A DNA stretch of 64,000 nucleotides, from NCBI RefSeq assembly GCF_003314975.1, contig NZ_QNRF01000011.1, forward strand, positions 1 through 64,000. Reading direction: 5' to 3'. The position numbers and the translations under genes are program-made. This document shows, piece after piece, positions 1-64,000 of this stretch (the first letter of the stretch is position 1; the number at the start of each line of letters is the position of its first letter). The notes beneath the pieces are model-generated. The model saw only the letters and a program-made list of their open reading frames with translations. It was not told where the DNA came from and ran no database searches. The DNA is from Marinomonas aquiplantarum. GTDB taxonomy: Bacteria > Pseudomonadota > Gammaproteobacteria > Pseudomonadales > Marinomonadaceae.

Positions 1-32
1 TCAATCTGAGCCATGATCAAACTCTTCAGTTA
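1..32 (-). rRNA. rrs: 16S ribosomal RNA, 5' end only
   Basis: The reverse complement of the first ~32 bases contains GAAGAGTTTGATCATGGCTC, the universal 5' end of bacterial 16S rRNA. The gene runs off the left edge, so only the first ~30 nt are seen. The mature 5' end was placed near position 32 by alignment from memory to E. coli numbering. A strong promoter and antitermination-like leader lie upstream at 133-290. Confidence 0.95.
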
Positions 33-132
33 AAAAGTTTGCTCACTCAAATCTCGAAACACTAACAATTACTTAATAAAGCGAATTGACGTGTTAGACT
101 CTCGTAAGACTTCAATTTCTTTTTTGAAGCCC

Positions 133-178
133 CAGCGAGCGCCCACACAAATTATCTGATTATCTATTTTAAAGAGCG
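133..178 (-). promoter_or_regulatory. rRNA leader with boxA-like antitermination signal
   Basis: Read on the minus strand, 178-167 gives CGCTCTTTAAAA, close to the boxA consensus TGCTCTTTAACA. It is followed at about 150-133 by GTGTGGGCGCTCG, which resembles boxC. In rRNA leaders these sequences recruit Nus factors that protect rrn transcripts from Rho. Position between the rrn promoter and the 16S gene supports the call; there is no functional evidence. Confidence 0.65.
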
Positions 179-201
179 TTGACTGCTTATTCGCTGTCAG
201 T

Positions 202-290
202 GGGGGCGTATAATACAGTCTGATTATTTTTACGCAAGTAGTTTTTTAATAAATTTTAGAAAAATTTCTTTTTAGTAAAAAGAGTCGATT
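202..290 (-). promoter_or_regulatory. rrn P1-type promoter with AT-rich UP element
   Basis: On the minus strand a -35 TTGCGT (237-232) and -10 TATTAT (215-210) are separated by 16 bp. They are followed by an ACGCCCCCA discriminator, the GC-rich type that gives stringent (ppGpp/DksA) control of rRNA. Positions 240-290 are almost pure A/T, as expected for an UP element bound by the RNA polymerase alpha C-terminal domain. The UP element reaches the ispH stop codon. Start of transcription is expected near 202. Confidence 0.8.
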
Positions 291-1239
291 AAACTTCTAC
301 TATTCTGAGTTCTTTAGGCATTGAGAATGAAACGTTTTCTTCTCTTCCTTGGAGTTCTTCTGGTGCGGAACCGCCCTCTGCAATCAGGCGATCAATCACC
401 TCATTCACAAGCACTTCTGGCGCCGATGCGCCAGCTGTAACGCCAACACTTGTGACTCCATCTAACCAGTCATGCTGAATTTCGCTAGCATTATCTATTA
501 GGTGAGCCGTAGCCCCCATTCTTTCAGCCAACTCTTTTAGGCGGTTTGAGTTAGAGCTGTTTACCGAACCAACCACCAATACAAGCTGTGATTCTTTGGC
601 CAGTGTTTTCACCGCATCCTGACGATTCTGAGTGGCATAGCAGATATCATCTTTCTTAGGGCCACGAATCAATGGAAAATGTTCACGCAATGCATCAATC
701 ACTACAGAAGTATCATCCATGGATAACGTTGTCTGCGTCACAAAAGCGAGCTGATCTGCATTCTGTACACTTAAATTAGCCACATCAGCTGGGCTTTCTA
801 CCAGATAGATAGCACCACCTTTTGAATCATCATACTGACCCATGGTGCCTTCTACTTCTGGATGACCATCATGACCGATTAAAATACATTCCATGCCATC
901 ACGAGAATAACGCAAGACTTCTAGATGAACCTTAGTCACCAAAGGACATGTTGCATCAAAAACCTTTAAACCACGATTTGTCGCTTCATCTCTTACCGCT
1001 TTAGACACACCGTGAGCACTAAAGATAACAATATTATCGTCTGGCACTTGATCAAGCTCATCAACAAACACGGCACCGCGTGCTTTTAATGATTCAACAA
1101 CAAATTTGTTATGAACCACTTCATGACGCACATAGATGGGCGCTTCAAACAAATCCAAGCAACGATTAACGATATCAATAGCACGATCTACACCAGCACA
1201 AAAGCCACGTGGATTCGCTAGCTGGATGGCAAAACTCAT
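289..1239 (-). CDS. ispH: 4-hydroxy-3-methylbut-2-enyl diphosphate reductase
   Basis: IspH (LytB) catalyses the last step of the MEP isoprenoid pathway, reducing HMBPP to IPP and DMAPP with a [4Fe-4S] cluster. The 316-residue protein has the usual length. The three cluster cysteines are visible: C14 in PRGFCAG, C98 in FDATCPL and C200 in [11 protein letters not shown]. It is the last gene of a ribF-ileS-lspA-fkpB-ispH run, the same order as in E. coli, and its start overlaps the fkpB stop by 4 nt (ATGA), indicating translational coupling. The gene ends at the edge of the rrn UP element, with no hairpin terminator seen. Confidence 0.97.
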
Positions 1240-1667
1240 GCAGACTCCTCGACCTCAATGATCTGTACCTTAAAGGTCAACGTTCGACCCGCTAATGGAT
1301 GATTAAAATCCACCAACACATCTTTTTCACCAATTTCCGCGATAACACCCGGCAATTCGTTTTTGCTCATGTCAGCAAAGGACACAACCATCCCTTCTTC
1401 AAGATCCATTTCAAACTGAGAACGTGGAATGCGCTGTAAATTGCTCTCGTTATGAGCGCCAAAAGCTTTTTCAGGCGTCATGGTGAAACTTGACTCATCG
1501 CCTGCTTTCAGACCGAGCAAGGACTCTTCAAATGCTGGCAACAAGCTACCATCACCAAAACGGAATTTGGCTGGCACTTGCTCAAAGTTAGAGTCAACCA
1601 CCTGCCCATCTTCCAAGGCCAATTCAAAGTGAAGAGTAATTTGGCTCTGTGCCGTAATTGATGTCAT
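1236..1667 (-). CDS. fkpB: FKBP-type peptidyl-prolyl cis-trans isomerase (SlpA/FkpB)
   Basis: A 143-residue SlpA-like FKBP that catalyses cis-trans isomerisation of prolyl bonds and acts as a cytoplasmic folding helper. The N-terminal half carries FKBP-core residues ([16 protein letters not shown]). An insert-in-flap segment lies in the middle, and the C-terminus returns to the core ([15 protein letters not shown]), the signature of this subfamily. No signal peptide is present. It overlaps lspA by 4 nt upstream and ispH by 4 nt downstream, so the three genes are probably co-translated. The placement between lspA and ispH is conserved in gammaproteobacteria. Confidence 0.93.
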
Positions 1668-2182
1668 TTTTCATCACCTTTTTTGTCAGGGCCGATGAAG
1701 CTCTCTAGCAACATCAAAATCACCCCAATCGTAATCGCACTATCGGCTACATTAAAAGCCGGAAAATACCATGATTGCAGCCAATGGAATTGCAAAAAGT
1801 CCACTACATGACCATACACCAGACGGTCATATAAGTTTCCGATTGCGCCTCCCAAGATTAAACTTAAAGACAGCGCTTCTAGAAAATGAGTTTTCGCAAT
1901 CTTAACCAAACGCCAACTTATACCAATCACCACAGCAATGGCGATCATTGAAAACAACCACCGCTGCCAACCACCCGCTTGCGCCAAGAAACTAAAGGCG
2001 GCGCCAGTGTTGTAACGCAAAGTAAGATCGAATACAGGCAAAACAGCGATTTCTTGACCATAGTGCAAGTTCGCTTCAACTGCCTGCTTAGTAATCCAAT
2101 CCAGTGCAAAAACAACCAACGCCAGCGCCCACCAGCGCTGGAGTTGCTGCCAGATATAAGTCAGCTTCATCTGATTAAGCAT
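1664..2182 (-). CDS. lspA: lipoprotein signal peptidase (signal peptidase II)
   Basis: LspA cleaves signal peptides from diacylglyceryl-modified prolipoproteins in the inner membrane. About four transmembrane segments are evident. The two catalytic aspartates lie in [14 protein letters not shown] (about D119) and FNVADSAI (about D147). The start at 2182 (protein begins [11 protein letters not shown]) was chosen because a GAAGAG ribosome-binding site precedes it with 7-nt spacing. It overlaps the ileS stop by 8 nt. An alternative ATG at 2170 has no visible Shine-Dalgarno sequence. Length is then 172 residues, normal for the family. The stop overlaps fkpB by 4 nt. Confidence 0.93.
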
Positions 2183-4997
2183 AAAGGCGCTCTTCGCCTT
2201 CTCCGTCAGGTAAGTTACTGATACAACGATCACACAATTCAGGGTGTACCTCTCGTTTACCAACTTCTTCTCTGTGATGCCAACAACGAACACATTTCTC
2301 GTTGGAACTGGTCACAACAGACACTTTCAAGCCAGGCAACTCAGATTCAACAGCATCAGCAGGGGCGTCAGCCAACGGTAAGACTTTCACGTCAGACGCA
2401 ATCAGAACAAAACGCAACTCTTCACCTAAGCGATCTAACACACTTTGCAAAGTGTCATCACAATACAAAGTAATATCCGCACTTAAGCTGGCTTTAATTT
2501 TGCCTTCACTTCGAGCCGCTTCCAACACTTTGTTCGTCGCAACTTTCGCTTCCAATACCAACTTCCAGAAATCACGACCAAGCTCTTCGTCACCAGATAA
2601 CTCAGTTAGACCCTCATACCAAGTTTCCAACAATACCGATTCACCGTGTTCACCAGGCAGAGACTGCCAGATTTCATCAGCGGTAAAACTCAATACAGGG
2701 GCAATCCAGCGAGTGAAGGCTTCCACAATATGATACAAAGCGGTTTGTGCAGAACGACGTGCCAAACTGTCTGGCTGAGTCGTATACTGACGGTCTTTGA
2801 TGACATCTAGGTAAAAACCACCCAAGTCCACAGAACAGAAGTTTTGGATTTTCTGATTCACTGCATGGAACTGGTATTCGTTGTAAGCTTCGTCGATCTC
2901 TTTTTGCAACTGTGCTGCACGATCTACGATCCAACGATCAAGAGCGATCATTTTTTCGCTCTCAACCATGTCTTTTGCTGGATCAAAACCATTCAAGTTA
3001 GCCAACATGAATCGCGCCGTATTACGAATACGACGGTAAGAATCTGCGACACGCTTAAGGATTTCATCAGATACCGTCATCTCACCCGTATAGTCAGTCG
3101 CAGCAACCCACAAACGAATGATGTCAGCACCCAACGTGCTCATTACTTTCTGTGGCGAAACAACGTTACCCAAAGACTTAGACATCTTACGACCGTCGCC
3201 ATCTACTGTGAAACCGTGAGTCAATACACCTTTATAAGGCGGCACACCACGAATCGCGATGGACGTTTTCAATGACGACTGGAACCAACCACGATGCTGA
3301 TCAGAACCTTCAAGGTATAAGTCTGCAGGGAAACTGAGTTCTTCACGCTGATCAATGACAGAGTAATGCGTCACACCAGAATCAAACCATACATCCAACG
3401 TATCTGTTACTTTGCTGTATTTTTCAGCATCAGCACCAAGCAATTCAGCGGCATCCAGTTCAAACCAAGCATCAATGCCTTCTTTCTCAATACGCTGCGC
3501 CACTTCTTCAATTAAGCGCGGCGTTTCAGGGTGTAGCTCTTGTGTTTCTTTATCGATAAATAGAGCAATTGGCACACCCCAAGTACGCTGACGAGACACA
3601 CACCAGTCAGGGCTGTTATTCAACATCCCTTCCATGCGGTTTTGTCCCCAACTTGGCGTCCACTTCACACCTTTGACGGCCTCTTTCGCAGAATCCAATA
3701 GACCTTTCTCATCCATGCTGACAAACCACTGTGGCGTTGCACGGAAAATCAAAGGCGTCTTAGTACGCCAGCAATGTGGGTAACTGTGGAAAATTTTAGA
3801 TTCAAAAACGAGCGCTTGATTGGCGTTCAAAGCGCCTAAGATCGCACCATCAACCTTATACACATGCATGCCAGCAAACTCGCCTGCTGCATCAGAATAA
3901 ACACCATTGTCTTGCACTAGGTTGATCGTACCTAGACCGTTAGCACGACCAACATTAAAGTCATCCACACCATGATCTGGCGCGGTATGCACACAACCAG
4001 TACCGGCTTCTGTTGTCACGTGCTCGCCTAAGATCAGCGGAATATCACGTTCAAAGAAAGGATGATTCAACATACTGCTTGCTAAGGACTGACCTTGCGC
4101 ACGCCCAACGATACGGAAACCTTCTTGGCCGTAACGTTGCATGATGCCTGGCACCATGTCTTCCGCCATAACCAAACGTTCCTTACCTTGACCCATATCT
4201 ACCTCGACCAAAGCGTAGTTAAACTCTGGGTGAATCGATACCGCCTGACTAGCAGGCAAAGTCCAAGGAGTGGTTGTCCAAATCACAACAGAAACAGGGC
4301 CTTCTCCCGTTACATCGGAGAATTTCGCCAAGAAAGCCGCTTCATCTTGTGGGGCATAACGCACATCCAAAGACAAAGAGGTTTTATCTTGGTATTCCAC
4401 TTCCGCTTCTGCCAAAGCAGAACCACCGACCACACTCCAGTAAACCGGCTTAAAACCTTTAACTAGATGACCATTCTCAGCGATTTTACCCAAAGCACGG
4501 ACAATGTTAGCTTCCGTCTCAAAGTTCATGGTCAGATAAGGATTTTCCCAATCTCCCATTACCCCTAGACGAACAAAGTCTTTTTTCTGTTCTTCGATTT
4601 GCGTATAAGCGTATTCACGGCATTTCGCGCGAAATTCTTTGAACGACACCTTGTCGCCCGCTTTGCCAATCATTTGCTCAACTTTGTGCTCAATTGGCAG
4701 ACCGTGACAGTCCCAACCAGGAATGTAAGGCGCGTCATATCCACTCACGGTTTTCGATTTAACAATAATGTCTTTGAGGATTTTGTTAACCGCGTGACCA
4801 ATATGAATGCTGCCATTCGCATATGGAGGGCCATCATGAAGAATAAATGGCTTACGACCTTTACTTACTTCGCGTACTTTCTGGTAAAGATCCATATCCT
4901 GCCAACGCTTCAGCATTGCAGGTTCACGTTTTGCCAAATCACCACGCATTGGGAAATCCGTGTTTGGCAAATTCAGTGTCGGTTTATAATCACTCAT
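2175..4997 (-). CDS. ileS: isoleucine--tRNA ligase
   Basis: Class Ia isoleucyl-tRNA synthetase, 940 residues, the usual bacterial type 1 length. The HIGH motif is seen at residues 65-68 ([10 protein letters not shown]) and the KMSKS loop near residue 605 ([12 protein letters not shown]). The editing domain lies between them. A C-terminal zinc finger ([12 protein letters not shown] with PELCDRC) is complete. It sits between ribF, which ends 32 nt upstream, and lspA, whose start overlaps its stop. No T-box leader is visible. The HIGH/KMSKS motifs and zinc finger are intact. Confidence 0.98.
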
Positions 4998-5029
4998 GGT
5001 TTATCGATTTATCCTCAAAGATCATCAGT

Positions 5030-5959
5030 TCACTGATTGCTGAAGAAGCGAATTGCCTCTTCTTTGTCACATTGAATTTGTTTTTCAAGCTCTTCCAAGC
5101 CAGACATTTTACGCTCTGCACGAACAAACAAACAGAACGTCACCTTGACATATTGATCATAAAGATCACCATCAAAGTCCAGCAAGTGCACCTCTAAAAT
5201 AGGTGTTTTACCTTGTACCGTAGGACGCACACCAATATTGGCAACACCATCATATTCTTTTTCATTGACCGCAAGACGAACCGCATACACACCGGATAAG
5301 GCTGGCTTCACCCCTTTTAAATGCACATTGGCGGTGGGGAAACCTAACTTACGCCCAAGCTGCTGACCGTGAATCACTCGACCACTTAATGTCACAGCGT
5401 GGCCCATATTGGCCTCAGCCGCATGAATATCACCTTTCTCCAACGCTAAACGAACCATTGAGCTGCTCACGCGCTCGCCCGACGCATTTAACACGGATGG
5501 TGTATTTTCTACCTCAAAGCCATGTTGTGCACCAAAGCCGCTCAAGTATTCAAAGTCCCCTTGACGATCACAGCCAAAGCGAAAATCATCACCGACCACC
5601 AAATGCTTAACAGACAATCCATCAAGTAAGATTTGCTGACAAAACGCCTGTGCATCGAGCTGCTGCAATTTGGGGTTGAACGGCATACACAACACATAAT
5701 CGATGCCCTGACCTTCTAGCCACTTCACCTTATCACGCAAGCGGCCAATTCGTCCTGGTGCGGACTCAGGCGCAAAAAACTCTCTCGGCTGCGGCTCAAA
5801 AATCATGATTGCCGCCGGCGCATCATATTGTTTTGCAAGCGCTTTTGCTCTTGTCAAAATCGCACTATGACCTAAGTGAACACCATCGAAATTGCCGATC
5901 GTCAGCACGCAGGCCTTATGCCTTGGACGGATATTATGAATACCGCGTATTAACTCCAT
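5030..5959 (-). CDS. ribF: bifunctional riboflavin kinase / FAD synthetase
   Basis: RibF converts riboflavin to FMN and then FAD. The N-terminal adenylyltransferase domain shows GNFDGVHLGH at residues 22-31. The C-terminal riboflavin kinase domain shows GRKLGFPTAN near 202-211. The start at 5959 (MELIRGIHNI) was chosen because the family begins there and a GGGG ribosome-binding site lies 5 nt upstream; a longer reading frame to 6052 adds an unrelated tail. The resulting 309 residues match the family. It lies between murJ and ileS. Confidence 0.95.
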   Translation of the reverse strand: MELIRGIHNIRPRHKACVLTIGNFDGVHLGHSAILTRAKALAKQYDAPAAIMIFEPQPREFFAPESAPGRIGRLRDKVKWLEGQGIDYVLCMPFNPKLQQLDAQAFCQQILLDGLSVKHLVVGDDFRFGCDRQGDFEYLSGFGAQHGFEVENTPSVLNASGERVSSSMVRLALEKGDIHAAEANMGHAVTLSGRVIHGQQLGRKLGFPTANVHLKGVKPALSGVYAVRLAVNEKEYDGVANIGVRPTVQGKTPILEVHLLDFDGDLYDQYVKVTFCLFVRAERKMSGLEELEKQIQCDKEEAIRFFSNQ

Positions 5960-6082
5960 AGAACCCCGTACAGAACAATTAAAGATTAGCGTCAAAAAAA
6001 TACTCGCGATTATATAGCAGTTCAGGGGCCGAAGGTAGGCCAGAACTTGCACAAGCCGTGCAAAAGCACCGCTAATAAAAAC

Positions 6083-7651
6083 TCAATGCTTCATTATGGA
6101 TGGTCGCAAACCCGCTACAATCGCCACAACAGCATACACAGCAACACCTGAACACACGATCAACAACGTCTTAGCAATACGCTGAATATCGGACATTTGC
6201 GTCCATTGCCACCCCATACTTTGGAACACATACAAACAAGCTGCCAATGCCAACGTTGCGCAAATCAAAATTCGTAACAACAATCGCCACTGCACCGTAA
6301 ACACATGATGCTTTGCCTTATACAGACCATACCAAAGCAAGAAAGCATTTAATGCGGCTGACAAACTGGTTGCTAAGGCCAGCCCAACATGCCCAAGCGG
6401 CCACACCAAAATTAAGTTAAATACCATGTTCGACACCATGGCGATGATGCCTATTTTAACCGGTGTTTTAGTATCCTGACGCGCGTAATAGCCAGGCGCC
6501 AACACCTTAATCAGCATCATAAAGACCAAGCCCAATGAATAGGCTTGTAAACTTTGCGCCGCCTTATGCACATCACTCGCCGTCAGTTCACCCCGATAGA
6601 AAATGGTCGCGATCAAAGGTTCCGCCAACATAAACAAAGCCAATGAAGACGGCACGGCGATTAAAAGCAATAAACGCAACGCCCAATCCATGGTGTCAGA
6701 AAAGCGTGAAGCTTCACCCCCGGAAAAACTGCGCGACAAAGACGGCAGAATCACCGTACTGATAGCAATAGCAAAAATCCCAAGCGGTAATTCATACAAG
6801 CGATCAGATAAATACAACCAGGTAATGCTGCCCGTTTCTAAAAACGACGCCAGCACCGTATCCAATAACAAATTAATCTGCCCAACCGACACCCCAAACA
6901 ATGCGGGACCAATCAAAATGAGAATCCGCTTTACCCCTGGATGACCAAATCCCATCCTAGGCATAGGTAATAACTTCAATCGCGCCAGAAAAGGCACCTG
7001 AAACAACAACTGAATCAAACCAGCAAAAAACACACCCCACGCCACCGCCACTTCAGCTTGAGCAGCCGAACGAGCAAACATCAAGGTCGCGACAATCAAA
7101 GAAATATTTAGAAAAATAGGCGTAATGGCCGGCACAGCATACTCACCATGCGCATTCAGTATGCCGCCCGCCAAGGCGGTCAGAGAAATAAACAATAAAT
7201 AGGGAAAGGTGATCACCAGCAACTCAGACGCCAATTGAGCCTGACTGGCATTATCGACAAAACCTGGGGCAAAAACGTAAACCACCCAAGGGGCGCACAC
7301 CATAAACAAGGCCGTCACACACAGCAGCACCAGCGTCAATGATCCTGTTACCGCAGCCACTAATGCTCGCACTTCTTCATGCGCTTCCTTCACTCGATAT
7401 TCGCTTAATACCGGAACAAAGGCTTGCGCAAACGCGCCTTCAGCGAACAAACGACGAAAAAAGTTAGGAATTTTAAAAGCAACATAAAAAGCATCAGCGC
7501 TGCCACTTGCCCCTAAAACAAAGGCCAAAGCCGCATCTCTCACCAGCCCAAGAATGCGAGAAAGAAAGGTACAAACCGAAACCAGCACCCCAGAACGCAA
7601 TAAAGACAAAGAGTTACGCTTTTTACTGACACGAGAATCAAGTTCTGACAT
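6083..7651 (-). CDS. murJ: lipid II flippase MurJ
   Basis: A 522-residue MOP-superfamily protein with about 14 hydrophobic helices. MurJ moves lipid II across the inner membrane for peptidoglycan synthesis. The N-terminal region (SRILGLVRDAALAFVLGASG) and the conserved arginine/aspartate-rich first helices are typical of the MviN family. It diverges from rpsT and lies upstream of ribF, an arrangement common in gammaproteobacteria. A 123-nt gap separates it from ribF, so ribF may have its own promoter. Confidence 0.95.
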   Translation of the reverse strand: MSELDSRVSKKRNSLSLLRSGVLVSVCTFLSRILGLVRDAALAFVLGASGSADAFYVAFKIPNFFRRLFAEGAFAQAFVPVLSEYRVKEAHEEVRALVAAVTGSLTLVLLCVTALFMVCAPWVVYVFAPGFVDNASQAQLASELLVITFPYLLFISLTALAGGILNAHGEYAVPAITPIFLNISLIVATLMFARSAAQAEVAVAWGVFFAGLIQLLFQVPFLARLKLLPMPRMGFGHPGVKRILILIGPALFGVSVGQINLLLDTVLASFLETGSITWLYLSDRLYELPLGIFAIAISTVILPSLSRSFSGGEASRFSDTMDWALRLLLLIAVPSSLALFMLAEPLIATIFYRGELTASDVHKAAQSLQAYSLGLVFMMLIKVLAPGYYARQDTKTPVKIGIIAMVSNMVFNLILVWPLGHVGLALATSLSAALNAFLLWYGLYKAKHHVFTVQWRLLLRILICATLALAACLYVFQSMGWQWTQMSDIQRIAKTLLIVCSGVAVYAVVAIVAGLRPSIMKH

Positions 7652-7760
7652 TTTGGCTTACGACACATCCCAATGATAAATTCCTACAAGAATAACACCT
7701 GCAAGGGCGTTAACGCAGCCAAATATATCGGTTGTTTTCACGAATATTTGCAGAATAGGG

Positions 7761-7788
7761 TTGTGACAATGTGAAAAACTGGTAAAAT
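7761..7788 (+). promoter_or_regulatory. candidate rpsT promoter
   Basis: TTGTGA (7761-7766), a 16-bp spacer and TAAAAT (7783-7788) are followed by a GC-rich discriminator (CCGCCGCGAG). That pattern is typical of growth-rate-controlled ribosomal genes. The predicted start near 7795 leaves a leader of about 94 nt before the rpsT GTG. Confidence 0.55.
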
Positions 7789-7830
7789 CCGCCGCGAGAT
7801 TTTAAAGTTTAAAACTTTGACATTAATTTC

Positions 7831-7860
7831 ACGACACAGCACTTTTGCTGTGTCGTTTTT
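7831..7860 (+). promoter_or_regulatory. terminator-like hairpin in the rpsT 5' leader
   Basis: ACGACACAGCA (7831-7841) pairs perfectly with TGCTGTGTCGT (7846-7856) around a CTTT loop, followed by a T run to 7860. It has the form of an intrinsic terminator but lies between the predicted promoter and the ribosome-binding site (7875-7881). It cannot end murJ, which runs the other way. It is probably an attenuator or a regulatory stem of the rpsT mRNA. Confidence 0.6.
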
Positions 7861-7888
7861 CATTTAGAAAACTTAAAGGAGCCAGACC

Positions 7889-8152
7889 GTGGCAAATTCC
7901 GCCGGTTCAAAAAAACGTGCGCGCCAGGCAATCAAACGTCGCGCTCACAATGGTAGCCTTCGATCTATGGTTCGCACTTACTTGAAAAAAGTAGACGCAG
8001 CTATCGAAGCAGGCAATCAAGCTGAAGCACAAGCAGCTTACGTTCTAGCGACTTCAAAGCTAGACAAAGCGGCTAACAAAGGCCTATATCACAAAAACAA
8101 AGCAGCTCGTCATAAGAGTCGCTTGAGTGCTAAAATCAAAGCACTGGCCTAA
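7889..8152 (+). CDS. rpsT: 30S ribosomal protein S20
   Basis: S20 is an 87-residue basic, helical protein that binds 16S rRNA early in 30S assembly. The N-terminus ([18 protein letters not shown]) and the C-terminal [12 protein letters not shown] segment are diagnostic. The start codon is GTG, with a strong AAAGGAG site (7875-7881) at 7-nt spacing. A non-ATG start is notable because E. coli rpsT also uses a poor start codon (UUG) and is controlled at translation. The leader hairpin at 7831-7860 precedes it and a bidirectional terminator follows. Confidence 0.98.
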
Positions 8153-8159
8153 TCCCTAT

Positions 8160-8188
8160 AAAAAAACCGGCTAATGCCGGTTTTTTTA
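8160..8188. terminator. bidirectional terminator between rpsT and dgkA
   Basis: ACCGGC-TAAT-GCCGGT (8166-8181) is flanked by A and T runs on both sides, so it can end rpsT on the plus strand and dgkA on the minus strand. Confidence 0.9.
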
Positions 8189-8215
8189 TATCTGTTTTTG
8201 CCTTTCTTAAGTTTG

Positions 8216-8578
8216 CTAGCCAAACAAAATAACCAGCCAAACCACTGCCGCCAAGATAAGCGCCAACATAACGGCCGCTGATCCCAGATCTTTTGCACGC
8301 CCAGACAATTCATGATGCTCATGACTAATACGATCCACAATCGCCTCAACACTCGAATTCAACGTTTCGACGATCAACACCACACCAACCGAAAAAATTA
8401 ATACAGCACGCTCTAAACCACTGTCTCCTAGCCATAAAGCAAAGGGCAAAGAAATAAGAAACAGACACGCTTCTTGACGAAAAGCCGCTTCATGCTGCCA
8501 TTGAGCGCGTAATCCCTGATAAGAATACTTAGCAGCACTTATCACGCGATTTAATCCTACCTTTCCCGGCTTAGCCAT
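8216..8578 (-). CDS. dgkA: diacylglycerol kinase
   Basis: A 120-residue trimeric-type membrane kinase that phosphorylates diacylglycerol to phosphatidic acid, recycling the by-product of osmoregulated glucan or LPS modification. Three transmembrane helices are visible. The conserved segment VETLNSSVEAIVDRI holds the catalytic glutamates, and AKDLGSAAV follows. It is the last gene after obgE and proB, 12 nt after proB. Length matches the family (E. coli 122). Confidence 0.95.
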   Translation of the reverse strand: MAKPGKVGLNRVISAAKYSYQGLRAQWQHEAAFRQEACLFLISLPFALWLGDSGLERAVLIFSVGVVLIVETLNSSVEAIVDRISHEHHELSGRAKDLGSAAVMLALILAAVVWLVILFG

Positions 8579-8590
8579 ACACCTACTCCG

Positions 8591-9712
8591 CTAAATAATC
8601 ACCAGATCATCACGATGAATTAACTCAGGCTCACCTTCATAACCCAATATTTCACCAATTTTACTAGATGGCTTACCCAGCAGCTTTAAGGTTTCGGCCA
8701 CACTGTAATTCACCAAACCACGAGCGATTAAAGCACCAGACTCGTCCACACAGATCACCATATCACCACGCGAAAACGTCCCTTCCGCATCCTTCACGCC
8801 AACTGACAGCAAGCTTCCCGCTTTACGCAACGCATTGACAGCACCCTGATCCAAGGTCAATGCACCACGACTCTTAAGGTGACCCGCCAACCATTGCTTA
8901 CGAGCCGCAATAGGACTGTTCTCAGGCAACAACCAAGTCCCCAACAAATCCCCTTTTGCCAGACGCAAAATCACATCCTCTTCACGGCCTGAAGCAATCA
9001 AAGTATCGGCACCAGAGCGCGCCGCCAAGCGCGCCGCACGCACCTTGGTCAGCATACCACCACTGCCCAACACACCCGCACCACCGCTTGCCATCGACTC
9101 CAGTCGATCATCGGAAGCTGAAATATAAGAAATTAATGTTGCATCTTGATGATCGCGAGGATTTTTATCAAACAACCCCTGCTGGTCCGTCAAAATGATT
9201 AAAGCGTCCGCCTCAACCAAATTCGCCACCAAAGCCCCTAAGGTGTCATTATCACCAAAGCGAATTTCATCGGTTACAACGGTATCATTTTCATTAACAA
9301 TGGGTACAACACCTAAACCAAGCAGAGTTCTCAACGAAGATCGTGCGTTTAAGTAGCGTCGACGGTTCGACAGATCATCATGAGTCAATAAGATTTGCGC
9401 CGTGCACAGACCATGCTTCTCAAAATGAGATTCATACACACCGACTAATTCCATCTGACCGACCGCTGCCGCCGCCTGCAGCTCATTCACTTGAGTCGGT
9501 CGAGTTACGAAACCCAACCGCTTCATGCCAGCCGCAATGGAACCAGACGACACCAGAACCACTTCCTTACCCTGAGCCTTTAACTCGGCAATTTGTGCTA
9601 CCCACAAACCAATGCGAGCCACGTCCAATCCCTGACCATCATTCGTTAGTAGCGCACTGCCAATTTTGACAACGATGCGCTGCGCCTGTGCAATTTTCTC
9701 TCGTAATGCCAT
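8591..9712 (-). CDS. proB: glutamate 5-kinase
   Basis: ProB phosphorylates glutamate as the first step of proline synthesis. The amino-acid-kinase domain shows [15 protein letters not shown] near the N-terminus, [12 protein letters not shown], and [21 protein letters not shown] for substrate and ATP binding. A C-terminal PUA domain (about residues 280-373) follows. The ATG at 9712 (MALREKIAQ) was preferred; a GTG at 9730 would add six residues but its GGGA site is too close. It lies 26 nt after obgE. Confidence 0.95.
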
Positions 9713-9738
9713 GATACTACTTATACTCACAATCCCGA

Positions 9739-10953
<1,215 letters not shown>

Positions 10954-10990
10954 CTAGGTCAACAAACCTGATTATAGAATTCTTACAAAA

Positions 10991-11020
10991 AAAAAGCCCC
11001 GCGCTGCGGAGCTTTTTTTA
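10991..11020 (-). terminator. terminator after rpmA
   Basis: On the minus strand AAGCTCCGC-AGC-GCGGGGCTT is followed by a run of eight or more T. It separates the rplU-rpmA transcript from obgE, which therefore needs its own promoter or readthrough. Confidence 0.85.
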
Positions 11021-11035
11021 ATTTTTAGCAAATGA

Positions 11036-11293
11036 TTAAGCCGCTACGACAGAAACTGTACGACGCTTAAACTTACCTTTTACTTCAAATTTCACTTGGC
11101 CTTCTGCAACAGCAAACAAAGTGTGATCTTTACCAATTTTAACACCTTCACCAGCGTGGAACTGAGTACCACGTTGACGAACTAGAATGTTACCTGGAAT
11201 CACAACCTGACCACCAAAACGTTTGACACCTAATCGTTTCGACTCGGAATCGCGACCGTTACGAGTACTACCACCCGCCTTTTTGTGAGCCAT
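11036..11293 (-). CDS. rpmA: 50S ribosomal protein L27
   Basis: L27 is an 85-residue protein whose N-terminus reaches the peptidyl-transferase centre. The N-terminus [20 protein letters not shown] is diagnostic, and no N-terminal presequence of the Firmicute type is present. It lies 36 nt downstream of rplU and is followed by a strong terminator. Confidence 0.98.
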
Positions 11294-11329
11294 GACTTAC
11301 TCCTTAAATAAGTTAATTAACGCTAACGC

Positions 11330-11638
11330 TTAGTTAATACCAGTTACTTTCACTTCCGTGAACCACTGACGATGACCCATGCGCTTCATAGAGTGCTTAC
11401 GACGACGGAATTTCAAAATTTTCACTTTGTCTCCGCGACCGTGAGAAACTACTTCCGCAGTTACTTTAGCGCCTTCTACAACTGGAGCGCCAACTTTTAC
11501 GTCGTCGCCGTTACTCACAAGAAGAACGTCGTTGAATTCAACAACACCGCCTTCTTCAACCGCAAGCTTTTCAACTTTAAGGGTTTGGCCTTCTTGTACA
11601 CGGTATTGCTTACCGCCAGTTTTAATTACTGCAAACAT
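11330..11638 (-). CDS. rplU: 50S ribosomal protein L21
   Basis: L21, 102 residues, binds 23S rRNA with L20. It begins [14 protein letters not shown] and ends in the usual basic [16 protein letters not shown] segment. The ATG at 11638 was chosen because a GGAG site lies 6 nt upstream and the family starts here; a TTG at 11650 would add four residues. It is the first gene of rplU-rpmA, with a promoter candidate at 11776-11804. Confidence 0.98.
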
Positions 11639-11775
11639 GTTCTTCTCCAATAAGATCTACCCGGCTACTGAATTTGTATTTGACCTACTTCTAGTGGCAA
11701 TCCATCTTCGTGAAATAAACACGAAAACCAACAACCATATGATAGGGAGCAAAATGTGGGTAAATCGGACGCAGG

Positions 11776-11804
11776 ATTGTACAAAATCAACTCAATTAAT
11801 ACAA
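11776..11804 (-). promoter_or_regulatory. candidate rplU-rpmA promoter
   Basis: On the minus strand TTGTAT (11804-11799) and TACAAT (11781-11776) are separated by exactly 17 bp. The distance to the rplU ATG gives a leader of about 130 nt. Confidence 0.55.
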
Positions 11805-11843
11805 GGAAAAAGCAGAGTCTTTATACATTTTTCGTATTTTGGG

Positions 11844-11872
11844 TTGACCCTGACACAAGCCTTACCTAGCAT
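11844..11872 (+). promoter_or_regulatory. candidate ispB promoter
   Basis: TTGACC (11844-11849), a 17-bp spacer and TAGCAT (11867-11872) lie about 50 nt upstream of the ispB ATG. It is back to back with the rplU promoter in a 283-nt divergent spacer. Confidence 0.5.
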
Positions 11873-11921
11873 GAGGCACACTTGCTGATCAGCTTGGGAC
11901 TTTTATAGCTTCGGAAATTGC

Positions 11922-12902
11922 ATGCAACCTATACAAATACACGATGTTGTGGCCAATGAATTTGGTCAAGTGAACGATTATATCGTCTCACAACTTAGTA
12001 GTGACATCCCTCTCATCGAGCAAATCGGCTACTACATTATCAGTAACGGCGGCAAACGCTTACGACCTTTATTGGTTTTATTGGCCGCGAAAAGCTGCTC
12101 AGAGCTAGCAGACGATAAACTGAAAAACGCCATTAAAATGGCAACCATTATTGAATTCATTCACACCTCGACCTTGTTACACGACGATGTGGTCGATGAA
12201 TCCGATATGCGTCGCGGTAAAAAAACCGCTAATGAGGAATGGGGGAATGCACCCAGCGTATTGGTTGGCGACTTCCTATACTCTCGTGCCTTTCAGATTA
12301 TGGTCGACGTTGGCAACATGCCTTGCATGGAAATTTTAGCCAAGACCACAAACATCATCGCCGAAGGCGAAGTTCAGCAGCTCATTAATTGTGGCGATCC
12401 TGACACCACAGAAGCCAGCTACTTAAAAGTGATTCAGTACAAAACAGCCAAACTGTTTGAAGGGGCGGCATTATGTGGCGCCGTAGTGGCTGGCGCCAAT
12501 ACGGAACAACAAGAAGCCTTGCGTTTGTATGGCATGTACGTGGGCACCGCCTTCCAATTAATCGATGACGTCATGGATTACACCAGCACAGCAGAAGAAA
12601 TGGGCAAAAGCGTAGGTGACGATTTATCTGAAGGCAAACCGACTTTACCGCTGATCTATACCATGAAACACGGTACAGAGGATGCGAAAGAACGCGTTAG
12701 ACAAGCGATTTTAACAGGTGGCCTAGATCAACTAGAAGACATCATCAACGACGTTCGCCATTGCGGTGCGATTGATTACACGCAACAGCAAGCTCAACAA
12801 CAAGCAGACTTGGCCATCGAAGCCATTCAACCCTTACCCGAGTCTGAGTACAAAGACGCCCTAATCGCGCTTGCTCACGCCTCAGTAAAACGCCGTAATT
12901 AG
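11922..12902 (+). CDS. ispB: octaprenyl diphosphate synthase
   Basis: A trans-polyprenyl diphosphate synthase that makes the ubiquinone side chain from IPP and farnesyl diphosphate. Both aspartate-rich motifs are present: DDVVD at residues 88-92 (in LLHDDVVDESDMRRG) and DDVMD at 215-219. NGGKRLRPLL at 42-51 binds IPP. The 326-residue length and divergence from rplU match ispB of gammaproteobacteria; the exact chain length (C40 or C45) cannot be read from sequence. It is convergent with the hydrolase at 12931. Confidence 0.93.
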   Translation: MQPIQIHDVVANEFGQVNDYIVSQLSSDIPLIEQIGYYIISNGGKRLRPLLVLLAAKSCSELADDKLKNAIKMATIIEFIHTSTLLHDDVVDESDMRRGKKTANEEWGNAPSVLVGDFLYSRAFQIMVDVGNMPCMEILAKTTNIIAEGEVQQLINCGDPDTTEASYLKVIQYKTAKLFEGAALCGAVVAGANTEQQEALRLYGMYVGTAFQLIDDVMDYTSTAEEMGKSVGDDLSEGKPTLPLIYTMKHGTEDAKERVRQAILTGGLDQLEDIINDVRHCGAIDYTQQQAQQQADLAIEAIQPLPESEYKDALIALAHASVKRRN

Positions 12903-12910
12903 CTCTTAAT

Positions 12911-12951
12911 ACATCAGATTCAGTCTAAGATTAAGCGACTGAGTCTGATGT
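12911..12951. repeat. 15-bp inverted repeat between convergent genes
   Basis: ACATCAGATTCAGTC (12911-12925) and GACTGAGTCTGATGT (12937-12951) pair with a single mismatch (a G-U wobble) around an 11-nt loop. It spans the ispB 3' end and the last codons of the hydrolase. No T run follows, so it may stabilise transcript ends rather than terminate them. Confidence 0.6.
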
Positions 12952-13851
12952 CACCTGTCCATCAACCCGCAATAAATCCATGACAACCTGCGCGGCCAAT
13001 GACGAATTCTGCTGCATAAAGCAGTGTCCACCCTCCACTTCAATCAAATGTATATTGGCATTCAATTTGGCACACAGGCGATAAGCCTCTTTAAAATAAT
13101 CAAAGGTATCTTTGCCCAACACTATGTAGGTCGGCACCAAAATTTGCGCAATTTTTTTCCACAAACCTTTTGGATAGCTCGAAAAAATCGCCGCCTCCAT
13201 CCAAGTTGGGCACCTTAATTGATAATGACCTTTTTCATCCTGCAACAAAGAAGAGCCAATATAATCCTCTAAGCACTCAGCTTCCCAGCCTTTAAAGGTG
13301 CCGCGCTCATAAAAACTCTTATGAACTTGAGCATAACTCTCCCATTGTGTACGACGTCGTTTGGCCTGTTTCGCAAGCGGAATATGGCGCGTCAAACCTG
13401 CCAATTTCACGCCGCGCATCATCCAAATAAGACGTGGTGGAAACAGCGCCGGATCTAATAAAATCATGCGACTGAATATGGGCTCATCTAACTGGTTCAT
13501 CAAAGCCGTCATACAACCGCCAAAACTGTGACCCATACCAATCAATTCTGAACTCGGCTCCAACTCTCGACGCTGCAACAGAGATTGCGAAAAACGAGCG
13601 GCAGTCTCATTCCAACCAACAAAGCCTTTCGTGACAGAAGACCCGCCGTGACCAGCCGCATCCTGCAAAATTAAGTTGTAGCCTTCTAATTGCGACAAAA
13701 AACGCGCATAAGTCTGCACCGCAAACCCATTGCCATGTAAAAAATGAATCGTCGGCTGATTCCTATCTTCATATCGAGAGTAGCCCTGTAGATGACCATC
13801 AGACAATTCATGCTGCCAGGTTGATAAAGTTAACGTGTCATCTCGGTCCAT
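12931..13851 (-). CDS. alpha/beta hydrolase of unknown substrate
   Basis: A 306-residue alpha/beta-hydrolase-fold protein. The oxyanion segment FLHGNGFAVQTY is near the N-terminus. The nucleophile elbow GHSFGG carries the catalytic serine, and a late EGGHCFMQQ supplies the histidine. The acid is probably the Asp in VLGKDTFDYF. No signal peptide is seen, so it is probably cytoplasmic. The ATG at 13851 has a GAG site 6 nt upstream; a GTG at 13872 adds seven residues but has no visible site. Substrate cannot be inferred. Confidence 0.8.
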   Translation of the reverse strand: MDRDDTLTLSTWQHELSDGHLQGYSRYEDRNQPTIHFLHGNGFAVQTYARFLSQLEGYNLILQDAAGHGGSSVTKGFVGWNETAARFSQSLLQRRELEPSSELIGMGHSFGGCMTALMNQLDEPIFSRMILLDPALFPPRLIWMMRGVKLAGLTRHIPLAKQAKRRRTQWESYAQVHKSFYERGTFKGWEAECLEDYIGSSLLQDEKGHYQLRCPTWMEAAIFSSYPKGLWKKIAQILVPTYIVLGKDTFDYFKEAYRLCAKLNANIHLIEVEGGHCFMQQNSSLAAQVVMDLLRVDGQVTSDSVA

Positions 13852-14108
13852 ATAAAACTCAAATATCCGCACAAAGAAAAAGCAAATACTACCAGAAATA
13901 CCGCAGCGAAAAGATCTTCAACACCATTTACATCAAAAAACCCTTTACTGCTGGGTGTTTTTCGATCTGTTGACGGTTTTTTTTCCTCACAAACATTCAT
14001 ATTGCCGCGTCAAACCGATATAATCAGCTAGATTTTATACTGCAAACTGGACCACATAACCCACCGAGCTATTTCTAGTCTGCGGCTGGATGTGGATATA
14101 GGACTATA
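13852..14108 (+). promoter_or_regulatory. fabA upstream region with a TATAAT -10
   Basis: This 257-nt spacer lies between the divergent hydrolase and fabA. A perfect TATAAT lies at 14019-14024, giving a leader of about 80 nt before fabA; its -35 is weak, which would suit an activated or repressed promoter. In E. coli fabA is controlled by FadR and FabR. A CTGGACC half-site occurs at 14046-14052 but I cannot confirm an operator. Confidence 0.4.
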
Positions 14109-14624
14109 ATGACTACAGCTTCATCTTTTGAAAAAGACGAACTATTAAAATGCGGCCACGGTGAAATGTTTGGTGCAGGTAATGCCCAACTTCCTGTTGG
14201 CAACATGCTAATGATGGATCGCATCACTCACATATCTACTGAGGGCGGTGAACATGGCAAAGGCGAAATCATTGCCGAGCTAGATATCCACCCAGACCTT
14301 TGGTTTTTCGAATGCCACTTCCCTGGCGATCCGGTTATGCCTGGCTGCCTAGGCTTAGACGCCATGTGGCAACTTGTTGGCTTTTTCCTTGGCTGGAAAG
14401 GCAACAAAGGTCGTGGACGCGCACTTGGCTCAGGTGAAGTAAAATTCACTGGGCAAATTTTACCGACTGCGAAAAAAGTGACTTTCCACATCAACTTAAA
14501 ACGCGTTATTGAACGCAAGTTGGTAATGGGTATCGCAGACGGAAGCGTAAAAGTAGATGGCCGTGAAATATACACAGCAAAAGATTTGCGTGTTGGTCTA
14601 TTTACTTCAACAGAAGATTTCTAA
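14109..14624 (+). CDS. fabA: 3-hydroxydecanoyl-ACP dehydratase/isomerase
   Basis: FabA dehydrates 3-hydroxydecanoyl-ACP and isomerises trans-2 to cis-3-decenoyl-ACP, the branch point for anaerobic unsaturated fatty-acid synthesis. At 171 residues it is the same size as E. coli FabA. The catalytic pair is H70 ([11 protein letters not shown]) and D84 (LGLDAMWQ), at the same positions as in E. coli. An AGGA site lies 5 nt before the ATG. fabB follows 27 nt downstream, an arrangement typical of Pseudomonas and relatives rather than of E. coli, where the genes are unlinked. Confidence 0.97.
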
Positions 14625-14651
14625 AAGATTCAGAATGAAAGAGGCACATTT

Positions 14652-15866
14652 ATGCGTCGTGTAGTAGTAACAGGTCTAGGCATTGTCAGCTGCCTTGGCA
14701 ATGACAAAGACAGCGTTTTAAACTCGTTGCGCGAGGGCCAGTCTGGTATTCGCTTCGCTGAAGATTACAAAGAACACGGCTTTCGTAGCCATGTTTGTGG
14801 TCGCATCGATCTTGATGCAAACAGCATTGATCGTAAAGTTCGTCGCTTCATGGGCGACGCTGCAACTTACGCATACGTTTCTATGCAACAAGCCATCACA
14901 GATGCTGGCTTAACAGAAGACCAAGTGTCTAACATCCGTACTGGTCTCGTTGCCGGTTCAGGTGGTGCATCAGCACAAAACCTAGTAGACGCTGCAGACA
15001 CACTACGCGAAAAAGGCGTAAAACGTGTTGGTCCTTACCGTGTTACACAAACGATGGGCAGTACTGTATCCGCTTGTTTGGCAACACCTTTCAAAATCAA
15101 AGGCGTTAACTACTCCATCACATCGGCTTGTTCAACCAGTGCACACTGTATTGGTAACGCCATGGAATTGATCCAACTAGGCAAACAGGACATCGTTTTT
15201 GCCGGTGGTGGTGAAGAAGAAAGCTGGACACAAACTTGTATGTTTGATGCGATGGGCGCCTTGTCTTCTAAGTACAACGAAACACCAGAAAAAGCGTCTC
15301 GTGCTTACGATGCAAACCGTGATGGTTTTGTTATCGCAGGTGGCGGCGGTATGCTGGTTATCGAAGAACTAGAACACGCTAAAGCTCGTGGAGCAAAAAT
15401 CTACGCAGAATTAGTCGGTTACGGTGCAACATCTGATGGCTACGACATGGTAGCGCCATCTGGTGAAGGTGCAGTACGTTGTATGCAAATGGCGATGAGT
15501 ACAGTAGAAGAGAAAATCGACTACATCAACACTCACGGCACAAGTACACCTGCTGGTGACATGAAAGAACTGCAAGCTGTCAACGAAACATTCGGCGACG
15601 ACATTCCACTAATCAGTTCTACTAAGTCACTGTCTGGTCACTCACTAGGTGCGGCTGGCGTACACGAGGCGATTTACTGCCTGCTTATGATGGAAAACGA
15701 CTTCATCACAGCGTCAGCAAACGTAGAAGAGCTAGATGAAGCGGCAGGTAACATTCCTGTTGTGACAACTCGCAAAGACAATGCGAATCTAAACACTATC
15801 ATGTCAAACAGCTTTGGCTTCGGCGGCACCAACGCCAGCTTGGTATTCAAAAAATACCAAGGCTAA
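14652..15866 (+). CDS. fabB: 3-oxoacyl-ACP synthase I
   Basis: FabB elongates cis-3-decenoyl-ACP so that unsaturated chains are made. The 404-residue ketosynthase has the Cys-His-His triad: C160 in [12 protein letters not shown]295 in [11 protein letters not shown] and H330 in SGHSLGAAG. It is co-transcribed with fabA and followed by a strong terminator. Together the two genes commit the cell to the FabA/FabB route of membrane unsaturation. Confidence 0.97.
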
Positions 15867-15882
15867 TCAGCCAAACGCTCAA

Positions 15883-15911
15883 TAAAAAAGCCGCTAATGC
15901 GGCTTTTTTAT
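15883..15911. terminator. terminator between fabB and the convergent acyltransferase
   Basis: AGCCGC-TAAT-GCGGCT (15889-15904) is flanked by A and T runs. It can end fabAB (+) and the plsC transcript (-). Confidence 0.88.
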
Positions 15912-15938
15912 TGTCTACACGTTACTTTAACGATCAAA

Positions 15939-16697
15939 TCAATCGTTGAAAATATACTCATTTCCTTTCGGTAGTTTTGCCATTTCGGCACGCATCCAAG
16001 CATCCATTTCATCATGTAGTTCTGACGTTTTCTTACCATCAGACTCAATCACCGGCCCCACCACTACTCGAATAGCACCTGGAAATTTGCGCCAGCGTTT
16101 ACCCGGCCAAGTGTAGCCTGCGTTGTGCACAACGGGCAGAATCGGCGCTTTAGCTGAGGTCGCCAACATAGCTGCCCCTTTATTAAAAGCTTGCTCTTGG
16201 TTAGGCGCAATGCGCGTACCTTCGGGGAAAATCAAAACAGAACGACCATCTTCAATTCGCTCTTTTCCCTGACTGATGATTTGCTTTAAAGCATTGGTTC
16301 GTTGCGAACGATCAATGGCGATCGGCTGCACCATACGCAACCCCCAACCAAAGAAAGGCACAGACAGAAGCTCTTTTTTTAGCACCGTAGACACAGGAGC
16401 CATCAACACCTGTAACAAGTAGGTTTCCCATTCACTTTGGTGGTTTGCCACCAGCACAAACGCGCGCCGTCGATCAATGTTTTCCAAACCAACAAACTCA
16501 ATTTTTACACCACAAAACACTCGAAAGACGAATAATAAACCTTTGTTATGAAGGTTAAGTACCGGCTGACGAAGTCCTTTCGGTAACAATACCGTTGCCA
16601 AAGGCGCTAGAGCGCCAAACAACAAGGTCGACAACATGTAATAAACAAAGAATACGGCTGATCCAATCCACGATCGAAGTGACTCCCAAAGACTCAT
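15939..16697 (-). CDS. plsC: 1-acyl-sn-glycerol-3-phosphate acyltransferase (PlsC-like)
   Basis: A 252-residue membrane-associated acyltransferase that probably converts lysophosphatidic acid to phosphatidic acid. One or two N-terminal hydrophobic segments lie at residues 12-38. Motif I is NHQSEWET (H86 to E91), the HX4E variant found in many bacterial AGPATs instead of HX4D. Motif III is FPEGTR and motif IV includes PILPVVHNAG. It follows another acyltransferase after 19 nt, so the two are probably one operon. The symbol is assigned by similarity; other PlsC paralogues may exist. Confidence 0.8.
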   Translation of the reverse strand: MSLWESLRSWIGSAVFFVYYMLSTLLFGALAPLATVLLPKGLRQPVLNLHNKGLLFVFRVFCGVKIEFVGLENIDRRRAFVLVANHQSEWETYLLQVLMAPVSTVLKKELLSVPFFGWGLRMVQPIAIDRSQRTNALKQIISQGKERIEDGRSVLIFPEGTRIAPNQEQAFNKGAAMLATSAKAPILPVVHNAGYTWPGKRWRKFPGAIRVVVGPVIESDGKKTSELHDEMDAWMRAEMAKLPKGNEYIFND

Positions 16698-16716
16698 TAA
16701 AACCTTACTCCTCGTT

Positions 16717-17823
16717 TTATTTTGCTAAATATTTTTGCTGCTGCTTCAAAGGGTTGGCATACATTGCCAACACAGTATCACGCAAATCTTGCGGACACTC
16801 TTCTAGGTAACGTGAGAACGCGGCATCTGGCGATGCTTGTCCAAGCTGCATAGCTAACGCCGCTTCGTTCGTAGATTGAATAGCATAGTTCGTGATGATC
16901 TGACGATCTACTTCCTCAACAAACTCTTCTGGTGTTTCAAAGCCATCTTTGATCACATCACCAAAGGTCACTACCACTTTGCCTTTTTGCCCAACAATGC
17001 CATTTTTAATGCTATCAATGTCTTCAAATTCGGCTTTTTCGTAGCTGCCAGTCGAAGACTTTTGATGCAATTCATTGGCTTTATCAAAGGCACAAGGATC
17101 ATATTCATAAGAGATGGAAACTGGCACAACTTTTAAGTTTGCCATCGCTTCAGCAAAAGACTTTTTCTCTTTCTTCTGACTCATGAAGAACATTTTAATG
17201 ATGGCCGGATCCGTTTGGTCCAAGCCGTCTTTTGCACGGCCTTCTTTTTGCGCAATCCAAATATTACACTGATCTTTGGTCAAAGATTCAGTGATGTAAG
17301 CCGACAACTGACCAAACGCCGCCATCATTTCGCGAATGCCGTTAGCAGAACGCTTAACAATGAAACTCTTATTCAGACGCATCAAGTCGGACACAAAAGG
17401 ACGACGCAATAAGTTATCACCAATGGCGATACGAACCGTATCCAATCCCGCCAAATACAAGCCATAATTGACAAATGCAGGGTCCATGGCAATGTCTCTG
17501 TGGTTTGACAGAAACAAATACCCTACCCCTTTTTCCAATTTCTCAATGCCTCGATACTCCACGTTAGTGGTCGTGGTTTTGATCATGCGTGCCATATAAT
17601 CGGCTACGAGCATTTGGAATTCATGCACATTGGTGATCTTGGCAACCTGACGCTTTAGCGCCAACTTCACCACGAATGCCAAGGGCCCGTGCATCCATTT
17701 CGGCCATTTAGCAAAACGAAAACCAATAATCGTATTAATAAAGTCTGGTGTGGTGACCAGATTTTGCAGCACCTCGGCGACTTCATCGTCGTTGTAGGGG
17801 CGTATATCGTGAAACTGATCCAT
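16717..17823 (-). CDS. PlsC-like glycerolipid acyltransferase, atypical motif I
   Basis: A 368-residue acyltransferase-fold protein of uncertain substrate. Motif I reads SNHRDIAMDPAF (H108 to D114), so the histidine and the second aspartate are separated by five residues rather than four. Downstream motifs are also divergent (IAQKEGRAKDG in place of FPEGTR, then VVPVSISYEYDPCA). No clear membrane anchor is visible, though residues 45-58 are hydrophobic. It is 19 nt upstream of plsC and 44 nt after the M16C peptidase. Its role is probably lysophospholipid or glycerol-phosphate acylation, but this is inference. Confidence 0.7.
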   Translation of the reverse strand: MDQFHDIRPYNDDEVAEVLQNLVTTPDFINTIIGFRFAKWPKWMHGPLAFVVKLALKRQVAKITNVHEFQMLVADYMARMIKTTTTNVEYRGIEKLEKGVGYLFLSNHRDIAMDPAFVNYGLYLAGLDTVRIAIGDNLLRRPFVSDLMRLNKSFIVKRSANGIREMMAAFGQLSAYITESLTKDQCNIWIAQKEGRAKDGLDQTDPAIIKMFFMSQKKEKKSFAEAMANLKVVPVSISYEYDPCAFDKANELHQKSSTGSYEKAEFEDIDSIKNGIVGQKGKVVVTFGDVIKDGFETPEEFVEEVDRQIITNYAIQSTNEAALAMQLGQASPDAAFSRYLEECPQDLRDTVLAMYANPLKQQQKYLAK

Positions 17824-17867
17824 TTATTTTTCCGTTAGTAAAAACTAAGCTGTTTTTCGTATTATAT

Positions 17868-20789
17868 TTACAGAGATTGAATATCAAAACCAAGCGCTTC
17901 CAGCTCGTCACACTTAGTGACAGAGGTAACCACGGCAATGTTTTCATTCTCTTTCGTTAGGTATGTCTTCGCGACCTGTTGCAATTGCTCAATCGTCACG
18001 GACAAAATTTTCGCTCGAAACGCTTCTCGATAAGCAAGACTACGACCATGTAACTGAACATAGAAATCGCTTTGCGCTTCACCAGCAGGTGAGCTTGGTT
18101 TATCCATAGAACCAATCACACCTAAAATGGCTTCCTCTAATGCTTCATCACTGTGAGTGTCATTCAATAACCACTCAATAGACGCATCAAAGTCAGCCAA
18201 TGTTTCTGTCAATCTTGGGTCTCGGTAGGAGTAGAATCGGAATGACCCGGTACCGCCGTCAAAGGTTGCACCACCGCCATAAGCACCACCTTGCTCTCGA
18301 ATCGCACGATGTAAAAATCCGTTTCTCAGGAAACCACCCAACACAGTCAATGCCGCCACATCAGGATGATCGCCAAACGCAGTTCGGTAGGCTTTACTAC
18401 AGAAGCTAACTTGCGTTGAGGTCAACCAAGCCAATTTCAATTGACCTTGCTGAGCAGGCAAAGTGAAGTGCGTATCCTCATCTCCAGTTGGCAAGTCCGC
18501 GAACACCTCATTGACTTGCGTCATGATGCTCGCTTCATGTTGTGCTTCAGCCACTAACAACATCTGTTTCTTAGCGCGCAACAACTTACTGTGTATACGC
18601 TTAAAGACAGCCAATACCTGTTGTACTGCCGCCTTATCTTCTTTCATCGCATCGTCTAAAGCGATCGCCGAACGAATACCTGACATGCCACCCCATGCTT
18701 CTTGCTGTGCAGCCAAACCAGAAATGGCACTGGCCGCAGCGGCCATTGCCAAGGAATGACCTTGTCCAGTGACAGACTGTTCACGGCGTGCACGGCGTTG
18801 CGCCACTAACTCTTTAACACGGCTTTCTTCATCGAAACGCACATGCAACATGGTGTCACGCAACAACTCGCTCATGGCTTTGACATTCGGAACCAAAGCT
18901 TTAGAGGAAAGAATGAAATAGCCTTTTACCTCTTGTCGATCATTGATCGTCGCTCTAATCGAGTTCGACGCACCAAGACCACCACAAACTTGTGCCTGCT
19001 TTTCTTGTATCGCAAGATAATCTTGATGACCAACTCCAAGCTCGGTCATCACCGAAGAGAACAACGGCAAATAACTGGTTTCTTCCTCGTCCAGCTCGGG
19101 CAGCTCAACAACCAATTGCTGATATACCAGACCATTTGTCCCTTGAGGATAAAAGGTAATAGGCAAACGCCCCGCTACCTGCTCTCGATCGTATTCAGGT
19201 AAACGTGCTGGCACATCTTCTAAGCCGACTTTCGGCAAGATACTCATATCATCGACTTGCGCCTGACGCTCTTTCAACGCTTCACTGCGTTCAATGATTT
19301 GCTGCTTTTGTTCGTCGCTTAACGACGCCTTGATGCGACTCAAACGGTCTTTTTCCGCTTGATTACGACGTGTTTCCAATGCATCGTCTGGACTTAATGT
19401 CAGCGTTACTCGGTGAGCATTCGACAACAGCAAGCTATTAATAAGATTTGGAATGTAATTCGGCGCTTGTACTTTCTCACGCATCTCAGCGATCACTGGA
19501 TCCAAGTCCAATTGCGTAATCACATCACCAGAATGCACCGCCGTAGACAGCCCTGCGAGGATCAGTTGCAAGCCGTAAGGGTAACTGCCACCGCCAATTT
19601 CACGTTGGCTTAGCTCCAACTGATGCAACATGGCGTCAACCATATCCTGTTGTACGCCTTGTTCCGCAATCTCTTCTAAACTGGAGAGAATTAACGCTTC
19701 GACCTTACTAGAGTCTTCTCGCTTCACCCCTTCCAGACCACACATAAAGCTCATTTCTTTATTGCTGTCTTCCAGCCCACACAGAGGCGATGGCGCGCGT
19801 CCTAGATCAGAATTCTCCAATACTCGACGCAATGGCGAAGCACTGTTATCCAACAACACACTGGACAATAATTGCGCTTCAAACTGCTGCGTTAAATCCG
19901 TACTCTCACCCAGCAACCAGCCGACAACCACATGGCTACCGTCTTCTTTTACTTCGTCAGCGGCATAACCTTCTTCTACGCGAACTGGCGAGAAATAACG
20001 TTTTGCATTCGGCACACTGACTTGCGTATCAAGACGCTCAAAACGGCTCAATACTTTTTTCTCAAATTCTGCTTGCAAGGTCTCAGCTGGAATATCACCA
20101 AAGGTCATGAAAACCGCATTAGAAGGGTGATAATGAGTACGATAGAAAGCCAACAAATCGTCGTAAGAAAGATCAGGAATATCCGTCGGTTCGCCACCAG
20201 AGTTGAAATGGTAAGTGTTACTTGGGAACAAATACTTTGTCAGAGTTTGCCACAACACAGAGGTGGTTGAACTCATTGCCCCTTTCATTTCATTAAAGAC
20301 CACACCTTTAAACGTCAGATCAGACTCGGCGTTATCAGGTTCAGCAAATTCTAAACGGTGACCTTCCTGAGAGAAGTCCAACTCATCCAGACGAGAAAAG
20401 AACACCGCATCTAAATACACGTCCAATAAGTTATGAAAATCTTTCTTGTTCTTACTGGCAAAGGGATACGCAGTCCAATCAGAAGAGGTAAAAGCATTCA
20501 TGAAAGTATTCAATGAACGACGAATCATCATAAAGAAAGGATCGCGCACGGGGAAACGCTCAGAACCACACAATACTGTGTGTTCCAAAATATGCGCCAC
20601 ACCACAAGAATCAGTTGGTACAGTTTTTAGTCCAACTAAGAAAACGTTTTCATCATTTTCCGATGCGATGTGAAAATGCTTTGCGCCGGTGACGGTATGC
20701 TCGAACTCCTGAACACTGGCGTTCAGAGCGTCAATAAACTCACTGCGAATAAATTTAAACGCAGGATGGTGCGCGATGCGATCTGTCAT
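17868..20789 (-). CDS. insulinase-family (M16C) zinc metallopeptidase
   Basis: A 973-residue M16C peptidase, related to mitochondrial/plastid presequence protease. The inverted zinc motif is HILEH at residues 66-70, and the distal glutamate is in FNEMKGAMSS. Four M16 domains are present, and the C-terminal pair carries REQGGAYGGGATF, the substrate-binding R-Y region. There is no signal peptide, so it is a cytoplasmic peptidase that probably degrades short peptides inside its closed chamber. It has a candidate extended -10 promoter at 20876-20881 and precedes the acyltransferases. Confidence 0.9.
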   Translation of the reverse strand: MTDRIAHHPAFKFIRSEFIDALNASVQEFEHTVTGAKHFHIASENDENVFLVGLKTVPTDSCGVAHILEHTVLCGSERFPVRDPFFMMIRRSLNTFMNAFTSSDWTAYPFASKNKKDFHNLLDVYLDAVFFSRLDELDFSQEGHRLEFAEPDNAESDLTFKGVVFNEMKGAMSSTTSVLWQTLTKYLFPSNTYHFNSGGEPTDIPDLSYDDLLAFYRTHYHPSNAVFMTFGDIPAETLQAEFEKKVLSRFERLDTQVSVPNAKRYFSPVRVEEGYAADEVKEDGSHVVVGWLLGESTDLTQQFEAQLLSSVLLDNSASPLRRVLENSDLGRAPSPLCGLEDSNKEMSFMCGLEGVKREDSSKVEALILSSLEEIAEQGVQQDMVDAMLHQLELSQREIGGGSYPYGLQLILAGLSTAVHSGDVITQLDLDPVIAEMREKVQAPNYIPNLINSLLLSNAHRVTLTLSPDDALETRRNQAEKDRLSRIKASLSDEQKQQIIERSEALKERQAQVDDMSILPKVGLEDVPARLPEYDREQVAGRLPITFYPQGTNGLVYQQLVVELPELDEEETSYLPLFSSVMTELGVGHQDYLAIQEKQAQVCGGLGASNSIRATINDRQEVKGYFILSSKALVPNVKAMSELLRDTMLHVRFDEESRVKELVAQRRARREQSVTGQGHSLAMAAAASAISGLAAQQEAWGGMSGIRSAIALDDAMKEDKAAVQQVLAVFKRIHSKLLRAKKQMLLVAEAQHEASIMTQVNEVFADLPTGDEDTHFTLPAQQGQLKLAWLTSTQVSFCSKAYRTAFGDHPDVAALTVLGGFLRNGFLHRAIREQGGAYGGGATFDGGTGSFRFYSYRDPRLTETLADFDASIEWLLNDTHSDEALEEAILGVIGSMDKPSSPAGEAQSDFYVQLHGRSLAYREAFRAKILSVTIEQLQQVAKTYLTKENENIAVVTSVTKCDELEALGFDIQSL

Positions 20790-20875
20790 TCTCTACCTCG
20801 ATAGAATTAGAATACGATGACTCAATAAAATGGTTCTTATGGCCAGCTTAACCACCAGCCAATTAAAGTGGCGAG

Positions 20876-20885
20876 ATTATAGCAA
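20876..20885 (-). promoter_or_regulatory. candidate promoter of the M16C peptidase gene
   Basis: The minus strand shows TGC followed by TATAAT (20881-20876), an extended -10. A weak -35 (TGCAGG) lies 17 bp further upstream. The leader would be about 80 nt. Confidence 0.45.
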
Positions 20886-20943
20886 AATCCCCACATTTCC
20901 TGCACCAAATAACACGCAAGCATTCTGTAGAGAATGCTAAAAC

Positions 20944-21519
20944 TTAGCGTTTTTGATGCCGCTCCCAGTTTTCTAGGCGGGCTTTTTCACTCTTCTTAAA
21001 CAGCACATAAACCGCGCCTAAACCACCGTGATAACGTTGAGCGCTGTGGAATGCCATCACCTCATCAATGTCACGTAACCACTTATTGATGTAACTCTTT
21101 AATGTGGCTTGATTTTCTGGTGTACGATCACCTTTACCATGCACTATGATGCCCACTCGAATATCGTGGTTCATACAATCTTGAGTAAACTGAAATACTT
21201 CTCGACGTGCTTCTTCCACAGTACGACGGTGTAAATCCAAACGTGATTCCACGCCATATTTGCCCTGGCGTAAACGCTTAAAAACCCCATCTTGTACACC
21301 AGAACGCTTAAATTCCAGCATGTCATTTGGATCAACACGCTCAACATAATCTTTCGACAAGTAATTTCTGTCTTCTTGTTTGGCTTCTAACGCCGCTTTT
21401 TGACGAGCAACAAAATCCGCTTCACCCTGCTTTTTTCCCAAGTACACTTCGGTTTTTTTCAGCGGGCGAATGCCTTTCACTTCCTCGGCAAATAAAGAGA
21501 ACGCTTCATCCTCGGTCAT
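20944..21519 (-). CDS. smrA: Smr-domain endonuclease-like protein (SmrA/YdaL type)
   Basis: A 191-residue protein with an N-terminal charged region and a C-terminal Smr domain. The Smr motifs are LDLH at residues 94-97 and HGKG at 127-130, followed by LKSYINKWL. Smr domains nick DNA or cleave RNA; SmrA-type proteins of gammaproteobacteria are stand-alone, unlike MutS2 fusions. A strong GAGGTGAG site precedes the ATG. A terminator-ended candidate RNA lies just upstream (21572-21682), so the gene may be read through from that promoter. A small hairpin (AGCATTC/GAATGCT) follows its stop. Confidence 0.88.
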   Translation of the reverse strand: MTEDEAFSLFAEEVKGIRPLKKTEVYLGKKQGEADFVARQKAALEAKQEDRNYLSKDYVERVDPNDMLEFKRSGVQDGVFKRLRQGKYGVESRLDLHRRTVEEARREVFQFTQDCMNHDIRVGIIVHGKGDRTPENQATLKSYINKWLRDIDEVMAFHSAQRYHGGLGAVYVLFKKSEKARLENWERHQKR

Positions 21520-21569
21520 AACGACTCACCTCAAAACTCACCATAATGCCTTATCAGACAGCCGAATAA

Positions 21570-21682
21570 ACAAAAGGCTCCCATAGGAGCCAACACATTC
21601 CGTTTATCCCTGCTTTCACCTTAGTGAAAATCACTGTTTCACTCGCCCTTGTCCGACAAGTTACAAGACACACTTTCATATG
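21570..21682 (-). ncRNA. candidate ~112-nt small RNA or attenuated smrA leader
   Basis: On the minus strand an extended -10 (TGT-TATAAT, -10 at 21694-21689) predicts a start near 21682. The predicted RNA has a CTTGT-CGG-ACAAG hairpin and then AGTGAAA-CAGTGAT-TTTCACT. It ends in GGCTCC-TATG-GGAGCC followed by TTTTG (21591-21572). The terminator is about 50 nt upstream of the smrA ATG. It may be a free small RNA or a leader whose terminator controls smrA. I recognise no known RNA family. A 41-codon frame starting at 21679 is not convincing as a protein. Confidence 0.5.
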
Positions 21683-21695
21683 GGAATCATTATAA

Positions 21696-21911
21696 CAGGA
21701 TATACATTCGACAACTAATATTGATAATCACGACAAACACCCGTTCATTCGCACTACTATACGCGATGACTACAGTCGCTCTAACCCGTTTGACAATCAG
21801 GCTCGACATTATGGTTTGCGCCAAGGGGAACTCACGTTGGGGGAATCATCCCGACATGACCCACTTCGGCGGCTGGCGCAGCTACTTAGCGAGTTTGAGC
21901 TAACGTCTTAA
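21696..21911 (+). pseudogene. 71-codon reading frame without a usual start codon
   Basis: After an in-frame TAA at 21693-21695 this frame is open to a TAA at 21909-21911. The product is protein-like, ending DPLRRLAQLLSEFELTS. There is no in-frame ATG or GTG, and TTG only occurs past the middle, so it is either the 3' remnant of a gene or starts at a rare codon. It is followed by a terminator at 21931-21966. A second frame (21649-21903) overlaps it and is less protein-like. I do not recognise a family. Confidence 0.25.
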
Positions 21912-21930
21912 ACAAGGGTTAATAAAAACC

Positions 21931-21966
21931 AAAAAGCCTTCGTAGCAATGATACGAAGGCTTTTAA
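21931..21966. terminator. bidirectional terminator left of the defence island
   Basis: AAGCCTTCGTA (21934-21944) pairs perfectly with TACGAAGGCTT (21952-21962) around a 7-nt loop. The minus strand has five T after the stem, suiting the end of the SIR2-HerA-HTH transcript, and the plus strand has four. Confidence 0.85.
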
Positions 21967-22004
21967 TGATCACTCTGTTCTATCCGCTGAATGGTTCAAA
22001 CAGA

Positions 22005-22208
22005 TTATACAAGCACATCCAGACCTTTATCAGCGACCAAATTCAACAGTATTAATGACGGGCCATTTGGCTTCTTAACGCCTTGCTCCCACTTTTGCAC
22101 TGTGGACTTGCTAGTATTCAAATAAGCAGCAAAGACGCCCTGACTCGCTCGATTTTTAATACGGATACTTTTAATTTGCTCGGCTGTGAACGCTTTTACT
22201 GGAGGCAA
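22005..22208 (-). CDS. short HTH (XRE/HigA-NadS-like) protein, possibly truncated
   Basis: A 67-residue protein with one helix-turn-helix domain (IRIKNRASQGVFAAYLNTSK then STVQKWEQG). It ends like antitoxins of the HigA/NadS type (KKPNGPSLILLNLVADKG). Such antitoxins are usually about 95-110 residues with an N-terminal arm, so about 30 residues appear to be missing. The only in-frame start is TTG, with a weak upstream site, and an in-frame TAA lies two codons before it. It lies 58 nt downstream of the HerA gene on the same strand. It may be a repressor of the module or a remnant of an earlier toxin-antitoxin pair. Confidence 0.6.
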   Translation of the reverse strand: MPPVKAFTAEQIKSIRIKNRASQGVFAAYLNTSKSTVQKWEQGVKKPNGPSLILLNLVADKGLDVLV

Positions 22209-22266
22209 GCTTTAGCCCACTTTATAACAGTCGAATTTTTCAAAGCAATTCTTAACTTCCAATTGT

Positions 22267-24210
22267 TTATAATACATAAGTTTTAAACCACTCCTCATGA
22301 ATCTTACAATTCTCACTGTTAGGTTCCGGAAACGCCTGTTTTATTCTGACATGTAGGGGCATTGATACACAGTTACCAAATATTAAAGCCTCTCCCGGAA
22401 CAGATTGCTTAATTTTATTTGCGAAGTCATCTGAAAAATACGGAAGGATAGCATAGACGTACTTCATATCTATTTCATTCTGTATTCGGTGGATTATGAA
22501 GTTGGAGCATTGTGATAGAACCGTTTCAGATAATTCTGAGGGTCGTTGAGATGATATCAGCAAATATAATGCGTATTTCCTGCCTTCACGGGCAATCTGC
22601 TCAAAAATATTCTCACGCAGAAGATATTTCGAATCTTTTTTAATGTAACGGTGAGCCTCATCTAGAACAAGATGTATAGGTTTCTCACGTCTCGCGTTAC
22701 CTTTTAGCTTTTTCCTTGAAGAAAAGTTTATTCTTGAAGTTACCGAGGTTAATGTCTCCAAAGCATCTTTGGAAAGCTCGCTGGTATCGATAATCACCAT
22801 ATTGGTTTGTTCTGGGACATCCAGATTTGATTGCCACATCCAATCAAGATATTGGTCTATGTTGGTTGTGTTTTCTGGTCGCTTGCGCATGAAATCACAG
22901 TCTGGATTATCTAGAAAGAAATCCAATCTGGTCATCATTGTCGACGTATACTCTCGAACTCGTCGGTTTCCTCTGGCATCTTCCTCTAGCAATGTTAGGT
23001 TGGCTGCCTGTTTGAGGAATCGATAATCGAAATACTGTTCTGAACTAGCACGCATAGAAATAACTTCTTGCACAGATCCGTAGTCAACCTTTTCACGAAC
23101 CTGCTCAGCAGCTTGCTTTAACTTATCGTTGTTATTTCCGTAAGCTACTGAACAATTGCTATATAGCTCTTGTAAATCTTCATACATACCTTCCTCTTCA
23201 CAAGCTTTTTTTAGATTCTCATCGAATTCAATTAGCTCAGAAATTCCGTATATTACGTTTTTCGCAGCAGTAACAATAGCAGTGTCAGTATCACCTTGAG
23301 CCAGTAGCATATGTACTAAACTACATACTTTAAAACGCAGATAATTAATAAACTTCTGTCTCTCAACACCCTCGCGAGTTGAGATCATATAAAACTTATA
23401 GCTTTCCTGAAGCACCTTATCCCAAAATGGACGTTGGGTCGCATCAGTCGCCATTAGGAATGCACTCCACTCATCAATATTCATGAGGAAGTGGGGAAGA
23501 TAAAACCGTTCAAATCCTTCTTCTGCTGCATCAATGTTGGGCTTTAGCTGCCTTACTTTTAAGTTTGGACCTATTTCATGCTCAGAAAAGGCATTTTTGT
23601 ATTCGCCATTCACATCGAAAATCAATATCCGTGAGCCAATAGCAGAGTTATCTTTCTTCTTATGGATGTCTTGGATAATGTGGGCAATTGTATTTGATTT
23701 ACCGCTTCCAGAGTTTCCGAGGACTGCTGAGTGGATGTTGAAAAATGAGTTTATCGAAATATCAATTGGATAGTTAATTAAGTTTTTACTCTCGCCGAGA
23801 TAAAAACTTTGGTGAACAGACTTTTCCAGTGACTTATCTTTACTTGTATGAAGAATAAGCTCCATATCTTCAAATGTAACAACCGCTACCTCACTGTAAA
23901 TTCCGGGGAAAATTCCAACCCCAAGATTAAATTTTTCAGCTCTGGTGATAGTGCCAACAGGTTTCAGCAACAGTTCTCTATTACTATCAATGTCATAAGC
24001 GGCAGAATCTAATTTCATATCGCTGTCGAAGATTGACACAACTTCACAGATTAACTGTTCACCCACTGAGTTTGTGGTTTTCAGATAACTACCAATGTTA
24101 CCAAAGTAATAGACGACACCAGCAAGATTTACGGAATTCCCCCTGATGTCTGATGAAATTTTAACCCGGAACTGATTAAAGTTAACTGAAGTGATCTTCC
24201 CAATTTTCAT
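22267..24210 (-). CDS. HerA-like DUF87 ATPase of a SIR2-HerA defence-type module
   Basis: A 647-residue FtsK/HerA-superfamily ATPase. Residues 1-85 look like a HAS-barrel. The Walker A is GNSGSGKS (165-172), followed by FDVNGEY (198-204), a HerA hallmark. The Walker B is LVLDEAHRY (514-522), and SSQRPSELSE (553-562) is a sensor/arginine-finger region. HerA proteins form hexamers; in characterised SIR2-HerA systems the hexamer binds SIR2 and both NADase and DNA-directed activities stop phage. The start overlaps the SIR2 gene by 4 nt. AT-rich codon use contrasts with neighbouring core genes. All key residues appear intact. Confidence 0.85.
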   Translation of the reverse strand: MKIGKITSVNFNQFRVKISSDIRGNSVNLAGVVYYFGNIGSYLKTTNSVGEQLICEVVSIFDSDMKLDSAAYDIDSNRELLLKPVGTITRAEKFNLGVGIFPGIYSEVAVVTFEDMELILHTSKDKSLEKSVHQSFYLGESKNLINYPIDISINSFFNIHSAVLGNSGSGKSNTIAHIIQDIHKKKDNSAIGSRILIFDVNGEYKNAFSEHEIGPNLKVRQLKPNIDAAEEGFERFYLPHFLMNIDEWSAFLMATDATQRPFWDKVLQESYKFYMISTREGVERQKFINYLRFKVCSLVHMLLAQGDTDTAIVTAAKNVIYGISELIEFDENLKKACEEEGMYEDLQELYSNCSVAYGNNNDKLKQAAEQVREKVDYGSVQEVISMRASSEQYFDYRFLKQAANLTLLEEDARGNRRVREYTSTMMTRLDFFLDNPDCDFMRKRPENTTNIDQYLDWMWQSNLDVPEQTNMVIIDTSELSKDALETLTSVTSRINFSSRKKLKGNARREKPIHLVLDEAHRYIKKDSKYLLRENIFEQIAREGRKYALYLLISSQRPSELSETVLSQCSNFIIHRIQNEIDMKYVYAILPYFSDDFANKIKQSVPGEALIFGNCVSMPLHVRIKQAFPEPNSENCKIHEEWFKTYVL

Positions 24211-25475
24211 TTTTTATCCCCGACCGACTTCATGGATTTGATAAACTCTTCAAGTATTTCAGTATCCTTACTACGGTCCAGATCGGGAATGAAATTATTC
24301 ACGATATAATTGAAATAATGGATTTTTTCCTTTTGTGGAGCCGCTCCGCCATCAACAGGGACTTCTATCTCTCCTGATATCTGATAGATTCGCCGATCGG
24401 TTAGTCTGGTGAGGTTTTCTGTTGGGTGATAGTTGCCAAAAATTATCACGCTAAGGCTGGAATTAGACGCCAGCGCTGAATAGATGGCATTGTTAATATG
24501 TTCATCGCTAAAGCTGTATCCGATGACGATTAACACTCCATGTTGCAGCAATAGCTTGTTCTGAAACTCTCTGATTAAATCGGCATAGGGTGAGCCTAGG
24601 CTCTTGTTTTGTTTCAATGGTGTTGGATAAATTAGTACGTTCTTGTCGCTTGAAGGTTCGTTCGGTGTGACATCGACTTCTTTAATATTGAAAAATGAAT
24701 TGTCATCCGACTCTATCCAGCTAATAGAGCCGTGAAGTTTGAAAAGATAAACCATGCTTTCCAACGGTTCATACTTCTCAACACTAGGATCAACCTTTCT
24801 GGAAAAGGTGTAAGAGAATCTTGCTGGGTTAAATGTGCGAGAGAGGCCGCTACTAAATCCATTATTGTAGTTGATGTTGAGAAAACCCAGCGCAGTCTCA
24901 CTCAGTAAATCATTGTTGGTAGTAAATACGTTGACTCTGGCTAAATCTTTGTTTCTAAGAGCCAATTTCTGGTAGAGCTTCTTATATAAGCCAAGAGAAA
25001 GCTCGGCCTGCGCGGAAGTACAATCAATATTTATACATGAATAAATCTCGGACTCAATAAGGTTGATAAGGAAATCATTGAGACTATCTGTTTGACCTAC
25101 ACCTTTCAGGTATTCACGCTTTGAGTACAGTGTACCTAATAAGCTTTCAAGGTTGTTTGGAGCATTGTCTTTCGCAGATTTGAATTGTTTTTTTAATTCA
25201 TCATGCTTGTCGGGATCAGAAGCTAACTGCTCCAGAGTTTGTTGAGCTTCCACCCGTTCAGTCACTTTTTTAATGAGTGGTGCCATTGCTGGTATGGCAT
25301 CAGAACTTGCGCCAGCCCCCAGCAAAAAGTGAAGATTTTTGATGTTGGTTAGATCGGAAAGTTTGCTTCTGATTTTCTCAATACCATCTTCGACACTATC
25401 ATTTTCAGCAAACAAACTCTCCTGGCCTTGTTTAAATGTAAGGTTGTCCTTTGCAAATACCTTTTTATCATTCAT
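24207..25475 (-). CDS. SIR2-family NADase-like protein of a SIR2-HerA module
   Basis: A 422-residue protein with a SIR2-type NAD-binding fold. GAGAS (residues 53-57) binds NAD. TTNND (185-189) corresponds to the usual TTNYD, with Tyr replaced by Asn at 188. LHGS contains the catalytic H248, and GYSFSDEHIN (319-328) closes the fold. In defence proteins such domains hydrolyse NAD+ to halt phage growth; protein deacetylation is unlikely. An AAGGA site lies 9 nt before the ATG. The gene is first in the module, overlaps herA by 4 nt and follows a weak promoter candidate at 25570-25597. Confidence 0.85.
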   Translation of the reverse strand: MNDKKVFAKDNLTFKQGQESLFAENDSVEDGIEKIRSKLSDLTNIKNLHFLLGAGASSDAIPAMAPLIKKVTERVEAQQTLEQLASDPDKHDELKKQFKSAKDNAPNNLESLLGTLYSKREYLKGVGQTDSLNDFLINLIESEIYSCINIDCTSAQAELSLGLYKKLYQKLALRNKDLARVNVFTTNNDLLSETALGFLNINYNNGFSSGLSRTFNPARFSYTFSRKVDPSVEKYEPLESMVYLFKLHGSISWIESDDNSFFNIKEVDVTPNEPSSDKNVLIYPTPLKQNKSLGSPYADLIREFQNKLLLQHGVLIVIGYSFSDEHINNAIYSALASNSSLSVIIFGNYHPTENLTRLTDRRIYQISGEIEVPVDGGAAPQKEKIHYFNYIVNNFIPDLDRSKDTEILEEFIKSMKSVGDKK

Positions 25476-25569
25476 TTAAGAAGTTCCTTTAAATACAAAT
25501 CAGCGATGAATAAAACGCAAATAAAACGGGTCAGAGTTAAATTAACTATGTTTCCAACATTCATTCTCA

Positions 25570-25597
25570 TTTATAGCAGACATACCTTAATTTTCCA
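25570..25597 (-). promoter_or_regulatory. weak promoter candidate for the SIR2-HerA module
   Basis: The minus strand shows TGGAAA (25597-25592), 16 bp, then TATAAA (25575-25570) preceded by TGC, an extended -10. It lies just downstream of the ssb terminator, giving a leader of about 85 nt before SIR2. Confidence 0.35.
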
Positions 25598-25605
25598 CCC
25601 ACCAA

Positions 25606-25632
25606 ACAAAAAGCCCCGCAGGTGCGAGGCTT
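25606..25632 (-). terminator. terminator after ssb
   Basis: On the minus strand AAGCCTCGC-ACCT-GCGGGGCTT is followed by TTTTG. It isolates the SIR2-HerA module from ssb transcription. Confidence 0.85.
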
Positions 25633-25664
25633 TCTGGTCTATCTGACTTAACAACAAGTATTTC

Positions 25665-26381
25665 CTAGAACGGAATATCGTCGTCGAAGTCGTCAAAGTT
25701 TGGCGCTTGTTGTGGCTTCTGTTGCTGCGGCGCTTTTTGTTGTGGCGCTTGCTGCTGAGGAGCCTGTTGCTGTGGCGCATTGCCCCAGCTACCAAAAGAC
25801 TGTGGTTGAGCCTGTGGCGCTTGCTGTTGTGGTGCGGCTGGTTGCTGAGGCTGTTGGCCGTAACCACCTTGAGCTGGTTGCTGGTTAAAGCCACCTTGTG
25901 GTGCTTGTTGTGGCGCGGCTTGTTGTGGTGCTTGGTTGAAGCCACCTTGTGGCGCTTGCTGCTGAGGTTGCTGACCGTAGCCACCTTGGCCTTGCATGCT
26001 GTCGTAACCGCCTGCAGAAGGGGCTGCACCATCGTTGCGGCCGTCTAGCAACTGCATTTCGCTGGCGATGATTTCTGTGGTGTAACGCTTAATACCGTCT
26101 TTTTCCCACTCACGAGTACGCAATGAACCTTCGACATAGACTTTTGAGCCTTTTTTGATGAAGTCACCTGCGATTTGACCTAGACGGTAGTTACCACGGT
26201 CCATGAAAGACACTCGGTGCCATTCGGTACGTTCTTGCATCTGGCCTGTTTGCTTGTCACGCCAACTTTCGGTTGTCGCCAAGCTCACGTTTGCCACAGC
26301 GCCACCAGACGGCATGAAACGCACTTCGGCATCGTTGCCTGCGTTACCTACTAAAATTACTTTGTTTACTCCACGTGCCAT
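25665..26381 (-). CDS. ssb: single-stranded DNA-binding protein
   Basis: SSB coats single-stranded DNA in replication and repair. The N-terminal OB-fold ([17 protein letters not shown], then RTEWHRVSF) spans about residues 1-110. A long low-complexity linker of Gln, Pro, Gly and Ala follows, with repeated QQAPQGGFN units. The C-terminal tip DFDDDIPF recruits partner proteins and is complete. The ATG at 26381 has a GGAG site 6 nt upstream; an upstream TTG adds four residues. At 238 residues it is longer than E. coli SSB (178) because of the linker. Confidence 0.97.
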
Positions 26382-26411
26382 GACGTTCTCCAACTGAAAT
26401 AAGTTCTTTCT

Positions 26412-27770
26412 TTATACATTAGCTTGTGGCGCAAGTTGCGCCAGGGCTGCTTTGTCTAATTGCTTTTTATCCACTTTGAGATAAGCGGTTTGTTCATCTT
26501 CGAATATTTGCATGCCTTCCACTCCTTGGACGTTTGCAAGTTGTTCGGCCAGCTCAGTGACTTCTGCGCTGGTTATGTTAGGTAAACTGAAAGCCAAACT
26601 GGTCAATTGGCGTGGCGCGGGTTGCGCGATACAAACCAAAGACCACGCCAGAAAAATCACACCCACGACAAAAAATACACCTTCATTGGCATGATGCTGT
26701 AGTAGCCATCCACCACCCACACCGCCAATAAAGGAACCGATAAATTGGTGGGTAGAAAATACGCCCATGGCCGTGCCGCGATAACCGACTGGGGCAAGTT
26801 TGCTGACGAGTGAGGGTAATACCGCTTCCATGGCATTAAAACCAATAAAGTAGCCCCACAGTAACACAGCAAACAACCAAAACAAGGATGCTCCTTGCAG
26901 ACCAATGGAACAGATTCCAAGCAAAATAAAGACGCCGATCAGCACTTCTTTCATCTTGCCTTTCGCTTCCGCGATAATCACCAATGGTAACATACCCACA
27001 AAGGCAAAACCCATAATTGCTAAGTAAAACCAACTATGTTGTGACAAGGCAAGATCAAACTCATTGATCAAGCGCCCTGGCACTACCACAAAGATGGCGG
27101 TTAAGCTGGCATGAACAAATAATACGCTGATATTCAGGAAACGCAGGCGAGCATTTTTCATCACCGCACCGAGTGCCGTTAGACTCGGTGTGGTATCTCG
27201 TCGGAAGGTATGTTGCACACTATTCGGCACAGCAAACAAAATAAGCGCGATGCCGACAAAGGACAAAGCCAACGACAAATAGAACAAGCCAGACAACCCA
27301 ACCAGTGCAAATAGCCAAGGTCCGAAGACCAGTGACAGCATAAACGAGGCACCAATACTGATGCCCACACTGGCCATGGCCTTGGTGCGGTTTTGTTCCC
27401 GTGTGACATCACTTAATAGCGCCATTAAAGTACTGGCAATGGCCCCTGCACCCTGAACGGCTCGCCCAATAATCAGTGTGTTAATGTCGTCGGCGTTCGC
27501 ACAAATGAGACTGCCCAGCGCAAACAACAATAAGCCAATGACAATCACACGTTTACGGCCTATTTTATCGGACCACATGCCCATTGGAATCTGCAGACAA
27601 GCTTGGGTTAGTCCATAAATCCCGATCGCGGTTCCAATTAACGCCGCATCGGCACCGGTCAGGCCATCTGCTGCCACGCTAATGACAGGCATGATGAGAA
27701 ATAAACCTAACATGCGGAACAAATAAATCAGTGCTAAGGCAATAACTGAACGTCGTTCGAGTAGATCCAT
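26412..27770 (-). CDS. MFS transporter with a C-terminal soluble tail
   Basis: A 452-residue major-facilitator protein with about 12 transmembrane helices and the loop 2-3 motif GMWSDKIGRKRVI. It resembles drug-efflux (DHA1) members usually found between uvrA and ssb in Pseudomonas and relatives; its substrate is unknown. The last ~70 residues (from about 385) are soluble and look like a small ferredoxin-like or HMA-type domain (VQGVEGMQIFEDEQTAYLKV). The sequence just before the ATG reads GACCTCCTT, the opposite of a ribosome-binding site, so initiation may be weak. It is 30 nt upstream of ssb. Confidence 0.85.
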   Translation of the reverse strand: MDLLERRSVIALALIYLFRMLGLFLIMPVISVAADGLTGADAALIGTAIGIYGLTQACLQIPMGMWSDKIGRKRVIVIGLLLFALGSLICANADDINTLIIGRAVQGAGAIASTLMALLSDVTREQNRTKAMASVGISIGASFMLSLVFGPWLFALVGLSGLFYLSLALSFVGIALILFAVPNSVQHTFRRDTTPSLTALGAVMKNARLRFLNISVLFVHASLTAIFVVVPGRLINEFDLALSQHSWFYLAIMGFAFVGMLPLVIIAEAKGKMKEVLIGVFILLGICSIGLQGASLFWLFAVLLWGYFIGFNAMEAVLPSLVSKLAPVGYRGTAMGVFSTHQFIGSFIGGVGGGWLLQHHANEGVFFVVGVIFLAWSLVCIAQPAPRQLTSLAFSLPNITSAEVTELAEQLANVQGVEGMQIFEDEQTAYLKVDKKQLDKAALAQLAPQANV

Positions 27771-27836
27771 AAGGAGGTCACAACCACTTAACGTTGGGGT
27801 TAAGGAAAAAAGATGCTAATTTTACCGAATTTACCG

Positions 27837-27874
27837 TTGAAGCTCCATTTCAACTACTGTAAAAATAGACAGTT
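27837..27874 (+). promoter_or_regulatory. uvrA promoter with LexA (SOS) box
   Basis: TACTGTAAAAATAGACAGTT (27855-27874) fits the LexA consensus CTGT-N8-ACAG exactly in the core. It overlaps a promoter candidate with TTGAAG (27837-27842), a 17-bp spacer and TAAAAA (27860-27865). uvrA is a classic SOS gene, so repression by LexA is expected. Confidence 0.85.
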
Positions 27875-27925
27875 ATTTTATTAAATGCAGATTTACTTCT
27901 GTCGATCAGTTTTTATTGGAGACCC

Positions 27926-30745
27926 ATGGATACCATTACCATACGCGGGGCCCGCACCCACAACCTGAAAAATGTGGATTTAGATATTCCAAGAGACAAG
28001 CTTGTGGTCATTACGGGGCTCTCAGGCTCAGGTAAATCCTCTCTCGCTTTTGACACCTTGTATGCTGAAGGACAACGTCGTTACGTTGAATCTTTATCAA
28101 CATATGCGAGACAGTTCTTGTCCATGATGGAAAAACCAGACATTGATCACATTGAAGGTTTGTCTCCGGCCATTTCCATTGAGCAAAAGTCTACGTCTCA
28201 TAACCCAAGATCAACGGTCGGCACCATCACCGAAATCTACGATTATTTGCGTTTGTTGTTCGCCCGCGCGGGTCAACCTCGTTGTCCAGACCATGGCGAA
28301 CCATTAGAAGCACAAACCATCTCGCAGATGGTGGATAAAGTCATTTCCTTGCCTGAAGACACTAAAATGATGTTGCTAGCGCCCATCGTTAAAGATCGCA
28401 AAGGTGAGCACTTACACACTATCAGTGACCTATTATCAAAAGGCTTTATTCGCGCTCGTATCGACGGCATTGTGGTCGACCTAGACGATGCGCCGGCGTT
28501 AGAGAAAAACAAGAAACACACTATTGAAGTGGTCATCGACCGCTTTAAAGTACGTGCAGATTTGCAGTTGCGCTTGGCAGAGTCTTTCGAAACCTGTTTG
28601 GAGTTGTCCGATGGCATCGCCAAAGCCATTAATATGGACGAGCCGGATGAGGAATACATTTTCTCCAGTAAATTTGCTTGTCCTGTTTGTGGTTACAGCT
28701 TAACGGAACTGGAGCCTCGCCTCTTCTCATTCAACAACCCAAACGGCGCTTGTCAGACTTGTGATGGCTTAGGTACGCATCAGATGTTTGATCCAGAGCG
28801 TATTATTCAGGATGACACCCTGACGTTAGCAGAAGGCGCCATTCGCGGTTGGGGACGACGCAGTATTTTCTACTATCAACAGCTGACAGCACTGGCGAAT
28901 CACTACGGCTTTGATATCGAAGCGCCTTACAAAGACATTCCTGACAATTTTAAAAAGCGCATTTTAAATGGCTCAGGCAGCGATAAGATCAGCTTCGTTT
29001 ACATTAATGAGCGTGGCGATAAGATGACTCGCTCCCATGCGTTTGAAGGTGTGATTCCGAATCTGCAACGCCGCTACCATGAAACTGAATCCGACAGTGT
29101 GCGCGATGACTTGGCTCAGTACATCAGTGTGCAACCTTGCCCAGAGTGTCACGGTTCACGTTTGAACCGTTCAGCACGTAATGTCTTCATTCAGGAACAA
29201 ACCCTACCTGAGATCGTCACCTACTCGATTTCTGACTGTTTGAATTACTTTGAGAATCTACAGTTAACCGGAGCCAAAGGCGAAATCGCCGCCAAGATTC
29301 TAAAAGAGATTCGCGATCGACTGACCTTCTTGGTCAATGTGGGTTTGGAATACCTGACCCTAGATCGTAAAGCGGACTCTTTATCCGGCGGGGAAGCACA
29401 ACGAATTCGACTGGCCAGCCAGATTGGCGCAGGCTTAGTTGGCGTCATGTATATTTTGGATGAACCTTCCATTGGTTTGCACCAGCGCGACAATGAGCGC
29501 TTGATCGCAACTCTGACTCGCCTTCGTGACTTGGGCAATACTGTGATTGTGGTAGAACATGATGAAGACGCCATTCGTATTGCTGATCATGTTGTGGACA
29601 TTGGCCCAGGTGCAGGTGTGCATGGTGGACAAGTGATTGCCAGCGGCACACCACAAGACATTATGGATTGTGAGTCGTCCATTACTGGTAAATTCCTAAC
29701 CGGTGAGCGCAAAATTCAAGTACCCGCTGTGCGTCATCCAGCGAAAGATGGCAAACATCTGAAGCTAATCGGCGCCACGGGTAATAATCTTAATAATGTG
29801 GATTTAAGCATTCCTCTTGGTGTTATGACGTGTGTGACAGGTGTGTCAGGCTCAGGTAAATCCACTTTAATCAATGGCACACTTTATCCATTGGCGGCGA
29901 CGGCATTAAATGGTGCAACTACCTTAAAACCAGCACCACACAGTAAAGTAGAAGGCATGGACGAGTTCGATAAATGTGTCGACATTGATCAGAGTCCTAT
30001 CGGTAGAACACCACGCTCAAACCCTGCCACTTACACTGGCATTTTTACCCCAATGCGTGAACTCTTCTCAGCGACACAGGAAGCACGCTCCCGTGGCTAT
30101 AAACCTGGGCGCTTTAGTTTCAACGTCAAAGGCGGCCGCTGTGAAGCCTGTCAGGGGGACGGTGTCATCAAGGTAGAAATGCACTTCTTACCCGATGTGT
30201 ATGTGCCTTGTGATGTGTGTAAAGGCAAACGCTATAACCGTGAAACCTTAGAAATTCATTACAAAGGCAAGAACATTCACGAATGCTTAGAAATGACCAT
30301 TGAAGACGCTCGTGAGTTCTTTGATCCCGTTCCATCCATCGCTCGAAAACTACAAACCTTGATTGACGTTGGTTTGGGTTACATTCGTTTAGGACAAGCA
30401 GCCACTACCTTGTCTGGTGGTGAGGCACAGCGCGTCAAACTGGCAAAAGAATTGTCTAAGCGTGATACCGGCAAGACCTTATACATTCTGGATGAGCCTA
30501 CTACTGGACTGCACTTTGCGGACATTGAGCAACTGCTTAAAGTACTGCATCGCTTGCGTGACCACGGTAATACCATAGTGGTGATTGAGCACAATCTGGA
30601 CGTAATCAAAACGGCCGATTGGATTGTTGATCTGGGCCCTGAAGGCGGCAGTGGTGGCGGTTACATCATTGCCGAAGGCACACCAGAAGAAGTTGCTAAG
30701 AAAGACAACTCTCATACGGCACGTTTCCTAAAAACCATGCTTTGA
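27926..30745 (+). CDS. uvrA: excinuclease ABC subunit A
   Basis: UvrA finds bulky DNA lesions and loads UvrB in nucleotide excision repair. The 939-residue protein has two ABC modules. The first Walker A is GLSGSGKSS (31-39) and the second is GVSGSGKST. Signatures are [11 protein letters not shown] and [11 protein letters not shown]. Zinc fingers CPVCG...CQTCDG and CEACQGDG...CDVCKG are complete. It is divergent from the MFS-ssb pair and controlled by the LexA box at 27855. No T-rich terminator follows; instead a 13-bp inverted repeat lies at 30775-30817. Confidence 0.98.
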
Positions 30746-30774
30746 TGAAAGTATAGCTATTAAAAAAGCGCTCA

Positions 30775-30817
30775 ACTTATCCACCGATTTAATTTCCGTT
30801 TAGCTCGGTGGATAAGT
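30775..30817. repeat. 13-bp perfect inverted repeat containing TTATCCAC
   Basis: ACTTATCCACCGA (30775-30787) and TCGGTGGATAAGT (30805-30817) are perfect inverses separated by 17 nt. Each arm contains TTATCCAC, one base short of a DnaA box. There is no T run, so it is not a standard terminator for uvrA or for the convergent S41 gene. Confidence 0.7.
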
Positions 30818-30880
30818 ATTCCCCTAAGAGGCAGTGTAGCTGCTAAATCTTACTAACAAAGTAAAGAACAATTTCAAACC

Positions 30881-32083
30881 TCACCAATCCAATGCGAACT
30901 CTAATTGTTCATCAATCCTGTTACCTAATGCATCAGCGGTTGAATAAACTTCGTAGTCTGGCTTGATGCCTTTGCGGATAAAATCATGAGGTTCATTTAT
31001 AAAATCGTGCTTTGCTGATATCTGACACCAGTAGTTCCCACCTAAATCTAAATTTACTGGCATTCCTGAGCTCCCTGCTGACGTTTCGCCAATCAAAACG
31101 CAATTGTCTATTTGCTTAGCATATAAAAGAAAATCCTCGGCAGCTGAGATAGTTTCACAGTCCATTAATACGCATATTTTGTTTACTGATATAGGTCTAT
31201 CAGGAAAGACCGTTTCTGATTTTCCAACATACCAGTCAGAAGCATTGGCTGCCTGTTGACGAGGATCTAAATTATGAAAATAAGCCACTTGAAAGGCATT
31301 AAAGCTTAAGCTTCTCCAAGAGGCGCCCATAAGTTGTTTATGAGTTAAAATAGCTAATAACTTAGTAGCAAAGACACTATTCCCACCCGTATTCCCACGA
31401 ACATCAATGATTAACTTAGATATGCTAGCCAGTTTTCTTAGCTCCTGAATGACCAACTCAATGTCAGATTCATTTGCAAAGGAAGGAATATAAAGATAGC
31501 TAGTATCACGACTATAACAGTTCTTTATAGAATCAAAGCTTGGTTGACTTTGGCTCAATGGAAAAGTCTTCAAGTCAAATACACTCTCCAAAACAATCTC
31601 TTTCCTTAAACCATCTGGTGTGTTTATTACAATCCGTGGATTAGCAGAATATCGATTTGAAAGAAGATATTTTAATACTCTCGAAATGCCGTGGTTACGG
31701 GTAGAGAACGAGACTTGAGACAAATTATTCTGCATGACTTCAATAATAGGTTGTTCGTTCATTAAAAGTATCTCAGAACCAATTGGTATAGAATCTCGCA
31801 ACTGAACTAGATTATTCAATACAAGGCATTTCGAGTCTATGAGCTTGGTCTTCAGGCCGACACTCAGCAATGGGATCACATCTTTAGGAAACACATCTGT
31901 ATGCGCATCATTTAGACAATGTAATAACTTACGAAAAGCAGCATAAGTTGAATAATTTGAACGCTCTGATATCAATTCGAAAAATTGACGATCAAACTCG
32001 TCTCTGTGTTGGGTTGATGTGAAATTGGAGAAAAATTTATGCACATAACGCCAAAAAGTAAGCATGCTTTCTAAATCACTCAT
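30881..32083 (-). CDS. cytoplasmic S41-family (tail-specific protease-like) peptidase
   Basis: A 400-residue S41-like protein. A helical N-terminal domain ends in LNDAHTDVF (H61). A PDZ-like stretch follows (IPIGSEILLMNEQ), and then the core: LIIDVRGNTGGNS (about 224-236), the nucleophile S313 in TISAAEDF, and IGETSAGSSGM. The lysine of Prc/CtpA enzymes (GxxTxGK) is replaced by Ser, so it is closer to the S41B (tricorn/IRBP) type, where His and Ser are used. No signal peptide or membrane segment is seen, unlike most S41 proteases. The gene is isolated, AT-rich, and flanked by TTATCCAC motifs, which suggests acquisition. Confidence 0.75.
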   Translation of the reverse strand: MSDLESMLTFWRYVHKFFSNFTSTQHRDEFDRQFFELISERSNYSTYAAFRKLLHCLNDAHTDVFPKDVIPLLSVGLKTKLIDSKCLVLNNLVQLRDSIPIGSEILLMNEQPIIEVMQNNLSQVSFSTRNHGISRVLKYLLSNRYSANPRIVINTPDGLRKEIVLESVFDLKTFPLSQSQPSFDSIKNCYSRDTSYLYIPSFANESDIELVIQELRKLASISKLIIDVRGNTGGNSVFATKLLAILTHKQLMGASWRSLSFNAFQVAYFHNLDPRQQAANASDWYVGKSETVFPDRPISVNKICVLMDCETISAAEDFLLYAKQIDNCVLIGETSAGSSGMPVNLDLGGNYWCQISAKHDFINEPHDFIRKGIKPDYEVYSTADALGNRIDEQLEFALDW

Positions 32084-32406
32084 TCATACCATCCCTATAT
32101 TCAATGACTGACTAACAAGTTCAGTATCAACACTTGTCACTTGAATTCAAGAGATTAAAACTAATAAGCAAATTATCCACTCACAACTTAACCTAAGACT
32201 CTTGCTAAGTGAGAGGTTAATAAGTTTGTGCTTATAGACAGGCTTTTCAACAATTTGAGATTTTCGTGTATCAAACCGATATTGTGGATAACTGATCGGC
32301 ACACTAAATGAAGATGAATAAGAGAAGATAATGAACGAAAAGAGGCTTTAGTAAGGCACAAAAAAAACCGGACTCAAGAGTCCGGTTTTTTAATTACATA
32401 CTGATA
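32084..32406. other. 323-bp AT-rich non-coding spacer with nested inverted repeats
   Basis: No convincing gene lies here. It contains the palindrome CTTGAATTCAAG (32140-32151), a TTATCCAC at 32173-32180 and a perfect inverted DnaA box TGTGGATAA at 32283-32291. A nested imperfect stem runs from ATAAGCA (32164-32170) with CACAACTTAACCT to AGGTTAATAAGTTTGTG and CTTAT (to about 32235). The rplQ terminator is at its right end. It may hold the S41 promoter, but I see no strong -35/-10 pair. Confidence 0.5.
32362..32392 (-). terminator. terminator of the alpha operon after rplQ
   Basis: A near-perfect palindrome AACCGGACTC-AA-GAGTCCGGTT with long A and T runs lies just after the rplQ stop. It ends the spc-alpha transcript before the S41 region. 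Confidence 0.9.
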
Positions 32407-32784
32407 TTACTCAGCGGCTTCAGTTTCTGGTCGATCGACCAATTCCACGTAAGCCATAGGTGCGTTGTCACCTGTACGGAATCCACATTTCAAAATGCGA
32501 ATGTAACCGCCAGGACGAGCTTGGTAACGAGGACCAAGTTCTGAGAACAATTTACCTACTGCGTCTTTGCTACGAGTACGAGCAAAGGCAAGGCGACGAT
32601 TCGCTACGGAATCAACTTTCGCCAATGTGATCAAAGGCTCTGCAACACGGCGCAATTCTTTTGCTTTAGGCAACGTTGTTTTAATAACTTCGTGCTCAAA
32701 CAAAGAAGCAGCCATATTTTTGAACATCGCTTTACGATGCGAGCTAGTACGGTTTAAGTGACGTCCACTCTTACGATGACGCAT
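32407..32784 (-). CDS. rplQ: 50S ribosomal protein L17
   Basis: L17, 125 residues, last gene of the alpha operon. The N-terminus [20 protein letters not shown] and the middle segment [21 protein letters not shown] are diagnostic. It lies 42 nt after rpoA and is followed by a strong terminator. Confidence 0.98.
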
Positions 32785-32826
32785 TTTACATTCCTTACCA
32801 AACTACGGTGGTCAGGGAACAATGAC

Positions 32827-33831
32827 CTAGCGAGCTAGAACTTTGCTATCGTCTTTCAAACTAGCTGGTGGCCAGTTTTCTAGACGCATTCCCAAAGACA
32901 AACCACGCTGTGCTAAAACATCTTTGATTTCAGTTAACGACTTCTTACCTAGGTTAGGCGTCTTAAGAAGCTCAACCTCAGTACGTTGAATCAAATCACC
33001 GATGTAATAAATGTTCTCTGCTTTTAAACAGTTAGCACTGCGAACGGTCAATTCAAGATCATCAACCGGGCGTAGCAAAATTGGATCAATCTCATCCTCT
33101 TCTTCTTCAACTGGTGCTTCGCTTTCGCTTTCAAGCGCAACGAATACCGCAATTTGTTGTTGAAGAATAGTCGCTGCACGACGAATCGCTTCTTCAGGAT
33201 CGATCGTACCGTTGGATTCGATGTCTAGCACCAATTTATCCAAGTCTGTACGTTGCTCTACACGAGCGTTATCGACACTGTAAGCCACACGACGAACAGG
33301 GCTGAATGAGGCATCCAGTTGCAAGCGACCAATTGGACGAGTCTCATCGTCGCCAGCAACACGAGCATCAGCAGGCTCATAACCACGGCCACGAGCGACT
33401 TTGATCTGCATAGTTAACTCTGCAGTATCATCCAAGTGCGCAATAACGTGATCCGGGTTAGCGATCTCTGCGTCAGCAACTAACTGGATGTCCCCAGCCG
33501 TTACGACACCAGGACCTTTTTTACTTAGAGTAAGAGTTGCTTCATCTTGCCCGTGTAGAGCGATCGCAACTCCTTTCAGGTTAAGAAGAATTTCAATTAC
33601 ATCTTCTTTAACCCCTTCGATTGCGCTGTATTCGTGTAATACACCGTCGATTTCGACTTCAACAATCGCACAACCTGGCATAGAAGATAAAAGAATGCGA
33701 CGCAACGCATTACCCAAAGTATGACCAAAACCACGTTCTAGCGGTTGTAGCGTAACTTTAGCGCGCGTTTTGCCTAATTCCTGAACTTCAATGTTGCGTG
33801 GGGTTAACAATTCGCTCACTGAACGCTGCAT
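32827..33831 (-). CDS. rpoA: RNA polymerase subunit alpha
   Basis: Alpha subunit, 334 residues. The N-terminal domain ([20 protein letters not shown]) forms the dimer that nucleates polymerase assembly. An acidic linker (EEEEDEID) precedes the C-terminal domain (about 250-320, [17 protein letters not shown] and [13 protein letters not shown]), which binds UP elements and activators. It lies between rpsD and rplQ as usual, so its level is tied to ribosomal protein synthesis. Confidence 0.99.
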
Positions 33832-33864
33832 AGATCCACCTATTTCTTAATCCCAATCACCGAC

Positions 33865-34485
33865 TTACTTAGAGTAAAGTTCGACGATTAGGTTCTCATT
33901 AATTTCAGCTGATAAATCGGCACGTTCTGGAGCAGCTTTGAAAGTTGCTTCCAATTTAGTTGCATCAACTTCGATCCAATGGATCGGCGCGCGATTTTTA
34001 GATAGCTCTAGTGCGCTTTGTACACGCAATTGCTTCTTAGCTTTTTCACGGATAGACACAACATCACCAGCTTTCACTTGGTAAGATGGAATGTTAACCG
34101 TTGCACCGTTTACTAGAATGCCTTTATGGCCTACTAGTTGACGAGCTTCCGCACGTGTAGAACCAAAACCTGCGCGGTATACAACGTTATCTAAACGTGA
34201 TTCCAAAAGTTGCAAAAGGTTTTCGCCAGTTGCGCCTTTTAGACGAGCTGCAGATTTGTAGTAGTTACGGAATTGTTTTTCAAGAACACCGTACATACGA
34301 CGTACTTTTTGTTTCTCACGTAATTGCAAGCCGTAATCAGAAAGACGTCCGCGACGTGCACCGTGCACACCAGGAACTGTTTCTGCTTTACATTTAGACT
34401 CAAGAGCGCGTGAACCGCTCTTCAATTGCAAGTCGGTACCTTCACGACGAGACAACTTACAAGTTGGACCTATATAACGAGCCAT
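33865..34485 (-). CDS. rpsD: 30S ribosomal protein S4
   Basis: S4, 206 residues, initiates 16S 5'-domain assembly. It starts [19 protein letters not shown], and an S4 RNA-binding domain ([20 protein letters not shown]) spans about 95-155. In E. coli S4 represses the alpha operon by binding its leader; the rpsM leader here has a matching position and strong stem. Confidence 0.99.
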
Positions 34486-34501
34486 ATGTCTGTCTCCTCA
34501 A

Positions 34502-34894
34502 TTAAACGCGACGTTTCTTAGGTGGACGGCAACCGTTGTGCGGGATTGGCGTCACATCTGTGATGTTATTGATACGCAAGCCCAATGCATTCAATGCACG
34601 AACTGCGGACTCACGACCAGGACCAGGGCCCTTGATCATTACGTCTACGTTTTTAAGGCCGAATTCTTGTGCGACAGCACCGGCACGTTCCGCTGCTACT
34701 TGAGCTGCGAATGGTGTACTTTTTCGAGAACCGCGAAAACCAGAACCACCGGCAGTCGCCCAAGACAATGCATTGCCTTGACGGTCGGTGATAGTCACGA
34801 TCGTGTTGTTAAATGACGCGTGTACATGAGCAACACCGTCGACAACCGTCTTTTTGACTTTTTTCTTGGTATTGCGCGTAGCTGGCTTAGCCAT
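34502..34894 (-). CDS. rpsK: 30S ribosomal protein S11
   Basis: S11, 130 residues, lines the mRNA exit platform of the 30S subunit. Signature residues [18 protein letters not shown] and the basic end [12 protein letters not shown] are present. It lies 16 nt before rpsD. Confidence 0.99.
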
Positions 34895-34960
34895 ATTGCA
34901 CTTTCCTATTTAATGCTCAGCTCTAGCGATTTTTTTCAGCTAGAGCGAAACGCGTTTATA

Positions 34961-35317
34961 TTACTTACGAATAGGCTTACGAGGGCCTTTTCGTGTACGA
35001 GCGTTCGTTTTGGTACGTTGACCACGAACTGGTAGGCTGCGGCGATGACGAATCCCGCGATTACAACCTAGGTCCATCAAACGTTTGATAGACATACTGA
35101 CTTCACGTCGTAAGTCACCCTCTACAGTATACTTAGCAACTTCGCCACGAAGCTCATCAAGGATATCATCACTTAAAGAGCCTATTTTCGCAGTTTCTGC
35201 AACACCCGTAGCGGCGCAAATTGCGCGCGAACGTGTGCGACCAATTCCGAAGATGTAAGTCAGAGAAATGACCGCATGTTTATTGTCAGGAATATTGACA
35301 CCGGCTATACGAGCCAT
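34961..35317 (-). CDS. rpsM: 30S ribosomal protein S13
   Basis: S13, 118 residues, contacts P-site tRNA and the B1 intersubunit bridge. It begins [19 protein letters not shown] and ends with the basic [18 protein letters not shown] tail. It heads the alpha operon (rpsM-rpsK-rpsD-rpoA-rplQ) after a 121-nt leader that can fold strongly. A GGAG site lies 8 nt before the ATG. Confidence 0.99.
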
Positions 35318-35438
35318 TCACTTTACTCCGTTGTTATTGATGATTAATTCATCACTTTACTTTCATGAGGGCGGCTGATTATGCCTACATTTGCAGGATA
35401 AATCAACCACCCATTCCCATCGTCGAGAAATCTCGTTA
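35318..35438 (-). promoter_or_regulatory. putative S4-responsive alpha-operon leader
   Basis: The rpmJ-rpsM spacer is 121 nt. GGGCGGCTGATT (35369-35380) can pair over 12 bp (two as G-U wobbles in the minus-strand RNA) with AATCAACCACCC (35401-35412). An inner CCTGC/GTAGG stem and a separate TGATGA-ATTAA-TCATCA stem lie near the start codon. In E. coli S4 controls translation through a pseudoknot at this position. The sequence does not closely match that element, so the call rests on place and folding. Confidence 0.4.
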
Positions 35439-35552
35439 TTAGCCTTGACGCTGCTTGTGACGAGGCTCAACACAAATCACTCGAACTGAACCGTTACGAC
35501 GAACGATTTTGCAGTTACGACAGATTTTCTTTACAGATGCACGTACTTTCAT
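35439..35552 (-). CDS. rpmJ: 50S ribosomal protein L36
   Basis: A 37-residue protein beginning [19 protein letters not shown] and ending [10 protein letters not shown]. It is the zinc-containing form: Cys11, Cys14, Cys27 and His32 are all present. It lies 19 nt after secY, its usual place, and is followed by the alpha-operon leader. Two in-frame stops occur in tandem. Confidence 0.97.
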
Positions 35553-35571
35553 GTTCAACTCCAACCTATGC

Positions 35572-36903
35572 TTAACGCATTAGGCCATTTGGACCATAAC
35601 CAGTCAGATTAGACTTCTTCATTAATGATTCGTATTGCTGACTCATCAAATGACTTTGTACTTGCGACATAAAGTCCATAACAACCACCACTACGATCAA
35701 CATAGAGGTGCCGCCAAAGTAGAACGGAACGTTCCACGCAACAACAAAGAATTGAGGCATCAGAGACACTAGGGTGATGTACAAAGCACCAAACAGTGTC
35801 AAACGAGTCATTACTCCATCAATATATCGAGCAGTATGATCGCCTGGACGAATACCCGGTAAAAAAGCACCGGATTTTTTCAGGTTATCTGCCACATCTT
35901 TAGGGTTGAACACTAGGGCTGTATAGAAAAAGCAAAAGAAAACAATTGCGATCGCAAACAACAGCACATAGAGCGGTTGCCCAGGAGCCAGTGCCAAAGA
36001 AATATTTTGCAACCATTCCATGCCTTCACCTTGACCGAACCATTGGCCGATCGAAGCTGGGAACAACAGAATACTGGAAGCAAAGATTGGCGGGATAACA
36101 CCAGCCATATTTACTTTAAGAGGCAAATGACTCTTTTGTGCAGCAAACACCTTTTTGCCTTGCTGACGCTTAGCATAGTTAACCGTAATACGACGCTGAC
36201 CACGTTCGATGAAAACAACGAATGCGATGGTCGCAATGGCTAAAATACCAATCAGCAACAAAGCTAATATATTAATATCGCCTTGACGAGCCGACTCAAA
36301 TGAGCGACCTAGAGCGGATGGTAGACCAGCAACGATACCGGCAAAGATCAGAATGGAAATACCATTACCAATACCTTTCTCAGTAACTTGCTCACCTAAC
36401 CACATTAAGAAGACAGTACCAGCAACCAAGGTCACAACAGCAACCGCATAGAATTCCATGCCTGTACTGAATGAGATGCCTTGACTAGCCAAGCCAACCG
36501 CCATAGAGGCTGATTGGACTAAGGCAAGAAGCACGGTACCGTAACGGGTGTATTGGGTAATCTTACGACGACCCGCTTCACCTTCTTTCTTTAATTGCTC
36601 TAGCTGCGGACTCACGACCGTCAATAACTGCATAATAATTGAGGCAGAAATATAAGGCAGGATCCCAAGCGCGAAAATACTCATACGCTCAAGAGCGCCA
36701 CCTGAGAATACGTTAAATAAACTCAGTATTGTGCCTTCATTTTGATCAAACAGTGCTGACAATCTATCTGGGTTGATACCCGGAACCGGAATGTGTGCAC
36801 CAATTCGATATACAATAATTGCCAAGAACACAAAGCGGATGCGAGCCCAAAGCTCGCTCAATCCGTTTTGCATGCCGGCAGGTAGTGAGCCACGCTTTGC
36901 CAT
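35572..36903 (-). CDS. secY: protein translocase subunit SecY
   Basis: SecY, 443 residues with ten transmembrane helices, forms the Sec channel with SecE (also in this window) and SecG. The plug and first-helix region ([14 protein letters not shown]) and the cytoplasmic loop ending [12 protein letters not shown] are characteristic. It sits between rplO and rpmJ in the spc operon, with the start touching the rplO stop. Confidence 0.99.
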
Positions 36904-37338
36904 TTATTCCTCGACTTTTCCGCCAGCTGCTTCGATAGCGGCACGAGCACCTTTAGTCACTTTAAGACCACGTACGGTAATCGCTTTGTCGATAGAACCA
37001 GACAAGATTACACGAGCAGTTTTAATCTGATGACCTAGAATGTCGGCGCTTTTCAGAGCAGCCAAATCTACAACTTCAGCATTTACAGCAGCAAGCTCGT
37101 TTAAACGAACCTCAGCAACATACTTTGCCTGACGCGAAGTGAAACCAAATTTTGGCAGACGCTTCTGCAAAGGCATTTGACCGCCTTCAAAACCAGGTTT
37201 TACTGAGCCACCGGAGCGAGACTTAAGACCTTTATGGCCACGTCCACCCGTTTTGCCCAAGCCGCTACCAATGCCGCGACCTACACGTTTAGGAGCATGC
37301 TTGCTACCTTCGCCAGGACGAAGTGTATTTAAGAACAT
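36904..37338 (-). CDS. rplO: 50S ribosomal protein L15
   Basis: L15, 144 residues, late-assembly 50S protein. The glycine/arginine-rich N-terminus ([20 protein letters not shown]) is typical. It ends directly before the secY ATG, and 1 nt separates it from rpmD. Confidence 0.99.
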
Positions 37339-37339
37339 G

Positions 37340-37525
37340 TTACTCTCCTACCACTTTAACCATGTAATAAACTTTATTAACCATGCCACGTACAGATGGA
37401 GTATCTTCCAACTCACGTGTTTGGCCAACTTTACGCAAACCCAAGCCTTTAACTGTTTCACGGTGCTTTGGAAGACGACCGATCGGGCTACGGGTTAGTT
37501 GAACTGTGATGGTTTTATTCGCCAT
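37340..37525 (-). CDS. rpmD: 50S ribosomal protein L30
   Basis: L30, 61 residues. The segments [20 protein letters not shown] and LGLRKVG are diagnostic. It lies between rpsE (6 nt upstream) and rplO in the spc operon. Confidence 0.98.
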
Positions 37526-37531
37526 GACACA

Positions 37532-38032
37532 TTACCCCAAAATTTGATCGACAGACTTGCCGCGTTTAGCCGCAATTTGCTCAGGCGCTTTCATGTCCTG
37601 CAGACCTTTAATCGTAGCGCGAACTACGTTTACTGGGTTTGTAGAACCGTAACATTTCGCCAATACGTTGTGTACGCCAGCGATTTCAAGAACCGCACGC
37701 ATAGCACCACCGGCGATGATACCTGTACCTTGAGAAGCAGGTTGCATGTATACATTTGAAGAACCATGCGTTGCTTTCACAGGATACTGAAGAGTATCGC
37801 CATTTAATTTAACAGAAACCATGTTGCGGCGAGCCTGCTCCATTGCTTTCTGAATAGCTTGAGGCACTTCGCGCGCTTTACCGCGACCGAAGCCAACCTT
37901 GCCATTTCCATCACCAACGACTGTCAAAGCTGTGAAAGAGAAGATACGACCACCCTTTACAACTTTAGCAACGCGGTTTACTTGAACTAGCTTCTCTTGG
38001 AGGTCGCTAGTTTGTTGATCATTAACTGCCAT
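37532..38032 (-). CDS. rpsE: 30S ribosomal protein S5
   Basis: S5, 166 residues, involved in decoding fidelity at the mRNA entry channel. The N-terminal double-stranded RNA-binding fold ([19 protein letters not shown]) and the [14 protein letters not shown] loop, where spectinomycin-resistance changes occur in E. coli, look wild-type. Confidence 0.99.
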
Positions 38033-38042
38033 TTGCTACCCC

Positions 38043-38393
38043 TTAGAACTCTAGACCGGCTTCACGTGCAGCATCAGCAAGAGCTTGAACGCGGCCATGG
38101 TATTTGAAGCCAGAACGGTCAAATGCGACCGAAGTGACGCCTGCTTCTTTAGCGCGAGTAGCAATCAAAGTACCAACTTGTGTAGCTGCTTCTTTGTTAC
38201 CAGTCGCTGTAGCACGTAGAGTTTCTTCCACTGTAGAAGCGCTTGCTAGCACTTTAGTTCCACAAGGAGAAATTACTTGAGCATACATATGGCGTGGTGT
38301 GCGATGTACAGTAAGACGATTCGCACCTAATTCACGAATATGCAAACGCGCACGACGTGCACGACGAATTCGAGATTGTTTTTTAGTGTTCAT
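38043..38393 (-). CDS. rplR: 50S ribosomal protein L18
   Basis: L18, 116 residues, binds 5S rRNA with L5 and L25. The basic N-terminus ([20 protein letters not shown]) and the end [20 protein letters not shown] are diagnostic. It lies between rplF and rpsE with short gaps. Confidence 0.99.
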
Positions 38394-38403
38394 GAATGCC
38401 TAC

Positions 38404-38937
38404 CTACTTCTTCTTAGCTTCTTTACGACGAATAATTTCGTCAGCATAGCGAACACCTTTACCTTTATAAGGCTCAGGCGGACGGAAACCGCGAACTTCT
38501 GCAGCTACCTGACCAACGGCTTGTTTATCAATGCCTTTGATCACGATTTCTGTTTGCGAAGCACATTCAGCTGTTACGCCTTCAGGTAGTTCATAATCTA
38601 CTGGGTGAGAAAAACCCAAAGACAGGTTAAGTACTTTACCTTTTAGGGCAGCACGGTAACCGACACCTTGAAGAATCAATCGTTTCTCGAAACCTTGGCT
38701 TACACCAACAACCATGTTGTTAACCAGAGCACGAGTCGTACCAGCTAGGGCACGGCTTTGTTTAGCACCATCGCGTGCAGCGAAAGTGATAACGTTATCT
38801 TCTTTAGACACTTGAACGCTTGTGTGAACGTTAAACTCTAGAGAACCTTTACCGCCTTTTACAACAACGTTTTGGCCATTTAGAGTCAAATCTACACCAC
38901 TAGGAAGCGTCACCGGACTATTAGCAACTCGAGACAT
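38404..38937 (-). CDS. rplF: 50S ribosomal protein L6
   Basis: L6, 177 residues, with the two repeated domains typical of the family. [19 protein letters not shown] and the C-terminal [15 protein letters not shown], which touches the sarcin-ricin loop region, are clear. It follows rpsH after 8 nt. Confidence 0.99.
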
Positions 38938-38945
38938 ACTAACTC

Positions 38946-39338
38946 CTAGAATACTGTGCAGATTACTTCGCCGCCGATACCAGCAGCACGAGCTGCACGA
39001 TCTGTCATCACACCTTTAGAAGTAGAGATGATCGCAACACCAAGACCAGCTTCTACTTTAGGTAGATTGCTAGTTGCTTTGTATTGACGCAAGCTTGGAC
39101 GAGAAGCGCGTTTAATTTGTTCGATAACTGGCTTACCTTCGTAGTATTTCAACTCGATTGTAAGCGTTGGCTTAACTGCCTCATCTACTGAGAAGTTACC
39201 AACGTAACCTTCTTCGCGTAGAACTGCAGCAATTGATGCCTTCATTTTTGATGAAGGCATGCTCACAGATGTTTTTGAAGCCATCTGTGCATTACGAATA
39301 CGTGTGAACATATCCGCAAGGGTATCTTGCATACTCAT
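38946..39338 (-). CDS. rpsH: 30S ribosomal protein S8
   Basis: S8, 130 residues, binds helix 21 of 16S rRNA. It begins [20 protein letters not shown] and ends with [20 protein letters not shown]. In E. coli S8 represses the spc operon near rplE. Here an unusually long 130-nt spacer with long-range pairing separates it from rpsN, and a TTAGGAG site precedes the ATG. Confidence 0.99.
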
Positions 39339-39468
39339 TTAAGAGCTCCTAATTAAAAAAACCATTGTGCAGCAAATAGAGCTCGCGCATAGTACACAGC
39401 AGCGAGCAGAATGTCCAGCTTTTAGACACCCCACTCACTGCCATGTATTATGATCGTGCTCTACTTGC
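39339..39468 (-). promoter_or_regulatory. structured spacer between rpsN and rpsH
   Basis: This 130-nt gap is far longer than the other spc-operon gaps (mostly under 20 nt, one of 51). GCAAATAGAGC (39372-39382) can pair over 11 positions (one a G-U wobble in the minus-strand RNA) with GCTCTACTTGC (39458-39468). Within it, GCTCGC (39381-39386) pairs with GCGAGC (39402-39407). A TTTTTTTT stretch lies between this structure and the rpsH ribosome-binding site. It could be an attenuator, processing site or r-protein binding element. Confidence 0.5.
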
Positions 39469-39774
39469 TTACCAACTAGCTTTCTTCAAGCCTGGTACGT
39501 CGCCACGCATCGCTGCTTCACGCAACTTGATACGAGACAAACCGAAACGACGGTATACACCGTGTGGACGGCCTGTTACTTGGCAACGATTACGCTGGCG
39601 AGAAGAAGATGAATCGCGTGGAAGCGCTTGCAATTTAAGCGTTGCTTCCCACTTTTCATCGTCCGATGCATTAACGTCGCTAATGATCGCCTTTAGAGCA
39701 GTACGCTTTTCAGCGTACTTAGCTACTAATTTGGTGCGTTTTGCTTCGCGCTGAACCATTGAAACTTTTGCCAT
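39469..39774 (-). CDS. rpsN: 30S ribosomal protein S14
   Basis: S14, 101 residues, of the long form without the zinc-binding CXXC motifs. [20 protein letters not shown] and [20 protein letters not shown] are diagnostic. It lies 12 nt after rplE. Confidence 0.99.
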
Positions 39775-39786
39775 GATTCCTACCTC

Positions 39787-40326
39787 TTATTTCTTGAAAG
39801 GGAAATTAAAGGCGGCTAACAAAGCACGACCTTCTTCGTCGGTACGAGCCGTTGTTGTGATAGTGATATCTAAACCACGCACACGATCAACTTTATCGTA
39901 ATCGATCTCAGGGAAGATGATCTGCTCTTTAACACCCATGCTGTAGTTACCACGACCGTCGAAAGACTTAGGATTAAGTCCACGGAAGTCACGGATACGT
40001 GGGATAGCTACATCAACCAAACGGTCGAAGAAATCCCACATACGCTCACCACGTAGCGTTACTTTACAACCGATCGGGTAACCGTCACGGATTTTAAAGC
40101 CTGCTACTGATTTACGCGCCTTAGTCACTACAACTTTTTGGCCGCTAAGTGCTTGAAGATCATTTACCGCATGCTCAAGAAGTTTCTTGTCTGCGATAGC
40201 TTCACCAACACCCATATTTAAAGTGATTTTAGTGATTTTAGGCACTTCCATCACGTTACCGTAACTAAACTCTTCAGTTAGTTTTGCTACGACCTGATCT
40301 TTATAAACTTGCTTAAGTCTCGCCAT
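39787..40326 (-). CDS. rplE: 50S ribosomal protein L5
   Basis: L5, 179 residues, binds 5S rRNA and contacts the P-site t[20 protein letters not shown] and [17 protein letters not shown] are diagnostic. It follows rplX after 17 nt; in E. coli the S8 operator overlaps the start of this gene. Confidence 0.99.
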
Positions 40327-40343
40327 GGCTATAATTCTCGCTC

Positions 40344-40661
40344 TTAGGCGTCGATCGCTTCACTGTTTGATTTAAAGATACGTACCTTAGTACCGTCTTC
40401 ATTCAATTTAAAGCCGACGCGATCCGCTTTACCTGTAGCATTGTTAAAAATGGCTACGTTAGAAACCTGGATAGGTGCTTCTTTTTCAACGATGCCGCCA
40501 GTTGAACCCTTCATAGGGTTTGGTTTTTCGTGTTTCTTCACCATGTTGATGCCAGAAACAAGAACTCGGCTCTCGTCTAATACCTTAACAACTGTACCGC
40601 GCTTACCTTTATCTTTACCGGCAATTACGATTACTTCGTCGTCACGTTTGATCTTACGCAT
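40344..40661 (-). CDS. rplX: 50S ribosomal protein L24
   Basis: L24, 105 residues, a KOW-domain protein that starts 50S assembly. The start at 40661 ([15 protein letters not shown]) was chosen because the family begins here and a GAGGGG site is 5-8 nt upstream; a longer frame adds 15 unrelated residues. [14 protein letters not shown] is the KOW motif. Confidence 0.98.
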
Positions 40662-40677
40662 AAATGTCCCCTCCCTC

Positions 40678-41046
40678 TTACAGCACTTCAGGTGCAAGAG
40701 AAACAATTTTCATGAATTGCTCAGTACGCAACTCACGTGTTACAGGGCCAAAGATACGAGTACCAATAGGCTGCCCAGACGCATTCAGTAGAACCGCAGA
40801 GTTTACATCAAAACGGATTACAGAACCATCAGGACGACGAACACCTTTCTTAGTTCTAACGACAACAGCGTTTAGAACCTGCCCTTTTTTAACACGACCG
40901 CGAGGGATCGCTTCTTTCACTGTGACCTTAATAATGTCACCGATAGCAGCATAACGACGATGTGAGCCACCCAGTACTTTAATACACTGAACACGCTTAG
41001 CGCCGCTGTTATCTGCTACATCAAGCATCGATTCCGTTTGAATCAT
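40678..41046 (-). CDS. rplN: 50S ribosomal protein L14
   Basis: L14, 122 residues, at the subunit interface and the binding site of the silencing factor Rsf[20 protein letters not shown] is diagnostic. It heads the spc operon genes, 51 nt after rpsQ. Confidence 0.99.
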
Positions 41047-41097
41047 TACTGCTCTCCAATCAAATTAGATAACAAGTCTCACGAAGGAAGGAGCAGC

Positions 41098-41358
41098 TTA
41101 TACAGCTGCTGCTTTCTCAACAACCTGAACCAGATTCCAAGTCTTAGACTTAGAGTAAGGACGTGTTTCAACGACCTTAACGGTATCACCGATCTGGCAC
41201 TCATTGTTTTCATCGTGAGCGTGTAATTTTGTTGAACGACGTACAAACTTACCGTATAGAGGGTGTTTTTCTGTACGCTCAACAAGTACTGTAATGGTTT
41301 TATCCATCTTATCGCTTACTACTTTACCAGTAGCTGTACGCGCTTTTGTTTCTGCCAT
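41098..41358 (-). CDS. rpsQ: 30S ribosomal protein S17
   Basis: S17, 86 residues, an OB-fold protein binding 16S helix 11. The ATG at 41358 ([20 protein letters not shown]) fits the family and follows an AGGT site; an in-frame ATT/GTG-type extension to 41379 overlaps rpmC and is unlikely. It is the last gene of the S10 operon. Confidence 0.98.
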
Positions 41359-41359
41359 C

Positions 41360-41551
41360 TTAGTTACCTGCCTTATCATTTAGCACGGTTTTCACACGTG
41401 CGATATTGCGGCGAACTTGCGAGAGCAAATGAGTTTGCGCTAACTGACCAGTGGCTTTCTGCATGCGCAGATTAAATTGCTCACGTAGTAGTTCGATCAA
41501 GGTCGCTTGTAGCTCAGCTACAGACTTTTCTTGCAGTTCTTTTGCTTTCAT
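41360..41551 (-). CDS. rpmC: 50S ribosomal protein L29
   Basis: L29, 63 residues, near the peptide exit tunnel, part of the trigger factor/SRP docking site with L23. [20 protein letters not shown] is diagnostic. It directly abuts rplP and rpsQ. Confidence 0.98.
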
Positions 41552-41965
41552 CTACATCACCGTACGCGTTACGAAAGTTGTGGACAGAGGAAGCTTAGCC
41601 GCGGCCAATGCAAATGCTTCACGAGCTAACTGCTCAGAAACACCCTCAACTTCATAAAGCATCTTGCCAGGTTGAATTTGAGCAACCCAGTATTCTACGC
41701 TACCCTTACCTTTACCCTGACGAACCTCAAGAGGTTTCTGAGTAATAGGCTTATCAGGGAATACACGAATCCAAATCTTACCACCACGTTTGATGTGACG
41801 AGTCATTGCACGACGCGCCGCTTCAATTTGACGAGCAGTAATACGACCGCGCTCGGTCGACTTCAATCCGAATTCACCAAAGCTAACCTGGTTGCCGCGA
41901 AGAGCAAGACCGCGGTTACGACCTTTTTGCATCTTACGGAACTTAGTACGTTTCGGCTGTAACAT
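41552..41965 (-). CDS. rplP: 50S ribosomal protein L16
   Basis: L16, 137 residues, contacts A-site t[23 protein letters not shown] and [20 protein letters not shown] are diagnostic. The arginine in the latter ([11 protein letters not shown]) corresponds to the residue hydroxylated by YcfD/RoxA in E. coli; whether this occurs here is unknown. Confidence 0.99.
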
Positions 41966-41975
41966 GACTTACCCC

Positions 41976-42656
41976 CTACTTAGACTTCTTCTTTTGTGCG
42001 CCTTTATCAGCACGCACTTGCTCAATACCGCCCAAGATTTCGCCTTTGAAGATCCACACTTTGACACCGATGATGCCGTAAGTTGTGCTTGCTTCATAAG
42101 TAGCGTAGTCAATGTCTGCGCGTAGTGTGTGAAGAGGTACACGACCTTCACGGTACCACTCAGCACGTGCGATTTCAGCACCGCCTAGACGACCACTTAC
42201 CTGAACCTTGATACCTTTCGCGCCGGCACGCATAGCGTTTTGTACTGCACGCTTCATTGCACGACGGAACATAACACGACGCTCTAATTGGCTAGCAATG
42301 TTAGCTGCAACCAATTTCGCATCCATTTCAGGCTTACGAATTTCTTCGATGTTGATGTGAACAGGAACGCCCATCATCTCAGAAACTGCATTACGTAGTT
42401 TCTCTACATCTTCACCTTTCTTACCAATCACAATACCCGGACGAGCAGTGTGAATCGTAATACGAGCTGTTTGAGCAGGACGCTGAATCTCAATGCGAGA
42501 AACAGAAGCCTGAACCAATTTTTTCTCCAAGTATTCACGTACCTGAAGATCATTTAATAGCAGCTTAGAGTAGTTTTGATTATTCGCATACCAAGTAGAA
42601 GTATGATCTTTAACTATCCCTAGGCGTATACCAGTTGGATGAACCTTCTGACCCAT
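41976..42656 (-). CDS. rpsC: 30S ribosomal protein S3
   Basis: S3, 226 residues, at the mRNA entry pore. [20 protein letters not shown], the KH-domain stretch [16 protein letters not shown] and the C-terminal [12 protein letters not shown] are diagnostic. Confidence 0.99.
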
Positions 42657-42670
42657 TGGGTTTCTCCTAA

Positions 42671-43003
42671 TTAGTCAGCGACTTTAACTGTAATATGGCA
42701 ACCGCGTTTCAAAATACGGTCAGCACGGCCTTTGGCACGTGGCATGATACGCTTTAGAGTCATAGCCTCATCAACGTATGCCGTAGATACACGCAAGTCA
42801 TCGATATCAGCACCTTCGTTATGCTCTGCATTCGCAATAGCAGACTCAAGTACTTTTTTGACAATTACTGCCGCCTTTTTAGGACTGAACGTTAAGATGT
42901 TCAGTGCTTCGCTAACAGATTTGCCGCGGATTTGATCTATAACCAAACGGGCCTTCTGCGCAGAGAGGCGAGCACCCTTTAATGAAGCGCTTACTTCACT
43001 CAT
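42671..43003 (-). CDS. rplV: 50S ribosomal protein L22
   Basis: L22, 110 residues; its hairpin lines the exit tunnel constriction. [20 protein letters not shown] and the tip [19 protein letters not shown] are present with no unusual insertion of the kind seen in macrolide-resistant strains. Confidence 0.99.
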
Positions 43004-43017
43004 GTTAATACCCCTTA

Positions 43018-43293
43018 TTACCGTTTGGCTTTCTTGTCCGCAGCATGACCACGATATGTACGGGTCGGAGCGAACTCACCCAATTTATGACCGACCATGT
43101 CTTCAGTTACTAGAACTGGAACATGCTGGCGACCATTATGGACAGCGATAGTCAACCCTACAAAATCAGGGAAGATAGTAGAACGGCGTGACCAAGTCTT
43201 AATTGGACGGCGTTCTTTTTTCTCTACCGCAGCCTCTACCTTTTTCAACAAATGAAGGTCGATAAAAGGACCTTTTTTTAGTGAACGTGGCAC
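43018..43293 (-). CDS. rpsS: 30S ribosomal protein S19
   Basis: S19, 91 residues, partner of S13 in the 30S head. [20 protein letters not shown] and [20 protein letters not shown] are diagnostic. Confidence 0.99.
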
Positions 43294-43308
43294 AGTCGTT
43301 TCCTCTTA

Positions 43309-44133
43309 TTACTTAGTACGACGACGTACAATAAGTTTATCAGTACGCTTGTTACTGCGTGTTTTGTAGCCTTTAGTTGGCACACCCCAAGGCGTAACTG
43401 GGTGACGACCACCTTTACTACGACCTTCACCACCACCATGTGGGTGATCAACCGGGTTCATCGCCGCACCGCGAACGGTAGGACGAACACCACGCCAACG
43501 CGTAGCACCAGCTTTACCAAGAACTCGCAAGCTATGCTCAGAGTTTGATACTTCACCCAAAGTAGCGCGACACTCAGTTAGGATCTTACGCATTTCACCT
43601 GAACGTAGGCGAAGAGTAACGTAACGACCTTCACGAGCGACTAGCTGAGCAGAGGCACCAGCAGAACGTGCGATTTGCGCACCTTTGCCTGGCTTAAGCT
43701 CAACACAGTGAACCGTACTACCTACAGGAATATTTTGCAGTGGCAAAGTATTACCTGCTTTGATTGGCGCGTCAGCACCACTAAAGACAACATTGCCTGC
43801 CGCCATACCTTTGGAAGCGATAATGTAACGACGCTCACCATCAGCATATTTAATCAATGCAATATTTGCAGAACGGTTTGGATCATATTCCAAACGCTCA
43901 ACTACCGCTGGAATTCCATCTTTGTTACGACGGAAGTCAACCATACGGTAATGCTGCTTATGACCACCACCTACGTGACGCGTAGTGATGCGTCCGTTAT
44001 TGTTACGTCCACCTGATTTGCTTTTCTTATCTAGCAAAGGTGCATATGGTGCGCCTTTGTGCAAATCGTTGTTAGTAACTTTAACAACGTGACGACGGCC
44101 TGCAGACGTTGGCTTACTTTTTACAACAGCCAT
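43309..44133 (-). CDS. rplB: 50S ribosomal protein L2
   Basis: L2, 274 residues, near the peptidyl-transferase centre. [18 protein letters not shown] and the C-terminal [20 protein letters not shown] loop, with the conserved histidine, are complete. Confidence 0.99.
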
Positions 44134-44147
44134 TGACCTATCTCCCC

Positions 44148-44444
44148 TTATTCAGCGACCATGAAATCAATGTCTTGACCTTCAGCCAAACGAACGTACG
44201 CTTTTTTCACGTCGCTACGCTTGCCAAGACCACGAACTGTACGCTTAGTTTTACCTTTATGGTTCAACGTGCGAACAGACTCAACTTTGACTTCAAATAG
44301 TGCTTCGATAGCTTGTTTGATTTCAGGTTTTGTTGCATCACCAGCTACACGAAAAACGTACTGACCATTACCTTCGGCAACGATAGTCGCTTTTTCAGAG
44401 ATGTGTGGACCCAACAGAACTTTATAAATACGTTCGCCGATCAT
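44148..44444 (-). CDS. rplW: 50S ribosomal protein L23
   Basis: L23, 98 residues, at the tunnel exit and docking site for trigger factor and [23 protein letters not shown] and [20 protein letters not shown] are diagnostic. Its start overlaps the rplD stop by 4 nt. Confidence 0.99.
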
Positions 44445-45046
44445 GCTAGTGTCTCCTCAACTTGTTTCAGAGCACCAACTGTCACCAACACTTTGTCGTA
44501 AGCAATCAAGCTAACAGGATCGATAGACGCTGCATCACGTACATCCACGTTAGGGATATTACGAGCTGCTAAAAACAGATTGTCGTCCAATTCGTGAGAA
44601 ACAACCAAAACGTTTTCAACATTCAATTCTGCCATTTTTGCTGTGAAGAGCTTAGTTTTTGGAGCTTCCAATTTAAGTTCTTCAACTACAACAAGACGGT
44701 CTTGACGTACTAGTTCAGACCAGATGGTGCGCATTGCTGCACGGTACATCTTCTTGTTCACTTTCTGAGAGTGATCTTGTGGCTTAGCTGCAAATGTTAC
44801 ACCACCAGAGCGCCATAGAGGGCTACGGATAGTACCTGCACGCGCGCGACCAGAACCTTTTTGTTTCCAAGGTTTGCGTCCGCCACCAGCTACTTCAGAG
44901 CGTGTTTTCTGAGCACGAGAACCCTGACGAGCACCAGCCAAGTAAGATGTTACTACTTGGTGAACTAGCGCTTCGTTGTATTCACGAGCAAAGGCTACAT
45001 CAGAAACTTCTACCGTTCCCTTTGCACCTGTAAGATTCAAGTTCAT
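44441..45046 (-). CDS. rplD: 50S ribosomal protein L4
   Basis: L4, 201 residues; its loop lines the exit tunnel ([20 protein letters not shown]). In E. coli L4 also represses the S10 operon by acting on the leader. Here no classical S10 leader is seen before rpsJ, but a 127-nt folded spacer precedes rplC. Confidence 0.99.
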
Positions 45047-45058
45047 TGTCTACCCCTC

Positions 45059-45697
45059 TTAGCGAGCTTTAACAGCTGATTGAAGAATAACATCACCGTT
45101 AACTGCACCAGGAACCGCACCTTTAACAAGGATAAGGTTACGTTCAGCATCAACGCGAACCACTTCTAGTGATTGAGTTGTTACTTGAGCAGCGCCCATG
45201 TGGCCAGCCATTTTTTTGCCTTTCCAAACACGACCAGGTGTTTGACATTGACCAATGGAACCAGGAGCACGGTGAGACAATGAGTTACCATGTGTTGCGT
45301 CTTGCGTACGGAAATTATGACGCTTAACGGCACCTTGAAACCCTTTACCCTTTGATTGACCAGTAACATCAACCATTTGGATAGATTCGAAATCAGCAAC
45401 AGTTAGCTCATCACCAACATTGATTTCTTTTTCATCACCAGACAGGCGGAACTCCCACAAACCACGACCCGCTTCAACGTTCGCTTTTGCATAGTGTCCA
45501 GCAGCAGCTTTGTTTACACGGTTTGAACGGCGAGAGCCAACAGTAACCTGAACAGCTTGATAGCCATCAGTTTCTGCAGTTTTCACCTGAGTAACGCGGT
45601 TCGGTTCAACCTCGATGACGGTTACTGGCACGGATACACCATCTTCATTGAAGATACGTGTCATTCCGGCTTTACGTCCGACTAATTGAATAGTCAT
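45059..45697 (-). CDS. rplC: 50S ribosomal protein L3
   Basis: L3, 212 residues, early assembly protein close to the peptidyl-transferase centre. [20 protein letters not shown] and the loop [20 protein letters not shown] are present. The glutamine in GQCQTPG is the PrmB methylation site in E. coli. Confidence 0.99.
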
Positions 45698-45824
45698 TTT
45701 CTACCTCATTTGCCAGTTGTGTATGGGGCTATCACCCGCTACGGCTGACCATTCCAGATCATTCCACTAATGTGCATAAGCCGACTGATAACCAGCCGGT
45801 TCTCGCACCCCAAACTTTGAGCTA
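45698..45824 (-). promoter_or_regulatory. 127-nt spacer between rpsJ and rplC
   Basis: Gaps elsewhere in the S10 operon are under 20 nt, so this one stands out. In the minus-strand RNA it can form CCGGCTG-GTTAT-CAGTCGG and GGG-TGATA-GCCC hairpins. No convincing -35/-10 is seen. It may be an autoregulatory or processing element. Confidence 0.4.
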
Positions 45825-46136
45825 TTAACCCAAAGAAATTTGTACTTCCACGCCTGCCGCAAGGTCTAGCTTCATTAGAGCATCAACAGTTTTTTCTGTT
45901 GGCTCAACGATGTCTAGAACGCGTTTATGTGTACGGATTTCATATTGATCACGCGCATCTTTGTTTACGTGTGGAGAAATCAATACTGTATAACGCTCTT
46001 TGCGAGTAGGAAGTGGAATCGGTCCACGCACTTGCGCACCTGTACGTTTCGCTGTGTCCACAATTTCTTGTGTTGAAGCATCAATCAGACGGTGATCGAA
46101 AGCTTTCAGACGAATACGGATTTTTTGGCTTTGCAT
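45825..46136 (-). CDS. rpsJ: 30S ribosomal protein S10
   Basis: S10, 103 residues, also the NusE antitermination factor. The ATG at 46136 ([19 protein letters not shown]) is the family start and has a TTGGAG site just upstream; a longer frame to 46163 adds nine residues. It is first in the S10 operon, with a strong promoter at 46213-46241. Confidence 0.98.
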
Positions 46137-46212
46137 TTCCAACTCCAAATACAATGTTGTCATGACTTAACTGTACATTTATTAAGCCACAATCCTTTTT
46201 TAAGGACGGCGA

Positions 46213-46241
46213 ATATTAGCCACTCCAAAACTGGTTGTCAA
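46213..46241 (-). promoter_or_regulatory. S10-operon promoter
   Basis: On the minus strand a perfect TTGACA (46241-46236), a 17-bp spacer and TAATAT (46218-46213) are followed by TCGCCGTCC, a GC-rich discriminator. The predicted leader is only about 70 nt, too short for the ~170-nt L4-responsive leader known in E. coli. Confidence 0.8.
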
Positions 46242-46277
46242 GTAACCAATTTCAAAGTAACTAAATTAACCGCAAAA

Positions 46278-46310
46278 TAAAAAGGCTGTCTGAAACAGAC
46301 AGCCTTTTTC
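46278..46310 (-). terminator. terminator after tuf
   Basis: AGGCTGTCTG (46283-46292) and CAGACAGCCT (46296-46305) pair perfectly around a 3-nt loop. On the minus strand they are followed by a T run. It ends the str operon and separates it from the S10 promoter. Confidence 0.92.
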
Positions 46311-46333
46311 AAAAAGTAAGATTTAAAAATCGA

Positions 46334-47557
<1,224 letters not shown>

Positions 47558-47592
47558 GATACATACACCTTAAGTATTAGTAAGTATGATGA

Positions 47593-49686
47593 TTAATCTT
47601 CATTTTTGATGATCGCGTCTGCCACACTAGCTGGTGCTTCAGCGTATTTCTCAAACTCCATTGCATAACTTGCACGCCCTTGCGACAAGCTACGCACGTC
47701 AGTTGCATATCCGAACATCTCCCCGAGAGGAACTTCAGCACGAATAATCTTCCCTGACGGGGAATCGTCCATCCCCTGAACAATGCCACGACGACGATTC
47801 AGGTCACCCATCACATCACCCATGTATTCTTCAGGAGTTACAACTTCCACTTTCATCACAGGCTCAAGAACACAAGGATCAGCATCTGCTGCGCCTTTTC
47901 TCAAACCTTGAGAAGCTGCAATTTTAAAGGCCATTTCATTAGAGTCAACATCATGGTATGAACCATCGAACAATACCACTTTCATACCCAGCAATGGGTA
48001 ACCAGCGATAACACCGTTCTTCATTTGCTCTGAAACACCCTTTTCTACTGCAGGGATGTATTCTTTAGGAATAACACCACCAACAATCTCGTTGACAAAC
48101 TCAAGTCCATCTTTATCAGATGGAATCAATTTCATCACGACGTGACCGTATTGACCACGACCACCAGATTGACGCACAAATTTGTGGTTAATCACCACTT
48201 CTTTGCGAATTTTTTCACGGTAAGACACTTGTGGCTTACCGATATTTGCATCCACCTTAAATTCACGCTTCATTCGATCCACGAGAATATCAAGGTGCAG
48301 CTCGCCCATTCCGGAAATAATGGTTTGCCCTGTCTCTTCATGTGTTTCTACACGGAAAGATGGGTCTTCTTGAGCTAATTTTCCTAACGCCACAGCCATC
48401 TTTTCCTGGTCGGCTTGAGATTTAGGCTCAACCGCAACGGAAATTACCGGCTCTGGAAACTCCATTCGTTCTAGAACAACAACATCGTTCATATCACAAA
48501 GCGTATCACCAGTTGTCACGAACTTCATACCGACTGCTGCCGCTATGTCACCCGCTAACACCTCTTTGATCTCTTCGCGATTGTTCGCATGCATCTGCAC
48601 CATTCGACCAATACGTTCACGCTTCTGCTTAACAGAGTTGTAAACCGCATCACCCGACTTCAATGTTCCAGAATAGACACGCATAAATGTCAATGTCCCA
48701 ACAAATGGGTCTGTCGCTATTTTAAAAGCCAGCGCTGAAAACGGTGCATCGTCATTTGCTTCACGAGCAACGACTGTCTCACCATCTTCAAGCGTGCCTT
48801 CAATCGCTTTCACTTCAAGCGGTGAAGGCATGTATTCAACAACGGCATCAAGTACCGCCTGAACACCTTTATTCTTAAAAGCAGAGCCACAAGTCACTAA
48901 CACCACTTCATTATTTAGGGTGCGCGCTCGCAAACCTGCTTTTACATCCTCAACGGACAAGTCCCCTTCTTCAAGGTACTTATCCATCAATTCTTCATTC
49001 GCCTCTGCTGCGGCTTCCAACATCTGCTCGCGCCATTCTGTGGCGACATCAACAAGATCAGCAGGAATGTCTTCCAAACGGTAAGTCATCCCTTGATCTT
49101 CTTCATTCCACATAATGGCTTTCATGAGCACCAAATCCACCACGCCTTTGAAATCTTCTTCAGCGCCGATGTTAATTTGGATTGGAACAGCATTAGCCCC
49201 CAAACGAGACTTTAATTGTTCAACAACAGAAAAATAATCTGCCCCCGTACGGTCCATCTTATTGACGAACACCATACGCGGTACTTCATATTTATTTGCC
49301 TGACGCCAAACTGTCTCAGTTTGAGGCTGAACGCCAGAAGAACCACAAAGCACAACGACCGCACCATCCAACACACGCAATGAACGCTCTACTTCAATCG
49401 TAAAGTCTACGTGCCCAGGCGTATCAATAATATTGATACGGTGCTGATCAAACTGCTGACTCATCCCACTCCAGAAGCAAGTTGTTGCTGCGGAAGTAAT
49501 CGTAATACCGCGCTCTTGCTCTTGCTCCATCCAATCCATCGTTGCTGCACCATCGTGCACTTCACCGATTTTATGAGACAGACCAGTATAGAAAAGAACG
49601 CGTTCAGTCGTCGTCGTTTTACCTGCATCAACGTGCGCACAGATACCGATATTTCGGTAGCGGTTGATAGGGGTTTTACGTGCCAC
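47593..49686 (-). CDS. fusA: elongation factor G
   Basis: EF-G, 697 residues, drives translocation and ribosome recycling. G1 is AHVDAGKTT (17-25), with DTPGHVDF and NKMD following. Domains II-V are all present, and [18 protein letters not shown] marks domain III. It has the str-operon place between rpsG and tuf. Other fusA paralogues may exist outside this window. Confidence 0.98.
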
Positions 49687-49707
49687 TGTGTATACTTCTC
49701 CGGACGA

Positions 49708-50181
49708 TTAGAAACGGTAGTGAGAGAATGCTTTGTTCGCTTCTGCCATACGGTGAACGTCTTCACGTTTCTTAACAGCAGAACCTTTGTTCTCAGCAGC
49801 ATCTAGGATCTCGCCTGCTAGACGTAGAGCCATTGATTTTTCACCGCGTTTACGAGAAGACTCAACCAACCAACGCATAGACAATGCTGCACGACGAGCT
49901 GGACGAACTTCTACAGGTACTTGGTAGGTAGCACCACCAACACGGCGAGATTTAACCTCAACCATTGGTTGGATAGACTCTAACGCTTTTTCGAAGATAG
50001 CCATTGGCTCTTCAGTTTTAGCGCGCTCTGCTACAGTATTTAGGGCACTGTATACAATGTGCTCTGCAACAGATTTCTTGCCACTAACCATGACGTGGTT
50101 AATGAATTTTGCAAGCAACTGACTTCCATGCTTAGGATCTGGAAGTACTTCACGCTTAGCGACGACGCGTCTTCTAGGCAT
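49708..50181 (-). CDS. rpsG: 30S ribosomal protein S7
   Basis: S7, 157 residues, nucleates the 30S head. [20 protein letters not shown] and the [19 protein letters not shown] loop are diagnostic. In E. coli S7 represses the str operon at the rpsL-rpsG junction; the junction here is 98 nt, similar in size, but I did not confirm the fold. Confidence 0.99.
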
Positions 50182-50279
50182 TTTTATATCCTCTTCAGGT
50201 TAGCCCGAGACAATAGGATTACTGCTCGGCCTTACTGTATTAAAAAATTGTGTCTAAACGATGAACTAAGTAATGAAAC

Positions 50280-50738
<459 letters not shown>

Positions 50739-50739
<1 letters not shown>

Positions 50740-50770
50740 TAGGGAGGCGACTAAAAAATCACCTCCCTAT
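50739..50770 (-). terminator. hairpin after rpoC
   Basis: ATAGGGAGG (50739-50747) and CCTCCCTAT (50762-50770) form a 9-bp stem with a 14-nt loop just after the rpoC stop. No long T run follows, so termination may be partial and allow readthrough into rpsL. Confidence 0.45.
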
Positions 50771-50787
50771 CGATTTAAAGCAAAGAA

Positions 50788-53700
50788 TTAGTCTTTCAGT
50801 GCTGCACTTAATGCTTCTTCCACATCAGATGCACTTACTGTAGGACTTCCTTCATTTGCCATTTGCGCAGAATCTTTCTTCTTCTTACGCTCACTGTGGT
50901 AAGCCAAACCTGTACCCGCTGGGATCAGACGACCTACTACAACGTTTTCTTTCAAGCCACGCAAGTGGTCTTTCTTACCTGTTACCGCACCTTCCGTTAA
51001 GACTCGAGTTGTCTCTTGGAACGATGCTGCAGAGATGAAGGACTCAGTTGCCAAAGAAGCTTTAGTGATACCTAGAAGCACACGCTCGAACTTAGCAGGG
51101 AATTTATTCTCTGCTTCCGCTTTCTCGTTTGCATCCAATAGTTGAGTCAACTCAACTTGGTCACCTTGGATCAGATCTGTATCACCAGACTCACCCACTT
51201 CTACTTTACGTAGCATTTGACGAACGATAACCTCAATGTGCTTATCGTTAATCACAACACCTTGTAAACGATAAACTTCTTGCACTTCGTTAGTGATGTA
51301 GTCAGCTAGAGCTTCTACACCTTGAAGACGTAAGATATCGTGAGGACTCAAAGGACCGTCGGCGATGATCTCACCTTTAGCCACTTCTTCACCATCGAAG
51401 ATGTTGATTTGACGCCATTTTGGGATCAAAGTCTCGATTGGATCACCGCCATCTTGTGGTGTGATAACCAAACGAATCTTACCCTTAGTTTCTTTACCGA
51501 AGCTCACCACACCAGTCGCTTCTGCCATAACAGCAGGATCTTTAGGACGACGCGCTTCAAATAGGTCAGCCACTCGTGGCAGACCACCGGTGATATCCTT
51601 GTTACCTTGCGATTCTTGTGGAATACGCGCTAGTACTTCACCAGACTTAACGGTTGCACCGTGATCCAAGCTCAACAAAGCTTTTTCAGGCAACATGTAC
51701 TGTACTGGCGAGTCGGTACCAGGGATGTGCACTGGATTACCTTCTGCATCTACCACAGAAATCATTGGACGAAGATCTTTCCCAGCCGAAGGACGGTCTT
51801 TCACTTCCATGACTTCAATGGTCGTCAAACCTGTCATTTCATCAGATTGGCGACGAATGGTGACATTCTCTTCCATTCCGCTGAACTCTAGGCGACCTTC
51901 CATCTCAGAAACGATTGGGTGAGTGTGTGGATCCCAGTTCGCAACGATCTGGCCTGCTTCAACAGCATCCCCTTCACGTACACTCAATACCGCACCATAA
52001 GGCAGTTTGTAACGTTCTTTCTCACGACCAGCTTCATCAGCAATCGCTAATTCAGAAGAACGAGACGCCACAACCAAATGACCCGTATCGCGTTCGATAC
52101 TCTTCATTTTATGGAAACGTACTGTACCGGCACTCTTCACTTGAACACTGTCTACTGCAGACGCTCGAGACGCCGCACCACCAATGTGGAAGGTACGCAT
52201 GGTTAACTGTGTACCAGGCTCACCGATCGATTGTGCTGCCACAACACCGATTGCTTCACCAATGTTAACTTGATGACCACGAGCCAAGTCACGGCCGTAA
52301 CACTTCGCACACACACCATGGCGTGTATCACAAGTGATAACAGAACGGATCAGCATCTCGTCAACACCTGCTGCTTCGATATCACGCACATCGTGCTCAT
52401 CAATCAAAGTACCAGCAGCAAGCACCAAGTTGCCCTTGGAATCATTTACATCTTGTGCAACCACACGACCAAGCACACGTTGACCTAGAGGGACAACAAC
52501 GTCGCCGCCTTCGATCATCGCATTCACAACAATACCATTGGTGGATCCACAGTCGATCTCAGTGATTACCAAATCCTGCGCTACGTCAACAAGACGACGA
52601 GTTAGGTAACCCGAGTTTGCTGTTTTCAATGCCGTATCAGCTAGACCCTTACGAGCACCGTGAGTAGAGGTAAAGTACTGAAGTACTGATAGACCTTCAC
52701 GGAAGTTCGCGGTGATTGGTGTTTCGATGATGGAACCATCTGGTTTCGCCATCAGACCACGCATACCACCCAACTGACGCATCTGAGCGACACTACCACG
52801 GGCGCCGGAGTCGGCCATCATGTAGACAGAGTTGAAAGATTGTTGTTCAACCTCTTCACCGTCTTTATTGATGGTTGTCTCTTTTGCCAAGTTATCCATC
52901 ATGGCTTCAGTAACGGTTTCGTTAGTACGAGACCACAAGTCAATTACCTTGTTGTATTTCTCGCCCTGCGTTACCAAACCATCAGCGTACTGATATTCGA
53001 TTTCTTTAACTTCTTCTTCCGCTTTAGCAATAATTTCTGCTTTTTCTGGCGGAATTACGAAGTCATCAACACCAACAGATGAACCAGATGCTGTTGCGTA
53101 CGCGAAACCTGTGTACATCAATTGGTCAGCAAAAATACAGCTCTCTTTCAAGCCCACTTTACGGTAACACTCATTGATCAGGTTTGAGATCGCCTTTTTC
53201 TTCATTGGTTGGTTAACCACTGAGAACGGTAGGCCATCTGGCACGATATCAAACAACAAAGCACGACCAACAGTCGTATCTGCAATGAAAGTAGAAGCGA
53301 CTTTCTCGCCTTCTAGCGTCGTATCAACTTGGTCAATACGTACTTTTACTTTGGCATGCAAATCAACTTGTTTCGCGCCGTATGCACGGTGTACTTCTTT
53401 GATGTCAGAAAACGCCATGCCTTCACCTTTGGCATTGATTTTCTCACGAGTCATGTAGTACAAGCCCAATACAACGTCCTGAGAAGGCACGATAATCGGC
53501 TCACCGTTTGCTGGTGATAAAATGTTGTTCGTTGACATCATCAAAGCACGTGCTTCAAGCTGAGCTTCGATTGTCAAAGGAACGTGAACCGCCATTTGGT
53601 CACCGTCAAAGTCAGCGTTGTACGCTGCACAAACTAACGGATGCAATTGGATCGCTTTACCTTCAATCAACATAGGTTCAAACGCTTGGATACCCAAACG

Positions 53701-55005
53701 GTGAAGTGTTGGTGCACGGTTAAGCATTACTGGGTGTTCGCGGATAACTTCATCAAGAATATCCCACACCTCAGGTGTTTCACGCTCTACCATTTTCTTC
53801 GCTGCTTTGATGGTTGTCGCCATACCGCGCAACTCAAGCTTAGAGAAGATAAATGGTTTGAATAGTTCCAATGCCATCTTCTTAGGAAGACCACACTGAT
53901 GTAGACGTAAAGACGGACCTACTGTGATTACAGAACGACCAGAGTAGTCTACACGCTTACCAAGTAGGTTCTGACGGAAACGACCTTGCTTACCTTTGAT
54001 CATGTCTGCCAAAGATTTCAATGGACGCTTGTTAGAGCCTGTGATGGCACGACCGCGACGACCGTTATCAAGCAAAGCATCAACAGACTCTTGCAGCATA
54101 CGTTTTTCATTACGTACGATGATGTCTGGAGCCGATAGCTCTAGTAGACGCTTCAAACGGTTGTTACGGTTGATGACTCGACGGTACAAATCGTTCAAGT
54201 CAGATGTCGCAAAACGACCACCTTCTAGTGGCACCAATGGGCGCAAATCTGGTGGTAGAACTGGCAATACATCAAGCACCATCCATTCTGGGTTGTTACC
54301 AGAATGATAGAAAGCTTCAACCAATTTCAGACGCTTAGACAGCTTCTTGATACGAGTTTCAGAATTTGTGCTGTTTAGCTCTTCACGCATTCTGTTGATT
54401 TCTTCTGGCATGTCCAAATCGCGTAGTAGCATCTGAACCGCTTCAGCACCCATACGGGCATCAAACTCGTCACCAAACTCTTCCAGTGCTTCAAAGTACT
54501 GTTCGTCGTTTAGCAATTGGCCTTTTTCAAGCGTTGTCATACCTGGATCAATCACGATGAAAGATTCAAAGTACAAAACACGCTCAATGTCACGCAAGGT
54601 CATATCCATGATAAGACCGATACGAGATGGCAAAGATTTCAGGAACCAAATGTGAGCCACTGGCGATGCAAGCTCGATATGCCCCATGCGTTCACGACGC
54701 ACTTTAGACAGAGCCACTTCAACGCCACACTTCTCACAAATAACACCACGGTGTTTCAAACGCTTGTATTTACCACACAAGCACTCATAGTCCTTGATAG
54801 GACCAAAGATTTTGGCACAGAACAAACCGTCACGCTCAGGCTTGAACGTACGGTAGTTGATGGTCTCAGGCTTTTTAACTTCACCGTAAGACCATGAACG
54901 AATCATATCTGGTGATGCCAAGCCAATGCGGATCGCATCAAACTCGTCAGATTGTCCTTGTGATTTTAGAAGACCTAATAAGTCTTTCATGGATATTCGC
55001 CCCAC
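50788..55005 (-). CDS. rpoC: RNA polymerase subunit beta'
   Basis: Beta' subunit, 1405 residues. The N-terminal zinc ribbon ([19 protein letters not shown]) lies at about 70-88. The catalytic [12 protein letters not shown] with the three Mg-binding aspartates lies near 460. A second zinc site uses [13 protein letters not shown]. The trigger-loop region ([13 protein letters not shown] and following) is intact. It follows rpoB after 50 nt. Confidence 0.99.
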
Positions 55006-55055
55006 TCATAAGGCTGGGGAAGTGTCTTCCCCAGCAGGTCAAATGTGATTCGTGC

Positions 55056-58000
55056 TTATTCGTTTTCCAACTCGATGTCGATACCAAGAGAACGAATCTC
55101 TTTCACCAACACGTTGAAGGACTCAGGCATGCCTGGCTCCATGCGGTGGTCGCCATCTACGATGTTCTTATACATCTTAGTACGACCATTCACATCATCC
55201 GACTTAACCGTCAACATTTCTTGTAGCGTGTATGCTGCACCGTATGCTTCTAGTGCCCATACCTCCATCTCACCAAAACGCTGACCACCGAATTGCGCTT
55301 TACCACCCAGCGGCTGCTGAGTAACCAAGCTGTAAGAACCAGTAGAACGTGCGTGCATCTTGTCATCAACCAAGTGGTTCAATTTCAACATGTACATGTA
55401 ACCAACCGTTACCGGACGCTCGAAAGCATCACCAGTACGACCGTTGTACAGAGTTACCTGACCACTTTCGTTCAAGCCAGCTAGACGCAACATACGTTTA
55501 ATTTCTGCCTCTTTCGCACCATCAAAGGCACCAGACGCCATTGGAACACCACCTTTAAGGTTGGCTGCCAAGGTTAGAATTTCTTCGTCTGTAAAGCTGT
55601 CCAGATCTTCCGTACGCGCACATTGCAGATCACCTTCATAGCCATTGTAGATTTCATTTAAGAATCCACGTAGCTCAGTCACTGCTTCTGCTTTTTCACG
55701 CTCTGCCGCAAGCATTTCGTTGATCTTACGACCTAAACCTTTCGACGCCGCACCTAAGTGAGTCTCAAGAACCTGACCAACGTTCATACGTGAAGGAACA
55801 CCTAGCGGGTTCAACACGATGTCCACAGGATCACCGTTCTCATCGTATGGCATGTCTTCTACCGGCATGATTTTAGAGATTACACCCTTGTTACCATGAC
55901 GGCCGGCCATTTTATCACCAGGCTGAATACGACGCTTAATCGCCACGTAAACTTTTACGATCTTAAGAACGCCAGGTGCTAAATCATCACCTGTTTGTAG
56001 TTTACGTTTCTTGTCTTCAAATTTTGCATCTAGTTCTTTACGACGCTCGATCAAAGCCGCTTGCGCTTTCTCAAGCTGCTCACTTGCTTCTTCGTTTGCC
56101 ACACGAATTTTGAACCACTCAGGGTGATCAAGGTTCGCTAGGTAATCTTCAGTGATCACCGCATTACGCGCTAATCCTGGACCACCTTCGGCTTGCTGAC
56201 CAACTAGGGCTTCAGCCAAACGTTCGAAAGTCGCTTTTTCAACAATACGGAACTCTTCGTTCAAGTCTTTACGCACTTGATCCAATTGAGATTTCTCAAT
56301 GGACTTCGCACGCTCATCTTTCTCGATACCATCACGAGTGAAGACTTGTACGTCAATTACCGTACCGCGAGTACCTGTTTTAACTCGCTGAGACGTATCT
56401 TTAACGTCTGATGCTTTTTCGCCGAAGATGGCACGCAATAGCTTCTCTTCAGGCGTCAGTTGAGTTTCACCTTTAGGGGTTACTTTACCAACCAAAATAT
56501 CACCAGGCTCTACTTCAGCACCGATGTAAACGATACCGGAGGAATCCAGTTTAGACAGCGCACCTTCACCAACGTTTGGAATATCAGCGGTAATCTCTTC
56601 AGGCCCAAGCTTAGTATCACGAGCCACACACGTTAGCTCTTGAATGTGGATAGAAGTGAAGCGATCCTCTTCTACAACACGCTCAGATACAAGGATGGAA
56701 TCCTCAAAGTTAAAACCATTCCAAGGCATGAAAGCGATACGCATGTTTTGGCCAAGCGCCAAATCACCCATATCGACAGAAGGACCGTCCGCCATGATAT
56801 CACCAGCAGCTACCTTCTCACCCTTCATGACCAACGTACGCTGGTTAATGCAGGTATTTTGGTTAGAACGAACGTATTTCGTTAAGCTGTAGATATCTAC
56901 ACCGGCTTCACCTGCTACCGTTTCTTCCGAGTTAACTCGAACAACGATACGGCTGGCATCAACCGATTCAATCTCACCACCACGACGAGCAACGATACAA
57001 ACGCCTGAATCTTTCGCGACGTTTTTCTCCATACCTGTACCAACCACTGGCTTATCAGCTTTAAGTGTTGGCACGGCTTGACGTTGCATGTTCGATCCCA
57101 TCAAGGCACGGTTGGCATCATCGTGCTCTAGGAACGGAATCAAAGACGCCGCAACAGATACAACCTGACGAGGTGATACGTCCATCAAGTTTACTTTCTC
57201 TTTTGGAATCAGAGTGGTTTCGTGCATGTGACGAACCTGCACCAACTCATCAACCAAACGCCCTTCTTCGTCTACGTTAGCAGACGCTTGGGCAATAACG
57301 TATTTCGCTTCATCAATCGCTGAAACGTAAACCGTTTCATCAGTGATCTTACCATCAATTACCTTACGGTAAGGCGTCTCTAAGAAACCGTAGCTATTTG
57401 TACGAGCATAGGTAGACAAAGAGTTGATCAAACCGATGTTTGGACCTTCCGGTGTTTCGATAGGACAAACACGACCATAGTGAGTAGCGTGTACGTCACG
57501 TACCTCAAAGCCAGCACGTTCACGAGTCAGACCACCAGGCCCTAATGCAGAAACACGACGCTTGTGCGTGACCTCTGACAACGGGTTGTTTTGGTCCATG
57601 AACTGTGACAATTGGCTAGAACCGAAGAACTCTTTGATTGCAGCCGCAACAGGTTTAGCATTCAACAAATCCTGTGGCATTAGGCCATCCGCTTCTGCCA
57701 TAGACAGACGCTCTTTAACCGCACGCTCAACACGTACTAAGCCAACACGGAATTGGTTTTCAGCCATTTCACCAACAGAACGAACACGACGGTTACCAAG
57801 GTGGTCGATGTCATCTACCATGCCGTTACCGTTACGGATATCCAGCAAGGTTTTTAGTACAGCAACGATATCTTCGTTATCTAGAACGCCAGAACCCGTA
57901 TCTTCATCACGACCAAGACGACGGTTGAACTTCATACGACCAACAGATGACAAGTCGTAACGATCTTCAGAGAAGAACAAGCCTTGGAATAGACCTTCAG

Positions 58001-59156
58001 CAGACTCTTTGGTTGGTGGCTCGCCTGGACGCATCATGCGATAGATCTCAACCAACGCCTCTAACTGATTGCTGGTCGGATCAATGCGTAATGTATCGGA
58101 AATGAATGGACCATTATCCAAGTCATTTGTATACAGGGTTTCCACTTCAGTAATGCCTGAAGAAACCAAAGCTTCTAGAAGATCAACAGACAACTCAGTG
58201 TTGGCTTCTGCGATCAATTCACCCGTTGATGGATGAACTAGGTTCTTCGCCGTAACCTTACCAAGCATGTATTCTAGTGGCACAGAAAGACGATCCAAAC
58301 CTGCCTTTTCAAGAATACGGATATGCTTAGCCGTAATACGACGGCCTTCTTCAACAATGACTTCGCCATTGCCGTCTGCAATATCAAACAATGCGGTATC
58401 ACCACGAAGGCGATTCGCAATCAACTCCATTTCAAAACCATCACGATTCAAATAGAAACGTGTTGTTTCAAAGAAAGTATCTAGAATTTGCTCAGTACCG
58501 TAGCCCAACGCACGCAACAAGATTGTTGCTGGCAATTTACGACGACGGTCAATACGAACAAAGACGCAATCTTTTGGATCAAACTCGAAATCCAACCATG
58601 AACCACGGTATGGAATAACGCGAGCCGAATGTAACAATTTACCTGAAGAGTGTGTCTTACCACGATCGTGATCGAAGAACACACCAGGAGAACGATGCAA
58701 TTGAGAGACAATTACACGCTCTGTTCCGTTGATAACAAAAGTACCATTGTCTGTCATGAGCGGAATTTCGCCCATGTAAACTTCTTGCTCGCGGATGTCT
58801 TTGATGGCCTTGTTAGAGGACTCTTTATCATAAATGATGAGTCGAACTCGAACTCGCAAAGGTGCCGCGTAGGTAACACCACGCAACTGACACTCTTTAA
58901 CATCAAATACTGGCTTGCCTAAACGGTAATCGACGTATTCTAGCGCCGCATTGCCGGAAAAACTGACCATTGGAAAGACAGATTTAAAGGCCCCATGCAG
59001 ACCTAATTCCCCACGCTCTGCAATTGCTTTACCTTCTTGCAGAAAATTGCGATAGGATTCAAGCTGAATTGCCAGCAAGTATGGCACATCCAAAACGGGC
59101 GGCAGTTTACCGAAATCCTTACGGATACGTTTTTTCTCAGTGTATGAGTAAGCCAT
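55056..59156 (-). CDS. rpoB: RNA polymerase subunit beta
   Basis: Beta subunit, 1366 residues. The start at 59156 ([16 protein letters not shown]) was chosen over an ATG two codons upstream because the family starts here and a GGGGA site is at a suitable distance. The rifampicin-binding region ([20 protein letters not shown]) looks wild-type. It is preceded by a 190-nt spacer with several hairpins after rplL. Confidence 0.99.
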
Positions 59157-59186
59157 CAGCATTCCCCAGCTTGTGCACATTGACGC

Positions 59187-59346
59187 AAAAGGCCCAAATC
59201 AGGCCTTACCATTGAATGAGAGAAAACTCTCTCATTTTAAAAAATTCTTTTCGGTTTATTTGAGTTTCTGAAACCCAAAAAGGCCGGTGACAATAATGTC
59301 ACCAGCCATTTCGACTAGCGGTCGAAATCTGGAAATGCAAGTATCA
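59187..59346 (-). promoter_or_regulatory. rplL-rpoB attenuator region with four hairpins
   Basis: From rplL towards rpoB the RNA can form: ATTTCGAC/GTCGAAAT (59308-59328); a strong GGCTGGTGACA-TTAT-TGTCACCGGCC stem followed by TTTTT (59307-59277), a good partial terminator; AATGAGAGA-GTTT-TCTCTCATT (59236-59215); and AAGGCC/GGCCTT followed by TTTTG (59207-59187). In E. coli a partial terminator and an RNase III site here set the ratio of L7/L12 to RNA polymerase. Confidence 0.7.
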
Positions 59347-59718
59347 TTACTTGATTTCGACAGATGCACCAGCTTCTTCAAGAGCCGCTTTAAGTGCATC
59401 AGCGTCTTCTTTAGAAACGCCTTCTTTAACAGTCGCTGGAGCGCCGTCAACCATGCCTTTAGCTTCTTTCAAGCCAAGACCAGTTGCTGCACGAACAGCT
59501 TTGATTACGTTAACTTTCTTATCGCCTGCAGCAGTAAGAACAACGTCAAATTCAGTTTGAGCTTCAGCAGAAGCACCCGCTTCAGCAGCTGGGCCAGCAG
59601 CAACAGCAGCTGCCGCAGTTACACCGAATTTTTCTTCCATTGCTTCAATCAGTTCAACAACGTCCATTACAGACATTTCTGCTACTGCATTGATGATATC
59701 TTCTTTAGTTAGAGCCAT
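59347..59718 (-). CDS. rplL: 50S ribosomal protein L7/L12
   Basis: L7/L12, 123 residues, forms the flexible stalk that recruits translation factors. An N-terminal dimerisation domain, an Ala-rich hinge ([19 protein letters not shown]) and a C-terminal domain with [20 protein letters not shown] are clear. It follows rplJ after 82 nt. Confidence 0.99.
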
Positions 59719-59800
59719 GACTCAGATTCCTAGCATTCTTTATAATCACCCGTAGGTGATAAAACAAAATATTTATCAAGAAGGGATACGGTAAATCGTA

Positions 59801-60301
59801 TTAAGCCGCTTCTTGCTCTTTTTGATCGCGTACTGCTGCAAGAGTACGTACAAACTTGCTGGTTGCGCCCTGCATAACACTCATCAGTTTCGCAATCGCT
59901 TCGTCGTATGTAGGCAATGATGCCAAACGATCAATGTCGCCTGCTGCGATCAACTCACCGTTGAACGCTAATGCTTTCACTTCAAACTTGTCGTTTTGTT
60001 TCGCGAAAGATTTCAACAAACGAGCCGCCGCACCTGGGTGTTCGTTTGAGAAAGCAATCAACGTTGGACCAACAAAGCTCTCAGTTAAGCACTCGAAGTC
60101 AGTACCTTCAACTGCACGGCGAGCCAAAGTGTTACGTACGACACGTACGAATACACCTGCTTCACGCGCTTCTTTACGAAGTGCAGTCATGCTGCCCACG
60201 GTAACACCGCGAGAATCAGCAACAACCGCAGACAACGCAGTTTTAGCTACTTCACTAACTTCGGCGACAATGGCTTTTTTGTCTTCTAGACCTAATGCCA
60301 C
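59801..60301 (-). CDS. rplJ: 50S ribosomal protein L10
   Basis: L10, 166 residues, anchors L7/L12 dimers to 23S rRNA. The N-terminus ([19 protein letters not shown]) and the C-terminal helix for L12 dimers are present. The L10-L12 complex represses its own mRNA in E. coli; a matching 228-nt leader lies upstream. Confidence 0.99.
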
Positions 60302-60529
60302 TGGTTTTCTCCTGGATTAGCAGGGAACGAATTCCCCTATTTTTACCAACTCTCCGATAAATCGAAGTACTTGCTGGTGAGTTAGATCCAGTATATCTGA
60401 ATCGGGCCACACCATCTGCGCAGGACAAATATTTTTCAACATTTGATTAAACGTTTCGTTCCTGCGGTCTTTGACGGCCTGCTCAGTAAACGAATACTAG
60501 GCAGACCCCAAAGCGCATGATCTAGAAGC
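60302..60529 (-). promoter_or_regulatory. L10 (rplJ) autoregulatory leader
   Basis: A 228-nt non-coding leader separates rplA from rplJ. CGCAGGA (60419-60425) pairs with TCCTGCG (60460-60466) and encloses a loop carrying ACGAAACG, in the manner of L10-L12 binding leaders. Whether it also contains a separate promoter is unclear. Confidence 0.55.
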
Positions 60530-61231
60530 TTACTTAGCTGAGCTAAGTGCACCTAGATCAATTTGTAAACCTGGTCCCATTGTAGAAGACAAGGTTACTT
60601 TTTTCAGGTAAACACCTTTAGCAGACGCTGGTTTAGCACGACGTAAGTCAGCCAATAGCGCCTCTAAATTACCTTTGATAGCATCCGCTGCGAACTCAAT
60701 AGAGCCAACGCCAGTGTGGATGATACCATTTTTATCAGTACGGTAACGAGCTTGACCTGCTTTAGCGTTCTTAACCGCTGTTGCAACATCAGGCGTTACT
60801 GTGCCAACTTTCGGGTTAGGCATTAGACCGCGAGGACCAAGCACCTGACCTAGTTGACCAACGATGCGCATTGCGTCTGGAGAAGCAATAACCACATCAA
60901 AATCTAGGTTGCCAGCTTTAACTTGCTCAGCCAAATCTTCAAAACCTACAACGTCAGCACCCGCTTCTTTTGCAGCTTCAGCATTTGCACCTTGAGCAAA
61001 TACAGCAACACGTACATCTTTACCTGCACCGTGTGGCAATACTGTAGAACCACGTACAACCTGATCAGATTTACGAGGATCAACACCTAGATTAACAGAG
61101 ACATCAACTGACTCTTTGAATTTAACAGTAGATAGCTCAGACAAAAGAGCAACAGCTTCTTCTACAGAGTACAACTTAGTTGCATCTACTTTTTCTGCGA
61201 TCAAGCGAGCGCGTTTAGTTAACTTAGCCAT
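60530..61231 (-). CDS. rplA: 50S ribosomal protein L1
   Basis: L1, 233 residues, forms the mobile stalk by the E site and represses its own operon. [20 protein letters not shown] and [20 protein letters not shown] are diagnostic. Its ATG overlaps the rplK stop by one base (TAATG). Confidence 0.99.
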
Positions 61232-61665
61232 TAGTTCACACCCTCAACATCTAGACCCATAGCGCGTGCACTACCAGCAATAGTACGAACTGCCGCATCC
61301 ATATCTGAAGCAGTCAAATCTTCCTGCTTAGCATTAACGATCTCTTCTAGTTGAGCACGAGTAACCGTACCAACTTTCTGAGTGTTAGGACGTGGAGAAC
61401 CGCTCTTGATGCCAGCTGCTTTCTTAAGAAGCACTGCAGCAGGAGTAGATTTAGTTTCAAATGTAAAACTACGGTCGTTGTAAACAGTAATGATTACAGG
61501 TGTTGGAAGACCAGGCTCAACGCTTTGAGTTTTTGCGTTGAATGCTTTACAGAATTCCATGATGTTCACACCGTGTTGACCCAATGCAGGACCAACTGGT
61601 GGACTTGGGTTCGCTTGACCCGCTTTAACTTGTAGCTTGATATAAGCTTCGACTTTCTTAGCCAT
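61231..61665 (-). CDS. rplK: 50S ribosomal protein L11
   Basis: L11, 144 residues, part of the GTPase-associated centre and needed for RelA activation. [20 protein letters not shown] and the C-terminal RNA-binding domain ([20 protein letters not shown]) are clear. A compact hairpin that may bind L1 precedes it. Confidence 0.99.
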
Positions 61666-61680
61666 TTTTAAACTCCAGAT

Positions 61681-61703
61681 GGGTCACAGCCCGAAGGCTA
61701 CCC
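61681..61703 (-). promoter_or_regulatory. putative L1-binding hairpin before rplK
   Basis: In the minus-strand RNA GGGT-AGCC-TTCG-GGCT-GTG-ACCC forms a stem with a TTCG tetraloop and an asymmetric GTG bulge, just upstream of the rplK ribosome-binding site. L1 sites in rplK leaders have a similar bulged stem. The match is by shape and position. Confidence 0.5.
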
Positions 61704-61713
61704 GTTTATAAAA

Positions 61714-62247
61714 TCAGGCCTTTTCAACCTGACTAAATTCCAAATCAACTGGCGTAGAGCGCCCAAAAATAAGCACGGCCACTTTGATTCGACTTTTATC
61801 GTAGTCCACCTCTTCGACCACACCGTTAAAGTCAGCGAATGGACCTTCGTTAACACGAACCACTTCACCCACTTCGAACAATGTTTTCGGACGAGGCTTA
61901 TCGACACCGTCGTTAACGCGTTGCAAGATTGCATCCGCTTCACGATCAGTAATTGGTGATGGCTTATCCGCTGTACCGCCGATAAAACCAAGTACGCGAG
62001 ACGTACCTTTCACCAAATGCCAAGAGTCGTCATTCATATCCATCTGCACTAAAACGTACCCTGGATAGAACTTTCTTTCGCTCTTGCGCTTTTTGCCATC
62101 TCGAATTTCAACCACTTCTTCGGTTGGAACCAAGATATCGCCAAAATTTTCTTCCTGCCCCATAACCTGCACTCGCTCTGTTAGCGAACGCATTACGTGC
62201 TTTTCGTACCCTGAGTACGCTTGTACTACATACCATCGTTTGGTCAC
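61714..62247 (-). CDS. nusG: transcription termination/antitermination protein NusG
   Basis: NusG, 177 residues, couples RNA polymerase to ribosomes and Rho. The NGN domain ([20 protein letters not shown]...[12 protein letters not shown]) and a C-terminal KOW domain ([20 protein letters not shown]) are intact. It follows secE after 9 nt. Confidence 0.99.
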
Positions 62248-62256
62248 GAGTAACTC

Positions 62257-62625
62257 CTAACTAATTACCGAGGACACAATCCAACTAAGGAGCGAGTCCA
62301 CTCCCCATAGCACGAGGGACATAAAAACAACCACCGCTAATACTATCAAGGTTGTTTGAACTGTCTCTTGTCTAGTTGGCCACACTACCCTACGAATTTC
62401 AGTCTTAGCTTCTTTCGCCAAAGTGAAAAAAGCCTTACCTTTCGCAGTCTGAAGCGCGACAAAACCAGCAACAACAGCCAACACCAAAATAGCAATTAAG
62501 CGATACAATAGTGATTCGGTCGCATAATAATTATTTCCAATTACGCCAACCGCAACCAACAAAACAACAATCGCCCACTTAAACACGTCTCCGCGAGACG
62601 CTTGAGCTTCAGCACTCGAACTCAT
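62257..62625 (-). CDS. secE: protein translocase subunit SecE
   Basis: SecE, 122 residues, of the long three-transmembrane form. The conserved cytoplasmic hinge KTEIRRVVWPTRQETVQTTL precedes the essential third helix. It is paired with nusG and lies 40 nt after tRNA-Trp, so the three are probably one transcript. Confidence 0.98.
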   Translation of the reverse strand: MSSSAEAQASRGDVFKWAIVVLLVAVGVIGNNYYATESLLYRLIAILVLAVVAGFVALQTAKGKAFFTLAKEAKTEIRRVVWPTRQETVQTTLIVLAVVVFMSLVLWGVDSLLSWIVSSVIS

Positions 62626-62665
62626 ACTTTAGGTGATCCCTAACTAAGAAATAGGATACGATTAA

Positions 62666-62741
62666 TGGCAGGCCAAGAGGGACTCGAACCCCCAACAGCC
62701 GGTTTTGGAAACCGGTGCTCTACCAATTGAACTATTGGCCT
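62666..62741 (-). tRNA. tRNA-Trp (CCA)
   Basis: A 76-nt cloverleaf beginning AGGCCAATAG with its 3' CCA encoded. The anticodon loop has CCA between TT and AA. It has its own promoter at 62761-62789 and leads into secE. Confidence 0.97.
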
Positions 62742-62760
62742 ACATTCGTATGGGCGGAGG

Positions 62761-62789
62761 ATGATACCTAAACAAGCTTGATTAAGCAA
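62761..62789 (-). promoter_or_regulatory. tRNA-Trp/secE promoter
   Basis: On the minus strand TTGCTT (62789-62784), a 17-bp spacer and TATCAT (62766-62761) are followed by CCTCCGCCC, a stringent-type discriminator. Confidence 0.7.
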
Positions 62790-62815
62790 GGGTATCTGCC
62801 CAAAAAACAGACAAT

Positions 62816-62837
62816 AAAAAAGGCGGTCAAACCACCC
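62816..62837 (-). terminator. terminator after the Tyr-Gly-Thr tRNA cluster
   Basis: On the minus strand GGTGG-TTTGA-CCGCC is followed by TTTTTT. It separates the three-tRNA transcript from tRNA-Trp-secE, at the place where tufB usually lies. Confidence 0.75.
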
Positions 62838-62856
62838 ATCTTTTGCGAAGAAGAAC

Positions 62857-62932
62857 TGGAGCTCATGAGCAGACTTGAACTGCCGACCTCACCCTTACCA
62901 AGGGTGTGCTCTACCAACTGAGCTACATGAGC
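62857..62932 (-). tRNA. tRNA-Thr (GGT)
   Basis: A 76-nt cloverleaf starting GCTCATGTAGCTC with encoded CCA. The anticodon GGT lies between TT and AA in the loop. It is third in the Tyr-Gly-Thr cluster. Confidence 0.97.
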
Positions 62933-62934
62933 AT

Positions 62935-63009
62935 TGGAGCGGGTAGCGGGAATCGAACCCGCCTCTTCAGCTTGGAAGGCTGAGGTAATAGCCACTATAC
63001 CATACCCGC
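62935..63009 (-). tRNA. tRNA-Gly (TCC)
   Basis: A 75-nt cloverleaf starting GCGGGTATGG with encoded CCA. The anticodon TCC is in the loop TTCCAAG. Only 2 nt separate it from tRNA-Thr. Confidence 0.97.
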
Positions 63010-63012
63010 AAA

Positions 63013-63096
<84 letters not shown>

Positions 63097-63139
63097 ACTT
63101 ACTCAGTGCTATAACGCAACACCCCAAAAGGTGGGAGCC

Positions 63140-63167
63140 ATTATATGAATCACTTTGCTAATTGCAA
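63140..63167 (-). promoter_or_regulatory. promoter of the Tyr-Gly-Thr tRNA cluster
   Basis: On the minus strand TTGCAA (63167-63162), a 16-bp spacer and a perfect TATAAT (63145-63140) are followed by GGCTCCC, a GC-rich discriminator. The -35 starts only 4 nt from the stop of the SPOR-like gene. Confidence 0.8.
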
Positions 63168-63170
63168 GTA

Positions 63171-63875
63171 CTAACAAGGATTTTTTTCTATTTTTATCAT
63201 CATCTTGCTTAAATCAAAGCGTGAGATGAAAACTTGCCAATCTGCTGGCCTAACTGGTTGCTTAATATCAATTTGATGCAAAGGCACATTACGAAGATGC
63301 TCATAAGTATCGACCGAATAGCCCGTCAGCTTTTCAATACGCTGACTCGCTTGTTCCGCTCGAGCTTGTGAAGAATACAATCCAAGCGAAATACGATTTT
63401 TCATTTCAGCGCGATTAATCACAAAACTATCAATCGATTCACCAGCAAGGTCTTTTACAATTGCACTGGCTTTCTCCGGTGTTTCTGGTGCCGCGATGTA
63501 TAACCAAAACTTAGGACGCTTACCCGTAATTTCATTATCATCATAAGACCAGCCCATCTCAGCTAAGCCAGCTACGACTTCTTTCAGACTCGACTGATGT
63601 TCTATTTCCATACGAGGGCACAGAAGCGCCTCTTTTGCTTTCGTGTTGTTCTCTACAACCTTGTTTAACGCATCAACCAAGTCGTCATTTGACATCACAC
63701 CAGCATTATAATCCGCTTCCGTTACCGCAGGTGCTTCTGACAAGAGGTGAATTTTCTCGCTGACAGGCGGGCCATACACGCTTTCCCTGTTTTGTTCAGG
63801 TTGATCCTGAACAAAACTGTGCCAACTTAGAAAAGCGGCATTAAGTAATACAACAAATAGAAAAAGCCACTTCAT
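63171..63875 (-). CDS. SPOR-domain-like membrane protein
   Basis: A 234-residue protein with one N-terminal hydrophobic segment (about residues 2-18) and no cleavage signal, so it is probably anchored in the inner membrane with its bulk in the periplasm. Residues about 130-205 (FWLYIAAPETPEKASAIVKD, then SLGLYSSQARAEQASQRIEK) resemble a SPOR domain, which binds denuded peptidoglycan at the septum. It starts directly after the coaX stop (TAAATG), implying co-translation. The coaX-SPOR pairing is also known in Pseudomonas-type genomes. Confidence 0.75.
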   Translation of the reverse strand: MKWLFLFVVLLNAAFLSWHSFVQDQPEQNRESVYGPPVSEKIHLLSEAPAVTEADYNAGVMSNDDLVDALNKVVENNTKAKEALLCPRMEIEHQSSLKEVVAGLAEMGWSYDDNEITGKRPKFWLYIAAPETPEKASAIVKDLAGESIDSFVINRAEMKNRISLGLYSSQARAEQASQRIEKLTGYSVDTYEHLRNVPLHQIDIKQPVRPADWQVFISRFDLSKMMIKIEKNPC

Positions 63876-64000
63876 TTACTGCCTCTTTATTAACTCATCA
63901 CCAACTCGTTTAGCCCCTAGGGCCACTAAGTTTGGCTGATATTCCATTTCAATCTGCAAAGAATCCAGTAAAGCTCTACTGTCTCCTCCCGTCGCCACCC
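63876..64000 (-). CDS. coaX: type III pantothenate kinase, 3' end only
   Basis: The last ~41 codons of a gene entering from the right edge. The frame reads ATGGDSRALLD followed by PNLVALGAKRVGDEL and a TAA, matching the C-terminus of CoaX, which phosphorylates pantothenate in coenzyme A synthesis. The N-terminal ATPase motifs lie outside the window. Its stop touches the ATG of the SPOR-like gene. Confidence 0.85.
   Translation of the reverse strand, partial: VATGGDSRALLDSLQIEMEYQPNLVALGAKRVGDELIKRQ

Follow-up and report, generated by a model that had tools for sequence, protein, structure and literature searches.

The locus considered here carries two genes on the minus strand of a 64,000-nt stretch of Marinomonas aquiplantarum DNA (the window). 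The upstream gene (24207..25475, 422 aa) encodes a SIR2-family NADase-like protein with pocket residues Asn187, Asp189 and His248 and a variant residue, Asn188, in the motif TTNND. The second gene (22267..24210, 647 aa) encodes a HerA/DUF87 ATPase with P-loop Lys171, Walker B residues Asp517-Glu518, and Arg544, the putative arginine finger. The genes share four nucleotides, ATGA (24207-24210), and thus form one operon-like pair; according to the list of open reading frames of the 64-kb window, both frames are full length. A preliminary description of this DNA had reported the overlap, the SIR2 motifs GAGAS, TTNND, LHGS and GYSFSDEH, intact Walker motifs in HerA, and an AT-rich composition, and all of these are present. 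In particular, the HerA P-loop reads GNSGSGKS, and the G+C content is 0.38-0.40 across the three kilobases 22001-25000, compared with 0.42-0.48 in six kilobases on either side.

Conserved residues, profiles and folds

The residues expected of a SIR2-HerA system are strongly conserved among relatives. Asn187, Asp189 and His248, including the catalytic Asn and His of an NADase, are kept in all 40 rows of the alignment of related SIR2 proteins, and Lys171, Glu518 and Arg544, representing Walker A, Walker B and the arginine finger, in 40 of 40 HerA rows, while at position 517 there are 21 rows with Asp and 19 with Glu.

The search against SIR2 and DUF87 defence families that had been proposed earlier yielded near full-length matches to the PADLOC subtype models, PDLC04084 for SIR2 (E-value 5.6e-152, 504.8 bits, residues 10-417) and PDLC04102 for HerA (6.1e-223, 739.8 bits, residues 1-644). 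No difference from these models is evident, the comparison being with the profiles and not with their seed sequences, and hence the subtype is already catalogued. The NCBIfam antiphage models score far under their cut-offs (113 bits against 500 for SIR2, 202 against 850 for HerA), so among SIR2-HerA subtypes this one stands far from those that have been characterised. The profile E-values, together with dN/dS of about 0.1 (see below), put the pair far beyond chance.

Consistent with this, the SIR2 sequence matches SIR2 chains of solved SIR2-HerA systems (8yhx, 1e-35; 8j4u, 5.8e-16; 8w9l, 3.3e-15). In a fold search with its AlphaFold2 model, of moderate confidence (pLDDT 77), all hits at E ≤ 0.001, 39 PDB chains, come from the SIR2 component of SIR2-HerA systems, in some cases solved in the absence of HerA, though the overlay on solved chains is loose (rmsd 5.1-10.0 Å, TM 0.39-0.70). 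The HerA model, also of moderate confidence (pLDDT 81), has as its top fold match 8yhx_A (1.9e-35), a SIR2-HerA entry, with DUF4297-HerA chains scoring nearly as high. Thus, judging by predicted models, both folds are closest to solved SIR2-HerA subunits; SPARSA, DSR2 and ThsA match the SIR2 model much more weakly (1.4e-3 or worse). These three SIR2 effectors are not known to have a HerA partner; DSR2 and ThsA are reported to have the same catalytic Asn/His pocket.

The E. coli SIR2-HerA/Nezha system (8j4u, 8su9, 8sub, 8uae) and that of classical Vibrio cholerae A103 resemble the pair in the two-gene SIR2 and HerA composition, catalytic Asn and His, P-loop ATPase and fold, and the essential Asn168 and His227 of V. 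cholerae correspond by motif to Asn187 and His248. Still, identity to these systems is low (about 22% for SIR2 in fold alignments, 18-20% for HerA), they have TTNYD instead of TTNND, and their HerA has 610 aa, not 647. 8yhx, the top fold match of both proteins and the top sequence match of SIR2, also has TTNYD, with 21-25% SIR2 identity in fold alignments.

A cassette inserted between ssb and smr

The pair lies between ssb (PF00436) and smr (PF01713); beyond ssb there are MFS and UvrA genes and, further on, L17 genes. In the closest relative (G036), the ssb-smr interval lacks the pair, and the points where the alignment to this interval stops on each side delimit an inserted cassette at 22209..25603 (minus strand). 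The 50-nt stretches around the two junctions have no word as long as 6 nt in common. In nine other loci compared, DNA similarity ends at the two gene ends. Of the accessory island proposed in the preliminary description, the variable interval stands, but its content is a single cassette of about 3.4 kb. A large island was rejected, as ssb to smr spans 4145 nt. In the window, the pair is alone between these two genes, a point against the defence reading.

Among ssb-smr intervals, nine of 38 had no ssb end in the fetched stretch (two of these are contig ends) and were excluded from counts. Across the genus, the cargo of 12 intervals, with translations read by eye and only the G036 toxin and antitoxin scanned with profiles, looks like regulators, glyoxalase-like, cold-shock and other genes. 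This suggests a slot for accessory genes in general and not a defence island.

The insertion cut an antitoxin gene that is intact in G036. The HTH gene at 22005..22208 (minus strand, 67 codons), described earlier as one of the features that make the pair a variant, is the 3' two-thirds of this antitoxin (HTH_3) gene, with TTG as its only start; in G036/L086, the intact antitoxin of 102 aa stands beside a RelE toxin (PF06296, 1.5e-43). The remnant has no tblastn match in the 47 related SIR2-HerA loci searched, although the sequence of some stops shortly past herA, and it was discarded as a third component.

The terminators reported on both sides of the pair, near 21931 and 25606, correspond to stem-loops in the sequence. 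On one side there is an intrinsic-terminator-like stem-loop at 21932..21964 (minus strand), found by the scan and shared with G036, hence older than the insertion. On the left flank of the insertion, the probable ssb terminator (25604..25630, minus strand) consists of a stem-loop at 25630-25613 followed by a T-rich stretch down to 25604; it was seen in the sequence and in G036, though the scan did not list it. G036 has both without having the pair, so they are assigned to ssb and to the former toxin-antitoxin genes and not to SIR2-HerA. Between herA and the HTH remnant, the scan found no terminator-like site on the genes' strand. Terminator-like matches number seven versus 3.8 (sd 1.6) and promoter-like ones ten versus 9.9 expected from shuffled sequences, and no promoter stands out in the scan of the locus.

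Relatives and the residue at position 188

Of 46 related loci, 45 have a HerA-like gene, which in L046 lies about 1.7 kb away, and the two genes are coinherited: distance matrices of SIR2 and HerA correlate with r of 0.93 within the 21-row branch that includes the pair, with none of 2000 permutations as high. The genes are under purifying selection, with dN/dS of 0.08-0.17 in comparisons with Alteromonas portus (L008) and Erwinia sp. JUb26 (L003), these values being averages over other hosts, and 0.059 for SIR2 versus Idiomarina L004, at dS of 2.1; for several pairs involving L004 and the congener G028 (L124), saturation or errors left no estimate. SIR2 proteins of L008, L003 and two Idiomarina loci (L004, L005) are 81-92% identical to that of the window and have the same 4-nt overlap and TTNND, but the DNA similarity stops at the two genes; an MFS-ssb pair resembling the window's occurs in just one of them, L005, at a distance of about 6 kb.

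The distribution is patchy. A close SIR2 homologue occurs in two of 48 genus genomes, the window's own included, and in one of 369 class genomes, which is the window's own. The cassette was not found in any E. coli genome at the megablast level, plasmid relatives are below 60% identity in all 479 records, and phage records gave three distant matches. Elsewhere, the pair lies between hsdM-hsdS and hsdR (A. portus), between hsdM and hsdR (G028), or beside an Abi_2 gene, with a phage-type integrase some genes away (Idiomarina L005). Around 20 of the loci there are 138 neighbour ORFs, of which the scan took in 125; the others were eleven of 90-133 aa and two longer ones (217 and 1745 aa). Among 286 PADLOC and 88 Pfam families, the top 25 are named. 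The defence and mobile genes beside some relatives, although counted with no background control, agree with the PADLOC profiles and solved-structure matches in upholding the earlier assignment to a SIR2-HerA defence module.

The pocket tyrosine of TTNYD is replaced by Asn188 in the window's SIR2. The change noted in the preliminary description is therefore real, but it is a character of a branch and no local oddity: TTNND occurs in 20 of 21 rows on one side of a fully supported tree branch, and TTNYD in 21 of 21 on the other. As Asn is found in all but one of the 21 rows of a SIR2-HerA branch, the tyrosine was not taken as defining for such systems. The tree has 42 rows, three identical proteins among them; it leaves out the own-genome L001 and L002 and six of 46 loci that are fragments, truncated or far relatives, with Tyr in L025, L031, L043 and L046, Asn in L033, and TLNHD in L048. 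The branch-wide presence of TTNND and the invariance of the catalytic residues speak against a private or plainly inactivating mutation. Moreover, L014, inside the TTNND branch, has Tyr here while keeping the 17 other residues that are specific to the branch; within it, Tyr and Asn thus look interchangeable.

According to PMC11263360, Y134A at the matching position of DSR2 lowers NADase activity; hence, the NADase strength of the window's SIR2 is not to be assumed. The swap sits at a pocket residue, and changed catalysis in the TTNND branch is possible; Asn188 is the one remaining feature of the pair that may be functionally distinctive. It is rather doubtful that the TTNND branch forms a SIR2-HerA class with a function of its own, in which Asn retunes the enzyme (slower or tighter-gated cleavage of NAD+, other products or another nucleotide) and in which the switch occurred more than once. 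The recurrence is based on L014 and on L153, a viral-contig SIR2 that is 27% identical and also has TTNND, its contig ending at the SIR2 gene. Among 46 viral-contig sequences, residue 188 is Tyr in 41, Asn in one and unread in four, a count that compares mainly these two residues, since one of the two search patterns admits only N or Y there. The strings TTNND and TTNYD were not found in the text of the literature searched, which says little, as such motifs mostly stand in figures.

Function of the pair and alternative explanations

The pair is very probably an anti-phage operon of the SIR2-HerA (Nezha) type, stand-alone and gained by horizontal transfer. It would act by the mechanism of its relatives, from which the oligomeric state, NAD+ loss, phage protection and trigger are carried over. 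SIR2 and a HerA hexamer would most likely form a large assembly (in the E. coli relative, one of 12 SIR2 and 6 HerA subunits). Upon phage infection, this complex would hydrolyse NAD+ via Asn187 and His248, and the infected cell would stop supporting phage growth; HerA would be required for the complex to assemble and become active, and it might also act on DNA. In V. cholerae, according to PMC11559045, N168A or H227A in SIR2 abolishes immunity, and deletion of herA raises plaquing.

Defence could also proceed by a non-NADase route, if the Asn188 site had lost efficient NAD+ hydrolysis and the complex either worked mainly through a nuclease or DNA-translocating activity or used another nucleotide. 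That the branch has given up the pocket tyrosine, a residue important in DSR2, fits this, as do the helicase and nuclease activities also reported for the E. coli system (PMC11559045). With Asn187, Asp189 and His248 invariant and Tyr and Asn apparently exchangeable in L014, this is improbable. Moreover, NAD+ is cleaved by canonical sirtuins too, in which this position is hydrophobic. Even less credible is a decaying or silent passenger, a recent arrival with no function in its host: the cut antitoxin gene and the patchy distribution agree with it, but both frames are full length, catalytic and Walker residues are kept, and dN/dS is about 0.1 in the measured pairs, averaged over other hosts.

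The two remaining alternatives have hardly any probability. A three-gene system, with the downstream HTH protein regulating or restraining SIR2-HerA, would accord with the position of the HTH gene, 58 nt after herA on the same strand, and with its weak PADLOC HTH matches (RmrA, 1.5e-6; HTH_VI, 5.9e-6), but not with its origin as a piece of a RelE-associated antitoxin gene or its lack of a match in the related loci. A housekeeping repair HerA of the archaeal HerA-NurA type beside an unrelated SIR2 gene is suggested by the DUF87 domain, a sub-threshold HerA_C match and sequence matches to archaeal HerA 4d2i (6.2e-27) and HerA-NurA 9x1l (3.3e-18). Yet two NCBIfam repair-HerA models give only 126.9 and 87.7 bits (cut-offs 800 and 970), against 739.8 for the defence HerA profile, the overlapping partner is a coinherited SIR2 gene and not NurA, and close homologues of this SIR2 are rare in the genus and class, unlike what a housekeeping gene would show.

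As a SIR2-HerA anti-phage operon, the pair is a further, sharply delimited member of its defence family, one that moves as a bare two-gene cassette and has overwritten a toxin-antitoxin module at a variable chromosomal site next to ssb. The replacement of Tyr by Asn across its branch, at a residue needed for full activity in DSR2, in turn offers a natural experiment on the control of NAD+ cleavage by SIR2 effectors.

Composition and family of the gene pair

The SIR2 gene occupies positions 25475-24207 of the minus strand (an ORF of 422 aa), and the HerA gene follows on the same strand at 24210-22267 (647 aa), the two ORFs sharing four bases, ATGA. In the translated SIR2 protein, TTNND begins at residue 185, which places the catalytic Asn at 187, the unusual residue at Asn188 and the His of LHGS at 248; the P-loop of HerA reads GNSGSGKS. 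The G+C content is 0.38-0.40 in kilobases 22001-25000, compared with 0.42-0.48 in the six kilobases on each side. The positions of both ORFs, the 4-nt overlap, the motifs and the AT-richness claimed in the preliminary description are all reproduced here.

In Pfam, the proteins match SIR2_2 (1e-8) and DUF87 (6.6e-19). The proposed check against SIR2 and DUF87 defence families is answered by the subtype-level PADLOC profiles, which cover both proteins almost at full length (PDLC04084, 5.6e-152, for SIR2, and PDLC04102, 6.1e-223, for HerA). Matches to the NCBIfam antiphage SIR2 and HerA models lie under the cut-offs of these models, and therefore the pair is not of the best-characterised subtype. 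The PDB sequence search matched SIR2 to 8yhx, 8j4u and 8w9l, and HerA to HerA chains from several systems, the molecule names not always being system-specific.

The AlphaFold2 models, which are of moderate confidence (pLDDT 77 for SIR2 and 81 for HerA), agree with the profile and PDB sequence results. At E<=0.001 the fold search with the SIR2 model yielded 39 PDB chains, all of them SIR2 subunits from SIR2-HerA systems (8yhx, 8sub, 8suw, 8su9, 8uae, 8j4u, 8sxx, 8w9l, 8wld, 8woc; the titles of 8sxx and 8w9l name only SIR2), whereas matches to SPARSA, DSR2 and ThsA begin at 1.4e-3; the overlays on solved chains are loose (rmsd 5.1-10.0 A). The best match of the HerA model is 8yhx_A (1.9e-35), with HerA chains of SIR2-HerA and DUF4297-HerA complexes close behind, and thus the HerA fold alone cannot separate these systems. 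The pair is genuine and intact; it belongs to a known defence family and to an already catalogued subtype, the member itself being new.

Relatives and their surroundings

Scanning one genome per species, we found 46 related loci, 45 of them with a HerA-like gene. The nearest SIR2 relatives are from Alteromonas portus (92%), Erwinia sp. (84%), a congener, G028 (83%), and Idiomarina (81%). Among the 48 genomes of the genus, a close homologue is present in two, the window's own and G028, at different places, and four more have distant SIR2 matches only (25-38%); among 369 genomes of the class, the window's own is the only one with a match at E<=1e-60. The genome also encodes a second SIR2_2 protein (340-351 aa, TTNYD; G000:C4:258806-259240), and HerA was not found in the 3.4-kb stretch around its gene.

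Distances between SIR2 proteins are correlated with those between HerA proteins (r 0.97 for 42 rows, 0.93 for the 21-row branch described below), none of the 2000 permutations reaching such values. In DNA comparisons of the window with nine loci, the similarity at the pair extends no further than the ends of the two genes.

Some relatives sit amid defence or mobile genes. Among 125 neighbouring ORFs of 20 loci, counted with no background control, the profiles matched most often are phage integrase, with 5 members, and type I methyltransferase, with 4. In Alteromonas portus, hsdM-hsdS lie on one side of the pair and hsdR on the other; in G028 it is flanked by hsdM (plus a short ORF with no Pfam match) and hsdR, with DUF4357 and RhuM genes past herA. 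The DUF4357 gene there (295 aa) overlaps the herA end by 1 nt, and the RhuM-family gene is next, both within the stretch from hsdM to hsdR (L124 12723-14630).

The interval between ssb and smr

The pair lies between ssb and smr (window 21520-25664, 4145 nt), where cargo differs across the genus and the length of the interval varies between about 100 nt and several kb. Of 38 fetched intervals 29 were measurable: 12 are shorter than 250 nt, 5 are of 250-1000 nt and 12 of at least 1000 nt, with a maximum of 7906 nt.

The closest genome, G036, has a 99% identical Smr and no SIR2 match. Its interval aligns to window positions 29000-25604 and again from 22208; in between it carries other genes, the last being a RelE toxin (PF06296, 1.5e-43) and a 102-aa HTH antitoxin. 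The alignment ends at the first codons of the HTH ORF of the window (22005-22208, 67 codons, TTG start), which is the 3' part of this very antitoxin. This ORF is matched in one of the 38 other stretches of the genus, that of G036 (9 of the 38 do not cover both interval ends), and in none of the 47 related SIR2-HerA loci, a number of them ending shortly past herA. It is therefore a relic of former cargo, and the adjoining HTH gene, previously regarded as a variant feature of the system, turns out to be a truncated antitoxin. The RelE toxin gene is gone from the window; in G036 the toxin-antitoxin pair is intact (L086 1180-1852, minus strand).

No recombinase-like ORF was seen in the ORF list of the window interval, and no repeat was found at the insertion junctions; we infer entry by homologous recombination in the flanks. 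Directly before the toxin gene of G036, part of ssb occurs a second time, over 124 nt and with 84.7% identity (reverse complement of L086, 7112-7234, corresponding to window 26154-26031), a possible trace of cargo-swapping recombination beside ssb. Elsewhere in the window, an AT-rich Peptidase_S41 gene (2.6e-18) at 30884-32083, between the UvrA and L17 genes, is possibly another acquired gene; G+C is 0.374 over 31001-32000, and the PADLOC search gave no match for it.

An ssb gene (58% over 115 residues) is near the pair in one of the 47 related loci, Idiomarina L005, and is preceded by an MFS gene, as in the window. There (7940-18509), ssb is followed by an adjoining phage-type integrase (PF00589, 1.1e-12), three genes with no Pfam match, and the SIR2-HerA pair with adjoining Abi_2, so that the pair is downstream of ssb in another family too, in this case with an integrase. 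This position, one case in 47, may be coincidental; it also suggests that the place after ssb is receptive to islands and may be a shared landing place, and the window cassette could have arrived on an island.

Probable action and residue 188

Most likely, phage infection would activate the SIR2-HerA assembly encoded in the window, which would then hydrolyse NAD+, and phage production would stop. In V. cholerae, immunity disappears when SIR2 carries N168A or H227A, and herA deletion increases plaquing (PMC11559045); the stoichiometry is described as 12 SIR2 and 6 HerA (PMC11559045; PDB title 8uae). The table of a 2025 review (PMC12198126) enters Sir2-HerA as 'Unclear' in the column listing activation of other systems.

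The unrooted tree, built from 42 SIR2 sequences of which 40 are different, has a branch with 100/100 support that separates 21 rows, 20 with TTNND and L014 with TTNYD, from 21 rows that all have TTNYD. Hence the Tyr-to-Asn change at residue 188 pointed out in the preliminary description is real, but it is not private to this locus. L014 retains all 17 other branch-specific residues, and therefore the swap at residue 188 is reversed or different in an otherwise typical member. TTNYD is found in all eleven other SIR2 proteins considered: four plasmid relatives, six proteins from the genus and one further protein of the window's genome. Of 46 SIR2 matches in viral contigs, found by a pattern biased towards N or Y, 41 have TTNYD, one has TTNND and 4 were not read; the TTNND protein (L153 4989-6251, outside the tree set) is just 27% identical to the query, which suggests an independent origin of its Asn.

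In the 40-row alignment, Asn187, Asp189, His248, Gly53, Gly55 and Ser57 are present in all rows, and position 188 is evenly divided (Asn 20, Tyr 20). The dN/dS values are 0.08-0.17 against the Alteromonas portus and Erwinia loci, other pairs being mostly saturated or giving no value. Invariant catalytic residues and purifying selection speak against a dead SIR2 enzyme.

Canonical sirtuins have a hydrophobic residue at the position matching 188 (TQNID). In DSR2 the matching Tyr134 is one of the residues of the catalytic pocket, and its replacement in Y134A clearly reduces NADase activity (PMC11263360); passages of two other DSR2 papers name Asn133 and His171 as catalytic and do not mention Tyr134 (PMC11087589, PMC11290490). 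Judging by DSR2 Tyr134, position 188 is not idle, and the Asn188 branch may differ in its behaviour.
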